Below are positions 1-64,000 of a stretch of DNA of 64,000 nt, one piece after another (the first letter of the stretch is position 1; every line of letters begins with the position of its first letter). The notes below the pieces were generated by a model that did not search any database, was not told the DNA's origin, and saw only the letters and a list, made by a program, of their open reading frames with translations. The translations under genes were made by a program, and so were the position numbers. Source of the stretch: Polytrichum commune. Taxonomy: Eukaryota; Streptophyta; Polytrichopsida; Polytrichales; Polytrichaceae. Where the stretch lies: the NCBI GenBank assembly GCA_950295325.1, contig OX485806.1, forward strand, positions 50,897,169-50,961,168, given 5' to 3'.

Positions 1-63
1 TTTTTATTTCAAATGATTTTAATCCTCTCTATATTATGCCGCATGTTGTTTTTAAAATGCACT

Positions 64-830
64 AAGTGATCTACCCGTGGCTCAAGATCACCTCAATCGG
101 AGGTGTGAGCTTGGAGTTATGGCCACATGAGTGGGGCGCTGTCCCGGGACTGCGCCCTGGTACAGCAGTGGCCTAGGAGTGATTCCCGGGACTGCCAAGG
201 TTCAAACAGGCATAACGTCCTCAATACTAGCCGAAATGGGGCAATTGAGGAGTCCGTCGGCATCCACGTGAAGCATAGATGAAGATCAAGTGGTCACTTG
301 TTAGCATCAGACATCATACAAGGAAGTTATGATGGTCTGAAACTGCTGGGGCTTCTAGGCCCATCAGCTAAGGGAAAATGTCTACTTGGCCCCAACTCTT
401 GGTAGAGAGACAAAAGGTCTCTTGATGGTGGGGTAGGGGCCCCGCGTAGAGTCCTAGAGGCTTATATGGGTGAGGTGGTGTGGCCTCACCCACCCGAGGC
501 CGAACTGCACGGCCTCCATGGGCTTTGGCCCATTGTCAGGCCATAGTTGCCTAGTATGCTTCGGGTTGTTGTAGTGTTGCTCCGGCAATGCGATGATCAA
601 CATAGGATTGGACTTCCATGGATGGAAATCCACATCGAAGAAACGGGTTACCGATTAAGGGGTGAGTCCTGAAAGCAAAGTAAGAGGGTTGGTTCCCTCC
701 TACGAACTATATGGTCCGGGGTAGGAGGAGCTAACCATTAGCATGGCGGTATGCGAAGAGTTAGCGCTCGTAACCTTTGCTAGAAAGGAAAATTGGCAAG
801 ATTGCTAAGAGGCTAGCAAGGGTTGCAACA
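64..830 (+). repeat. 5'-truncated LTR-A
   Basis: It matches the complete LTR at 31591-32563 from roughly position 220 to the end, finishing at TTGCAACA. It is followed by interior sequence (AAACCTCAAA..., matching about 32800), so it was the 5' LTR of relic 1. Confidence 0.8.
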
Positions 831-990
831 TGCAAACCTCAAAAAATATTCGGGGGCTAGAATACTGAATGCACCCAAAAGTTTGGAAGGTAATGATGTT
901 GGATTGAAATTCCAATTCAAGATGCTTGGAAGGTAGTGATATTGGAATGGACTTGGTGCAAATAAGACACCCGAGGTCTTTTAAAACCTA

Positions 991-1955
991 TGTGCGCAAC
1001 TTGCTAGTTCCCTTAATAATCTTGCCAATTTTTGTTCTTAGCAAAGCTTACATGCGCTAACCCTTCGCATTCCCCCATGCTAATGGTTAGCTCCTCCTAC
1101 CCCGGACGTTATAGTTCATAAGAAGGGAACCAACCCTCCTACTTTGCTTTCAGGACTCACACCTTCATCGGTAACCAATTCCTAGATGTGGACTTCCATC
1201 CATGGAAGTCCAATCCTATGTTGATCAGTGCGTTGCTGGAGCAACACTACAACAACCCGAAGCATACTAGGCAACTATGGCCTCACCGTGGGCCAATGCC
1301 CATGGAGGTCGTGCCATTTGGCCTCGGGTGGGTGAGGTTACACCACCTCACCCATATAAGCCTCTACAACGTTACGCGGGGCCCCTACCCCACCATCAAG
1401 AAACCTTTTGTCTCTTTACCAAGAGTTGGGCCAAATAGACATTTTCCATTAGCCGCTGGGCGCAATAGCCTCGAGCAACTTCAGACCATCATTACTTCCT
1501 TAGATGATGTCTGATGCTAACAAACAACCACCCCATCTTCATCTACGCTTCCCGTACATGCCCATGGATTCCTCACTTGCCCCATTCGGGCAAGAATTGA
1601 GGGAGTTATGCTTGTTTAAACCTTGGGAGTCCCGGGAGGCACTCCCAGGCCACTGCTCTGTACCAGGGCGCTGTCCCGAGACAGCGCCCCACTCAAATTG
1701 CCATAACTCATAGCTCACACCTCCGATTAAGGTGTTCTTAATCATTCTAGAATCATCACGCCATGAGCTACGTATAGCTTATGGCCATATCCTCGTGCCT
1801 CCTAGTCTGTGTGGGTGGGAGGCGTTCTCAACGCCCGAGGCCCTCACCCACACTAGGATCATTTGGGCCAATGGCGGCACAAGTCCCGAGTGTCACTCCG
1901 GGGTCCCTTTGTGCCCGTGGTGTTTTGGGCACTCCTTATAGAGAGGTACGCGACA
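991..1955 (-). mobile_element. Inverted solo LTR-A inside relic 1
   Basis: Reverse complement of LTR-A, from a degraded TGT.CGCAA..CTTGCTAG start to GTACGCGACA. The interior of relic 1 continues on both sides (…ACCTATG before, …CAAATAAATGG after), so this copy landed in that element and later collapsed to a solo LTR. I could not identify a clean TSD because the interior happens to read TGTGCGC at the junction. Confidence 0.75.
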
Positions 1956-2270
1956 TTTGACATCCAAATAAATGGTGCAATTAAGATGGATGAATTGGCT
2001 AAGAAATTCATAGTTTGAAATGGAGTTGCGAAAATGGGTGGTGAATGTTTTGTTCAAGTTCTTAATACTTCTTGATGTTGTGGCAGGGATTATCAAGATT
2101 GCGAGAGCATTATTGCTTATCGTCCCGAAAAGAAGTTAGACGATGCTTCACCACAAAGTGGTTTTAACTGAAATAGGTCCGAAAGAAATGAGCACAAGTG
2201 TTTTGGCCCATTATACCAATATAAATTATGCTCCTGTCGTGGACAAAATGTTGAAAGGTGGCTTTGTGCT

Positions 2271-2603
2271 CTCGGGGGGGGCAGTGTGTTAAAAAGTTAA
2301 GGATATAGGTGCGAACAACCACTATTTTATAGGGGGGTATTACTTTCAATTTTTTTTTTCACATGCTATTATTATGTAAATTTCTACTTTGGGTTAATAT
2401 AAAAATGGCTTGCATTACTTATAATTCCAAATTACCTATTATTCCATACCCTATAGTACTTTAAAGATGTCCAGTGCCATTTTTGATACCCTATATTACT
2501 CTTAAGTCCAATTATAAATTTTTGCCCCCATGTTTTTTAAATACCCTATCATTTGTTCGCACGTATATTGCTACTCCAACCAATGACTACCCCCCCCCCC
2601 GAG
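2271..2603. mobile_element. hAT-type MITE, 333 bp
   Basis: The AT-rich 333-bp insert has inverted ends, CTCGGGGGGGG.CAGT and ACTA(C)nGAG, plus a second inverted match inside (GTGCGAACAA near the left end, TTGTTCGCAC near the right). The 8-mer TTTGTGCT flanks it at 2263-2270 and 2604-2611. The complete chromovirus has a single TTTGTGCT at the homologous site (about 33383). An 8-bp duplication with short inverted ends is what hAT elements leave. No transposase is encoded. Confidence 0.6.
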
Positions 2604-2619
2604 TTTGTGCTACCAAAGC

Positions 2620-4199
2620 TGTGAGGCCTAAACTCCCACCTTTAGCGTCGTAGTCCAGGTGGAAGTTTATTACTCACATTTACTTACTTGAACTCCCTTA
2701 ATCTTTAGTTGTGCTCACACCAACCAATCATGCCACCGATATGAATCACACCCCATCAAGTTTTATGGAATAAGTTGAGGTGTTCAAAAACACCCCTTAT
2801 TATTGTGGGTCCTTTCCCATTCATAATTCACCAAGTCAACACAAAATCCACATCCTGATCCACAATGATAAATCCAACTACCCTAATCTATTCTACTGTT
2901 TGTTTCAACTTGTTTGGACACACTTTGGCACACCAGTCCCACCTCTTCCTAACTGCACTTGAACAACTACCCCCACTAATCCCACTTAGCATCTAATTAG
3001 CAAAATCCATGCCCGTTGGGCTAAAGGCTGCTGGCCTCCTGGTTCACGAAGGTTGCTGGCCTCTACTCAACTGTGGCAGCCACTGCCAAACCCACACCTC
3101 GCTTATCCCCGCACCCTGCAACCAGCATTAGTGTAGAAAATCGGGCAACACCGAGATCTCCCTCCCCAGTTTGCTTGAATGAGCCTTGGGTCCCCGATAG
3201 ATTTAATCCTAACAACCTGCTGTCAATCTCTAGCTCCGATATCGGTAACAGTTGAATTTGGCAGCTGCTAGCTGCCGACTCTCGGCCACCCCTCCCTGGC
3301 TCGCAACTTTACTGTTCGGTTGCATTCCACCCCGTTCTGAACTACCAGGCTTCATGTGACAGCCCATGAGCTCAGAATCTAAACCAATTCAGACAATGCC
3401 GTTTTTTCCCCTTCCTTATTACCCCCTTTACATCCCAAATTCCACCACCAGAGTCGCAATTCAAAATGTGGGCAAGCTTCGAATGGCCTTTCCACCCTCT
3501 TCAGATTTCTCAATTGCACCTCTAATTCATTCCCTTGCCTGGCTACACTCCTGATTATAGCTCCTCCCCTTTGAGGATTGCAGGCTGGTGTCCTCTTCCT
3601 AAGTCGTCCCCTATTTCCAGTTCGTGTGACTCTCCTGCCACCCCCCTGGCCGTGTTGAGCTCCCTCCGTCGGCCTTCCCTCGGAGGTGATGTCGGCTCTC
3701 CTCGCCATCATCCTCCCTCATTCTGCCTGGGCCTCCTTGAAAATCCGCCGCCTAGCCTCTCCCTCATAGCTGCTGTCTCTCCGTCCCCCAGCACCACACC
3801 TCCAGAGCCTCTCGGCAGCCTCAACCGACTTCTGGTCATGTCCCCCGGATTTTACTAGATTACAATTCCCCGCCCCCTAAACGGACACTACTGCCTCCCC
3901 TTATCGGTCAGCAAGAGACGAACTCAATAATGCTTTCACCCCTAATCCTAAAAAATATTTAGCTACTCTCAACCTAAACCCTCAACACTTCACATATCAA
4001 AAACACTAATTTCACAATACAACTCTTCATCATCCTAAAACCCAAATACAAAACCACACCGCTACTACTAACTCAATACAACCCCAAGCCCACAGCCTGC
4101 ACTCTTTTTATGTTTTGAATAACGATGATAAGTTCAAAATCAATTTCTAACAACTTTTTAAGGGTTAACATCACATGTGGGCACCATTTCGGGCTCACA
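2620..4199 (+). mobile_element. Solo LTR-B, 1580 bp, TSD AAAGC
   Basis: Starts TGTGAGGCC and ends GGGCTCACA, a 9-base inverted terminal match in TG...CA form. The target duplication AAAGC lies at 2615-2619 and 4200-4204. Both flanks are interior of relic 1, which fixes the insertion order. The start (CCACC..TTAGCGTC.TAGTCC.GGTG) and the end (CTTTTTATGTTTTG ... GGGCACCATTT) recur in the other four LTR-B copies of this window. Open frames inside are short and not conserved among copies. Confidence 0.8.
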
Positions 4200-5153
4200 A
4201 AAGCGAATCATATTTGTGCCACGGACATAAATGTTAAAAGTTGGTTTTGCAGATCAAGCCAAATCATGTTTGTATCACATACCAAATGTAAGATGATGGC
4301 TTTGTGGCCAAGGCTAATAGCCTTAAGCCAAGGCCATGTTTTTTGTACTTCATAATCCAAATCAATGAGAGAAATGTCTCATGTGTTGTCAAAGAGGCAA
4401 CGCACTCCTTTATGAGCCCAAAACTTACAAGGGGCTTGGGGCTTGCCGATGCATAGACCGGGCAAGGCCATCAAGGTGCGGTTTGCAAAAGGTGAACTGC
4501 ATGTAACCTTTTAATGTGGGACATTAGATTTTTGTGAAGATTCTACACTATGTGAAATAGATGAGGTGCATGTCATTGTGAAGGTCACTTTCTTTGAAAC
4601 TCACATGGTACATGTGAGACACAAGCAGGTACAAAGAGTTGAATTTGAAATTCACCAGAACTCCTATAGTAGGAGGAATCAAGTTAAAATTGGTCTTAAT
4701 GAACCAAATGAACAATGAAAAAATAATGGTTTTGGTTCAATTAAACAACTTCAAGGAACTTATGGGGAGGCTATGACAAATGGGTCTCCTCCAAACCACA
4801 TTCCTGGAATGTTGGAGAGGTACAAAGATGTATTCACCAATGAGTTGCTCAAAAGTTGCTCAAAAAATAACTTTGCTCAATGAGAGATTGAGTTCTTAAG
4901 CATTGTGATGACAAATGGAGGTGGTGAACGAACATGAAGATGGTCAAGGCAATTCAAGAATGTAAGCAGCCCTTGATTTAAAAAAAAAACTTAGGCTAAT
5001 GTTTGTTGGTGAAATAAACTTGTGATGTAAGATAATGGAGGGGTACATGGACTACCCCGAAGCTAGGTGGAATGCAATAGGTTAGCGTTTGTGACCCTTG
5101 CTAGAACTGAAAAATGACCAAGGTTGTTAAGGGGGGCTAGCAAAGGTTGCGAC

Positions 5154-7246
5154 ACCATCCATCCCTCGCCTCTGTATGCACCTCAAAATGCTTGTGAAAA
5201 TCCGGAAACTTGAGCACATGTGGCAAAGAAAACTTGCTATTGAGGCCCCTAAAGGCTTGGTGACAAAGCTCATCCCACCCTTGGGATAGCTATTTCTTAG
5301 ACAAGTCGGACAAAGTCCTAGCAACCTTAGAAAACTCTACAATGAAGCGGTGGTAGTAGTTGGCTAGACCAACCAATGACCCAAGTTTTTTTTGAGCCAA
5401 GGGTCACTTCCATTTTTGGATTTCCTTAACCTTTTTCATATTCATCTACCAATTTTATTTGTCACCTTATAGCTCAGAATTTCAATTTCTCACTGAACAA
5501 AATTGTTTTCCACTCCTTGGCGGTACTTTTTTTATCAACCCATTGGTGAGTTTATCCTTGTACCTCGCCAACACCCCACAAATATAGTTCCGGGGAGGCC
5601 CATCTTTCCTAGCCTCCCCATGAGTTCCTTGTAGTTGCTCCAATAGAACCACGACCACTATTTGTTTATTTTCCACTTGAATCGACTTGGTTCCTCCTAC
5701 CATAGGAGTCTTTGTCAATTTCAAACTAAACTCTTTGCCATCATGGTACACCACAAGCGCACCAATTTGCATCTTACATCTACCATGTGAGTTACAAAAA
5801 ATGTTACCTTCAAAATGACAAGCATCTCATTTATTTCACATAGTGTGAAATTTTCATAAAAATCCAATATTCTACATTAGAAAGTTACGTGCATAGTCAC
5901 CTCCTCTGCCTTATGCGGTTCACCCTTTGCAAAGCGCACGTTGATGGGTTTGCCCGCTCTACGCATCGGCAAGCTTCACCTACTTTGTCAGCTTTGGACT
6001 CATGAAAGAATGGGTTGCTCCTTGTTGTTGACCAAATATGAGACATTCATTACATGGACTTGGGCCTTAAGGTACACAAGAACTATGCTTTGGTAAAAGC
6101 CTAGTAGCTTTAGCCATAAAGCCACCTTCTAATGTTTTGTTTCTGACATAAATGTGATTTGCCTTGCTACCACAAATTCACCTTCTAACATTCTGTCCGT
6201 GGCATACACATGATTTGCCTTGGTACCACAAGGCCACGTTTTAACATCCCGTCTGCAATACAAACATGAGTTGCTTTGGTAGCACAAAGCCACCTTTCAA
6301 CATTCAATCCGCGACACGATCATGATTTGCTTTGGTGACAGAAAACCACCATCCAACATTCCGTCCATGACACAAGCATGATTTGCCTTTGTAGTACAAA
6401 TCCACTTTCCAACATTTCGTCCGTGGTACAAACATTATTTGCCTTGGTATAATGGGCCAAACTATTTGCGCTCATTTCTTTGGGACTTATTTTTACTAAA
6501 GCCATTTTGTAATGAAGCGCCGCCCAACTTCTTTTTGGGACCATCAACTTCAATGCTCTCAAAATCTTGATGATCCCCGCCACATCCTCAATAAGCTTTG
6601 GGAACTTCAACAAGGATTCCACCAACCATTTTTACAACCCCATCTAAAACTATGAGTTTCTTAGCCAATTCATCTGTCTTTGTTGCACCATTCATTTGCG
6701 TGCCTCATTTGCACCAAGTTCATTCCAACATCATCACCTTCCAAGCTTCCGGGTGCATTTGATATTGTAGCCCCCAAATATTTTTTGAGGTTTGTGGGAG
6801 CCCTTTCAAAAGACTCTTCCATTTTCCTCACCGAATCCATCATCATTTCCATCATTGTCATTAGAATCAATGGTTTGGTCAACATCCACTTGTACATGAT
6901 CTTTGTTTTAATTTGAGCATCACAACCTTTTAGAGACCTCGGGCTCACCATCATAATCCGCACATTTGATAGCCATCCCTTTCTCCAAGTGCTAGCTTAA
7001 AGATTGGAACCTTCCTCTGATACGACGTATCAGAACCCTTGCTAACGCCCCTACTAAACTAACTTGGTTATTTTTCAATTCTAGCAAGGGTTAGGAGCGA
7101 TAACCCTTCACATTCTGCCATAGTAATGGTTAGCGCCTCATACCACGGACCTCTTAGTTCATAGGAGGGAGACCAACCCTCTTACACTTGCATTCGGAAC
7201 TCACCACTTAATCGGTACCAATGGTAAGATGTGGATTTCTACCCAT
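5154..7246 (-). mobile_element. Chromovirus family A, relic 2, inverted
   Basis: Reverse complement of the family-A interior from the RNase H segment (5154-5480) back through the protease/RT-proximal part (5482-5772) and the gag-like repeats (6110-6440) to the primer-binding site near 7000-7022. A 219-bp inverted LTR end follows (7028-7246, TATCAGAACCC = decayed TGTCGCAACCC). It abuts relic 1 tail to tail at 5153/5154. It is truncated on the right where copia sequence begins. All frames are broken. Confidence 0.75.
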
Positions 7247-9549
7247 TAAATTGCTCTACGGATTTAAGCAATTCGGAAGAACATGGTATGAATGCATTCA
7301 CATATTCTTTGAAAATAAAGGCTTTATGAGGAGCCATCATTGTATGTTTTACAAACTTGCCACTACATAGTAATTGTAATTTTATATGTAAACGACCTAA
7401 TCATTTTGGGAAGCAATTCAAACATGATCAACGAGTTGATATCTAGCCTCAAGTACAAATTCAAGATGAATAACCTTAGTGAGTTCCATTTCTTCTTCAA
7501 AGTTCATTTTGAAAGGGATAGGACCCCCATCATTACCATCCATTAATGGATCTACATCAAAACCATTTTGGAACGATTTGAAATGGGGGATTGTAAACCC
7601 ATTGCAATCCCGCTCAACACAAAGACCTCATTAGCAATGCTTTCAAAGGAGGAGTATGAGGATCATTCACACGAAATGAAAGACATTCCGTATCAGAACC
7701 CTTGCTAGTTCCCCTAACAAAACTTGGTCATTTTTCAATTCTAGCAAAGGTCATGAACGTTAACCCTTTGCATTCTGCCATACTAATGGTTAGCTCTCCA
7801 TATTGCGGACCTCTTAGTTCATAGGAGGGGGACAAACCCACCTACTCTAGCATTCAATATTCAACGCTTAATTGATAACCAACGGTAAGATGTAGACTTC
7901 TATCCATGGAAGTTTAATCTTTAATTAATCATCGTGTTCCCAAAGCAACACTAAAACAACCCGAACCATACTAAGCAACTAGGCCCCCATGTTGGGCCAA
8001 TGCCTGTGGGGGTTGTGCCGTTCGACCTCGGGTGGATTTGGCTAGCCACATTGACTCACCCATATGAACCTCTAGGACTTTCAACAGGGACTTTACCCCA
8101 CCATCAAGAAACTTTTCTTCTTTCTACCAAGAGTTTGGGCCAAATAGACAATATCCCCTAGCCGTTGGGACTCGAAGCCCCCAATAGCTTTAGATTATCA
8201 TAATATCTATGTATGATTTTGGATGCTCACATGCAACCACTCCATTGTCATCTACGTTTTACTTAGATGCCGATGGACTCCTCACTGGGTCCCATCGGAC
8301 AAATATTGAGGAAGGTATGCCTGGTCAAACCTTGGCAGTCCTGAAAGCCACTCCCAAGCCATTGTTATACTAGGTCGTTGTCCCGGGATAATGACCCATT
8401 CAAATTTCCATATCCTCTAGCTCACACCTTCAATTGAGATGTTCTTGATCATTCTAGAATGTGCACACCATAAGCTATGCATAGCAAATGGCCTTGCTCT
8501 TGTGATTACTAGTCTTTGTGGGTGGGAGGCGTTCCCAACGCCCGAGGCCCTCACCCACACTAGGATTATTTGGGCCCTCTCAAAAACGGCGCCATAAGTC
8601 TTGGGTGTAACTTTGGGATTCCCCTTGTGCCCATGGTATTTCACGCACTCCTCATGGAGAGGTGCGTGACATTCTATATCACAAAGCGATGGGGTCATTG
8701 ATGTACGCAATCGTGGCCACAAGATCGGATGTCGCATTTGCGATAAGCATGGTAAGCCAATTTATGTCGAAACCAAGTTCAATGCGTTGGATGGCGATCA
8801 AACGAATCATAAGGTACTTGAAGGGCACTTTAGGTATAAGGTTGCGCATTGGACGCAAACACATAAACCTTAAAGGTTATTTGGATGTGGATTGGGCTGG
8901 TGGTGTGGATAACCATAGGTCTTTATCTGGATACGTTTTTTCTATTGGAGAGGGGGCCATGTTGTAGAATAGAAAACGATAACAAACAATGGTACAATCT
9001 ACAATGGAGGTGGAATACATGGCCATGAACCAATGCTCAAGGGAGGCCATTTGGCTTAGTCAACTAATGTAGGACGTAGGATGTGTGCAAGAGGAAGCAA
9101 CGACCATTATGTGCAACAACCAAAGTTTTATGGCACTTGCCAAGAACCCCATAGACCATGATAGGTCATAATATATCGACGTGCAATATCATTTCCTAAG
9201 AGAAAAAATTTGAAAACAAAGTTGTAAAGCTAGAATATTGTCCAATTCAATATATGGTAGCGGATATTCTAACAAAGGCTTTAGCAAGACATACGCATGA
9301 TTTTTCTAGTAAAATAATGGGGTTGGAGTAGAATGTCACCACGCAAAATAAGAGTATTGGAAGATAATGTTAGGTTGCATTGGTGATATTGCCCCATATG
9401 GATTGTCAACATTGATCATAACCTACACATATAAATAAAAGCATAAAAGGAGGAACCAATCATTCTTTCCATTGTATGCAATCCTTGTGCATTGTGTTCT
9501 ACAGTCTTACATTGGTCTCTTTGTTTTCTTCTCTCGTTTCCCAATAGCA
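7247..9549 (+). mobile_element. Ty1/copia relic, RT-RNase H end plus probable 3' LTR
   Basis: The left part (7247-7690) translates to the end of a copia reverse transcriptase: LYGFKQ..RTWYE, then VILYVNDLII (the YVDD box with D to N), and DCKPIAIPLN. The right part (8677-9330) is copia RNase H: GSLMYAIVATRSDVAFA, GYLDVDWAG, SLSGYVFS, then MEVEYMAM. Several stops and a frame change break it. A solo LTR-A splits it at 7691-8671. A likely 3' LTR starts TGTTAGG at 9368 after a purine-rich tract and may end at CCCAATAGCA (9549). A TATA-like ATATAAATAAA lies near 9440. Gag and integrase are absent. Confidence 0.75.
7691..8671 (-). mobile_element. Solo LTR-A in copia, TSD TTCCG/TTCTA
   Basis: Full-length inverted LTR-A, TATCAGAACCC (decayed TGTCGCAACCC) to GCGTGACA. 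It interrupts the copia frame exactly: ATT CCG TAT on the left, ATT CTA TAT CAC on the right. The 5-bp duplication TTCCG (7686-7690) now reads TTCTA at 8672-8676. Both differences fall in one CpG and are of the type made by cytosine deamination on the two strands. This is one of the more diverged LTR-A copies here. Confidence 0.8.
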
Positions 9550-10239
9550 AAAGCCCCCAATACTTAGTGGGTTGCTCGATGTACTTTGATTTATCTTATT
9601 TGAAGGCCTAAAATTTATCTCTATGATTTTTTCAGTGTTGTTCATCTTCTTACCACCAACCATCTTTGGTCCTAAATGTTTGGTAAAGTTCTTAGCACCC
9701 ACCACCTCAAGTATCATCATGAAGGTGCCATTTTTTTTCCTTGACAATATTTTCAAATTTTCTATCTCCTTGTATAATATAGGAAAACTTAGTAGTGTGA
9801 GCAGATAGCGGAGAGTGGAGAACAGAGATTGGAGAGCAAAAAATTTTGAGTTTGTTGGATAATTTTAGGACAATGTGTGCCTATTTCCGTGGAATTTATA
9901 GATAGTGTGAGGGCAATTTGTTGGAAAGGTACCCCATTCCCATGGAGATTATAACGCATTCTAGTTCGAGAAACAAGTAGAACCTAAAGGCGTGGAATAA
10001 TGTATTTGTTATCAAATATCTTATAGTCTAGGTTTGAAATGGTTTCATATTAAATTAGGGCTGACGTCAGCAATTGAAATCAAACATCAACAAAACATAT
10101 AGAAAGAGTTGAATGGGGATTTGCAAAATGCACAAAGAAATACAACAAATGAACTTAGAAAATATTTATAAAAAAAACAATACATTTGAGATAGAGTTTC
10201 CAAATGCACGAGGCGTAGTCAACTACTTGCACTACCATG
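9550..10239. other. 3' flank of X1, duplicated at 61612-62039
   Basis: From about 9780 to 10239 this region aligns with 61612-62039 downstream of X2: GTGAGCA..GCGGAGAG near the left end, then CATTCCC.TGGA, GAGAAACAA.TAGAA, AATGTATTTGTTATCAA and TTAAATTAGGG. The duplicated unit therefore includes several hundred bases beyond the X stop codon. No match was seen left of about 9780. The minus-strand frame at 9499-9756 has no recognisable domain. Confidence 0.55.
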
Positions 10240-10750
10240 ACTATCATTATAGTCTATCATTATCCTCGCCCTACTCGGCCTGTATGTCTAGAAAATCCAA
10301 TACTAGGTTGTTGAAAGGTCGGATGCGACTAGGAGGTGGAGACGAAGCTTCCGCTAAAAGATTGGCAAGCTCAGCAGCATACGAAGGGAGCTCAAACATC
10401 TTGGAAGGACTCGAACATTTGCCTCAACGAAGGACTGCGTTCTCCCCTAGCACTCTGAACCCCCAAGCAAGAAGATTAGAAACAAGATGACACATGATGA
10501 TGGGAAAATGACATGAAGGTAAACATGACAAAACATATAAAGTAAACTTACGTACAAAAAAAACCGAATGCGCGTTTGGTCATCTTTTGAAGTGGATAAA
10601 AAATAGAGGTAGACGGTGGGGCAACTGAACGGGGAGTACGCGTAAGTTGGGGATCGCGCATGGGGAGTAAGATTGCATTGAAAATGATGGGGTCATTCTC
10701 AAGGGCCACGATATGCCGCTCAAGTGAGCGACATGCTGTAATCGAACCAC
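10240..10750 (-). pseudogene. X1 last two exons: motif I end, acidic motif, C-terminus
   Basis: Exon 10750-10552 follows acceptor TTTGCTTTAG and completes motif I in phase: the joined reading is QCGVG-GSITACRSLERHIVA, then LENDPIIFNAILLPMRD. This fits the methyltransferase series (G.G.S, conserved R, acidic E.D.). Exon 10454-10240 reads FELPSYAAELANLLAEAS, RPFNNLVLDFLDI, then TAG at 10271-10273 where X2 has CAG. X2 shows the same exons at 62573-62373 and 62268-62040. The conserved intron cuts the motif-I glycine codon at phase 1. Confidence 0.6.
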
Positions 10751-11409
10751 CTAAAGCAAAGAGAGGGAAAATGTTAGTATGGAAACTAGTGAAGAAAAAA
10801 TAAGGGAATATTCAAAGTAAGGATGATGCTGAAAGAGAATTGTACTGTGAGGCCAAACCCACCCCCCTTAAGCGTCCTAGTCCGGGTGATGGTCTTGAGA
10901 ATCACATGTAGTGTATGTAGCATGAAAATTGATCTCTTCACATCATTAAGCATTCGTGTCATTTTGAATTACTTTGTTTATTTAGAAGTAGCCTCTTGGC
11001 TCGTGGTCGCGTTGGCCTTTTCTAGGGTCCAACCGGCGGCCTTGGCAACACAAACTCTCAAGGATATTCTCCTTTGGCCTTTGATTATCCTTTCCTTCAA
11101 CTTGCCCTTGCTAGAGTCCTCCATTTTATCCATTTCTTATAAGCGATTGAATCTCCCAAAAAGGACATAAGTGTTAAAAAAACACTCCCTCAATGGTTGA
11201 TCACAAGTACAATTGCCTTTGAGGCCACACGGAATTCTAGATAAACTAATGCTTTAACTATTTGGCTTGCACTACAAAATCTAACACCTAATGTAATGGT
11301 TTATAGAAGTACTAATGTAAGGTTGTTTAGGACTAGCCTTGACTAGCTTCTATGTTAAGTTGATGTGTAGATAAACTAATGCTTCTCACATCAATCCTCT
11401 TCCGGGCAA

Positions 11410-11847
11410 CTCCGAGGCTTAGCCACCTCGTCACAGGGTCCAGCAGTCGGCTTAGCCACCTCGTCCAAGGTCCAACAGTCGCTTAGCCACCTCGTCCAAG
11501 GTCCAGCAGTCGCTTAGCCACCTCGTCCAAGGTCCAGCAGTCGCTTAGCCACCTCGTCCAAGGTCCAGCAGTCGCTTAGCCACCTCGTCCAAGGTCCAGT
11601 AGTCGGCTTAGCCACCTCGTCACAGGGTCCAGCAGTCGGCTTAGCCACCTCGTCCAAGGTCCAGCAGTCGCTTAGCCACTTCGTCACAGGGTCCAGCAGT
11701 CGGCTTAGCCACTTCGTCACATGGTCCAGAAGTCGGCTTAGCCACCTCGTCCAAGGTCCAGCAGTCGCTTAGCCACATCGTCACAGGGTCCAGCAGTCGC
11801 TTAGCCACCTCGTCCAAGGTCCAACAGTCGGCTTAGCCACCTCGCTA
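11410..11847. repeat. Minisatellite, 14 units of 31-34 bp
   Basis: Fourteen copies of TTAGCCACCTCGTC.. followed by GTCCAGCAGTCG. Two unit types alternate irregularly: one with CCAAGGTCC, the other with ACAGGGTCC and an extra G before CTTAGCC. It lies inside LTR-B. The minus-strand frame through it (11514-11720) is a by-product of the repeat. Confidence 0.9.
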
Positions 11848-12158
11848 AATTTCACCATAACCAATTGAGCAACTAATTGCTCAAAGGCCCACATGCGAGC
11901 CTTTAGCTACACTCTTAAATGTAATTCCTCAAGATGCTTAATCGGACAATTGCTAACTCTTTTATTCGTCGGCTAATAAGCTAATTAATTACCTAACATC
12001 ACTAACTAATCCACACACGTGGACCCAAGCTCCAAGAGCTCATCTCCATTGAGGGAACTTGAGAGAGAGCTTAACTAACTAACTTCACTAAAAACTAATA
12101 ACCCACACACGTGGCTCAAGCTCTTAAGAGCTTGCTCCCTTGAGAGCTCTTGATGGAG

Positions 12159-13095
12159 TGTCGCGCACCTCTCCATGAGGAGTGCCCGCAACACCATGGG
12201 CACAAGGGGGACCCCGGAGTGACACCCGGGACTTGTGGCGCCATTGGTGAGAGGGCCCAAGTACTCTTAGTGTGGGTGAGGGCCCCGGGCGTTGAGAACG
12301 CCTCTCACCCACGAGGACTAAGAGTCATGAGGGTAAGGCCATAAGTTACGAGTAGCTTATGGCGGTGGAATTCTAGAATGCTAAAGAACACCTCAATCGG
12401 AGGTGCTAGCTAGGAGATATGGCCATTTGAGTGGGGCGCTGTCCCGGGACAGCACCCTGGGACAGCAGTGACCTGGGAGTGGTGCCCGGGACTGCCAAGG
12501 TTTGAGGAGCCATAACTTCCTCAATACTTGCCCGAATGGGGCAGGTGAGGAGTCCATCGGCATCTACGCAAAGAGTAGATGACGATAGAGTGGTCGCTTG
12601 AGAGCATCAGACATCATATGTAGAAGTTATGGTGGTCTGAAGCTACTGGGAGGTTCTAGCCCCAGCGGCTAAGGGAAAATGTCCACTTGGCCCCAACCCT
12701 TGTAGAGAGACAAAAGGATACTTGATGGTGGGGTAGGGGCCCCGCCCAAAGTCCTAGAGGCTTATATGGGTGAGGCGGCTTAGCCGACCGACCCCCCCGG
12801 AGCATACTTGGCAATGTGCTCCGGGTAGTTGTAGTGTTGTTTTGGCAACACGATGATCAACTCAAGAGTGGACTTCCATGGATGGAAGTCCACCTTAGCC
12901 ATTGGCTACCTACGAAGGGGAGAGTCCCGAATGCATGTGTAGGAGGGTTTGGTAACCTAGCCATGAGCTTGAAGGTCCGCGGTTTTGGGAGCTAACCATG
13001 CATGTGCGTGGGATGTGCAGGTTAGCGCTCGTGGCACTTGCTAGGTTGGAAAGGCGGTCAAGCTAAGTGAAGGAAAACTAGCAAGGGTTGCAACA
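12159..13095 (+). mobile_element. Solo LTR-A, TSD TGGAG
   Basis: TGTCGCGCACC to GGGTTGCAACA, 937 bp, flanked by perfect TGGAG at 12154-12158 and 13096-13100. Both sides are LTR-B sequence, so this is younger than the LTR-B copy. Its right half resembles the fragment at 48841-49280 more than the complete element, suggesting a subfamily. Confidence 0.85.
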
Positions 13096-13529
13096 TGGAG
13101 AGAGACGAAAATGAGAGAGAAAACACCTTAAGTAGTAAAAAGGGAGAGAGGGAGAGAGAGGTGAGGATAGGGTGAGAGGATTAGCACCTCCAATCACAAT
13201 CCCTTAACCCTCACCTCTAAAGTAGGGACTAATCCCCTTCCACCAAGCTTCTTTCTTCCTAAACTAACAAGGCGGATCCAAAAGTGGGCATTTAACCCGC
13301 GGAGCTCGCCTCGCCTCACCTTACCCCTTACTCACATAATCAAGGCATTTTCCTATTCAAATCAACCTTGAAATAATCACACAACACTACCTAATGCCTA
13401 AAGTTAAATCCACACCACACTTCACTCTTTTTATGTTTTGTGAATAATCATAATACCTCAAAGTCAAACTAAAATTGGTTTCGAGGAGTTAATCACCACA
13501 TGTGGGCACCATTTTGGGCTTACACGTAC

Positions 13530-14213
13530 CTACACCACACTGCCAGTCCATAATAACATCATTCTTGTCGGTGAAAGTAGCGAGGAGAATAGAGAAGAAA
13601 ACATGATGTTTTTCACGAGCACCTCTCCGAGGTATCCCATCAGAGCGCATCGTCTGGCTCTTCTCATCGGTGTAGGCATTCAACCATCCATATTGCTGGA
13701 GGTTGCAACCATACTCTTGCATGGCCTCCTCACACACTCTGAGAACGGAGTTAACACGAACAAGAACCTTGATGTTGAATTTCCGAGTCTGAAAAAATTA
13801 AAACGATTTCATAAGTCTCAAAACAAGTGAAATAAAAGACAATACATAAGCGTACTAAGAGACAAAGAATTGCTTACCACTCCAGAGGAATCCACAGGGG
13901 ATTGGAGGTCCAAATCATTCATACCAAACCAATCTTCAGCGACATAGAAATTGTAAGTGTGTGCCCAATAAAAAATAATCTTGGAAACAAAGGCACTTGT
14001 ACAATGGGCAAGGACAAAGACACCATGATCATAGAGGTTAGATTTCACAAATGCAAAAAGACACTCATATTATGATTCAAGGAGCTTGTTCCAGAATGGA
14101 ACATCGGTGAAGATGTTGGGCACCGGCAAATTCTTGGGAATGTCTGCGAAGAGCAAATCGAGGCCTTTGTGAGTTGTAGTCGAGGTGTTCACACGGGAAC
14201 GACCTGCCCCAAC
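13530..14213 (-). pseudogene. X1 exons with methyltransferase motif IV and start of motif I
   Basis: Exon 14213-13878 begins after TTTAATTGCAG: VGAGRSRVN, GLDLLFADIPKN, a stop TAA at 14070-14072, then SNLYDHGVFVLAHC and DWFGMNDLDLQSP, with donor GTAAGC. Exon 13788-13530 is fully open: TRKFNIKVLVRV ... EKHHVFFSILLATFTDKND and VIMDWQCGVG, donor GTACG. The hydrophobic strand DLLFADIP sits where beta-class amino-methyltransferases carry (D/N/S)PP(Y/F/W). EKHHVFFSILL...ND.VIMDWQCGVG matches their helix-plus-motif-I pattern (EKP..LL...GD.V.D.F.G.G). The canonical PP of motif IV is absent, so catalytic ability is doubtful even before decay. Confidence 0.6.
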
Positions 14214-14310
14214 CTGCAATTAAAACTTCATGAGAAAACAAGAGCAAGGAAAAAAAGAAGCAAACCAAAAGGAAAGGAGCCTGAAAAATGATGAAGGGAA
14301 AGATACAAAC

Positions 14311-17161
14311 CTTGGCAATGAACTCTTGCATACGGGTATGTGCTGGGAGGGGACCTCCTGCAAGCTCAAAATCCAGCATGAGTTGTACCATGTCCACATT
14401 TTCGATGAGGGCAAGCGTGTTAGGCAACTCCGAAGAGGTGGCACTCGTATCTAAGAAGGCCGCCTTCCTCTTGTGAGGCAAGGAGAGAAGAGAAATACCA
14501 CTGTGAGAAGGAATAACAATAGTTTGTGGACAAAAGGCTGAGGGAATACCAGAGGGGACAGCTGATGGAGCAACGGAGGGAGTGCTAGATGGACTCCGTA
14601 GGATGGTGGGTGGCTGAACATGGGTCTTTCAAGCAGACCGAGTGACAAGGTGGGAAGAAGTTGAATGGCGGTATTCTTTGCTCTGCCATTTCCCTTTGGT
14701 GCCTTGGGCGGAGGAAGCTCAACGATGTCAGGCTCCTCAAAGGGGATAATGTTCTCCTCGGGAGCACTACTTACAAGGCTGGCAAAAAAAAAACTTCTCT
14801 TTCCCAAGCACAAATCCTCCATAACAATCCAAGTACAATCCCCCAGTGTCGCAACCCTTGCTAGGTCCCTTAACAATCTTGCCAATTTTCGTTTCTAGCA
14901 AAGGTTACGAGCGCTAACCATTCGCATTCCGTCATGCTAATGGATAGCTCCTCTTACCCCGGACCAATAGTTCATAGGAGGGAACCAACCCTCCTACTTT
15001 GCTTTCGGGACTCACCCCTTAATCGGTAACCCATTTCCCCAATGTGGACTTCCATCCATGGAAGTCCAATCCTATGTGGATCATCGCGTTGCCGGAGCAA
15101 CACTACAACAACCCGAAGCATACTAGGCAACTATGGCCTCACAATAGGCCAAAGCCCATGGAGGCCTTGCCGTTCGGCCTCGGGTGGGTGAGGCCACACC
15201 ACCTCACCCATATAAGCCTCTAGGACTCTACACGGAGCCCCTACCCCACCGCCAACCAACCTCTTGTCTCTCTACCAAGAGTTGGGGCCAAGTGGACATT
15301 TTCCCTTAGCTGCTGGGCCTAGAACCCCCCCAGCAGCTTCAGACCATCATAACTTCCTTGTATGATGTCTGATCATAACAACCAACCACTCCATCCTCAT
15401 CTATGCTTCACGTAGATGCCGATGGACTCCTTGCTTGCCCCATTCAAGGAAGTCTTGAGGAAGTTATGCCTGTTTGAACCTTGGCAGTCCCGGGAATCAC
15501 TCCCAGGCACTGCTGTACCAGGGCGCTGTCCCGGGACAGCACCCCACTCAAATGGCCATAACTCCTAGCTCACACCTCCGATTGAGGTGATCTTGAGCAT
15601 TCTAGAATCACCACGCCATGAGCTACGCATAGCTCATGGCCTCACCCTTATGCCTCCTAGTCTTCGTGGGTGGGAGGCGTTCCCAACGCCCCGGCCCTCA
15701 CCCACACTAGGATCACTTGGGCCCTCTCACCAACGGCGCCACAAGTCCCGGGTGTCACTCCGGGGTCCCCCTTGTGCCCATGGTGTTTCGGCCACTCCTC
15801 ATGGAGAGGTGCGGGACACCCAGCCTGTAGGTGAGACTCAAGAAACTTGGTTGTTTGCGTGGTCATGTACACGCAGAGGCTAGAAAACACGTTCACCCAG
15901 TCCGAGATATAACTACAATACAAAAAAAATAAGATAACCATGGAAAATAGCAGGAATGGAGTGCAAAAATGCAAGAAATGAAGTGCACAAGAGCAAGAAG
16001 TGAAGAGTAAAAATGGAGGATAATACCATTACCGATAGGCGATGCGCTTGATAGCCAGAGCACCCTCCTCGAATTCCAAGAAGTTATCACCTTTGGCAAT
16101 GGGAATATCAGGCTTATCGCCGAAGTAAGGCTTGAAGGCTCTGTCCCAATGAAGAATCCTCCAATGATTAACATACTTACGAGGGTGCAAGATAATCTCC
16201 GATGCGTCCCAATCGATATCGACGATGAGGTTGTCCTAAAATGTTTTAATCTGGACCGAGACTTCTTTCTCTAACTGAAATGAGGGAGAGAGAGTGAAAT
16301 TAAATATGAAACAAGAGGAATAAAATCAAATTAAGAAAGCCAAGGAATAGATATACCTTATCCCAAAATGAAGCCTTGTGAAGCCAGTCATCCAAGGCAT
16401 TCTCCCTCATACGTTTGTCGATGGGAAATTTATTCTCCAACCTCTCACGAATTGAGGCCTTCCACCAATGAATCCATTTGGATTTGAATGAAGCTTCGAC
16501 CGGACATGTGACAATTTTTTGCAACTTTTCAATTGTCATGTCTGTCGAGGTGAATTCATTAAAGTGCCGGTCAATCTGCATACGTCCAAAAAAATGAAAT
16601 GAGTTCAGGAGGGTACATAAATGAAATGATTATTCATATAAAAAGAAACATGGAAGTGAAGAAGGGATACCTCGTAAAAGAAGTCCTCCCCATTGTCAGG
16701 ATGTGCAACCAAGATATATTTTTCAAATATGCGTGCTCGAATGGTCTTGATTGTCTATTTATGGGCCTTGCTCATGATATTCCAAATCTCAGTAGCAGTC
16801 CTCTCAGCAACCAGAGTGGTTTGACGGTAATGCCTTACTGCAAGGTCAACTTGAGCCGAAATGTCTCTCTGCAAAAAATAACCTTGTGAGGAAATACAAT
16901 CGGCATGTAAATGCAAAATAGAATGCAAGTAGGGAAATGGAGAAGACGAAATGCAAAATCATAACTTATAAAGAAATTTGTCGAAGACATCCGCGGTGGA
17001 AATTGTACCAAGTAGGGCGACTCTCTGTAATCTTCTTGCATGTTTTGTAGTCAGTAGGAGAGATGAGATTCTTGAACATCGATAACTCCAATATCCCAAA
17101 CGTATGAATTCGAAGGAGTTTGGCATGAATGTTCGCTTTCACGTAATCATGCTCTTTAGAC
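14311..17161 (-). pseudogene. X1 middle exons, no recognised domain
   Basis: Exons 17161-16966 (SKEHDYVKANIHAKLLRI), 16868-16671 (DISAQVDLAVRHY, IFEKYILVAHPDNGEDFF), 16574-16357 (IDRHFNEFTSTDM, WIHWWKASIRERL), 16274-16033 (ILHPRKYVNHWRILHWDR, AFKPYFGDKPDI), 15912 onward (YISDWVNVFSSLCVYM) and a P/S-rich exon with PHKRKAAFLDTSATSSE ending at 14311. Each has a pyrimidine-rich acceptor and a GT donor. The 15912 exon is cut by a solo LTR-A and has a frame change in a poly-T run. I do not recognise the domains. They link the ParB-like and methyltransferase-like parts. Confidence 0.5.
14847..15818 (-). mobile_element. Very young solo LTR-A in an X1 exon, TSD CCCAG
   Basis: 972 bp, TGTCGCAACCC to GTGCGGGACA, with perfect CCCAG at 14842-14846 and 15819-15823. 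By eye it differs from the LTRs of the complete element at only a few positions, such as one lost G in the CCCGGGG run and GCGGGACA for GCGCGACA. Removing it rejoins an X1 exon (LESHLQAG to GLYLDCYGG). Confidence 0.85.
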
Positions 17162-17228
17162 CTGAGAGAAAAAATATGAGAACCGGCCTATAAAAAGAAC
17201 GGAGGAAATAAAAAAAGTATATGCTTAC

Positions 17229-17654
17229 CAATTAATGTCGCTCATTGCGTTGAGGAAGACACCGGTACATCCCTTGGGGTCGACTACAATACAATCCACC
17301 GAGACATGTCTACTCTTCTCGTTAGCGTGGTTGTTGTTGATATGCCTCCACCATGCTGTGAGTCGATGATTTCCTTCCCATACGAAGAACATCTTCCCAA
17401 AGAGATGTGCAAGATCCGGATCCTCCTTTAGTTTGACATCGAACTCCGCGGAGGCCTCTTACCAGAGAGGGCTCCATGAGGCCATAATGGCAAGGGAAAC
17501 CGAGAGGTCTATAGGAATGTCGTTGAAAACCGAAACGTACATTATCCGATCTCCCTCTTGGTATCCCATAACAAACTCACATTCCAAACACAGCAATAAC
17601 ATTGTCCTCTGCAGACTGATGTTGCTCCTCCGCAACCTCAAAAGATTGAGAACC
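17229..17654 (-). pseudogene. X1 exon with ParB-like GNHR motif
   Basis: Acceptor TGTTCTTAG at 17655 and donor GTAAGC at 17228. After an apparent one-base frame change the exon reads EFVMGYQEGDRIMYVSVFND, then DLSVSLAIMASWSPLW, a TAA, KEDPDLAHL, FFVWEGNHRLTAWW, VSVDCIVVD and VFLNAMSDINW. In ParB/sulfiredoxin-fold domains a short strand is followed some 40-60 residues later by a G-x-H-R motif (here EGNHRLTAW), a V-x-V strand and an (A/N)-x-x-x-x-x-N segment. The spacing here fits that. This is a motif-level inference; structure-based comparison would decide it. Confidence 0.5.
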
Positions 17655-17930
17655 CTAAGAACATGAAACCATTTTAGAATTTCCAAACGAACAATAAAAA
17701 AAACACATACAAGTTACCAATATCTTACTAACTATCAAAAAAATAACTCCCAATTTAGTTTGAACCCAAACTAATATAATTATCATATAGGAGACAAACG
17801 AGAACCGACCACATTCAAAGCCGCCATCATGATGAGATACAAGTGTCAAACAGGTCCTTGCGATTGTAAATAAAAGAAACTCCTGAAAAGAAAGCAAGGC
17901 CAAGCCAAAGTCATGTAGGCTCTCTAAGAA

Positions 17931-19026
17931 GAGGCCTCGGATCCGAGGCCTCCTCCATTACCTCAAACATATGCACTTAGCAAAACAAGATAAGGCCGAG
18001 AGTAAAGTCAAGTAGCAAACTCATGTACACCTAACATGTAGATTTCCAAAGCAAGAACTTTCATACAAAGAGGCCTCGGATCCGAGGCCTCCTTCCCTAA
18101 CTCTTACATATGCACTAAACAAAAGAAGACAAGGCCGAACACAAAGTCAAGTAGCCAACCATTCCATGTAAATTTCCAAACCAAGAACATACAATAAAAA
18201 GAGGCCTCGGATCCGAGGCCTCCCATCCTAGCTCCTACATATGCACTTAGCAAAACAAAACAAACCCAAGAGCAAAATAATGTGCATATCACATCTTGAT
18301 TTTTCAAGCACAACCCTACACACAAAAGAGGCCTCTTTTTCTAGCTCCTACATATGCACTTAGCAAAACAAAAAATGGCCGAGAGCAAACTACTTTACAC
18401 ATCACATCTTGATTTTTCAAGCACAAACCTACACCCAAAAGAGGCCTCGGATCCGAGGCCCCTTCCCCTAGCTCCTACATATGCACTTAACAAAACAAGA
18501 AATGGCCGAATACAAAGTCAAGTAGCCAACTCAAGTATAGATAATATTTTGATTTACACACCAAGAACCTACATACCTTGGCCGAGAGTAAAGTCAAATG
18601 GACATTCCATGTAGATTTCCAAACCAAGAACCCACACCCAAAAGAGGCCTCGGATCCGAGGCCTCTTCCCCTTGCTCTTATATATGCACTTAGCAAAACA
18701 AAAAATGGCCGAGAGGAAACTAATGTGCACATAACATTTTGATTTTTCAAGCACAAACATACACTTCAAAAAAACCTCGGATCCGAGGCCTCTTCCCCTA
18801 GCTCTTATATATGCACTTAGCAAAACAAGAAATGGCCGAGAGCAAACTAATAAACACATAACATTTTGATTTTTCAAGCACAAACATACACTTAAAAAAA
18901 ACCTCGGATCCGAGGCGTCTTCTCAAAGTTCCTACATATGCACTTAGCAAAACAAGACAAAGCCAAGAGCAAACTAATGTGCACATAACATTTTTCAAGC
19001 ACAAACCTACATCCAAAAGAGGCCTC
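17931..19026. repeat. Tandem array with 22-nt palindrome in X1 intron 2
   Basis: Units of about 113-140 bp carry a perfect palindrome with core GGCCTCGGATCCGAGGCC, extended by GA and TC at the ends. Full copies: 17931-17952, 18070-18091, 18201-18222 and 18644-18665. One-arm-mutated copies: 18441, 18771 and 18898. Collapsed GAGGCCTC remnants: 18328-18335 and 19019-19026. Between them recur CTAGCTCCTACATATGCACT, TAGCAAAACAAGAAATGGCC and TGATTTTTCAAGCACAAACC. Diverged palindromes continue at 19758 and 19885. The array lies between donor 19975 and acceptor 17883 of X1. Confidence 0.9.
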
Positions 19027-19110
19027 TTCCCCTAGCTCTTACTTATGCACTTAACAAAACAAGAAATGGTCGAAAGCAATGTCAAGTACCAACACATGTA
19101 CACATAACAT

Positions 19111-19690
19111 GACAAGGCCGAGAGAAAGTCAAGAGTACATTCCATGTAGTTTGAGAAAACAAAAACCTCTCCTCACTCAAAACCCTACGTCTCACATACT
19201 TGACATATCAAGACAAGGCCGAGAGCAACTTAAGTGGAAATTCCATGTAGTTTGAGAAATCAAAAACCCTCTCCTCAACTCAAAACCCTACCTCTCACAT
19301 GTTCCTAAACCCAAAACAAGACAAGGCTGAGAGCAAGTCAAGTGGACATTCCATATAAATTGAAAAAGCAAGAACCTCTCCTCACTCAAAACCCTACCTC
19401 TCACATACTAACTTGACATATCAAGACAAGGCCGAGAGCAACCCAAGTGAACATTCCATGTAGTTTGAGAAATCAAAAACCCTCTCCTCAACTCAAAACC
19501 CTACCTATCACATGTTCCTAAACCCAAAACAAGACAAGGCCAAGAGCAACTCAAGTGGACATTCCATGTAGTTTGAGAAAGCAAGAACCTCACGTCACTC
19601 AAAACCCTACCTCTCACATACTCACTAAACCCAAATCAAGACAAGGCCGAGAGCAAGTCAAGTTGACATTCCATGTATTTTGAGAAATCA
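19111..19690. repeat. Tandem repeat, about 107-bp unit, 5-6 copies
   Basis: Units start with GACAAGGCCGAGAGCAA at 19111, 19212, 19320, 19425, 19533 and 19640. Each contains GGACATTCCATGTAGTTTGA, then AACC..TCTCCTCA and AAAACCCTACCTCTCACAT. It lacks the palindrome but shares GGCCGAGAGCAA with the preceding array, so both may stem from one ancestral unit. It lies in the same X1 intron. Confidence 0.85.
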
Positions 19691-19975
19691 AGTTAATACA
19701 AAGCAAAATCCTCGGCCAACAGGTAGTTTTACAAAGCAAAATTGTCGGCCAACATTTGGCCTTGGATCCGAGGCCTTTTCTTTTACCTCACCTGATTCAC
19801 TTACCCTAAACATACCAAGGCCGATAGCCATAGTCATGCAGACTAGTCATTTACATTTACAAAAACAATAACCCTCGGCCAAATGGAGGCCTCGAATCCG
19901 AGGCCTCCTTCCCCCAACCTCTCATTATGCACACTTCTAAACCAACATAGCATGGCCGAAAGCCCGACACCTTAC

Positions 19976-20928
19976 CAAAATTTGGAGTATGCCATCCACT
20001 GAAGCCCCAATATCCGTGCCACTATCTTCCGAGCTTCCGTCCTCTGTCGACGTTATTGGAGTGCTCTTTGAGTCACCGAGGTTTACCTGCGCCTTTTCTC
20101 TCCCGCGGCCATGCCCTTGCCTCAATGTTTGTTGTGTTCCGCCCGCCTTGCTTCACAGAAATCTTGAAGCATGGGTCACAATATCCACATTTAGGGTTTC
20201 AGTCCCTGGGCCTCCTCCTTCAGCTCTTTCGCGGCCTCCGAGAAAATTTGATTTCAGATCTTCCTCTACCGCTTTCCTCTTAGACGCCTTCATTTTTTCA
20301 TTTTTTTGAATCGTTGGTTGTCCTGACAGCAGTCCTAGCTCTTCTAACGCCTTCTCAGTTTGTTGTGCTACCTCCACGTTGTCTTCTTCTTCGTAGCTAT
20401 TTCCATTCTCTCCACTCCCCCATCCTCCTATATTTAAGAGATAACAATGTTTATAACAATGATGACAAACCATAATATTTAAGAGATAGTTATTTCACAG
20501 TTGAATTTGTTCTACCATTTTAATTATGTGCTCAGACAACTGAATATATGGAGAACCCGAAGAATATGTACAACGCTTGTAGAGTTCGTCTCTTCGCGTG
20601 AGTCCTCTTGGATGCTGTCATTTCCCAATTCTTCCACTTCTGCCATTGTCTGTGTTTTACTTCCGTCCGCCTCTTCTACAATCGGTGATAAAAGAAAAGG
20701 CCAAATCTCACAGTCTAGCCTCCACGAAGGTTTAGGGTTTAGGTACTTAATGCTTTGGCTCAAATCCTCGGGCGTCCCACGGCCCTCAATTGGCGCATTC
20801 ATTGACTGTATCTTTTGTATCCTCACTGTCTTCCTCTTTTTATCTGTGTAATGTGTAGACGATCGCCTCCTCTTTTTCTTCTTTGATGGTTCCGTTGTCG
20901 GAGGTTGTGTATTGCCTATTTCCTTCAT
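19976..20928 (-). pseudogene. X1 N-terminal exons: charged, nuclear-type
   Basis: The frame from ATG at 20928 is rich in Lys/Arg (SKKKKRRRSS, DKKRKTVR) and then acidic. The next exon (20427-19976) follows acceptor TTAAATATAG. It reads YEEEDNVEVAQQ, KASKRKAVEEDLK and GRERAEGGG, then passes a TGA at 20153 that an arginine CGA could have become. It continues in the same frame (GHGRGREKAQ, TSTEDGSSEDSG) to GILQIL and donor GTAAGG at 19975. The frame joins in phase to the exon at 17882 (EFLLFTIARTC). Basic patches suggest nuclear targeting. The exact end of the first exon is not clear to me. Confidence 0.5.
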
Positions 20929-21071
20929 GTGTTTAGCCCTCTTGTAATTCAGACCAAATCGTTTTTTTTTTCCACAACCTCACCACATCAAACTCACACA
21001 TTGGAAAGAGAATGAGCTTGCATTCTTCTCAATATATAATTCATGTTTAGGGTTTTCCACTTTCTGACAGA

Positions 21072-24000
21072 TGTGAGCCCAAAATGGAGCCCACACATGC
21101 TCTTAAACCTTAAAATTCACTAAAACTTAGGCTTTGATTTTCATCAAATGTGCAAAAACATAAAAAGAATGAGCTTTGAATTTGGAAGTTGAATTAAGCA
21201 TTAGGCTAGGACTTTAGCACTTAATTGCTAGTAAGGGAGTAGCTCAAGTTAGGATTTAGTAACCATGCTTGGGTGTTGGGGTGTTCATTTTGGGCAATGG
21301 CCATGCTTGTGATTCGAGGAGGCCGTTACCCAACGGTGGGTAAGGCTCTGGATTTCCGGATCCATGGAAGAGGCCCCAAGACCTCTCTCACTCTCGGAGA
21401 AGTGAACAAGGGAGGTTTAAACGATGCGGAAGAGCTGCCGAATTTTGGATGTGGGAGGCCGTCCTCGATGAGGGAGGAAGAGGATGGATTATTAGCTGCT
21501 TGAAGAGAGGCCGGATGCCGAATCTTCTATCGGCTGTCTCCATCAGCTCAGTGCGACTTCAAACCAAGAACAGATTGCAGATTCCAGCCCCGACACACAT
21601 GATGAGGGGGAGTGTGCGGAGCTGAACCAGGACCTTCGGCAATTTGCGGCTTGGTCTGCGAATGCAGGCAGGTTGTGAGCCCAAATACAGGTTCACTCAG
21701 GTTATTTAACCTGAAAGTTCATTAAGACTTGAGTTTTGACTTTGCGTTGATAATATTAAAAACATAAAAAGAGTAGAAACATGTGTGTGTGGTTTTTAGA
21801 CCATAAAATATAATGGTGGGGGTTATTGGTCGACCTTCGTAAGGCAATAATAAGGAAATGCCAAGCCGTAGTGGTAGGTAGGAAGTTAGTTAATAGGGGC
21901 GGGGTTCAACCCAGTTGAGTTAGGCTTAACAACTGTTTGATTAAGGGGGGTGCACCTCACCCCTAACAATTTTCGGGCCGGGACCGAAGAGAAGCCCATG
22001 GTCTGTTTTCGGTTGGCTCTCTCTCAATGCGTCTGGGGACGGCTACGGTCAGGGGAAGCAAGGGGCAGTCGAGGGAATGCGGCTAGAGAGATCTCTGAGG
22101 AAGAAATGGACTGAAGCTGATCACGCTCGGGGGACATGGTTGGATGCGAAGGAGGTGTTGCTTGCGCAGCTGGTACGAATAGCAGTTCAGCAAGAGGAGG
22201 GCGAGGAATTGGAGTAGAAAATGAAGGATCCACGACCAGGGAAGAGGCAGGGTGCCGAACCACGCACAAAGCGCCCACGACATTGGGATAATCAATTTCT
22301 GAAGTGCAATGCGGGTGGCACCGCATTCAACGAGCCACATTGCACTGGTTTTTTTTTCCGGTAAGGATTTCTGCAGGCAGCTCGATTAAGCCAAGGGGTG
22401 CAGCGACTTCAAATTCTGGTTGCTCGGTCCCTGCGGTTCGGATTGATGCCTGAGTACGGGGATTCGACGAGCAACATCCTCGGACAGATTGCTACGAATT
22501 GTGGTTGAGCTGGGTTGTAGTCAATCGACGGGATGGGGAAGCACCGAAGTGTGGCAGATGCAGGGGAATCAGCTTAGGCAATGGGCTCAGCATCCAGTGA
22601 AGACGGGATGAACTTCGAGCTGCAGGAAAGGGGTAAGGTACCGGCAGCTAAGGGCTTAGGCCGAGGGGAGGTGCAGAAGGATGCCCAGAGAGGATGCATG
22701 ACGGGCGTTGACGGGTGTCAACCACCAGGAACAACGTAGATCTGGGGCTGGGGGACCGGGACTGAAGGTTTTTACGGGGGCTCGGCCGACTCTGAGGGGG
22801 CTCCCCCAAAGGTTGAACTCACTAATTAAGTAGAAAAAAAGGTTAGGCTAGGGAAGTGTGGGGTTAGCGGGGTAATGAGCTTCAAAATGTGATGCTTACA
22901 CCCTAGGATTGATAGTGTGGAATTGGGTTTTGAGTTTTTTAATGTTGAGAAACAGTGAAGGGAGGACCAAGGAAAAAGAAACATTGCTAAATGCTTGTAC
23001 CTTCATCCATGAATAAATTATTGTGTTGATATTCACATGTTGGGAGGGTACGAATCATACTAGTGGGGTAGAAGGTGTTGAGTGGTGGATGTAATCCACA
23101 TACCCTCATCCGGACTAGGACGCTTAAGGGTGAGGGTTTAGGGCTCACACATGTGAAGGAGCAAGGCGCATCTTCGGTCGACGATTCAAAATAGGCGAGG
23201 ACATTAATGGCAAGTTGCAAGAGGTGAGTTACATGTAGTCGACAGCGTGTTTCACGAAGAATGAGGAGCAGTCCTGGACAATCTGAGGTGGAGTGGAGAG
23301 GCGAGCTAGCAGTTGTCCACATTGAGACAGAGCGAATTAGTTGACTACCATTGTCGCATCAACCGGCTCTGTGACTCCTTGCACAACAGAGGGTGGCATT
23401 CAAACGATTATGCTGCTGCGTTCTAGATCGTTTGGGAAGAATCGACAATAGATGCGGCGGAGCAAGCCAACTAGCAAAGCCAGGCTGTGTCAACGCCTCA
23501 CCTAATCAGACACTTGTTGCGAGCCATCTCGGAGCTGTAGTAATCTCAGCTGCGGCTTAGACAGAGGCAGGCATTCTTTAATCCCAGCTAGCCTTGTGCC
23601 GAGCATGGGGCAGTTGCTGCAAGGCCAGAAGCAGGGAGAACACAGGAGGTGATCTCAACCAGCAGGGGTCCAGGAGGTCCTCATCAATGCCAAGTGGCAG
23701 AGAGGAAGGGAGTCTTCCAAAGGTGGTTGCTGAGGCGAGTCATACCGATTGCTGTTGTGGAAGACAGAGTACTCTATTGGCATTTTTTTTATGATCTCCT
23801 TCATTGCAGTAGCGTGGTTAGAAGTTGGAATGTACAGGTGTGGCTTTGGAATGATTGGTGAAATTGAGGTAGTGGGCATAGGCAAGCCAAAGGTATAATT
23901 GGTGTTGCCTCAATGCCATTATGAAATAACTTAGGTTAGTTAATTAGCTCTTTGTTGTAGGTTGGAGGCTTGAGAGCGGGTGTTGAAGTTTAGTGGGTGA

Positions 24001-24208
24001 TTGTATTTAGTAATGACTACAAGGAATGAGAGTATTTCTAAATACTTGTGACCTTGTGTTCTTCCAATAAAGGTTGTGTGTTTTATATTTACTTGGATGG
24101 AGCATTGAGAGCTTGATTCCAATGGCTAAGGAAAGCCATGCAAGTACATGTGAGCCATGGGCTCTCACCCGGATTACAACGCCCAAGGGTGGCGGTTTAT
24201 GACTGACA
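21072..24208 (-). mobile_element. Solo LTR-B, outer copy, TSD ACAGA
   Basis: Inverted LTR-B: TGTGAGCCCAAAATGG at 21072 to GGTTTATGACTGACA at 24208, flanked by perfect ACAGA at 21067-21071 and 24209-24213. It is interrupted by a second inverted LTR-B (21674-23149). Without that copy it is about 1656 bp. It separates the X1 5' end from the MULE gene. Confidence 0.8.
21674..23149 (-). mobile_element. Solo LTR-B nested in LTR-B, TSD CAGGT/CATGT
   Basis: TGTGAGCCCAAATACAGG to GGTTTAGGGCTCACA, 1476 bp. The flanks CAGGT (21669-21673) and CATGT (23150-23154) match at four of five bases. It is the same family and orientation as the copy it interrupts. Frames inside (for example 22024-22340 minus) are not shared with other copies. 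Confidence 0.7.
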
Positions 24209-24302
24209 ACAGACGTTCCCCGTTTTCTTTTTTTTGGCATCCTTCATCTATTCCGTATATATCTCTATGGTTTTCTCGTATTTTGTGCCTTCTTTGTCAG
24301 AG

Positions 24303-27300
24303 ATGGCGGAATTCCGTGCCAATGGCTTCGGAGTGCCCATCCTCTTTCCTATAGATGCAGACGGATTTGCACATTTCTCTTCCCTCCACCTTAGTATCAG
24401 GTTCACCTCACAGGATGGTTCAATCTGGGTTGAACGCGAGATTTATGATCCCCTTACCTCTTTGTTGTCCTTGACCATGCGCGAGAATCCCATTCTTGCC
24501 GACAACAGATCATCTGTGAGGAAACTTGTCGCAGGTAAATACAGAGTCTACGGACTCCCTGAATCTCGGCCACACGTTTCCACCGAGATCCGTACCCCTA
24601 TTTTTTCATCCGTTTCCACTTTCAACACCCCTCCCGCCGTTCGTCTCAAGATTGAACCTGGTATTCATACTGTCATACATCTTTCTAATTCATCTCATGG
24701 TGATGAGCCCGTTCATTCCACTCCTATGGTCGAGCCATCTTTGTCCTCCCTCGGTCCCCCCTCCGTGACCCCCCTCTTGTACGCCTTGATCCCATGTGTC
24801 CTCTTCCCCCATCCCCTCCCAAATCCACCCTTTCCATTCTTCAATGTCTTCGTACTCTTGCTTCCATGCCCGGTAGGAAAAACATCCTCAAGAAGCTAGA
24901 TTATGACACCTTGCAAATTGAAGACGTGAATTTCCTCCCCCCTCGCTTTGATGGTGATCTTATGTTTGTCCTACCCCCAGTTGGTGTCTTTTCCTCTCAT
25001 ACGAAGGCCCAATTCATGGACGGCATGGACAAACGCTATGACGGCCATGTTTCAACCAAGACCTAGACCACCAATATCACCAATGACATGGGCTTTGTTT
25101 TTTGCTCCTCCACTTGCGTTGGCCACCTCCAGTGCCAAAATCCTCAGTGCGATTACCTACAACGTGCTCATCGGACCTCCCCGGTCAATGATACTGATTT
25201 CAACGGACTCACCAAAGAGCCCTTCCATGTTGGTGGTCCCTTGCCTTTGGGATCCACTCTAATGTGCTAGATCTGTAAGCAGCCTTCCAAATGCATTGCA
25301 CCATGTCACGCCAAAATCTTCTACGTCCACGGCAATGACACCACTTAGCGTGCCTGTATTCATCTGGGCAACCATCGTCATCCTGTCAAGGTTAGCAACA
25401 ATAGCCGCAAGCGCATCGACGCCCTCATCGAGGAGCACGTCGAGCGAACGCCCCAAGCCACTTATACCAAAATCGTCCTTAAAGCCAGCAACGACGTTGT
25501 GGGTGAGTTCCTCCTCCGCAATGATAGTGATCCTCATCAACTTCTTTTTTTGGAAAAACTTGAGCCCGTTTTTTATCGTTGCAAAGAGTTGAATTCCCCC
25601 CATGTCGCAACCCTTGATAGTCCCCTTAAAAATCTTGCCAATGTCCATTTCTAGCAAATGTTACGAGTGCTAACCCTTCGCATACCGCCACGCTAATGGT
25701 TAGCTCCTCCTACCCCGGACCTTATAGTTCATAGAAGGGGAACCAACCCTCTTACTTTGCTTTCGGGACTCATCCCCTTAATTGGTAACCAATCCTTAGA
25801 TGTGGACTTCCATCCATGGAAGTCCCATCTTATGTTGATCATTGCATTGCTGGAGCAACACTACAACAACCTGAAGCAACTATGGCCTCACAATGGGCCA
25901 AAGCCCATGGAGGCTGTGTCGTTCCGCCTCGGGTGGGTGAGGCCACACCACCTCACCCATATAAGCCTCTCGGACTCTACGTGGGGCCCCTACTCCACCG
26001 TCAAGAGACCTCTTGTCTCTCTACCAAGAGTTGGGGCCAAGTAAACATTTTCCCTTAGCTGTTGGGCCTCGAAGCCCCTAGCAGCTTCAGACCATCATAA
26101 CTTCCTTGTATGATGCCTGATGCTAACAAGCAACCACTCTATCTTCATCTAAACTTCACGTAAATGCCGATTAACTCCTCACTTGCCCCATTCCAGCAAG
26201 AATTGACGAAGTTATGCCTGGTTGAACCTTGGCAGTCCCGGGAATCATCCCAGGCACTGCTGTACCAGGGCGCTGTCCCGGGACAGCGCCCCACTCAAAT
26301 GGCCATAACTCCTTGCTCACACCTCCGATTGAGGTGTTCTTGAGCATTCTAGAATCACCCCGCCATGAGCTAGGCATAGCTCATGGCCTTACCCTCGTGC
26401 CTCTTAGTCTCTGTGGGAGGGAGGCGTTCTCAATGCCCGGGGCCCTCGCCCACATTAGGATCAATTGGGCCCTCTCACCAATGGCACCACAAGTCCCGAG
26501 TGTCACTCCGGGGTCCCCCTTGTGCCCATGGTGTTTTGGGCTCTCCTCATGGAGAGGTGCGCGACACCCCACCTCCGAAACAAGGTAACCACCTTCAAAT
26601 ACTTATGTAGGTTAGGATTTATGGATGGCATTGCCAAGCTTGATGGGGATCTCGAGCATGCTTGGATCATGTCCGACCATGTCCGACCATGTCAGACGCG
26701 TCGCCAAGTGGACCACCATGGCCTGCCATGTATACGACGGAACCTACCAGTGCATTATGACCATCGTTTGCTGTGACTTTCAATTCGAGGACAAGGATGC
26801 TCAAGTGTTTTTCTGGCACAACCTCAACCACGTCATGGCTAGGCATGGAATTCCCAAGCCTCACTTCAAAGGCTTCATGGCGGACAGTGCGCAAGCCAAT
26901 TGGAATGCCGCCAGGATTGTCTACGGGTCCGGAGATCCAAAGGTTCCCATCGATGGGCGCGAGAGAACCTGCTACTTCCATTGGACCCAGTCTTTGGAGA
27001 AAACACACCAAACTTTATATCAAGCACGACTTGCAAGACCAACACAAACGTCTCTGCCTCCAGTATCGTGACGCATCCTCTATGATGGAGGTAGAGACGA
27101 GGTACCTTGCCATCAAGGCCTGGTGGGCTTCGTCTAACTGCACCTCCGAGGAGGGGCTGAAACACCTTCAACTTTGGCTGGCCTTCTGGCACTTTCGATA
27201 TCGACATGGGGTGGCTTCATGGAATTGATGCATTTGTTTTGTTTTAATTTTTTTTTTTATCATTTTTTTTTCAAGCTTTGCTTATTCCTTACAGTGCCAT

Positions 27301-27456
27301 TCCATTTTGCAAGAGAAAATCATGATTGTCGAGGAATTTGCACAAATGCCCAATTGTAACTTTGCCGAATCCATTCACAACAAATGGCTTCAAGCGTTCG
27401 GCAACAAGGGTGGCGATCTATACGTGGTCACTGTGGATGACTACATTCAAGCCTTC
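24303..27456 (+). pseudogene. Mutator-like (MULE) transposase, broken
   Basis: ATG at 24303 (MAEFRANGFGVPILFP) opens a 199-codon frame. A frame change near 24800 leads to a second frame with NILKKLDYDTLQIEDVNFLP and CQNPQCDYLQRA, plus TAG stops at 25064, 25268 and near 25348. After a solo LTR-A the frame resumes in phase (CKELNSPH / LRNKVTTFKYLCRLG). Then come HVYDGTYQCIMTIVCC, PHFKGFMADSAQANW and ERTCYFHWTQS, which fit the D ... D ... C-x2-H layout of MULE transposases. Last is NCNFAESIHNKWLQ. Further frame changes lie at 26670-26700, about 27000 and about 27205. It ends where chromovirus relic 3 begins. No terminal inverted repeats were found. Confidence 0.6.
25603..26566 (-). mobile_element. 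Solo LTR-A in MULE frame, TSD CCCCA
   Basis: 964 bp, TGTCGCAACCC to GTGCGCGACA, flanked by perfect CCCCA at 25598-25602 and 26567-26571. Taking out the LTR and one TSD copy restores a continuous MULE frame across the site. Confidence 0.85.
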
Positions 27457-30400
27457 ATTCGAGATTTTTCTATGGTTGCTAGAACCTTATTCAACTTGTT
27501 GAAAAATAAGAATAAAAATGGCTATCCTAAGAGTGGGATGAGCCTTGTGACCAAGCCTTTGGGGAGCTCAAAAGCAAGATGTGGTTAAGTTCCCGGGTTT
27601 TCACACGCATTTTAAGGTGCATAAGAAGGCGAAGGACTTAACCATTGGCGGATGTTGATCCAAGATGGATGACCATTGCATATGAGAGCATTAGGCTCAA
27701 TGGTTGTCGAACCTTGTCCAGTTTGTGCAAGAAAGGGCTATCCCAAGAGTGGGATGAGCCTTGCCACCAAGTGTTTGAGAAGCCTAAGAGCAAGTTGTCT
27801 TCGCCGCCTGTGCTCAAGTTTGCGGAGTTTGCCAAACCTTTTGAAGTGCATACATGGACGAGTGACTTTACCATTGGCGGATGTTGTTGCAAGATGGATG
27901 GCCATTGCATATGAGAGCATGAAGCTCGATGGTTGTCCCACCTTGTCTGACTTGTGGAAGAAATGGCTATCCTAAAAGTGGGATGATGTTTGTCACGAGT
28001 CTTTGGGGAGCTTAAGACCAAGTTTTCTTTGCCGCCCGTGCTCAAGTTCGCGGAGCTTGACAAACCTTTTGCGGTGCATACGGGGGTGACTGACTTTGCC
28101 AATGGTGGATTGTTGATGTAAGATGGATGGCCATTGCATATGGGAGCATGAAGCTCGATGGTTGTCAAAGAAGACAACCAACTCCTGACAAAGAACTTCT
28201 TTGCCGTAGTGCATTCTTTGAAGATGTGGCGACATTATTTGGGGTCGCACAAAGCAAAGGTCTACATGGACAATGTGTCCTAAAAGAATTTTGACATACA
28301 AGCGCAAATGAACGCCAAGTCATTGCGGTGGCATGATAGTTTGGTGCTTATGAAGGTGGATTTGATCCACAAACCGGACCGTGGAAATGTGGTGCTGGAT
28401 GCGCTAAGTAGACCGGAAGAGTTCCAAGCAATGAGAACCATCCAAACCTTGTGGCTAATGTGTGCCGGCAAAGGAAACTTGTGATGCAAGATACGGGAGG
28501 GGTAAATTAACTACCCCGAGGCACAAAAGTTTTTAGGTGACTTCGCAAGAGCAAGGTGCTCAAAGAGGTTAAGTTGGTGGACTGGACGAATTGTTCAAGT
28601 GTAAGCAAAGTTGGGTGTATGTGCCACAAGGCAAGTTGAGGCTATCGGTTCGGAAGGAAGAATGTGATAGTCCTATTGCTAGCCATAGAGGAGAAAGAAA
28701 AACTGCCATAGAATGGTGTCTTGGAGGTACCATTGGCGGTGCATAAAAGATGATATAGCCCACTTTGTGAAGGTTTGGATGAAGTGCCAAGCGAACCAAA
28801 CCTCTTACCAAAAGCAAGGCGGTTTCTTGCAACTGTTGTCTATTCCGCCGGGGCCATGGCATTGTATGTGCATGGACTTGATCACAAGTTTGCCGGAGTC
28901 ACATGGGTATGATGCCATCTTGTTGATGGTAGAGCGGTTTGCCAAGTGGGCACACATGGTGCCGATTGTGGGAACCCAGACCGCGTTGGAGACCGCATAG
29001 TCTTTTCTCAAAGGATGGTTGAGGCACCACGGGTTGCCAAGAGTGATTGTGTCGGATCAAGATCCAAAGTTCACAAGTGCATTTTCAATGCATTTCTCTA
29101 AGGAGGTCGGAATGAAACTAGGGATTAGCACGGCCTTACATTCCCAAATGGGTGGGAAAATGGAGTGTGTGAATGGAGTCTTGAAGCAATACCAAGGAGA
29201 TTGGGCGAACTATGTGGGTCGAGCGGAGTTTAGTTGTAATGTAGCCACGCACTTGGCGACCAAAGGGTTGTTTTTCATGGTGGCTTATGGAGTGGATGCG
29301 CTCCAACCTACTAACCTAGCTCTCGAGGGGGCACATTCAACACTAGAGTTCAACCAAGATGGTGAGGATTTGGCCAAGGAGCAAAAACAAGTCTTGGAGA
29401 TGACCAAGTTGTTGGTGGAGAAAGCCCGAAGGTGCTACGAAGTGCAAGTCAATGCCACAAGATGCAAAGTGGAGTATGAGGGGGCCTAAAAGATGTTGTT
29501 GAATGTGGACAACTTTACCTTGGAAGGCCTTATTCCAAAGTTCGTGTCCTAAATTGGAGCTCTGTTTCCCATTGTGGAACAAGTGTTCAAGGACATATAT
29601 AAGTTGGAATTACTGCCCGAGGTCAAAGTGCATCCAACATTTCATGTCTCATTACGAAAATCATTTTAGGACGACACCTTGTGGCCCGATCACAACTAGG
29701 TGATTAGGCCACCTCCCGACCTTGTGGAGGTCATTTGGAACATGAGGTAAGAAGTCATCCTCAAATGTAGGAAACCCAAATGAAAGAAAATGTACAAAGG
29801 AGTACTTGGTGAAATGGTGAAGATACCATGAGAAAGAAACCGCTTAGGTGGCAGCAAGAGACATGGTGAACGCCAAGGAATTGGTGAAGCACTTTGAAGA
29901 AACTAAGGCTAAGGGTTCCAATAAAAAGAAGCGTAGGCATTGATGAGGACATCAATCTCCTTTAGTGGGGGAGATACATTAGTAGCACACTTAGCTTCAA
30001 GGCAATGCCGTCCACAACATGAACCTGTTCTTTGGCTTAAGGCAATAAAGTTCAACTTTAGTGGTGCAAAGAGAAAAGTATGAGATGAGGTCTTAGTCTT
30101 GCACTTGTGTTTGGTTAGTGGAAGAAGGGGAATAGACATGCCAAACTAGGTTGGGTAAGCCGAGTAATTGGGGGCCATGGCTTGGAGGGGCCTTGGATAA
30201 AACCAAGAAACCTCTTAGCCATGGACTTGTCCGGGTGGGGGTAAGGTGATGGCGTGTGCTCATAAAAGTGCTACCCACGAGCTAACGAGAGTTGGCGCAT
30301 GGGAGTCATGAACCCATGTCTCGAAATAGCAAAGTGGGAACCAAGTCGGGCGGGATTTGGCATCATCCCCGTGCGATCGAGGCGTGGCTTAACAATGGAA

Positions 30401-30681
30401 AGCCATCTCGGAGTTGCAACCAAGACAACTTAGTGGAAGCGTTGAGGTCTCGCCTAGATGTGTCATGTTAGGCTAGTGGAGCCTAACGGGGGGAGGCCCC
30501 AAAGGAGGGGCAACCCAAATGGGTCCTAAAGTAGGTGGGTCTCATGTAGGTTAGGTCCTTGGAGGAGAGATCCAAGGTCACTATCGGACCACCTAGGAAC
30601 GACACCTTTGGGACTATGCCAAATTTGAAGATGCATTGTGGGGGTCGTGCCCTAAGGTAAACACAATGCCGCACCATAGAG
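27456..30681 (+). mobile_element. Chromovirus family A, relic 3: RNase H to 3' UTR, no LTRs
   Basis: Aligns with 34335-37600 of the complete element. It starts abruptly in the RNase H region (FIRDFSMVARTL) after MULE sequence and carries three tandem RNase H units near 27515, 27729 and 27957. Then comes integrase: MDLITSLPESHGYDAILLMV, VIVSDQDPKFTS and MECVNGVLKQY, supplying the D, D and E positions. A decayed chromodomain-like tail follows (29735-29943: EYLVKW, AARDMVNAKELVKHFEE). The match stops at CATAGAGGA (30681), about 90 bases before the polypurine tract would occur. Its integrase frame at 29019-29489 is open, but the whole is interrupted by stops. Confidence 0.8.
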
Positions 30682-31590
30682 GACCCTGGCTTGACTGGCT
30701 TGTGGGCGGTTGTTGTGGCTGCACCCAGGGGCCGGGGAATTGATGTCCCATCATCCACGGGCCGGGTTGACCCATCAACCATGGGGCGGCTTGGCCCATC
30801 ATCCACTTTGTTTGCTGTGTGGATGAAGGCAGCAACCACGGTTGTTGCATCCAAGGTGCACTATTGCTGGGCTCCGCGTGTGGTTGGGTTGGAGCTGAAG
30901 TCGTCTTCTTGGGGGGGGGGTCTTGAATATTCACCTTGGCCTCCTCTTTGTTGTGCTCGATCGGGGCACTTCCGTAGTGGCCTCCTGCACTGAAAGGTCA
31001 TCTTCGTCCTCCTCCTCATCTGCAATTGAGATCAAGCCTACAATTCTTGCCATTCGTCCAATGACATGTAAAGAACTTGTGTAGGACAATGCCGTGGAGA
31101 GGAGGCTTGAGAGCATCTAACAACAAGCAGATTGACCAATCCACCTCACTATGTTTGATCTATATAATACTGAAACTGGAAGATTGGTAATTACAACATA
31201 AAAATTGTTCAATATATTCATAATCATGTTTTCAAATGCAATTCAGACCACGTACTCCTACTATAAACTCAAGGATGTTGTCATTCTGGACTGGGCCTTG
31301 GTCCAATTGTACTTGATGGAGCCGGCCACACTAATGAACATGTTGTCAACAATATGTATGTTACCTGGCATGAATGACTAGTAAATGATTAAGTATATGA
31401 CCTAACTTGGATCTAGTGCTAAGGAGATCTGACTCAAAATGAATACCCTCTCACCTTCATTGCATTAGGACAACCCATCTCACATTAGGACCCTCAAAAC
31501 ACCCCATTTTGCTTTGGGACCCTCTACCCATCATTGCATCCAATTTCACAGGTGTGCATGGTAAATATTTGCACATGCTACCAAACAAAT
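30682..31590. other. Unassigned stretch with a possible minus-strand exon
   Basis: On the minus strand 31019-30935 is bounded by TCAATTGCAG and donor GTGAAT, and reads EEEDEDDLSVQEATTEV and RSSTTKRRP. Beyond the donor a P/Q/M-rich frame continues (PWMMGQ-type repeats, 30934-30614) and could be intronic. Exons of similar character lie at 39672-39848 and 40788-41056, so a gene whose intron received the complete chromovirus is possible. From 31120 to 31590 I see nothing. Confidence 0.25.
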
Positions 31591-32563
31591 TGTCGCGCAC
31601 CTCTCCATGAGGAGTGGCCGAAACACCATGGGCACAAGGGGGACCCCGGAGTGACACCCGGGACTTGTGGCGCCGTTGGTGAGAGGGCCCAAGTGATCCT
31701 AGTGTGGGTGAGGGCCCCGGGCGTTGGGAACGCCTCCCACCCACGAAGACTAGGAGGCATAAGGGTGAGGCCATGAGCTATGCGTAGCTCATGGCGTGGT
31801 GATTCTAGAATGCTCAAGATCACCTCAATCGGAGGTGTGAGCTAGGAGTTATGGCCATTTGAGTGGGGTGCTGTCCCGGGACAGCGCCCTGGTACAGCAG
31901 TGCCTGGGAGTGATTCCCGGGACTGCCAAGGTTCAAACAGGCATAACTTCCTCAAGACTTCCTTGAATGGGGCAAGCAAGGAGTCCATCGGCATCTACGT
32001 GAAGCATAGATGAGGATGGAGTGGTTGGTTGTTATGATCAGACATCATACAAGGAAGTTATGATGGTCTGAAGCTGCTGGGGGGGTTCTAGGCCCAGCAG
32101 CTAAGGGAAAATGTCCACTTGGCCCCAACTCTTGGTAGAGAGACAAGAGGTTGGTTGGCGGTGGGGTAGGGGCTCCGTGTAGAGTCCTAGAGGCTTATAT
32201 GGGTGAGGTGGTGTGGCCTCACCCACCCGAGGCCGAACGGCAAGGCCTCCATGGGCTTTGGCCTATTGTGAGGCCATAGTTGCCTAGTATGCTTCGGGTT
32301 GTTGTAGTGTTGCTCCGGCAACGCGATGATCCACATAGGATTGGACTTCCATGGATGGAAGTCCACATTGGGGAAATGGGTTACCGATTAAGGGGTGAGT
32401 CCCGAAAGCAAAGTAGGAGGGTTGGTTCCCTCCTATGAACTATTGGTCCGGGGTAAGAGGAGCTATCCATTAGCATGACGGAATGCGAATGGTTAGCGCT
32501 CGTAACCTTTGCTAGAAACGAAAATTGGCAAGATTGTTAAGGGACCTAGCAAGGGTTGCGACA
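31591..32563 (+). repeat. 5' LTR-A of the complete chromovirus
   Basis: TGTCGCGCACC ... GGGTTGCGACA. It contains four near-perfect hairpins: GGCGTT/AACGCC (31720-31734), CCATGAGCTA/TAGCTCATGG with TGCG loop (31771-31794), the palindrome GCTGTCCCGGGACAGC (31870-31885) and GGACTTCCAT/ATGGAAGTCC (32343-32364). A TATA-like CTTATATGGG lies at 32194-32203. Minus-strand frames here (31457-31823) merely cross the LTR. Confidence 0.9.
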
Positions 32564-32568
32564 CAAAT

Positions 32569-32588
32569 TATCAGAGCAGGGTTCCAAG
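32569..32588 (+). other. Primer-binding site, initiator-Met tRNA type
   Basis: TATCAGAGCAGGGTTCC begins six bases after the 5' LTR. Plant LTR elements primed by tRNA-iMet carry TGGTATCAGAGC at this place; TATCAGAGC is retained. The same motif is seen inverted in relic 2 near 7000-7022. Confidence 0.65.
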
Positions 32589-33244
32589 TTTTGAACTCGC
32601 ACTTTGAGGGAAACATGGGTATCAAAAATGCGGGGTATGATGGTGAGCCCGGGGTTTCCAAAAGGTTGTGAGGCTCAAATTGGAACAAGGATCATGTGCA
32701 AATGGAGTTTGACCATACCATTGATTTTAATGGTAATGGTGGGCATGAGGGTGGATTCGGTGAGGAAAATGGAGGTGTCCTTTGAAAGGGCTCCCGCAAA
32801 CCTCAAATAGTATTTGGGGCCTAGAATACCGAATGCACCCAAAACCTTGGAGGGTATTAATGTTGGATTGAAATTTCAATTCGAGATGCTTCGAAGGTTC
32901 GGATGTTGAAATGAACTTGGTGCTAATGAGGCACATGGGGCCTCTTAAGGCCTATGTGCGCTATTCAAACGCACAAATGAAGGATACACCTAAAACGGAC
33001 GAGCTTTCTAAGAAATGCATCGTTTTAGGTGGGGTTTTAAAAGCGGGTGGTGGATGCCTTGTTTAAGTCCCCAAGGCTTCTTGAGGACATGGTGGGGATC
33101 ATCAAGTTTGCAAGATCATTGAATCCGATGGTCCCGAAGAAAAGTTTGGCGGCGCATCACCACAAGTGGCTTTAGCCAAAGTTGGTCCCAAAGAAATGAG
33201 TGCAAATTGTTTGGTTCATTTTACTTAGGCAAAATATGTTGGTG

Positions 33245-33560
33245 CCGCTAACAGAATGTTGAAAGGTGGCTTTATGCTTCCAAGGCAAATCATACTCATG
33301 CCGCGGACGGAATGTTGGAAGGTGGGTTTGTCCTACCAAGGCAATTCATGTTCGTGCCGCATACGGAGTGTGGGAAGGTGGCTTTGTGCTATCAAGGGAA
33401 AACATGTTTGTTTTGTGGACAAATTATTGGAAATTGCTTTTGTGGCACTAAACCAATTCGTCCCACGGACGAAATGTTAAAAGTTGGCTTTGCGGACCGA
33501 GCCAAAACATATTGTTGCGGTGGACGGAGAATTAGATGGTGGCTTTGTGGCCAAGGCTAG
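33245..33560 (+). repeat. Internal tandem repeat of about 60 bp in the gag-side region
   Basis: Units such as GAATGTTGGAAGGTGG followed by CCAAGGCAA.TCATG.TCGTGCCGC.GACG recur about five times with some 60-base spacing, equal to 20 codons. The same series is present in relic 1 (2230-2270 and 4200-4330) and inverted in relic 2 (6110-6440), so it is a family trait. Confidence 0.65.
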
Positions 33561-34286
33561 TAGCCTTAAGCCAAGGCCAAGTCATGTATACCTTGAGGCT
33601 CAAATGAATGGGAGATATGTCTCATGAGTTGTCAAAGAGGCAACGGACTCTTTCATGAGCCGAAAGCTCACAAGGGGGTTGGGGCTCGCGGACGGGTAGA
33701 GCCAGCAAGCCCACCAAAGTACGGTTTGCAAAGGGCGAACCGTATGAAGCAAAGGAGGTGGCGATGCATGTAACCTTTTGATGTGGGACATTAGATTTTT
33801 GTCAACATTTCACTCTATGTGAAATAAATGAGGTGCATGTCATTGGAAATGTCACCTTCTTTGAAACTCACATGAGAGATGTGAGGTGCAAGCCGGTGTG
33901 CTTGCGGTGCATTATGATGTGTCATAATGGCAAAGAGATGAAGTTCAAATTGATAAGGACTCCTATGGTAGGAGGACCCAAGTTGAATTTGGTCTTAATG
34001 GACCAAATGAAAAATGGCCAACATAATAGTCGTGGTTCAATTGGAGCAACTCGATAGAACTTATGGGGAGGCTAGGAAAGATGGGCCTCCCCTAAACCAC
34101 TTTGGTGGGATGTTGGGGAGATACAATGATGTATTCACCAATGTGTTGCCCAAAAGTTACCGCCAAGAAATGAAAATAACTTTGCTCAACAAGATATTGA
34201 GTTCTAGAGGTATGTGGTGACAAAGGAAATTGGTGACAAACATGAAGAATATCAAGGCCATCCAAAAGGAGAATTGGTCCTTGACT

Positions 34287-35170
34287 CAAGAAAATGGCTT
34301 AGGTCATTTGTTGGCCTAGCCAACTACTACCACCACTTCATTCGAGGTTTTTCTAAGGTTGCTAGGACCTTAGTCAATTTGTTGAAAAAATGGCTATCCC
34401 AAGAGTGGGATGAGCCTTGTCACCAAGCCTTTGGGAAGCTCAAGAGCAAGTTCCCTTCACAAGATGTGGTTAAGTTTCCGGGTTTTCATAAGCATTTTGA
34501 GGTGCACATGGAGACGAAGGACTTTATCATTGGCGGATGTTGATCCAAGATGGATGACCATTGCTTATGAGAGCATTAAGCTTCATGGTTGTCGAACCTT
34601 GTCCGGCTTGTACAAGAAATGGCTATCCCAAGAGTGGGATGAGCCGTGCCACCAAGCCATTGGGGAGCTTAAGACGAAGTTCTCTTCGCCGCCCGTGCTC
34701 AAGTTCGCGGAGTTTGACATACCTTTTGAGGTGCATACGGGGGCGAGGGACTTTATTTGGCGGATGTTGATGTAAAAAAATAAAAATGGCCATTGCATAT
34801 GGGAGCATGAAGCTCGATGGTTGTCCGACTTGTGAAAGAAATGGCTATCGCAAGAGTGGGATTAGCCTTGTCACCAAGTCTTTGGGGAGCTTAAGAGCAA
34901 GTTCTCTTCGCCGCCCGTGCTCAAGTTCGTGGAGTTGGACAAACCTTTTGAGGTGCTTATGGGGGTGAGTAACTTTTCCAATGATGGATTGTTAATGTAA
35001 GATGGATGGCCTTTGCATATGGGGGCTTGAGGCTCGATGGTTGTCAAAGAAGACAACCAACTCATGACAAAGAATTTCTTTGCCGTAGTGCATTGCTTGA
35101 AGATGTGGCGACATTATTTGGGGTCGCACAAAGCAAAGGTCTACATGGACAATGTGTCCTAAAAGTATTT
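34287..35170 (+). pseudogene. RNase H region with triplicated 225-229-bp segment
   Basis: SFVGLANYYHHFIRGFSKV marks the start of the gypsy RNase H region. A segment beginning AAATGGCTATC.CAAGAGTGGG then occurs three times, at about 34387, 34616 and 34841. Each copy encodes EWDEPCHQ, K.SSPPVLKF and a decayed H.....DF.IGG end that normally carries the first catalytic D. The RNase H tail follows once (FFAVVHCLKMWRHYLGSHKA). Upstream, the protease-proximal text (LKSYRQE-like, about 34150) passes within about 30 bases into sequence that normally follows the RT palm, so the palm is deleted. Confidence 0.75.
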
Positions 35171-35639
35171 TAACATATACAAGCGCAAGTGAGCGCCAAC
35201 TCATTGCGGTGGTATGGTAGTTTGGCGCTTACGAAGGTGGATTTGGTCCACAAACCGGACCGTGAAAATGTGGTGCCGGATGCGTTAAGTAGACGGGAAG
35301 AGTTCCAAGCAATGAGAACCATCCAAACCTTGTGGCTAATGTGTGCCGGCAAAGGAAACTTGTGATGCAAGATACGGGAGGGATAAATTAACTACCCCGA
35401 GGCACAAAAGCTTTTAGGTGAGCTTCGCAAGAGCAAGGTGCTCAAAGAGGTTAAGTTGGTGGACGGATTGTTCAAGTGCAAGCAAAGTTGGGTGTATGTG
35501 CCACAAGGCAAGTAGAGGCTATCGGTTTTGAAGGAGGAATTTGATAGTCCTATTGCCGGCCTTAGAGGAGAAAGAAAAAAATCGCCATAGAATGGTATCA
35601 TGGAGGTACCATTGGCGGTGCATAAAGGAAGATATAGCC

Positions 35640-36856
35640 CACTTTGTGAAGGCTTGAATCAAAGTGCCAAGTGAACTGAGCCTCTTACCAAAAGCAAGGC
35701 GGTTTCTTGCAACCGTTGCCTATCCCGTCGGCGCCATGGCATCGTATGTGCATGGACTTGATCACAAGTTTGCCGGAGTCACATGTGTATGATGCCATCT
35801 TGTTGATGGTATAGCGGTTTGCCAAGTTGGCACACATGGTGCCGATTGTGGGAACCGCCACCGCGTTGGAGACCGCATAGCCTTTTCTCAAATGATGGTT
35901 GAGGCACCACGGGTTGCCAAGAGTGATTGTGTGGGATCAAGATCCAAAGTTCACAAGTGCATTTTCAATGCATTTCTCTAAGGAGGTCGGAATGAAACTA
36001 AGGTTTAGCACGACCTTGCATTCCCAAATGAATGGGAAATCGGAGCGTGTGAATGGAGTCTTGAAGCAATACTTGAGGAACTTGGTGGGGGCGGACCAAG
36101 GAGATTGGGCGGACTATGTGGGTCGAGCGGAGTGTAATTGCAATGTAGCCACGCACTTGGCTACCAAGGGGTGGTCTTTGGTGGTGGCTTATGGAGTGGA
36201 TGCGCTCCAACCTATTAACCTAGCTCTCGAGGGGGCACATTCAACACTAGAGTTCAACCAAGATGGTGAGGACTTGGCCAAGAAGCGTGAACAAGTCTTG
36301 GAGATGACCAAGTTGTTGGTGGAGAAAGCCCGAAGGTGCTACGGAGTGCAAGTCAATGCCGGAAGACGCGAAGTGGAGAATGAGGTGGGCCAAAAGGTGT
36401 TGTTGAATGTGGACAACTTCACCTTGCCCAAAGGCCTTACTCCAAAAGTTCATGTCCAAAATTGGAGCTTCGTTTTCCATTGTGGAACAAGTGTTCAAGG
36501 ACATGTATAAATTGCAATTAACGCCGGAGATCAAAGTGCATCCGACATTTCATGTCTCATTACGAAAGTCATTTTAGGACGACACCTTGTGGCCCGAACA
36601 CAAGCAAGTGGTTAGGCCACGTCCCAACCTTGTGGAGGTCATTTGGAACATGAGGTAGGAGTGCATCCTCAAGTGTAGGAAGCCCAAGTGAAAATGAAAG
36701 AAAATGTACAAAGGAGTACTTGGTGAAATGGTGAGGATACCATGAGAAAGAAACCGCTTGGGTGGCGGCAAGAGACATGGTGAACACCAATGAATTGGTG
36801 AAGCGCTTTGAAGAAACTAAGGCTAAGGATTCCAATAAAATGAAGCGTAGGCACTG
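35640..36856 (+). pseudogene. Integrase and chromodomain-like tail
   Basis: MDLITSLPESHVYDAILLMV holds the first catalytic D. The open frame 35899-36510 (GLPRVIVWDQDPKFTSAF, SERVNGVLKQYLRN) has the second D and the E. QVVRPRPNLVE and, in broken frames, KEYLVKW, AARDMVN and FEETKAK up to about 36856 match the chromodomain that chromoviruses carry after integrase. Stops lie before and after the open frame. Compared with relic 3, WDQD replaces SDQD. The zinc-binding part upstream is badly decayed. Confidence 0.7.
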
Positions 36857-37659
36857 ATGAGGACATCAATCTCCTTTAGTGGGGGAGAGACGCTAGTAGC
36901 ACACTTAGCTTCGAGGTTAATTACTCCACAACATGAACTTGTTCTTTGGCTTGAGGGAATAAAGTCCAAACTTTAGTGGTGCAAAGAGAAAAGTATGAGA
37001 TGAGGTCCTAGTCTTGTACTTGTGCTTGGTTAGTGGAAGAGGGGGAATAGACATGCCAAACTAGGTTGGGTAAGCCGAGTAATTGGGGGCCATGGCTTGG
37101 AGGGGCTTTGGATAAAACCAATAAACTTCTTAGTTGTGGGCTTGTCCGGGCGGGGACAAGGTGATGGCGCGTGCTCATAAAAGTGCTACCCGCGAGCTAA
37201 CGAGAGTTGGCGCATGAGAGTCATGAACCCATGTCTCGAAAGAGCAAAGTGGGAACCGAGTCGGGCGGGACTTGGCATCACCCCCGTGCGATCGAGGCGT
37301 GGCTTAACAATGGAAAGCCATCTCGGAGTTGCAACCGAGACAACTTAGTGGAAGCGTTGAGGTCTCGCCTAGATGTGTCACGTTAGGCTAGTGGAGCCTA
37401 ACGGGGGAGGCCCCAAAGGAGGGGCAACCCAAGTGAGTCCCAAAGTAGGTGGGTCTAGTGTAGGTTAGGTCCTTGGATGAGAGATCCAAGGTCGCTAACG
37501 GACCACCTAAGAACGACACCTTTGGGACTATGCCAAATTTGAAGATGCATTGTGGGGGTCGCACCTTAAGGTAAACACAATGCCGCACCATAGAGGATGG
37601 CAACTTGAGAATTGGTGTGCCGACTACGAGTATAGTCGATGAGGGCATCGACTCCGTTT

Positions 37660-37671
37660 GGTGGGGGTGAG
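37660..37671 (+). other. Polypurine tract
   Basis: GGTGGGGGTGAG directly precedes the 3' LTR start TGTCGC, the place where plus-strand priming begins in LTR retrotransposons. Confidence 0.7.
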
Positions 37672-38644
37672 TGTCGCGCACCTCTCCATGAGGAGTGGCC
37701 GAAACACCATGGGCACAAGGGGGACCCCGGAGTGACACCCGGGACTTGTGGCGCCGTTGGTGAGAGGGCCCAAGTGATCCTAGTGTGGGTGAGGGCCCCG
37801 GGCGTTGGGAACGCCTCCCACCCACGAAGACTAGGAGGCATAAGGGTGAGGCCATGAGCTATGCGTAGCTCATGGCGTGGTGATTCTAGAATGCTCAAGA
37901 TCACCTCAATCGGAGGTGTGAGCTAGGAGTTATGGCCATTTGAGTGGGGTGCTGTCCCGGGACAGCGCCCTGGTACAGCAGTGCCTGGGAGTGATTCCCG
38001 GGACTGCCAAGGTTCAAACAGGCATAACTTCCTCAAGACTTCCTTGAATGGGGCAAGCAAGGAGTCCATCGGCATCTACGTGAAGCATAGATGAGGATGG
38101 AGTGGTTGGTTGTTATGATCAGACATCATACAAGGAAGTTATGATGGTCTGAAGCTGCTGGGGGGGTTCTAGGCCCAGCAGCTAAGGGAAAATGTCCACT
38201 TGGCCCCAACTCTTGGTAGAGAGACAAGAGGTTGGTTGGCGGTGGGGTAGGGGCTCCGTGTAGAGTCCTAGAGGCTTATATGGGTGAGGTGGTGTGGCCT
38301 CACCCACCCGAGGCCGAACGGCAAGGCCTCCATGGGCTTTGGCCTATTGTGAGGCCATAGTTGCCTAGTATGCTTCGGGTTGTTGTAGTGTTGCTCCGGC
38401 AACGCGATGATCCACATAGGATTGGACTTCCATGGATGGAAGTCCACATTGGGGAAATGGGTTACCGATTAAGGGGTGAGTCCCGAAAGCAAAGTAGGAG
38501 GGTTGGTTCCCTCCTATGAACTATTGGTCCGGGGTAAGAGGAGCTATCCATTAGCATGACGGAATGCGAATGGTTAGCGCTCGTAACCTTTGCTAGAAAC
38601 GAAAATTGGCAAGATTGTTAAGGGACCTAGCAAGGGTTGCGACA
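37672..38644 (+). repeat. 3' LTR-A of the complete chromovirus
   Basis: Same length as the 5' LTR and, base by base, I saw no difference. Right TSD is CAAAT at 38645-38649. Confidence 0.9.
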
Positions 38645-38649
38645 CAAAT

Positions 38650-39671
38650 GGTCAAGCAGTCAGTCAGCCAATCACGGCGTGATGTCTCCAACATGTTTAG
38701 AGAAAAGAGATAGTCTTGATATGCCAAGCGTATACTAAACCCTTGCACGTACTAAACCCTCCATCTCCACAAACTGCAGAAAAAAATTAAACTTCCACAT
38801 CCAAAATCGGCTGCGAACTGGAACAAAATCCAAATGTGTTTTCTCACTCATTTTTCAAATCCCAGTGGCCTTGTATGGTTTTGGACAATGAAATGAATGT
38901 TGTTTCACTTGTCTCAAAAAGGCTATATGTACAAATCAGGCTAAAATGTTAGAGTTACATGGGTAGTAGGGGAAATTATTGCCTCCCAACAAAGCATCTA
39001 AGGTGTGAAGAGTTGAGAATTATCTTGCCAAACACACTGTGATGCCCAACAAAGGGTCTTCAAACATACTTAGACTGTAGAGAGTGTGCACCCTCTCTGT
39101 CTTACATATCAAAAGATGAAAGGGGGAAAGAAACAAAATACCATGTTTTTCGCTCCATTGCCAAAATCAAACAAACCCACCACATTCCGAAAGGTGAGAG
39201 CGGGGCATTTATATCACATTGAGTTAAGTTATTTATTTTTCTTTGGGTTGGAAACAGTAAAGTGGTGTTGTGGGCATTATCATTCACCAAAGTAAGAGAT
39301 GTTTATTGTTTTTTAGAGAGAAGACAAGTTTAGTGAATCGAAGATGATGATTCCTTGACAATTGCAATTTTGTTTTTGTTAATTACTTCATTCATCAAGA
39401 CTACAAACTACATGCTAAAAAAAAAACCTTCCACATGAAAGATGGTGAGCATACATCAGCTAATGCCACCCATGAACCCACAAACTACATTATGAAAAAA
39501 CCGCCCAAATCCTAAATATTAATCAGACTGGAACAACAGCCACCCCCCAAATCCTGACCATTTCCAGGAAGCACGAGCACACACTTGCACGACATGCCAC
39601 TTGCAAGAAAGCCAACTACTTCAACCCTAAACCAAGAAAATGCATGTGTGATGGACGTCCACAAAACTCAC
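38650..39671. other. No gene recognised
   Basis: Moderately AT-rich sequence that was contiguous with 31120-31585 before the chromovirus inserted. Short frames (for example 39086-39295) have no recognisable domain and no splice-bounded structure. Confidence 0.4.
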
Positions 39672-39848
39672 CTGGACTGTACTCGTCCTTCGTCTTCGTC
39701 TCTGCGGACTCCTCCTCTCCATCCATTTGGTGAAGATCTTCCAGAGCTCCCAAATCTGTTGTCTTTGGCTGCAGTCTTCGGCTACGCCGCACTGCCTCGA
39801 GGTTGCCTGGCAGAATAATGCACGAAGACGGCTTCTGGCCTCTCACGC
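39672..39848 (-). other. Possible exon of an unrecognised gene
   Basis: On the minus strand the acceptor GAGTTCGATGCAG and donor CCAG/GTGAGT enclose an open frame: GQKPSSCIILPGNLEA, VRRSRRLQPKTTDLG, MDGEEESAETKTKDEYSP. The basic RRSRRL patch followed by an acidic stretch suggests a nuclear protein. It could belong with 40788-41056 upstream and 30935-31019 downstream. The function is unknown. Confidence 0.35.
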
Positions 39849-39899
39849 CTGCATCGAACTCAACTCAACTCATAGCCATCACCTCTCAGAATAGCAAAT

Positions 39900-40660
39900 G
39901 ACATCAACTAATGAGAACAAATGCAAAGTGAATGAAGGCAATATTTATATAGGGTATGTGAGATGTGCTTAAGTTCGGAGGAATCACCTCGGTGGGTGTT
40001 GTGGAGAAGGTCAAAGTCACCTTGGCAGGTGATTTTAGTTGACAAAACCACCTCGAGGATTGCTACCAACCTATACACTATACCTCGACAGTTGAAACCA
40101 GAGCCCGCAACATATAAAAACTGCCTACATGTGCACATCATACGTCAAGATACACAGTTGAGCCACGAGAGACGAGGAGTGATTAGATATGCAGCAGAAC
40201 GCCGCAAAGACAACACTTAGGGTGGCACTTGCAGACACACAGCTTACACAGTTGTTGCAAGCGAGGAGCGCATAGACCAGCAGCACTCCACACAACGCAC
40301 GGCGCAGCAGCACAACAACGCAACTCACAGGAGCATATCGCATAGCACAGTACAACAACGCACAACGTTTGGAGACACACAGAGTGCTGTGAGTGCAAGA
40401 GTCGTCACACAGTTGGAGATGCAGTCAATTAGAGACACACTTAGAGGCATCACACACTTAGAGATGCACAACGCACTTAAGGACACACAGAGTGCTTGGA
40501 GAGCACGAGACCGTCAGCGACAGAGCTTGCAATGGGGGACTGCGAGGTCTGGCGAGAGAGGTCGTTCAACATCCAGAATCATGACCGTACATCTGTGTGC
40601 CCCACCACCAACCACGCGCACATTAAGTGACTGAAAAGATACTATAGCCAAAAACCAAAA
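39900..40660. other. CA-rich low-complexity stretch
   Basis: Degenerate repeats of CACACAG, GAGACACAC and CACAACGCAC, densest at 40230-40520. Frames in it are compositional. No gene seen. Confidence 0.4.
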
Positions 40661-40787
40661 TCAAGGGCATGGCGCTTGCAGCCTCCGCAATTCCGCACCT
40701 CCGTGGCGCCAGGAGTGTGCGCACCGAGCGGCGAAGCGATCTAGCCACAACGGCGTATCAAGACACTAGAAGGTGAGTTTCATTTAC

Positions 40788-41056
40788 ATCTCTCTGGATG
40801 CCTGCTCTAGTGGCTTCATTAGCTCTTTCATTTTTGCCACCCTTTTGTCGCGTTTCTCCTCATAGGAGCACCTGTCTTCCCCACCATCCGCATCCTCGTG
40901 GCGGTCGGCAGGTGCAATCCACGGCGCATTTTCCGCACACCACTGTGCGTTTCCACGTGGTGGTGCACACGACATTCTTTCACGGCAATACAAGGATATA
41001 TGCGCGTGCTCTACAAGGATATACGCACAAATTTGCACAATCTTTGTGCCTCCCAC
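40788..41056 (-). other. Possible upstream exon of the same gene
   Basis: The minus-strand frame reads ENAPWIAPADRHEDADG and YEEKRDKRVAKMKELMKPL. A tyrosine-glutamate-arginine helix of this kind (YE..R..R...M..L) followed further on by RRS.RL occurs in uncharacterised plant nuclear proteins; I rely on memory for that. An antisense alternative exists and is given under rejected items. Confidence 0.3.
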
Positions 41057-41271
41057 TAACTGTCCAACTTAGTTCAATGGGCCAAGACGGTATAGTTTAA
41101 GGAATCCACTCACAGCACAAGCACATTCTTGCAGACTGCACCATGTCCATGTGGATTGTGGTATTTGGATTTGGCCTCTCAACGGCTACAACTTGCTAGC
41201 ATTGCACATGTAAGGCCACACTACTGATGTGGCAAGGTTTCATCCGTGGCATGTACAAATTACTAAATGAC

Positions 41272-41386
41272 TATAAAACTAAGTATGAGAGTAGGGATAT
41301 GACTAAGTATATGACTAATGAACGACTACATGAAGAAATGGTTGGCAACATTGCTAGAACGACTAATAAATGACTAATATAGGACA
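41272..41386 (+). repeat. ATGACTA cluster, probable CACTA subterminal repeats
   Basis: Six or so copies of (A)TGACTA or CGACTA lie within 115 bp. Short tandem motifs near the ends are typical of CACTA elements, where they bind an element-encoded protein. CACACTACTG at 41219 could be a degraded terminus. No matching right end was found, and from 41390 to 42700 I see no gene. Confidence 0.35.
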
Positions 41387-42701
41387 ATTCATCGCCACAA
41401 TGCTGTGTGGATGTGTTAATTAGAGCACCAATTTGCGGAGGAAAAAAAAAAGTTATCGGTCTGCTCGGCCAACATGAATTCTTTACATGTGTGGCATCAA
41501 TCTTTTGTAGTTTTGTGAACATAGCACACGTTTTGTCAATTATGGTGTTGTCATTGCACCTACAAATGGCTGAAGTTGACAGGCGTGGAGCTTATGCACG
41601 GAGATATAATTGCTAACTGTGCCATTGAGTGCAAATTGGTGCCTTAGTACCATTGAGTCCACATTTAGTGCACATTGCCGTCTTAGGTCACAACCACTAA
41701 GTGCGGAGTTATTTATTACTTAGGAGTCTGAGTCACTTTCATTATGAATCCGCACACTTATTATGTAACGCAGTCAGACCTGAAAACATAATTATCGTTT
41801 GCGGAAGATGCTTCACATACAAATTTTAAACTTACTACAAAATAAAAGTGGTTCAAATCTTATGTACATAAACCGCTAAAAGTACCCAAAAATGAAAGAA
41901 AATAAAGAGTCAAATGGTAATTAGTTTGTACTATTCCTTGCCCCATTCTAGGCCTCCCAAGAACGGTTCCTGAGATAGCCTTGCAGACGATTTTTTTGAC
42001 ACACATTGCTAGAAATTGATCCTATAAATTTTACAATGTTCTCTCCTATGCCCAATCGTGCAAATTTACGGTAGTCCGGTGAAGTCTAATTATGATGTCA
42101 ACAAATTTGATCAAGAGGTGTCGTTATCCTACATGTGTACATACCAGTTGCAGTCATAATCAATAGCCTAATTACAATGTATCTATGAGATGTTATTAGG
42201 AGGTGAGGATATCCTACATACCCTTGCATATGATCTCCCTTTGACATATTCTGAGCTTAAGCCACAACCTATAAAAATTGATTCACATGAGGACTTGAGG
42301 ATACAAAACATTACAAACCATGTTTTGTTCATTACATCTATGAAGGCAACCTTATATGTGATGTGAATTGTCTTCAGATCTCTCACCCTCTTAGACCTAG
42401 CGTTTATTTTGCTACAAGACTTGTACTGCACAAGTCCTATGTATTGAATCTTCTCAAATTGGTCATGTTGGGCAGTTCTTCATGTGTTACTCCACATGAT
42501 GGTCACATGTGACTCCAAACAATTGGGAGATTGGTCTTGTCATCCTTTATTTGGTGTTCTATGCTTTAATTGCTACTGGTTGTGTGCTGAAAAAGATGGG
42601 TTTTCTGGTGCTAGACCTCAGACTTCCTCATTGTTCACTCTGAGTGTGGACATAACAAGATGGTCAGCTGGATTTCACGTGGGCCTTCAGCTTGTGAGTT
42701 A

Positions 42702-44287
42702 TGTCAGCCCTAAACCTCCACCCTTGGTTGCGTCCTAGTCCAGGTGAAGATCTAGAGCTCACATGCCCTTCCTCTCTTTCTCAACTAATCAATCCCATTT
42801 AAGTTACAGTGATCATGCATTAAAACAAACTCCACTCTTTATTATGGGCCACAATGTAATCAGTATTTAAGAATACTGGCACACCTTGTGCCCATCAAAC
42901 ACACACAACCTTCTAACACTTCTCTACCTATCCAAATGCTTAGTCGTTTTCCTAACCACCTACACCATCCCTCCTAAGTTTTAAGATTCACTTCCCTCTT
43001 CTATTACAACCTCCAACCTACTCAACTAGCTTCTAATTCATGATATTGCTCATACCCCTAACAAGTCACTTATTTAATTCCTAATCCCAGATACTATTCT
43101 TTACTACCTACCTTAGGGACAAATCTTAAGCCTTTAGTCTCGGTGCTCTAAGAGATAATCTGCGTTGTTCATGCTGGGACCCGCCCGTCAATGCCCTTCA
43201 ATCACCCGTCACTGCCCGTCAGATCGGCCTAGGGAGCCACCTGACTCCTCCAGGCGGCCTCAGGTGAAGCCAAGCCACTTGTTCGTTGGTGACCTTTTAG
43301 ATGTGAACCTAGCTAACTCACCGAGTTCAGCCTGTAGCGTCCCCCTCGGTTTCCTCCCTCCAGTTCTGTAGCCAGTTGAGCCAGAGAGCAACAAGCAGCT
43401 CAAAGTGAGTCGTTCCCCTGTTGTCAAAAACATTCTTCCCACATACATGTGTGGTTGCCCTGATGAATCCGTGGGCTTAATCTTGGCATCTCTGAATCCA
43501 TTCATTTCACCTTCCACGCTTCTGATTTCTGCAGCTCACACCTGATGTGGGCAGAGTCCCCTTCAACCACCTCTCTTTTGCCACAGTAGAATTTCAGCCA
43601 TTCCTTAATGTTCACTGATCTTGCCTCAAAAATACGGATGAATGTTGCCCTCACCTTCCTCGCTGGTTTCAATCCCTGCGGCGGTTGTAATTTGATGTAA
43701 TTCTGAATTTCAGCACTTCTACTTCACCCATTCGCCTCCTAGCTAACTACCTTCTTGAGCCTTGCTCCGCCCAGTGGGTTTTCGGGATTCCGAGGGTGCT
43801 CACAATCCCCCTCCCTTCTACCCATATTCCATTCACATCAACCAGCAAGTAAACTCACCACTTGGGCAGGGCTCCACCTCCGCCCACACCTCCGAAGCTC
43901 TACCAACCGAAGAGAGGAGACAACTCGGCCGCCGCCCACTCACATTCCATGGATCCGGATTTTGAGCAAAGATAATGGTCCTCCTCCTAATTCAGCCATG
44001 CCCTTAGCCCTTTCCTAACCCCCATCGAGCCTTAAACAAACATCCCTTAACCATTCATGGTTAATAAAACCCAGCTCTACCTAAGTCTAGTCCCCCTGCT
44101 TTGATAATTATCTGCCATAATCCCAACTAATTCCACTGAACTACAACACTATCTTTTAACTTAAATCCAATCCAACTTTAACAATTGCACTATTTTTATA
44201 TTTTGATATAGTGTTGAGAACATCAAATCCTAATTCTAACATTCCCTAAGCATAACAACACATATGAGCACATAATTTGGGTTTATA
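42702..44287 (+). mobile_element. Solo LTR-B, TSD AGTTA
   Basis: TGTCAGCCCTAAACC to TTGGGTTTATA, 1586 bp, with perfect AGTTA at 42697-42701 and 44288-44292. The ends are decayed from TGTGAGCCC and GGGCTCACA. It lies between the ATGACTA cluster and the CACTA coding region. Confidence 0.8.
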
Positions 44288-44537
44288 AGTTATTATAGTT
44301 ATGTAGACTTCTTAGTCTGGCACTAAAGATATTATAACAAGAGTATAACGCAAATCATTGAACTACAAGGCTAATTCAAACGAGAATGCTCTTAGAAGGT
44401 TTGGCTTCTCTATTGGTTTGAGAACTGTAGAAATCTGACCAAGAAAGTTGGGTTCATGTGTAAGGAACTGCAGGCTCTCCCTGAGCACAATGTTCCACGA
44501 CTTAGTTCAGTTCGTTGGCAGTGATTTTTCTCTTTGA

Positions 44538-47500
44538 ATGGACGAAAGAAGACTCCCTCTTGATGACAGGATACGCCAACATCATCGTGATGACCGATTG
44601 TGGAGGAGGGAGCAAGAGAAGGCTACAATGTACAAATTGAAACGACTCCATTGCCCTTGCTGCAAATGCAAAGGTCGAGTTCAATGCTCTTTGCCAAAGG
44701 TAAAGGATCACCTTATAGAAAATGGAAGAGAACCGACATTTCGAGTTTGGCGGGGGCCTGGAGACAAAGACTCATCCGATGACAAATGGGAGCAAGAGTT
44801 TAGGTGACCTTCAGTTGCACATGATGAGCAACTTGATGCACGGCTGGATATGGCCGGCATGGTTGAGGACGCATTTAGATCATTCGATGAGCCCCCACCC
44901 AACCTGCCTACAACGGAACGACAATTGGAGGACATCGTCATGGATGCATTTGCAATCGTCGACGAACTGGCCAATATAGGAACTGATCAATCTGATGATG
45001 AGTTGGATGACAAACCTCTGGGGGACAATGGGTGTAGCAATCCGGAAAAAGAGAATCATGACGACCCACGCGCATTGGAGGAAGCCATGGAAATGGTGTA
45101 CCACGGAGCGTAGTCGTCCGTACTGGCTGCCACCATTTTGATCATGACCTTGTGCACAATACATGGCATGAGTAACAAATTTGCGGACTAGCTCTTCACC
45201 TTTTTTTGTGCACCTTCTTCCTAGTGAGAATCAATTGCCCAAAAACTATTATGCAGCAAAAACCTTGATCCAGAAATTGGGGTTGAATTACAACACAATT
45301 CATGCATGCCAAGGAGGTTGTGTCTTATTTAGGGGGCAATATGAAGATGCCACACGTTGTCCAAAGTGCAAGAAACCTCGATATAGAGACAAGGGCAAAA
45401 AACAGAGACCATGGAAAGTCCTTAGGCACTTTCCTTTGATTCCGAGGCTTAAACGTATGTTTCGCACTCCTGCAATATCTAAGCTTATGTTGTGGCATGC
45501 AAAGAACAAAAGTATAGATGGACTAGTAAGACATCCTTGTGACTCCAAGGCATGGAGGCATGTACACGAAGTTGTAGATTGCAGTTTTGGCAATGACGAC
45601 TGTAACATTCACCTAGGATTGGCAGCGGATATCGTGAACCCTTTCAAATTGCAGTGCTGCAGTTGGAGTACATGGCCGGGAATGTTGTTGAATTACAACA
45701 TCCCCCCTTGGTTGAGCACAAAGAAAATTTTCATCATGTTGGCTTTGTTGATTCCTGGAAAACAATCTATGACCTCATAATTTTTTGATGTGTACTTGGA
45801 GCCCTTGGTTGAGGAGCTTTGGAAGGGTGTGTGTTGCCTACGATGTGTTGAAAAATCACGACTTCCGGGCTCACTTGAACTTGGAAAGCAAACGTATATG
45901 GACACCAGGAGGTGGTTACCACATGACGAGCCCTGGAGGTCCACGACAATGGTGGACCACTATAATGGCCGTGAAGAAGACCAAGGCAATCCCACGGTAG
46001 TCACTGCGGAGGAGCAGGTGCAACGAGCCTTAGAGTACCAGACTTGGCTATATGAGGGCAACAAAGAAGGGGGTGTGGGAGATCCTTCAAAAGTACATGG
46101 TGTCAAAAGGAGGAGTATTCTACACAACCTGTCCTATTGGAAGGTAATGGGTGAATTGCATTTACATATTGCTTGTAGGATTCGAAGATGATGTGGCCTA
46201 TAACAAATTAATGTTCTGGATGTCTAATATTTGAATTTCCACATATATTGTATTGATGCTCGCATTGCACTTTTAAAAGTCAAGAATGTAGATGAAGCGT
46301 ATGGGCACTATCAGAAGACTTGTCCAGGTTGAGCATGGAATCAATGATTGGGTGTGCGTGGGTACTCATTCAATCACTAAGTTGCCAACCTTTACAACAA
46401 AAATCACAGTCATAAACATAGTTGTTGTTTGCCGATTTTTTTGTAGTGGTTGTGGTGTGTGTAGGACATATTCTGAAGTTTATGGATATGCAGGACCTCC
46501 TCATACGATATACGCTGGATGTCATGCATTGCGAGCAAAATGTTGCCAAAAATATTGTGAAGACCGTGACCAGCCTCAAGGACACGGTGAAGATTAGGCA
46601 GGACCTCCAACGCAGAGGCATTAGGAGACATTTGTGGCTTACTCCCCATCCAAAAAAGAATTGCAAAATGTTGAAACCTGCTGGCCCGTATGTGCTGACT
46701 AGTGATGAATTTGACGTTTTTGCGAACACTATTGAGTCCTTGAAGCCTCCATTAGGCCTAGTCTCCAACATGGCACAATACATACGGAAGAAGAAATTTG
46801 GGGATTGAAGTCACATGACTACCATGTGCTTATGCAACAAGTCATGCCTTTAGCCCTGCGCGGTCTTTTACAACATGGACCAAGACTGGCGGTCATGAGA
46901 ATTTGTAAGGTGTTTCGCAAAATATGCAGTAGCGTGTGGAATCTATCGGAGACACAAGCTCTACAAGCAGACGTGGCATGGAGCATGGCACTTCTGGAGA
47001 TTCATTTCCCACTATCATTTTTTGATGTTATGACACATTTAGTATGTCACCCCGTTGATGAATTGGACGTGTGTGGACCTGTATCCTCAAGGTGGATGTA
47101 TCCTATTGAAAGATACATGAAGACATTAAAGCATCATGTTAGGAACATGGCGAGACCGAAGGCGTGTATGGCGGAAAGATATGTGAAGGACAAATGCCTA
47201 GGATTCATAACGGTGTATTTACAAAGGCTCGAGGTTGTTGACCGCCGAGTTTGGGACGCGGATGAAGAGTATGGAGATGCAGAGGAGGTGGTAGAAGGGG
47301 TTGGAGTGAAGTACTTGATGTCACTAGCGCTGAGAGATCTTGCCCACCAATGTGCACTGTCAAATTTGTCTCTCATGGAACCTTGGCACAAGTGAGTCAT
47401 TTTCTGCTATCTTAAACTAGGGAATGACTGTGTGTTCAAAACAAGTAGTACACAATAACATAAATACCAACAGTCATTGTGGACCCCTACAATTAAAAAC

Positions 47501-48017
47501 ACAGTCATAAACAAATTACGCATTTCTCGAATGCCCAGTAGTACATCCACTCACCACCATCTGTTGATTATTAAATGGAAACACTGCAGATTTACTAAAA
47601 GATATACTGAAATTGAACTATGGTCCACTTCGTACCCCTATTATATTCTTTAGGTGCGAGTGGATGAAACATTACGACAATCGGGGTAATCCTATGTATG
47701 TCAGAGATGGATTCTTGGTTGTTAATTTCCGTCACAAAGTACCAAAGATGTCGGAGCCATTTATTTTCCCCAGCCAAGCAACACAAGTATTTTGGTCAGA
47801 AGAAGCGGGTAGACCGGGATGGAGAGTTGTGTTGGCAAAAGAGGCACGCGCAAGAAGACATGAACAATGCACGATAGATGTATTCATCACTATAGGCACA
47901 CAAGTAGATGGAATGGACACAACAGACCGTCTGAATCCATCGCCCACCACCGTCTCCCTAGTGGGAGCCATAGAACTTTTAGATTCCGAGAACTTACTGG
48001 CACTAACGAGATTTTAG
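44538..48017 (+). pseudogene. CACTA (En/Spm) TNP2-type transposase, broken
   Basis: Order of parts follows plant TNP2 transposases. The N-terminal frame at 44538 (LKRLHCPCCKCKGRVQC) changes frame near 44800 to VEDAFRSFDEPPPN. Then 45130-45780 holds the Transposase_21 core: GLNYNTIHACQGGCVLF, CPKCKKPRYRDKG, HFPLIPRLKRMFRT, WHAKNKSIDG. It continues at 45790-46143 (YMDTRRWLPHDEPWRS). An intron (46144-46464) is followed by TLDVMHCEQNVAKNIV. After one frame change 46805-47391 is DUF4218-like (SHDYHVLMQQVMPLALRGLL, WMYPIERYMKTLKHHVRN). A second intron ends at 47589. The last exon to 48017 is DUF4216-like (PFIFPSQATQVFW). At least three frame breaks or stops make it non-functional as it stands. Confidence 0.85.
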
Positions 48018-48840
48018 GTGTGTGTGAGAACATATGATCGCATTTATGGTTGAGCTGAGAAAAAATCGGTTCGTGGAGAGTAGGGGCGGTTGCAGGCAAT
48101 GTAGGGGGGATTTTGGTTGCTATCATTTGTACATGGATACATGGTAAAATTAACTCTAGGTGGAAACACGTTGAACACTGATTTTGGAGGGAAATACATT
48201 CAAGTATGGTAAATTATAATATGACTAGAGAATGAGTCCAATATGACTTGTGGGTGGACGACATTGTGTATGTGGCATGGCCCTCGAAGTGGAAAGCTGG
48301 CTACATTGCAAACGACTGAAATTGATTTTGAAGCACAGCAGTGATGACATCTATGCATGCACTTTGTCTATGAATGTCTTCCATATCAATGAATACTTGT
48401 TAATTCTTCACACCATTAATAAGTGGCATGCCACCTCATTGTCTCAAAAATGTCTACTCATTATCGGTTGTGTTTTAAGTCATTACGGTGACACGTCACC
48501 ACCACGATGATGGTCCATAATTTAATGAATTTCTGTGTGACACATCCCTCAATTTACACATGGGTCTAGGTTTGGTAAAAAACCATTGTAGAGTCATGCC
48601 CGCGTCAGGGCCAACAAGTAAATGATTGCACAATTGCCACATAGGATTTGTCTTCGCGCATCCCCATGCAGTGGATGAACTGAAAGGTACACCTCATAGA
48701 TGTATGTTTTTTGGGGTCCCATTGAATACATTTCATCCAAGAATCACAACCGTGACTGAACAATGACTAAACGTTTGTACACGTCAGCAGAATTGATTGT
48801 GGCGCGCGACCGAGTCATTAAATGAGTACTTGAGTACTCC
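48018..48840. other. 3' region of the CACTA element, no gene
   Basis: No reading frame of note. Scattered TGACTA/TGACTG motifs (near 48760) may be right-side subterminal repeats. The element end was not found before the LTR-A fragment. Confidence 0.3.
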
Positions 48841-49280
48841 AGGCCAAGTGGCTCAAGGAAAATGTCTACTTGGCCCCAATTCTTAGAAGAGAGACAAAAT
48901 GTTACTTGACGGTGGGATAGGGACCCTATCCAAAATCCTAAAAGCTAATATGGATGAGGCGGCATTGCCGACCGACCCCACCACAAGCATACTTGGGAAC
49001 TATGCTTCAAGTTGTTATAGTGTTGCTTTGGCAACACGATGATCAACTCAAGAATGGACTTCCATAGATGGAGGTCTACATGTAATCATTCGCTACCTAC
49101 TAAAGTGAGAGTCCTGAATGCATGTGTAAGAGGGTTTGTTACCAAGCCATGAGGTTGGAGGTCCGCGGTATGGAGACCTAATCATGCATGTGTGTGAGTT
49201 GTGTAGGTGTCGCTCATGACAATTGTTGGAATTGGAAAACGGTCACAATAAATTAAGGGGCATTAGAAAGGGCTATGACA
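48841..49280 (+). repeat. LTR-A fragment, 3' half
   Basis: From AAGTGGCTCAAGGAAAATGTC to GGGCTATGACA. It matches the right half of LTR-A and is closest to the copy at 12159-13095 (shared GCCGACCGACCCC and GGTCCGCGGT). The 5' half is missing. Confidence 0.8.
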
Positions 49281-50300
49281 TTGGCATAATTATAAATACA
49301 ATTTTATTCATAGTAAATCATATATCATCATAATTTTTTAATTGATAATATGATAACCAAAATATATGTTTATTATTTCTTTACAAAGCACAAGCTATAG
49401 TTATAAACAACGAATTTCAACACTCATTTTTTAGGAAGTCGATAAAAAATGTTCCTCCTTGAAAATAAAATAGAGTTTATTTTTTATTTTATTAAATAAT
49501 TTATGAGAATTTAAATTTGATTCAACATGATTTTATTTTTCAAAGTTGCATCAATTTTTCAAATTTTTGAACGCCTCAATCTCAACCTTATACTGCTCTC
49601 TTGAATGTTGCTAACAAAAGGTATTTTCTTCTCAATTGATAATCATTAAAGTATCACAATTTACAAAGAATATTGACAGAATGACCAATACTTCTTGAAT
49701 TAAAAAAATATGCATGTGTATTGTAGAAGATGCCTCAAAGGGGGTGACATACAAGAATAACTCAAGTCTTAACTTTGTTGCTATGGAAAGAAATAATTTT
49801 CCTTAAAATATCTCCTTATATATAGTTTTTTTTCTTTCTTTTTACTAGAATCTATATTCCGAATTATAAATATCTTTTTTTTTCTATATCATATCATATC
49901 TTAACATTCTTCAAAGAGAATTAAGTGCAAACGGTTACAAACATTAAGCCTCTTAGATATTTATAATCATAAATTTCTATTTTTATTTTATACTAAGGTT
50001 ATATATTCCAAAATTTGTTAATTTTGAAATATATAATTTTACCAATACAATTTGACATATTGGATAGTTACCTAGTTATAGATGAGGTGGCTTCAAACTT
50101 GATTGACGTCGTAAAAATACCTATTTTATGTGTGATAATATGAGAGTTGCGCAACACTGGCTTTAGGACCACCACATTATATAGACAAACTAGTTGCACA
50201 TGAAAATCTAGAATTCAAGGCCATATTAGTGTCACAACAGAATGGAAAAACTTACAATGGACATTAAAAAATATATCCTTATTCACAAATAATATATTGA
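49281..50300. other. AT-rich, no gene seen
   Basis: Very AT-rich sequence with poly-T tracts. No domain or repeat recognised. Confidence 0.4.
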
Positions 50301-50301
50301 G

Positions 50302-51377
50302 ATGGAACAAAGATGTGGAAAAAAACTCCAAGGGAAAATTGCAAGGCTTGACAAACATAGCCTAGAAGATATCAAGACTTTCAACACACAGATCCAAAAT
50401 TTAGAAGACAAAATGAAAACATATCAAAGAAAGGATGAAAGATATGTAAGAGCTTTTATAAAATTTGTAACTGAAAGAATGAAAGGGTTATAGAATAGGG
50501 AAAATGACATGACCCTAGACACGATCCAAATGTTGCACACAAAAATCGAGAGATTGTTGAATGAAAAACAAAAAATACAAAAATTTTAGAGGAAGCCTTA
50601 ATTAGCCCCCAAACAATACCCCCAAAAATAACCAACAAGCTAGAACAAATCATCACAATTCTACATTAATTTCCACCAATGATCTTAGTCAACCAACATT
50701 ACCAAGCCATTTGATGCCTAACCTTATTAAGTAACGGGTTGCCAAACCTTGCATGAGGATTAAAACTTACCCATGAAGAACTCAACAAACATTGGGAAAA
50801 AACAAGACTAACGTGCAAGGTAAGCCTTGTATTCATGTGGGATATAGGAGAATTGAACATTCCATTAGGAATACTAGAGTTGGTCACAGTGAATCAAAGT
50901 TTTTATTTTGCAAGGTATTGCCTTCGGGCTATGACATAGATTACCAATCACCATTGAGGTTTTTTCACTACCCCCACATTTAAGGAGGAGTTACAAATTT
51001 TAGCCTAGTATACACCAAGGGAATTGGACCTAATAAATACAATAATAAAGAAAAATGGAGGAGAATTTGCAAGAATTAAAGAGAGGTTTGCGGTAGAAGA
51101 CTTATCGGTGTTTGCAAACGTGGCCAAATGCCACCAATGACTTCAAAGATATTACAATAATTCATTTCCTTTGAAGTTTTTCAAAATTGACATTCAACGT
51201 TATATCAACCACATGCTCCATAATATTGAAGCTACATTCACCAAGAAAGAGTTTTGGATCTACCATTTAGTTGCCATGCTCTTGTTACCATCATTGAATC
51301 CCCGACATTGGAGTGAGATGGTATCTTCCATCCTTTGCCTTGCCATTTATTTAATTTTTTCAACTTGGTTCTTATAA
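50302..51377 (+). pseudogene. Unrecognised decayed reading frame
   Basis: The first part (50302-50493) is strongly helical and charged (KTFNTQIQNLEDKMKTYQRK), probably a coiled coil. A second frame at 50792 reads CIHVGYRRIEHSIRNTRVG and FLFCKVLPSGYDIDYQSPL. After a one-base shift near 50980 it goes on, through TAG near 51034 and TGA near 51137, as RELDLINTIIKK and GGEFARIKERFAVEDLSVFA. It ends as KFFKIDIQRYINHML and EFWIYHLVAMLLLPSLNPRH. The long coherent frame with few breaks shows it was coding once. I do not recognise the family; a retroelement or pararetrovirus-like polyprotein is possible but unsupported. Confidence 0.4.
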
Positions 51378-53119
51378 ACAATAAAGGATATATATTCTCC
51401 CACTTAAGACCAGCCGTGTAGGCTTATTACAACCTTATTTCTTCTAGTATTATATTATATATAGCAACCTAATTCTCCATGTTCAACATTTTCACTTTGC
51501 AAGTAGTTTAAGTCTTGTAATACTCTTGAGTTTTTTAACCCTATAGAACGAGATTGTTACACTACTAATAGGTTTATCCATATCATGCTTAATTGCTTTA
51601 TCGCAACTCAGAGACACTTCCAAAATTGCCACATTAACATGTTTCTCACCATTTGTAGACAAAATGTGGGCCGTCCATCATTCTCTAAATGGTTGTTGCT
51701 TGTAAATCACCCAAACCACTCGCGGTTTGGATAAAAGCTCACTGATTAGTTAAAAATTGTTATTAGGAATTTGGTCAATGAAAGTTAGTTAGCATTATTA
51801 TGAAAATTAGACAATATACGAAGACCAATACAATTTCGTGCGGATGAAGGCGTAAGCAGAGGATGGCATCGAACAAATGAAGCATTTAGCAGATGGAGGT
51901 TGTTGGATCCACAAGGCGGCAAACAAAGATTATTGCATTAGAGATTTAAGGAAGGATAGGGAGGTTGAAGTCTACCGTAAATGCTAATTATTACATTTAG
52001 GTGCAACTTGATCTATGGCTAGTAAGGCTTTGTGGTTGGGGGGGATTAATCCGCAAGGATAATGTGACTCTCATTCTCACATTTTTTCACGGTTAGAACA
52101 CTCTTTCTCCCCCCTCTCTATGTAGGTAGATGCGCAAAGTTCTAAATAAAATATAAATATGGAGGTTAAACAAAATATTTTATAAATTCTATTAATAATT
52201 TAATAGGATCATTTTTGAACCATTGGATAAATATTGTACAGATGTGTATTGCTAAAACAAATTAGGAGTGGACATATGGTTGTTGGAGTATAAACCATAG
52301 CCCCTTGTTTTCCAAGGTTGTAATACTTTGTAGGTGCATTAACTTTTCATTTTCATAATTTCATATTGGCCTTGGCTTTTGATACATTAGAATTTGGTTA
52401 TATTAACTTTTGTTGCATTAATATCTTATTATATTAGTTTTTGTTGTATTTGGATATACTTATAATAATTTCTATTTGTCATGCACCTCACCATTAAGAG
52501 TGCCATGTGGTGCTTTTGGGCAGCCCCCTCCGAGGGAGCCTAAAAGTACCGCACAAGCCCTTCGGTGAGGGTGGCCTGCCTTGGTAGGTGTCCAAACCCA
52601 ACCCGGGTGTTATGATATTCAATGAGTCTTTTGGGTTTGTGGAGGGATTTGATAATCGCGTTGTTCATTTCCGATAGGTTGTGCCTAGATTTTAAGTGCC
52701 TTAGGTAATTATCAATTTTCCTAACCTAATGCCTAATCTATCCTAGTTTACGCGCATACGCACCAGCCTTGGGGTCAAGGCAACCTAACCTTACTGAATG
52801 AAATAACCTTACATTTTACCTTGGGCCACATCTAATTCCTTACTTCTTATATATTAAATTATCTAAACAGGGGGACCTTAATTAAGTTCCACCCTATCAA
52901 CCTTCATTCTTAGTTTATGGTTGATTGAACAAAACCTATGTTACTAAGTTCATAATTTATGGCATCACCACCTCCTTGTTTGGTGCACGCCCTAATCCGA
53001 ACCCTTCAAGGCCCTGTACGATCTTACACCCTCCGATCTTAGCCGCTAGAGGGGTATTCTCAATCCTCCCAGTTAAGTTTCCGGTTGGTTTTTGTCCATG
53101 GGGGCTTTAAGAAATTTGG
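51378..53119. other. No gene recognised
   Basis: AT-rich with a GC-richer patch near 52480-52620 beginning TGTCATGCACCTC, which has the look of an LTR start. I found no partner for it. Short frames carry no domain. Confidence 0.3.
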
Positions 53120-53886
53120 TTATTGGGGGCATTCACGGTTGGGGTACTACTTTTGGGACAAAGGACTTAAGGACTTTGTCGCATTGATCTTGGTTTTTAT
53201 CATGATTTATTATTATTTGATCAATAAATTTTACATAAATAAGTAGATAGTTCATAAGCTTTATCAAGAAAGATTTTTATTATTATTTAATAATTATCCT
53301 AAATCCTAAACCCTAAACCCTAGGCCACATCAATGGCATTTTTTTGCTATTTAGGTGTGCATTGGTGGTCAATTATTTCCTGTTATGTATCTTGGTACCT
53401 TGGTAAAAGTGTCATGTGTCCATTCATATAATTTTTTTTGTCCAATTCTAATACTAGACGTTCCTTTTACGTGTGGCCGTGAGTATATGTATATTTGGAC
53501 ATGTTTGGTGCCACATGTAAAGTTGGGCAATTGCTATTCAATACATATTTGGTTCTATTGGTACACACTTGAACGATAATTGTGAGGAAAAAAATTAGGA
53601 TCATTTCAATTAATTCTTGTTGTCCTTTTCGTTCCTTGATCCTAAGGTTAGGAAGTAAGACAACACTCCTGAATGTCCTTTAAAGAATAAAATGGATATC
53701 ATAGATGACCCTATTCCTTCTAAATTAACTTTGTCGTTGTACTCAATATGGAGGATGAAATGTAGGTATGATCCAAAATATGCTCCACAATACAAATCCA
53801 ATTATACCAAGTATGTGAAGCTATCAAAAAAAGTCCTTAAACCGTTAGACACCCAAAAGTAGTACCCCAACCGTGAATGGCCCCTA
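53120..53886. repeat. Inverted repeat pair, about 60-bp arms
   Basis: GGGGGCATTCACGGTTGGGG continuing to TACTACTTTTGGG (53125-53157) is answered by its near-exact reverse complement at 53852-53885. Weaker pairing extends through AAGGACTT on the inner side. The roughly 670-bp spacer has no clear gene. This could be a small inverted-repeat element or two LTR pieces in opposite orientation. No TSD was recognised. Confidence 0.6.
53298..53323. repeat. Short interstitial telomere-like tract
   Basis: CCTAAATCCTAAACCCTAAA continuing as CCCTAG: about three and a half units of the plant telomere repeat CCCTAAA. It is too short to be a telomere and lies inside the spacer of the inverted repeat. Confidence 0.7.
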
Positions 53887-54424
53887 TTAATTAGTTTAAC
53901 ACGGTTTGACCACGAAAATTCAACTTGATGGGACCGGGGAATAAGACAACTTGTGTGTTCAAGGGTTGGGGCCAACAACATGATGGTGGTTTCGTGGGTC
54001 ATTACTCCCACCTTACCACCTACAAATATGCAGAGTGTTCATGACCGTGATTAACCCGGCTTCACCACACACGAACGAGCTATGAATGGAAAGCTACTAC
54101 CACAACACTTAACCGAGAGGCTCCGTACACATGGAAGTTGGAATCCCCCTTGGTGGCTAGGTGAGTTATGCCCCCCTTTGCCGTGCTCCCTGCATTCTTA
54201 AATTGAAAGGTGTAGAGTTAAAATTTTTAGCAATTGACACTCATCTTGGTTTGGCGATGGTTGGTGCGGAACCCCTACTCCAATGCTCGACCGTCCACAA
54301 CACCAACTCGTACCCGCCAACCTTGGACAGACGAACCTCTTTTCATAAGAGAGCAAACACCCATTTGCTTAAACGGTCACAACTTTTGCTCACAAGCTTC
54401 AATTGCAATGATTGTCAGTAATTT

Positions 54425-54800
54425 GGAAAGCTAACAACAAGAACTATAACTCATGCAATTATCAAAATAATTACATGTATTCCCTTAAATATATGAGCTT
54501 ATAAAATTAGCTCTTATATTTTAAATGGTAGTTGAGACATCTTCTCTAAAACACTTACAACTTTTATATATCATATTAGATTCTTGCAAGCTTACTTATT
54601 TTAGAAAACTAACAACAACACCTATAATACACTTAAAAACCCTAACAACTAAAAAACTTTGCTTTTAGTTATGCGCTTGCAAAGTCAGCGCTTATAAATT
54701 GAGTGGCAGCTGAGATATTTTCATTCAAACACTCATAACTATGCTGCCCAACTCTAATTCTAACAAAGTTAGGTTTTTGGGAAAGCTAACATAAAGGGTT
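54425..54800. repeat. Degenerate tandem repeat, about 175-bp unit
   Basis: GGAAAGCTAACAACAAG recurs near 54433, 54605 and 54780. Between the copies AGCTTATAAAATTAG...GAGACAT...ACACTTA and GCGCTTATAAATTGAG...GAGATAT...ACACTCA are related. About two units; no coding. Confidence 0.5.
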
Positions 54801-55631
54801 AGATTCACCTAAAATCTAAAGGCTAAATTATAATTGTTGTGTCTATTATACTTGATTGAAAGTGACACAATTACTTAGGGGTGTATTAAAAAAAACAATA
54901 TTTTCTTTCAAAAGTTCTAACTATAAGAATTCTAACTTATGCCTATATTGAATGAATGAGAATGTTTTCTCCTTCTAACTAAAATTCTAGAAGGCTTTGC
55001 CGTGCTAAAATAAAAATTTGGAGAGAGGATTGAAAGGAGAAGAAGGGGTTTTTATCACCCTTTAAATGAAACGCTCGGCCCTTTCTCCTTTCCGTTCACA
55101 GACGGGTTTCGTTCCTTAAACGGTGGCAACAAAGCCCTCGGTGATGAAAAGGGGGAAGAGATGCCACCTCGCACCCCACTTGCTAAAGCCCTTAGAAAGG
55201 CTTTTTCATTTCTATTTGAACTTCATTTTAGTTTGCAAGGGTAGCAACATGGCCCCCTTGCCCTACTTGAAAAGATCCTTAACACTCGTAGTTGTCATTT
55301 TTTTTTTGCCGTTTCCGGAATTAGTTTTTTTCTTTGCTGGCGCTTGATTTTTACTTGCTTAAATTGGTTGTTCCTAACTTAATCTACCTACTTACTAGCC
55401 CACTACCTTCACACTTCCAATTCGGGTAAAAGTCATTTATTTTTTATCTCTTTGATTTCTAATTTCTACTTGTCCTAGAGTTTTATCCCGAGGGTAAAAT
55501 ACCCTTAGCCAACCTACCTTAATCTAAATGGTTTTTCTTTAAATTTCCTTATTACCAATCTAATGATTTTGCTAAAACACCTCAATTGTGATCCAAATTG
55601 CCGTTGGGGGCAATTTTTAGGATCACATGCC
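54801..55631. other. No gene recognised
   Basis: Mixed sequence. The frame at 55123-55347 has no domain. Confidence 0.3.
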
Positions 55632-56262
55632 CGAAATAACATGGGCTTAAAGGGGACCCCGGAGTGACACCCGAGACTTGTAGCACCGTTGGTGAGAGGG
55701 CCCAAGTGATCTTAGTGTGGGTGAGGGCCCGGGCGTTGGGAACGTTTCCCACCCACGGAGACTAGGAGGCACGAGGGTAAGGCCATCAACTATGCGTAGC
55801 TTATGGCGTGCAGATTCTAGAATGTTCAAGAATACCTCAATCGGAGGTGTGAGCTAAGACATATGGCAATTTGAATAGGGTGATGTTTTGGTACAACGCC
55901 CTTATACAATAGTGCCCTGGGAGTGGCTCCCGAGACTGCCAAGGTTTGAACAAGCATAACTTCTTCAAGACTTTGCCAAATGGGGCAAATGGGGGGTCCA
56001 TCAGCGATTACGTGAAGTGTAAATGAAAATAAAGTGGTTTCTTGTTAACGTCTAAGATCGTACAAGGAAGTTATGGTGTTTTGATGCCGTTCGGGGCTTG
56101 TAGCCCCAGGGCCTAAGGGAAAATGTCTACTTGGCCCCAATTATTGGTAGAGAGACAAAAGGTTTCTTGACAGTAGGGTAGGGGCCCTGCCAAAAATCTT
56201 AGAGGCTTATAGTGATGAGGTGGTGTGGCCTCACCCACCCGAGGCCAAATTGTACAACCTCT
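55632..56262 (+). repeat. LTR-A fragment, 5' two-thirds
   Basis: From CATGGGCTTAAAGGGGACCCC to GGCCAAATTGTACAACC. It matches LTR-A from about position 35 to 670. Both ends are lost and the copy is diverged. Confidence 0.8.
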
Positions 56263-56890
56263 AGGGACATTCATCAATGCATGTGTCATGTGATTAAAAA
56301 ATTGACTAGTTCAATGCTAGTTTAGTGTGGAAATTTGCATCAAACATGAAGACTATGCATTATAGAAAAAAACGAGGAACAAGAACAAGATTGTGGGGAA
56401 AATGTGTTGAAAGGTACATTTGCGAATGGGCGGTCATGAATGAAGGTTGACAGTGGCGAGGCGCATCATTCATGAACACTTACGAACAATTGTTTGTGAA
56501 CGAGGTGGACGCGGGGTCGCACCCTTTTACAACCATCCGTTCGTGAATAAGGTAGAATTGCACAAGAAAGTGCATCCACATGAACATACACAATACAAAA
56601 AATGTGAGATGATACACGATTTGGACGATCCAATGTAAAGCTCATTTGATCATATATAATTCACTGAAAATGTACAATTTGTCTCATGTGATATTCTTTC
56701 ACAGAGGTTCCTAAGCCAACATGATGACGTGTCCTATAAAATTGATCGACCTAAGGGAGTACGCAAAAAAAAGGCTATTGCAAGTCTTGGATGTCGATGA
56801 AAAGAACGTGCCACAAACATAACGCAAGTGGTTAGAGATGTTACGAATGCGCGTTCATCAATGCATGTGGTATTCTTAAAGATCAGTTAC
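56263..56890. other. No gene recognised
   Basis: Short frames only. ATCAATGCATGTG occurs at about 56274 and 56859, a possible remnant of a direct repeat. Confidence 0.3.
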
Positions 56891-59800
56891 CTTGTCATCG
56901 GGGATAAGGGCAGCGATGCTGGACCAAACAAAAGCTCCCTCCTCAGCAATTAACGGTCACGCATTTGTAATCTCCACCGGTGCAAGCTCCTTTGTCTCCA
57001 TGATGTCGTTCTTACACTTCGCATGAGACGTCATGTTTGCCACCTAGGTCGAGTGTCTCCATGTGTAATTCCCCATGGATGCGGATGGATGTCGAGCTTG
57101 CGCAGGGTTGTCTTTGACGTCCATCCTTTGGACCCTTGTCATGTCAATCAAGCTCCCATGCGTGTCCTCCACAATGACACCGAGTCAATCGGGCTCGTAT
57201 TGCCTATCAACTAACCTGGGGACGATGGTGAAAGAGGCTGTGTCCATGTCTGAAGGCAGTCCTACCCTTGGTGGGGGAGGGGTGAGGACTGCTGGACCTG
57301 AAGTTTCACGGACTAGCATTTGTAAACCCTTATTCTTTCAGATGGCCGCATTGTAGATGGTGGTGTCTGCCGACACTGCAGGGGACGGAGGAGTCCCCAC
57401 TGGCGTAGGGTGGGGCACTGGCTGGTAGGAAGGTCCACTCATGAACATACTGTGAGGGGGTATCTAGCAAGGAATGGGTACGTTGGTTGAGGGGCCATCG
57501 CAAAACTCTGCATCCTGCTCAGTATCTCTAATATTGCGTTCGTCTTTGGTTTGGAGGCCATCAACTCCTCTTGAATGATAGACATCTTCCTGGCATTCTC
57601 CACTGTAGTTGTCGCCATGTCCTCCTTTATTTTCTGCTCGAGCTTGGCGTTAAGCTCGGCGACAAAAAACGCCTCCCCCTTCACCCTCTTGTTTTTGTCG
57701 AACTCCACCCCAAGCTCGACCATGATGTCCATGTCTCCCTCGTTCTCGTCAAAGACCTCGATGATTGCTCTCTCGGGTAACTCCACATACGGGGTTTTTT
57801 TCGTCCTTCGTTGCGTGTTGGGGAAGTGGTTCAGCAATGGACGGGAGTGTTGGTCGAGGACATCCATGTTCTTCATTTTAGGGACCACCAGCTTGGGCAT
57901 GGGGGGCACTGACGTGGAATAGCCGCCTGGCGTGTCGAGGGCCTCCGTGCCAGAGGTTCGCGCGAGAAATGCAAATTGGGTGGTGCCCGTCGACGATCCT
58001 GTATAACCACTCAGAGTCCCTTGCAGGTCGGATGCACTCACTATTGGGGCCATCATTTGGAGTAGGATGATGTCAAGAACATAGACAATTGGATCCATGT
58101 CGATAGAGAGGACGGGCTCATCATCGTTTGTTTCCAAAACATGCATGTTGAACTCTGTCCTGGGGGCGGTCATGTCATCCAAGTTCATCGTTGATACCTT
58201 AGACCTGTGGAACTTGTACTCTTCCTCATCGATGACATCAACATATGTATTGACGCACAACTCCGACATCTTAGACACAGAGGCAAATGAGTCAATGCTA
58301 TGAGTGAGAAAATAACTTTAGACCAATTAAAAATAACAAAGAATAAAACATTGAATGTTGGAGATGATTGAAAAGTGTAGCATACAATGTTTTACAAGTG
58401 AGCGTTCGTAAAACATACTAGGAGATGGCTTACCATGGCAAGATATATATAAATTTATAGCCTCCAAACACATTGTAAATTGTTTCTCCGTTCATTGCCA
58501 AACCATGCAATACAGAGATGTAGAACTCCATCCTAAGCTTCAACGCCGGGAAGACCGTGTACAACGTCTCATGGAAGAGATCCTTTGGAAAAAGGTGGAG
58601 GATGCTATAGATATTTCTTATTGCCTTTATGGGTACTTGCCCATTCCTAAACGTATTGTACGTCAAGAAAATGAGGCTCACCTCTCCCACCTGCTGTAGC
58701 CCCTGGCCTTGTTGATGGCCACGATCCCTTGCATCTTTGAAGGCACGTATGTGCTGTGGAGGATGTTGTACTTGAACTTGATCGTGTCCTCGTATAGCTC
58801 GGTGACGATGGAGACATTCTCATGTTCCACAATCCACACCCTTGCATGTGGCTCCCTCATGGCTGGCGATTTGGCCTCCATGAATTTCGCCATGAAGGAT
58901 TTATAAAACAACACCCCCTTCGCCTCCTGCCTTGATCTCCCTAAAATCGATAAGCGCGAAGGGGCAATCCCTTCGATCCTCCTTTATCTCGGCCCTGCTG
59001 ACGGTGTCGTCCCATTTGGAGAACGTTGTTATCTCCAACCATGTTGTCACCACACAAAATCTTGGCACATCTTCAAATGTGTTATTCTTCTTCATCTCCA
59101 AGAAAGAGATGTACCGCTGCAATTCTTTGGGATCCGTCTCTGTTTTTTTAGATCTATTGTTTCCTTTGAGCTTGAAAATGGAGATGTGCTCCTTGACCAG
59201 ACTGCGCATCGAGGCACCGTTGATGTTGTATAGTGCCTTGAACTCATTCCATTTTTCCTAGTTGACGTCGCCGTTGGCATAGTAGAGGTGCAATTCTGGC
59301 AAGAGTCCACTCAACTCCCGTATCGCAATGGTCTTCAACTTGTTGTAATCGCACCACTCCTTGATGGAGTACATGCTGGGTTTGTAGTTTGGTCTTTTAA
59401 AAATTGTCTTGGGATAAGGGATGGTCCTTTCGACGGTGTTCCCAAGAACGTGCACAGCACATCGTTGCAACTTTGACTCTGTCAGTCCTTGCAAGGCCCT
59501 GAAAAACTCCCTCATTGTTGGTGGGGCTTCTCTGCTTTGTAGTCGTTGTATTTTTCTTCAGTATAGAGGTTGACCAGCTCGCCCGAGCTGTAAACGTCAA
59601 AAATCGAGGTCCACAACTCCCAGGTGTCTCTATTGCAGCAAATCAGACAAAACTCACCCTTGAGTTTTAAGACTGATTTTGTTGTTGTGAAGTTCATGTT
59701 GATGGAGGAGAATTTGTCTACCATCACATCACAGAACACCAGCAACATAAATACTAACACTCGTTCGCAAGTTGATACATTTTCATAATTCCAATTCCAA

Positions 59801-60103
59801 TCTAAACTGTACGAACGTTCATAAACTTACCTTCCAATGTGGAGATTGGGTATTCCCGTTCTTCCTCTCCTTTGGCGGGCATCCATGTGCAACCCAATCA
59901 TCTCTCGCCGCCACTATATTTGCTGCCCACGACGCCTCAAATGCCTTGATTTTGTTTCCGGAATTCAGAAATGTGGATAATTTTTTGAACTTGTCTCAAT
60001 TGTTTGACCACACCAAGAAAACCTTCCAATATCACATGTCTGCCTTGAGCTCGTGTTCAAAATTGTCATCCTTGACGATGATTTGCCACGCTTTGAAGTT
60101 GTG
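56891..60103 (-). pseudogene. Gene Y: diverged methyltransferase-like relative of X, broken
   Basis: Minus-strand exons: 60103-59831 (donor AAG/GTAAGT), about 59760-58434 (donor ATG/GTAAGC) and 58269-56891 (acceptor GTGTCTAAG, donor AAG/GTAACT). The second reads LLVFCDVMVDKF, then SVLKLKGEFCLICCNRDTWE, a long middle part (LQRCAVHVLGNTVERTI, ARVWIVEHENVSIV) and NGETIYNVFGGYKF. The third has LSIDMDPIVYVLDIILL followed by a long acidic and coiled-coil region (AELNAKLEQKIKED). LLVFCD...GEFCLICC, NGETIYNVFGGYKF and IDMDPIVYVLDIILL sit in the order of motif IV, motif I and the acidic motif of X (ALENDPIIFNAILL). Stops lie at 59259 and 57439, with frame changes near 59515, 58905 and 58685. Homology to X is my inference. 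Confidence 0.45.
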
Positions 60104-61611
60104 CTAACCATCGATAATCTAAAACTGGACAACACTTCTATGTGAGCGGTGAGCGGAGAACGGATATGAAGTAAAAAAAACATATTGTCAAGACTAAATC
60201 TAGATGTTTTGGGATCTATATTCAAATATACTTGGAATATTCCATATTATTTTGAAAATAGCAAAAATTTATGACCTATTTCTATAGAATGGATAGGTCC
60301 AAAAATAAAAAATATCCTGAATTTGAAATGGTCTCTTTAAATTTGGAAATCGGGAAATGCTAAAAAAATAGAAATTTTATTGTATAATAGATAAGTATAT
60401 AATTAAAACTGATGATGATCTTAAAAAAATAAAAAAATAAAAATTTCAAGATTGGTTTAGGATAAGAATGAATGAATCAAAAAACAAAAGGTGACCAACT
60501 TGCTTCATTTTTATTCCATCACTTTAGTCTTTGTCCTATGTGTGAATCAACTCTAAGGCTTTGACTCCAACAATTATTATTAATGGTTGAAGTAATTATC
60601 TTGAACTGAATATATATGAGGACGCAAACTCAATATGAATGTAGAGACTCATGCATACAATGGGAGAGGAGAGAGACATGTTTGCTGGACTAGCATGGGA
60701 GAAGGAGATTAGAAGTCTAGGAGATCCTCATATTTTCTTTAATCCATCGCCGGAACATGACATAAGTGTTGCAAATCGATATAGTGATGATTACGAGCTG
60801 ACTCCATTTTTGCAGTCCACACAAGCATGAAGGTGGAAGGTGCAAGAGGAGCAAAAACGATATGCAAAAAATGATAGGAGGCGAGCGGATGTGCTAGAGA
60901 AGGACGCCACAAGGGGCATGAATGAAGAGGCAAACCATGCGGTTGATTTGCTGAGACAAGTCGATTGACATGGAAAAAGAGGTCAAGGTGGTAGGCAAAT
61001 CTTCTAGGTCTTTGTCATTTTGCAAGAGGATGAAAAGATTATTACCACATCGTCGTCCATTGAAGGACCGGATGATGGATAAAACGGTATCCTATGATAA
61101 TTTGCTTCGACCGGGTCCACCTCCATCAAGAACAACCGATGAAATGAAGCCCCAAACATCTAAGAGGTTGGCAAACCGGAAGTAGGGTTCATGAAAAGAG
61201 AAGGCATGGTAGGTTTAACATGTAGTGTTCAACGGTCAGAGAAACACATGGCATAGTTGAATATTGTAATGCAACATTTTGAAAGCTATAAAGAAAATCC
61301 ATGAGTTTATATTTTTTATGAAAAACAATTGTGAATACACATGAGGTGCACAAATCGCCACATCCATTAAGGCACAATATAGTACTAGGCCAGGATGAAT
61401 TCTAAGAAGTAGAATGTGTCAAGAGGCCCCCCTCGATGATGAGTTTAACCTCATTGAAGCTAAATGTTGGGGCGTGAATGAACAAGTGAATGTCAGGTTT
61501 TAAATTAGAGACCTTGACAAAACTAAAATAGAGGTGTTTACAATGTAGAAAAAAAGTTTCGTTTGCGGTGGAACTTTGATATCATATCTTTGAAGGCCGA
61601 GCAATTACACT
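60104..61611 (+). other. Spacer with a broken plus-strand reading frame
   Basis: 60110-60650 is AT-rich with no gene. A frame from ATG 60660 (GEERDMFAGLAWEKEIRSL, HDISVANRYSDDYELTPF) stops at 60828, continues with QEEQKRYAKNDRRRADVLEK to a TGA at 60966, and shifts to 60970-61185 (CKRMKRLLPHRRPLKDRM). It is basic and helical, with no domain recognised. Nothing is seen from 61190 to 61611. Confidence 0.3.
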
Positions 61612-62039
61612 GGGAAACTTAGTAATGTGAGCATAGAGCGGAGAGCGGAGTTTGGAGAGTAGAAAATTTGAATTATGATGGACGATTTTCATTGAAGAAG
61701 TGCCTATGACTGTGGATTTTGGAGATACTTTAAATTCAATTCGTTGAAAATGTACTCCATTCCCGTGGATTTTTTAACACAATCTAATTGGAGAAACAAA
61801 TAGAAAGTGAAGAAGTAGAAGAATGTATTTGTTATCAAGGTTATTGTAGTGTAGTTATCAAAAGGTTAAGGGTTAAATTAGGGTTGACATTAGCAATTGA
61901 AATTAAAAAACAACATAAGATGAAGAAGAGGTTGAATGGGGTTTGCAAAAGGTACATGGAAATTCAATAAATGAACTTATAAAAAACTTAAATATAAACA
62001 ATACATATGAGATGGAGGTTCTAAACGCATGAAGCGTAG
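61612..62039. other. 3' flank of X2, duplicated at 9780-10239
   Basis: Aligns with the X1 3' flank, starting GGAAACTTAGTA.TGTGAGCA and GAGCGGAGAGCGGAG. A shorter GTGAGCGGTGAGCGGAGAAC at 60139 just beyond the first recognised exon of Y is similar and may be an element-end motif. Confidence 0.5.
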
Positions 62040-64000
62040 TCAATAACTTGGACTACAATGTCTATCACTATCCTCGCCCTGCTCGGCCTCTATGTCTACG
62101 AAATCCAATACTAGTTTGTTGAAAGGACGGGTGCGACCAGAAGGTGGGGACAGTGTTTCCGCCAAAAGATGGGTAAGGTCAGTAGCATACGAAGGGAGCT
62201 CAAACGTCGTCGAAAGGGTTGCAAACATGTCTGCATTAAGGAAACGAATCGGGCTCTCATTTTGAACTCTGAACATAGAGGACGAGAAAAAAAAAATGAG
62301 CACAAGTCAAACATTCTGATCCGATAAGATAGAAATACAAGCAAGCAAGTTAAAAGCCAAGAACAAACTTACGCACACAACAAATCGAATTGCGCTTCGC
62401 CATCTTCCAGGGAGGAGGAGCAAAAACCGACCCTTGTTGTGGGGCAGCATGTTGAGAAGTATTTTCTTGCTCAAGGTCACGCATGGGGAGGAGGATGGAC
62501 TTGAAGATGTCGATGTCCGACTCAAGTGCCACAATATGGTGTTGAATGAATCGGCATGCAATGACGAAACCTCCTAGAAGAACCAAATGCGAGAAAGTGA
62601 GCATAAGAAAATGATTGGGAAATAGAACAAGTATAAAAGAAAAGAAAATATTAAAAAACAAAGACATGAAAAATAAGAAGATGAAAAACCAATCAACGCC
62701 ACATTGCTAATTCATGATAATGTTGTCATTGTCCGTGAGGGCGGAAAAATGATGGAGAAGATTTCAGGGCGTTTTTTACGAGCACCTCATCTTCCCTCAT
62801 CGACTGGTTCTTTGCATCGGCGAAGCTGTTGAGCCAACCATCTCTTTTGAGATTGTAACCCATGTCTTTGAAGTCTGAGGTCCGGACATTCAAAACAGAT
62901 TCATTACGCACGAGCACCTTGATAAAGAACTTGCGAGTCTGCACGAAATGTGAATGATAGAATTAAGAAAACAAAACTGAAAGGAAAAAAAATAAGAATA
63001 AAAAATGATGCGGCTACAGAGGAATTACCAACTTGGAAGGATTAGTTGGCGATTGGAGATCGAAGTCATTCATGCGAAACGAGTCTTTGGCAATGTAGAA
63101 TTTGTAAGTGTGTGCCCAGTTGTGAATTGATCTAAAGACATCAGCAGCGTGTGCAAAAACGAGGACACCGTCGTCATGGAGGTTGGCATTTGTGAAGGCA
63201 AACAAAACCTCAAAGTATGTGGGAGAATGCTTGTTCCACTAAGGAACATCCGACGATGAGGACGAGATGCTCCGCACACGGACGTTTTCGGGCACATCTG
63301 CAAAGAGTAGATCAATCCCTGTGTGAACCTTAGGCTTGATATTTAGACGAGTATGGCCCATTCCAACCTGCAAAGTAAAAATCCAAAGAAAGATTTAAAA
63401 CAATAACAAGTGTTGAATTATATGGAATGAATGGAAAAACAAGAGAATGTCGCACAAACCTTAGTAAGGAATTCTTGGATGCGGCGGTAGGCCGGAGGGG
63501 GAACCTTGGTCCGCATGGGATCCTCTATGAGCTCCCCCATGTCGACATTTTCAATCAAAGAGAGAGGAGCTGACTTCTCAAAAGAAGTTGCGGATGTATC
63601 CAGTGCGACGGCCTTCCTCTTGGGCGGCATGGAGGGGATGGTGACATCGCTGTGGGAAGGAGCGGCAACATGATCGGGGGCAGGGGCAGAAGGAGTGGCG
63701 GTTGGACTTCCAGCCACGGTGCGGCTAGAGCAACATTGCGTTGAACGGAGGCCTTTGTGAAAGAACAAGTGAATACTTGAAAAGAAGCATGAGTAACAAT
63801 CTTCCTACCTTTGCCCTTGTCTTTGACCAAAGCAACATCCTTCTAAGGGGCAGAGCTAACAAGGGTGTTGTAAAGCTTTGCTTCCACCTCGGGAATGAAT
63901 CCACGAGAACAATCCAAGTACCAACCACCAACCACCAAATGCACGGGTGGAAATTTGTAAGTTGCATGTGCATGTACACACAAGGATTGGAGTTGACATC
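62040..64000 (-). pseudogene. Gene X copy 2, C-terminal part, window-truncated
   Basis: Same exons as X1. 63460 to about 63840 has PPKRKAVALDTSATSFE and ENVDMGEL. 63367-63029 has GIDLLFADVPEN, NLHDDGVLVFAHA and NDFDLQSP. 62938 to about 62690 has TRKFFIKVLVRN, DGWLNSFADAKNQSM and, one frame over, FSALTDNDNIIMN. 62573-62373 has GFVIACRFIQHHIVALESD and SILLPMRD. 62268-62040 has FELPSYATDLTHLLAE and LVLDFVDIEAEQGED. Stops are TAG at about 63843, TAG in the 63367 exon (DVP*WNK), and TAG where X1 has the tryptophan of MDWQCGV. The donor after QCGV has lost its GT. X2 lacks the LTR insertions of X1 but is dead too. The rest lies beyond the window. Confidence 0.65.

Follow-up and report, generated by a model that had tools for sequence, protein, structure and literature searches.

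The methylase-like gene that we analyzed in Polytrichum commune is not an ordinary host gene. Its locus, lying in a window of 64,000 nucleotides (the whole stretch of DNA that was analyzed), holds a decayed copy of an approximately 16.2-kb DNA transposon bearing two divergent genes, one for a presumed transposase and the other methylase-like. The joint explanation that we favor, with a probability of roughly 0.6, is a decayed two-gene transposon whose SAM-binding accessory protein helps the element to escape silencing or assists its transposition.

To begin with copy number, a search of the 407.8-Mb genome with the exon encoding the GNHR motif scored at least 150 matches from 1269 first-look candidates, and eight of these matches tie at 263.8 bits and are spread over five contigs. 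Six of the eight top-scoring copies were compared and show 97.2–99.6% identity in blocks over 2.5 kb; the single 94.7% block in these comparisons falls outside the element. Two copies were read to both ends, and both are flanked by 9-bp target duplications (AGAAACTCG and CTCGGGTGG); the element measures 16,159 bp. The transposase-side end was found in copies C and D; in copy A an LTR cuts there, and in copies B and E homology is lost earlier. Terminal inverted repeats of about 50 bp, imperfect, are present and GGGA opens both ends; a 42-column match at 95% begins 12 bases in and is partly a short GCGGAGA-type repeat. In the window, positions 9812–10084 are homologous to the end of a young copy, and a decayed terminal repeat of the methylase side lies at 9781–9830 (AGGAAAACTTAGTAGTGTGAGCAGATAGCGGAGAG; GGGAAACTCAAGTATGTGAGTGTAGAGCGGAGAG in the young copy), with its first base approximate and its likeness judged by eye. 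These results show both the structure of the element and its recent amplification, and with many copies bearing open exons the element looks recently active. The preliminary description of this DNA had proposed that this is an ordinary plant gene, combining a ParB with a methylase domain and repeated in the genome. The repetition is confirmed, since besides the genomic matches a second, C-terminal copy, a decayed methylase-like half that runs off the window edge, lies at 64000–62043 on the minus strand. Conserved exons and a conserved GNHR block would suit an ordinary gene, but target duplications, inverted ends and near-identical copies on several chromosomes make that reading extremely improbable.

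Among the matches listed (150 per gene), the transposase core is divergent within 20 kb for 75 of the 150 GNHR matches and is present only in another arrangement for 1, and 74 have no partner transposase match within that distance; random placement gave a mean of 0.73 divergent pairs and a maximum of 4 (of 1000), in a control for which the lengths of contigs C5, C6, C7 and C61 were guessed. The window itself holds a decayed divergent transposase-like gene on the plus strand (24234–27462), interrupted by a solo LTR at 25603–26566, which is taken as that of the same element. A Pfam search of the transposase ORFs (766 and 555 residues) returned no transposase family and, at E ≤ 1, no MULE family; by eye, the ORFs bear the patterns D...FMADSAQANW...ERTCFFHW and C-C-C-H (SWIM-like). 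Because the 9-bp duplications fall in the 8–11-bp range of the Mutator superfamily, inverted ends are present and a MULE transposase domain was not found, the element may be termed Mutator-like by its ends only and is not filed as a MULE.

The methylase-like gene is multi-exon and its exons lie on the minus strand from 20928 to 10250, and both gene limits agree with the coordinates given earlier; most exons have AG/GT borders. E1 (20590–20928; 4033–4485 in the young copy) encodes a Lys/Arg-rich start, MKEIGNTQPPTTEPSKKKKRRRSST, and its 3' border is inferred; E2 (19960–20430; 4586–5104 in the young copy) has approximate borders. E3 (17228–17654) encodes the GNHR domain and is followed by E4 (16965–17160), E5 (16671–16868), E6 (16357–16575), E7 (16032–16274) and E8, which is read as far as an LTR insertion (15825–15911). 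E9 (14311–14846), which is frameshifted, encodes GGLYLDC... and a Pro/Ser-rich linker, and E10 (13878–14213) runs from DLLFADIPKN, at the motif IV position, to DLDLQSP. E11 (13528–13788) joins REKHHVFFSIL (motif X-like) to IMDWQCGVG (motif I), E12 (10557–10748) holds the remainder of motif I, the following acid (IVALEND) and a C-terminal tail, and the last exon, E13 (10250–10454), encodes a peptide matching the second window copy. The peptides quoted earlier were found on this strand: EGNHRLTAW...VSVDCIVVD...LNAMSDIN at 17458–17228, DLLFADIP at 14213–14073, EKHHVFFSILL...VIMDWQCGVG at 13788–13528 and GSITACRSLERHIVALENDP at 10748–10557. Exon-sized queries retrieved 77 and 76 relatives, and the 949-residue read-through used as a query gave no match, probably because candidates are restricted by length and words are drawn from the first 500 residues. 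Introns at the E10–E11 and E11–E12 places also occur in the relatives, with P0004, P0005 and P0007 as exceptions for E11–E12. Rfam gave 0 matches over the window at the gathering threshold.

The window copy of this gene is broken. In-frame stops are found in E3 and E10 (one TAA each) and in E5, E7 and E13 (one TAG each), frameshifts lie near 17580, 17000 (in E4) and 10395 (in E13), and, in comparison with the relatives, E3 has lost about 60 residues near 17580, ahead of ECEFVMGY. Moreover, a solo LTR of 972 bp (TG...CA, minus strand, 14847–15818), with a 5-bp duplication CTGGG, is inserted inside exon E8/E9. Another solo LTR from this family (78.8% identity; plus strand, 12159–13095), with TGGAG on both flanks, lies in the enlarged E11–E12 intron, as does a 31-bp minisatellite at 11417–11844. 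Reassigned stop codons were considered, since the stops first noted were TAA and TAG, and were rejected: where E13 has TAG, the second window copy encodes Q, and the frames of the relatives are open with no recoding.

A beta-class amino-methyltransferase end had been proposed for this gene, and it is borne out in sequence and in motif order (IV-X-I), but with a non-canonical motif IV. The profile alignment to phage methyltransferases is collinear over nearly the whole domain, with DLLFADIPKN opposite DLLLTDPPYN and with motif I and the following acid in register; its score is 39.6, whereas 120 shuffles reached no more than 26.2 and the reversed profile scored 12.0. The best matches of this end are DNA amino-methyltransferases, namely phage DNA methylases, CcrM and DpnA: a PHROG methyltransferase match at 9.3e-5, the CcrM model in 7 of 11 members (best 7e-4) and the PDB match DpnA at 0.0024. 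PF01555 matches below cut-off only (0.11; 4 of 11 members, best 0.032; none for two consensus peptides), and one tRNA methyltransferase model, Trm5b, matches 6 of 11 members (best 0.013). The AlphaFold model of the C-terminal end, in which an intron is read through and the last exon is missing, has a mean pLDDT of 49.7 and no Foldseek match at E ≤ 0.001. At the level of alignment, these data support a methyltransferase relationship for the predicted C-terminal domain.

Among the 57 relatives that cover the catalytic motif IV, 45 have D[IV]PE and none has [DNS]PP[YFW]; with neither the second Pro nor the aromatic residue in this motif, catalysis may be absent. Motif I is kept (DWQCGVG in 13 of 24, a count that takes in decayed members), and the acid that follows is found as ALE in 19 of 19, which suggests that SAM binding still matters. 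The non-canonical motif IV of these relatives speaks for an accessory protein that has no epigenetic role and instead helps transposition or integration, its methyltransferase fold serving as a non-catalytic SAM- or DNA-binding scaffold. Maize MURB, which helps insertion, counts in the same direction. So does the antisense second ORF described for some Mutator elements (PMC6446971). The conservation of motif I and its acid argues against such a helper, which we regard as possible but not probable. An active DNA amino-methyltransferase whose catalytic loop is altered and which marks the element with 4mC or 6mA would accord with the best matches above and with the bacterial-derived 4mC writers reported in Marchantia and bdelloid rotifers (PMC12344493, PMC8885841). 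It seems unlikely, however, as the activity of the rotifer enzyme is reported to be abolished by replacing Ser and Tyr of SPPY (PMC8885841), the canonical aromatic residue is found in 0 of 57 members, and Trm5b is matched as well.

The ParB half of the earlier proposal fared differently. The GNHR motif, which fits the G-x-[HR]-R motif of ParB/Srx-fold domains, does lie within a conserved block (EGNHR in 47 of 58 relatives; GNHR in 26 of the 28 genomic copies that are open), contrary to what would have refuted that proposal, but PF02195 matches 0 of 58 members and the profile scores fall within those of shuffles, so the ParB reading is unproven. No ParB model is among the 11 NCBIfam models listed. 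In three versions of an hhalign comparison of GNHR with ParB, 10, 17 and 11 of 50 shuffles scored at least as high as the real profile, where three held-out ParB sequences scored 72.9–148.6 and a 32-residue fragment 22.7. In a single-sequence ParB test, the best member scored 0.3 bits, equalled by 7.6% of shuffles, and the consensus had no match. Hints of ParB come only from DUF6551, a family found fused to ParB that matches 5 of 58 members (best 0.012), and from one PHROG ParB match at 0.35. The AlphaFold model of the GNHR domain (pLDDT 61.7, pTM 0.58) has no reliable fold match and none in the PDB; its first viral structure match is a Spo0J-like protein (E 0.8, TM 0.14). Searches with the GNHR alignment gave 19 pattern matches in viral contigs and 82 in genome contigs, with 0 relatives in either. 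Of the eukaryotic ParB-methylase version described before, the methylase end is supported and the ParB part is unproven. That description missed the main point: the gene belongs to an amplified DNA transposon, as the second of its two genes.

Of the 30 best genomic matches of the GNHR exon, 28 are open. In 27 of these open copies, with orientation checked, the median dN/dS is 0.117 (346 of 351 pairs usable; ratios 0.042–2.211), and among the 274 pairs with pS > 0.2 the median is 0.104 and the maximum 0.247. These results show past selection on this exon at the protein level. Such selection on a mostly open exon, together with the divergent pairing shared by 75 of the 150 matches listed, argues against a host gene family captured or merely carried by transposons, with no role for the element; this is very unlikely, even though Mutator-like elements are described as commonly capturing genes (PMC6446971).

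In the window, an intron tandem array at 17935–18915 contains 7 exact CCTCGGATCCGAGG palindromes, and repeat arrays continue to 19691. In six copies, the 14-bp core of the perfect palindrome GAGGCCTCGGATCCGAGGCCTC occurs 27–47 times per 30-kb stretch; the 27 palindromes of the copy whose exons were mapped all lie between E2 and E3, in the intron before the GNHR exon. It is conceivable, but quite doubtful, that a ParB-type clamp loads on the intron palindromes and spreads while the methyltransferase-like end marks or shields the element against silencing, as a partition-like epigenetic system.

In the preferred two-gene transposon explanation, one gene of the element would encode the presumed transposase. 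The accessory gene, divergently transcribed and intron-rich, would encode a protein of roughly a thousand residues, with a Lys/Arg-rich start, a conserved GNHR domain whose fold is unproven, then a middle part, a linker rich in Pro and Ser, and a C-terminus in the methyltransferase order IV-X-I. This protein may act on the element's own DNA. Its N-terminal part would target it, perhaps to the palindromes arrayed in the intron of its own gene, and its SAM-binding domain, whether or not it is catalytic, would aid silencing escape or transposition. Since the protein ends in a DNA-methylase-like domain, the element may influence its own silencing, and by analogy with VANC of VANDAL elements the protein is perhaps anti-silencing. 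With apparent recent activity, many open-exon copies, and both the gene and the palindrome array retained, the element would allow an effect on DNA methylation to be tested directly. It would, in addition, offer DNA amino-methyltransferases a way into plant genomes and a means of spreading there.

DNA transposons that have two genes and encode an anti-silencing protein are already known. VANDAL (VANA, VANB and VANC) and MuDR, whose two genes are mudrA and mudrB, are similar to the element here in their 9-bp duplications, inverted ends and oppositely directed second gene, and the SWIM-like C-C-C-H end of Mutator-like transposases is shared, as judged by eye. VANC is an anti-silencing protein, with DUF1985 and DUF287 as its named domains, whose target motifs are tandemly repeated in introns and elsewhere in the element's non-coding sequence (PMC5735166). 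In contrast to MULEs, the transposase here is unrecognised by Pfam and the second gene is methyltransferase-like; the word "methyltransferase" has 0 occurrences in the main text of a MULE survey (PMC6446971). In a literature search that covered few subscription papers, we found no transposon with a second gene ending in a bacterial-type DNA amino-methyltransferase. Fungal KDZ transposons carry TET/JBP genes and are thus DNA transposons with a DNA-modification-type gene, as here, but TET/JBP are dioxygenases and not SAM-dependent methyltransferases. SET domains are protein methyltransferases with a different fold. Such a domain on the oomycete MULE-Phytophthora_1 is, as here, an element-borne methyltransferase domain (PMC6446971). 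Phage ParB-N6_N4_Mtase fusions (for example L004, from Streptococcus phage Javan117) have a C-terminal methyltransferase with the same motif order; however, L004 has 388 residues, is intronless and has a canonical DPPY, and its N-terminal similarity to the GNHR domain is not significant. Likened by description, bdelloid N4CMT and the Marchantia 4mC writer, DN4MT1, are nuclear-encoded and amino-methyltransferase-like, as is the protein here. They differ in being described as host enzymes, and the rotifer enzyme has the catalytic SPPY (PMC8885841).

In the window, the gene occupies the minus strand between positions 20928 and 10250. The exons and peptides of the preliminary description are present, and its clean splice sites are seen as AG/GT at most exon borders. 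This copy is dead, with in-frame stops, frameshifts, about 60 residues deleted from the GNHR exon (E3 of the 13 exons), and an exon interrupted by a 972-bp solo LTR (14847-15818) that is bounded by TG...CA and flanked by duplicated CTGGG. When the LTR is removed, the interrupted exon reads ESHLQAGGLYLDCYGGFVLGKEK, close to ESHLQAGGWYLDCSGGFVPEEEK of P0021, a relative among public predicted proteins. The LTR belongs to a ~970-bp family (TGTCCCGCACC...GCGACA) with seven near-full-length copies in the 64 kb, the others at 995-1955, 7697-8671, 12159-13095, 25603-26566, 31591-32563 and 37672-38644; two copies are 99.7% identical to the exon-inserted LTR, and the family accounts for the CCCGGGACAG repeats. 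ORFs resembling, by eye, Ty3/gypsy integrase, copia reverse transcriptase and CACTA transposase remains also occur in the window (8611-8964, 29001-29486, 35896-36507 and 45172-47392). A second copy of the gene's C-terminal half is found at 64000-62043, and a codon alignment of the two window copies gives a dN of 0.39 and a dS of 1.72 (ratio 0.23; 223 pairs, without stops), so the ancestors of both were constrained genes.

A search of the genome (407.8 Mb, 64 contigs) with the GNHR exon located the window at C4:50897169-50961168 and gave at least 150 matches (150 of 150 scored; 1269 candidates), of which 28 of the best 30 have no stops and eight tie at 263.8 bits. The 30-kb stretches round six of these eight (young copies A-F) share long common blocks of 97.2-99.6% identity and the methylase-side end ACTTGAGTTTCCC, and the flanks beyond differ. 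In copy E this end is at 16652, farther out than expected, so an insertion is likely. For the transposase-side end three further stretches were taken; two copies, C and D, extend to it, both with the start GGGACGACACTTGTATGTGAGCG and flanked by 9-bp duplications (AGAAACTCG and CTCGGGTGG). Copy C measures 16,159 bp. The two ends of the element form imperfect inverted repeats that match at 95% over 42 columns, from 12 bases in. Copy C carries leftward ORFs of 766 and 555 residues (3866-98), with the GNHR/methylase gene in rightward orientation at 4033 to about 14103. The leftward ORFs show, by eye, DGTY..., FMADSAQANW, ERTCFFHW and a SWIM-like C-C-C-H pattern, and match no Pfam transposase family. 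Decayed pieces of this transposase-like gene lie in the window at 24234-27462 on the plus strand, divergent as in copy C, with a further piece at 61618-61405 on the minus strand. The transposase core has at least 150 matches in the genome (1718 candidates), 15 of them at the top score. With 150 matches listed on each side, 75 of the 150 GNHR matches have a divergent core match within 20 kb, one has a core match in another arrangement only and 74 have none within 20 kb; random placement, with four contig sizes guessed, gave a mean of 0.73 divergent pairings and a maximum of 4 in 1000 runs. We regard the existence of a two-gene element as nearly certain.

Among the matches listed, 46 of 150 for GNHR and 39 of 150 for the transposase crowd beyond 41 Mb on the contig of the window; this region, window included, is an element graveyard in which many matches have stops. 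In the stretch of copy E (L139-L141 joined), the opposite strand carries at 27702-27232 a GNHR homologue of only 41% identity, a divergent family member beside the young copy.

Exon-sized queries found 77 relatives of the methyltransferase part (best E 8e-98) and 76 of the GNHR part (best E 6e-68) among public predicted proteins, annotated as "hypothetical protein" at most. Two relatives of the methylase part, P0004 and P0021, and one of the GNHR part, P0128, all have a longest listed contig of 53,305 bases, probably one and the same. P0142 is rearranged, its GNHR exon continuing straight into the KMAKRNFDLLCA tail of methylase exon E12; the intron inside motif I is absent in P0004, P0005 and P0007 (E11 and E12 fused) and kept in P0008 and P0051.

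The proposed beta-class methyltransferase end is supported by motif order and by a profile score above shuffles. The METHYLTRANSFERASE end of the window copy alone matches PF01555 (0.11), methyltransferase models of PHROG (2.2e-4 and 0.0067) and PDB DpnA (0.015); its consensus or profile gives stronger matches (9.3e-5 for a PHROG methyltransferase, 0.0024 for DpnA). The CcrM model matches 7 of 11 members (best 7e-4), and PF01555, suggested as a check, matches 4 of 11 (best 0.032) but below its cut-off; two consensus peptides had no match in Pfam. A tblastn search of phages returned 85 records (best E 8e-4), and of the 25 matches listed, 23 are on genes annotated as methylase or methyltransferase, one on a hypothetical protein and one on an unannotated record. 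When compared profile to profile with 77 phage ParB-methylase fusions, the domain aligned nearly end-to-end with a score of 39.6 (probability 70%), the maximum of 120 shuffles being 26.2. Catalytic motif IV, covered by 57 of the 77 relatives, is DIPE in 30 and DVPE in 15, and [DNS]PP[YFW] is found there in none of the 57. Motif I, the SAM site, reads DWQCGVG in 13 of the 24 relatives covering it, and the acid after it is present as ALE in 19 of 19. We conclude that the C-terminal domain is beta-class by descent and motif order, with the SAM site kept and the catalytic loop altered. An active 4mC/6mA writer seems improbable; a protein that helps transposition and whose methyltransferase fold is non-catalytic is a somewhat better candidate, still unlikely.

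The ParB half of the preliminary description stood in its motif and failed in profile similarity. EGNHR occurs in 47 of the 58 relatives (of 76) taken into the alignment, with F120, W141 and H145 invariant; PF02195 matches 0 of these 58, the 11 NCBIfam models listed for the domain include no ParB model, and the single PHROG ParB match is at 0.35. DUF6551, described in parts of PMC12704722 as a ParB-fold fusion partner, matches 5 of 58 members (best 0.012), in two of them at residues 104-136 and 113-145, which by alignment should span GNHR. The GNHR profile was compared with ParB domains from 77 phage fusions, from another 11 phage proteins and from 2 PDB segments; the three versions of the test scored 13.6, 13.5 and 12.7 bits, a level reached by 10, 17 and 11 of 50 shuffles, and three held-out ParB sequences scored 72.9-148.6 and a 32-residue fragment 22.7. 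An AlphaFold model of the domain (pLDDT 61.7, pTM 0.58) shows strand-GNHR-helix-strand and has no reliable structural match to anything. On this evidence ParB membership is unproven, and we put it at about even odds.

In 27 open copies of the GNHR exon the median dN/dS is 0.117 (range 0.042-2.211; 346 of 351 pairs). Among the 274 pairs whose pS exceeds 0.2, the median is 0.104 and the maximum 0.247, so the high ratios stem from near-identical pairs. Copy C compared with 14 of the 27 gives a median pN of 0.18 and a saturated pS of 0.84. The six young copies show pN of 0 in 15 of 15 pairs (pS 0.01-0.03), which is not independent evidence because they were picked for equal protein score; methylase exon E10 is open in five of them and has a stop in one. 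Selection among the 27 open copies is not expected of a gene merely carried along.

Ahead of the GNHR exon, the intron consists of a tandem array that carries the palindrome GAGGCCTCGGATCCGAGGCCTC. Counts of its 14-bp core in the 30-kb stretches of the six copies are 27, 33, 27, 32, 28 and 47. In the one copy whose exons are mapped, each of the 27 cores falls within 5275-9716, after the end of E2 at 5104 and before the start of E3 at 10125. The window has 7 exact cores (9 with up to two mismatches), all in the corresponding intron at 17935-19890, and 200 shuffles of the window contain none. Our guess is that the palindrome is a putative binding site.

The literature searched, in which subscription journals were barely covered, gave no description of a transposon carrying such a gene. 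The closest system in mode of action is VANDAL/VANC, in which, according to PMC5735166, an element-encoded protein lifts silencing from its own element and the target motifs are tandemly repeated in non-coding parts, introns among them. By analogy, we tentatively favor, at a probability of roughly 40%, an element-directed epigenetic factor like VANC: the accessory protein would act on the silencing of its own element, as VANC does, with the palindrome array as candidate target.
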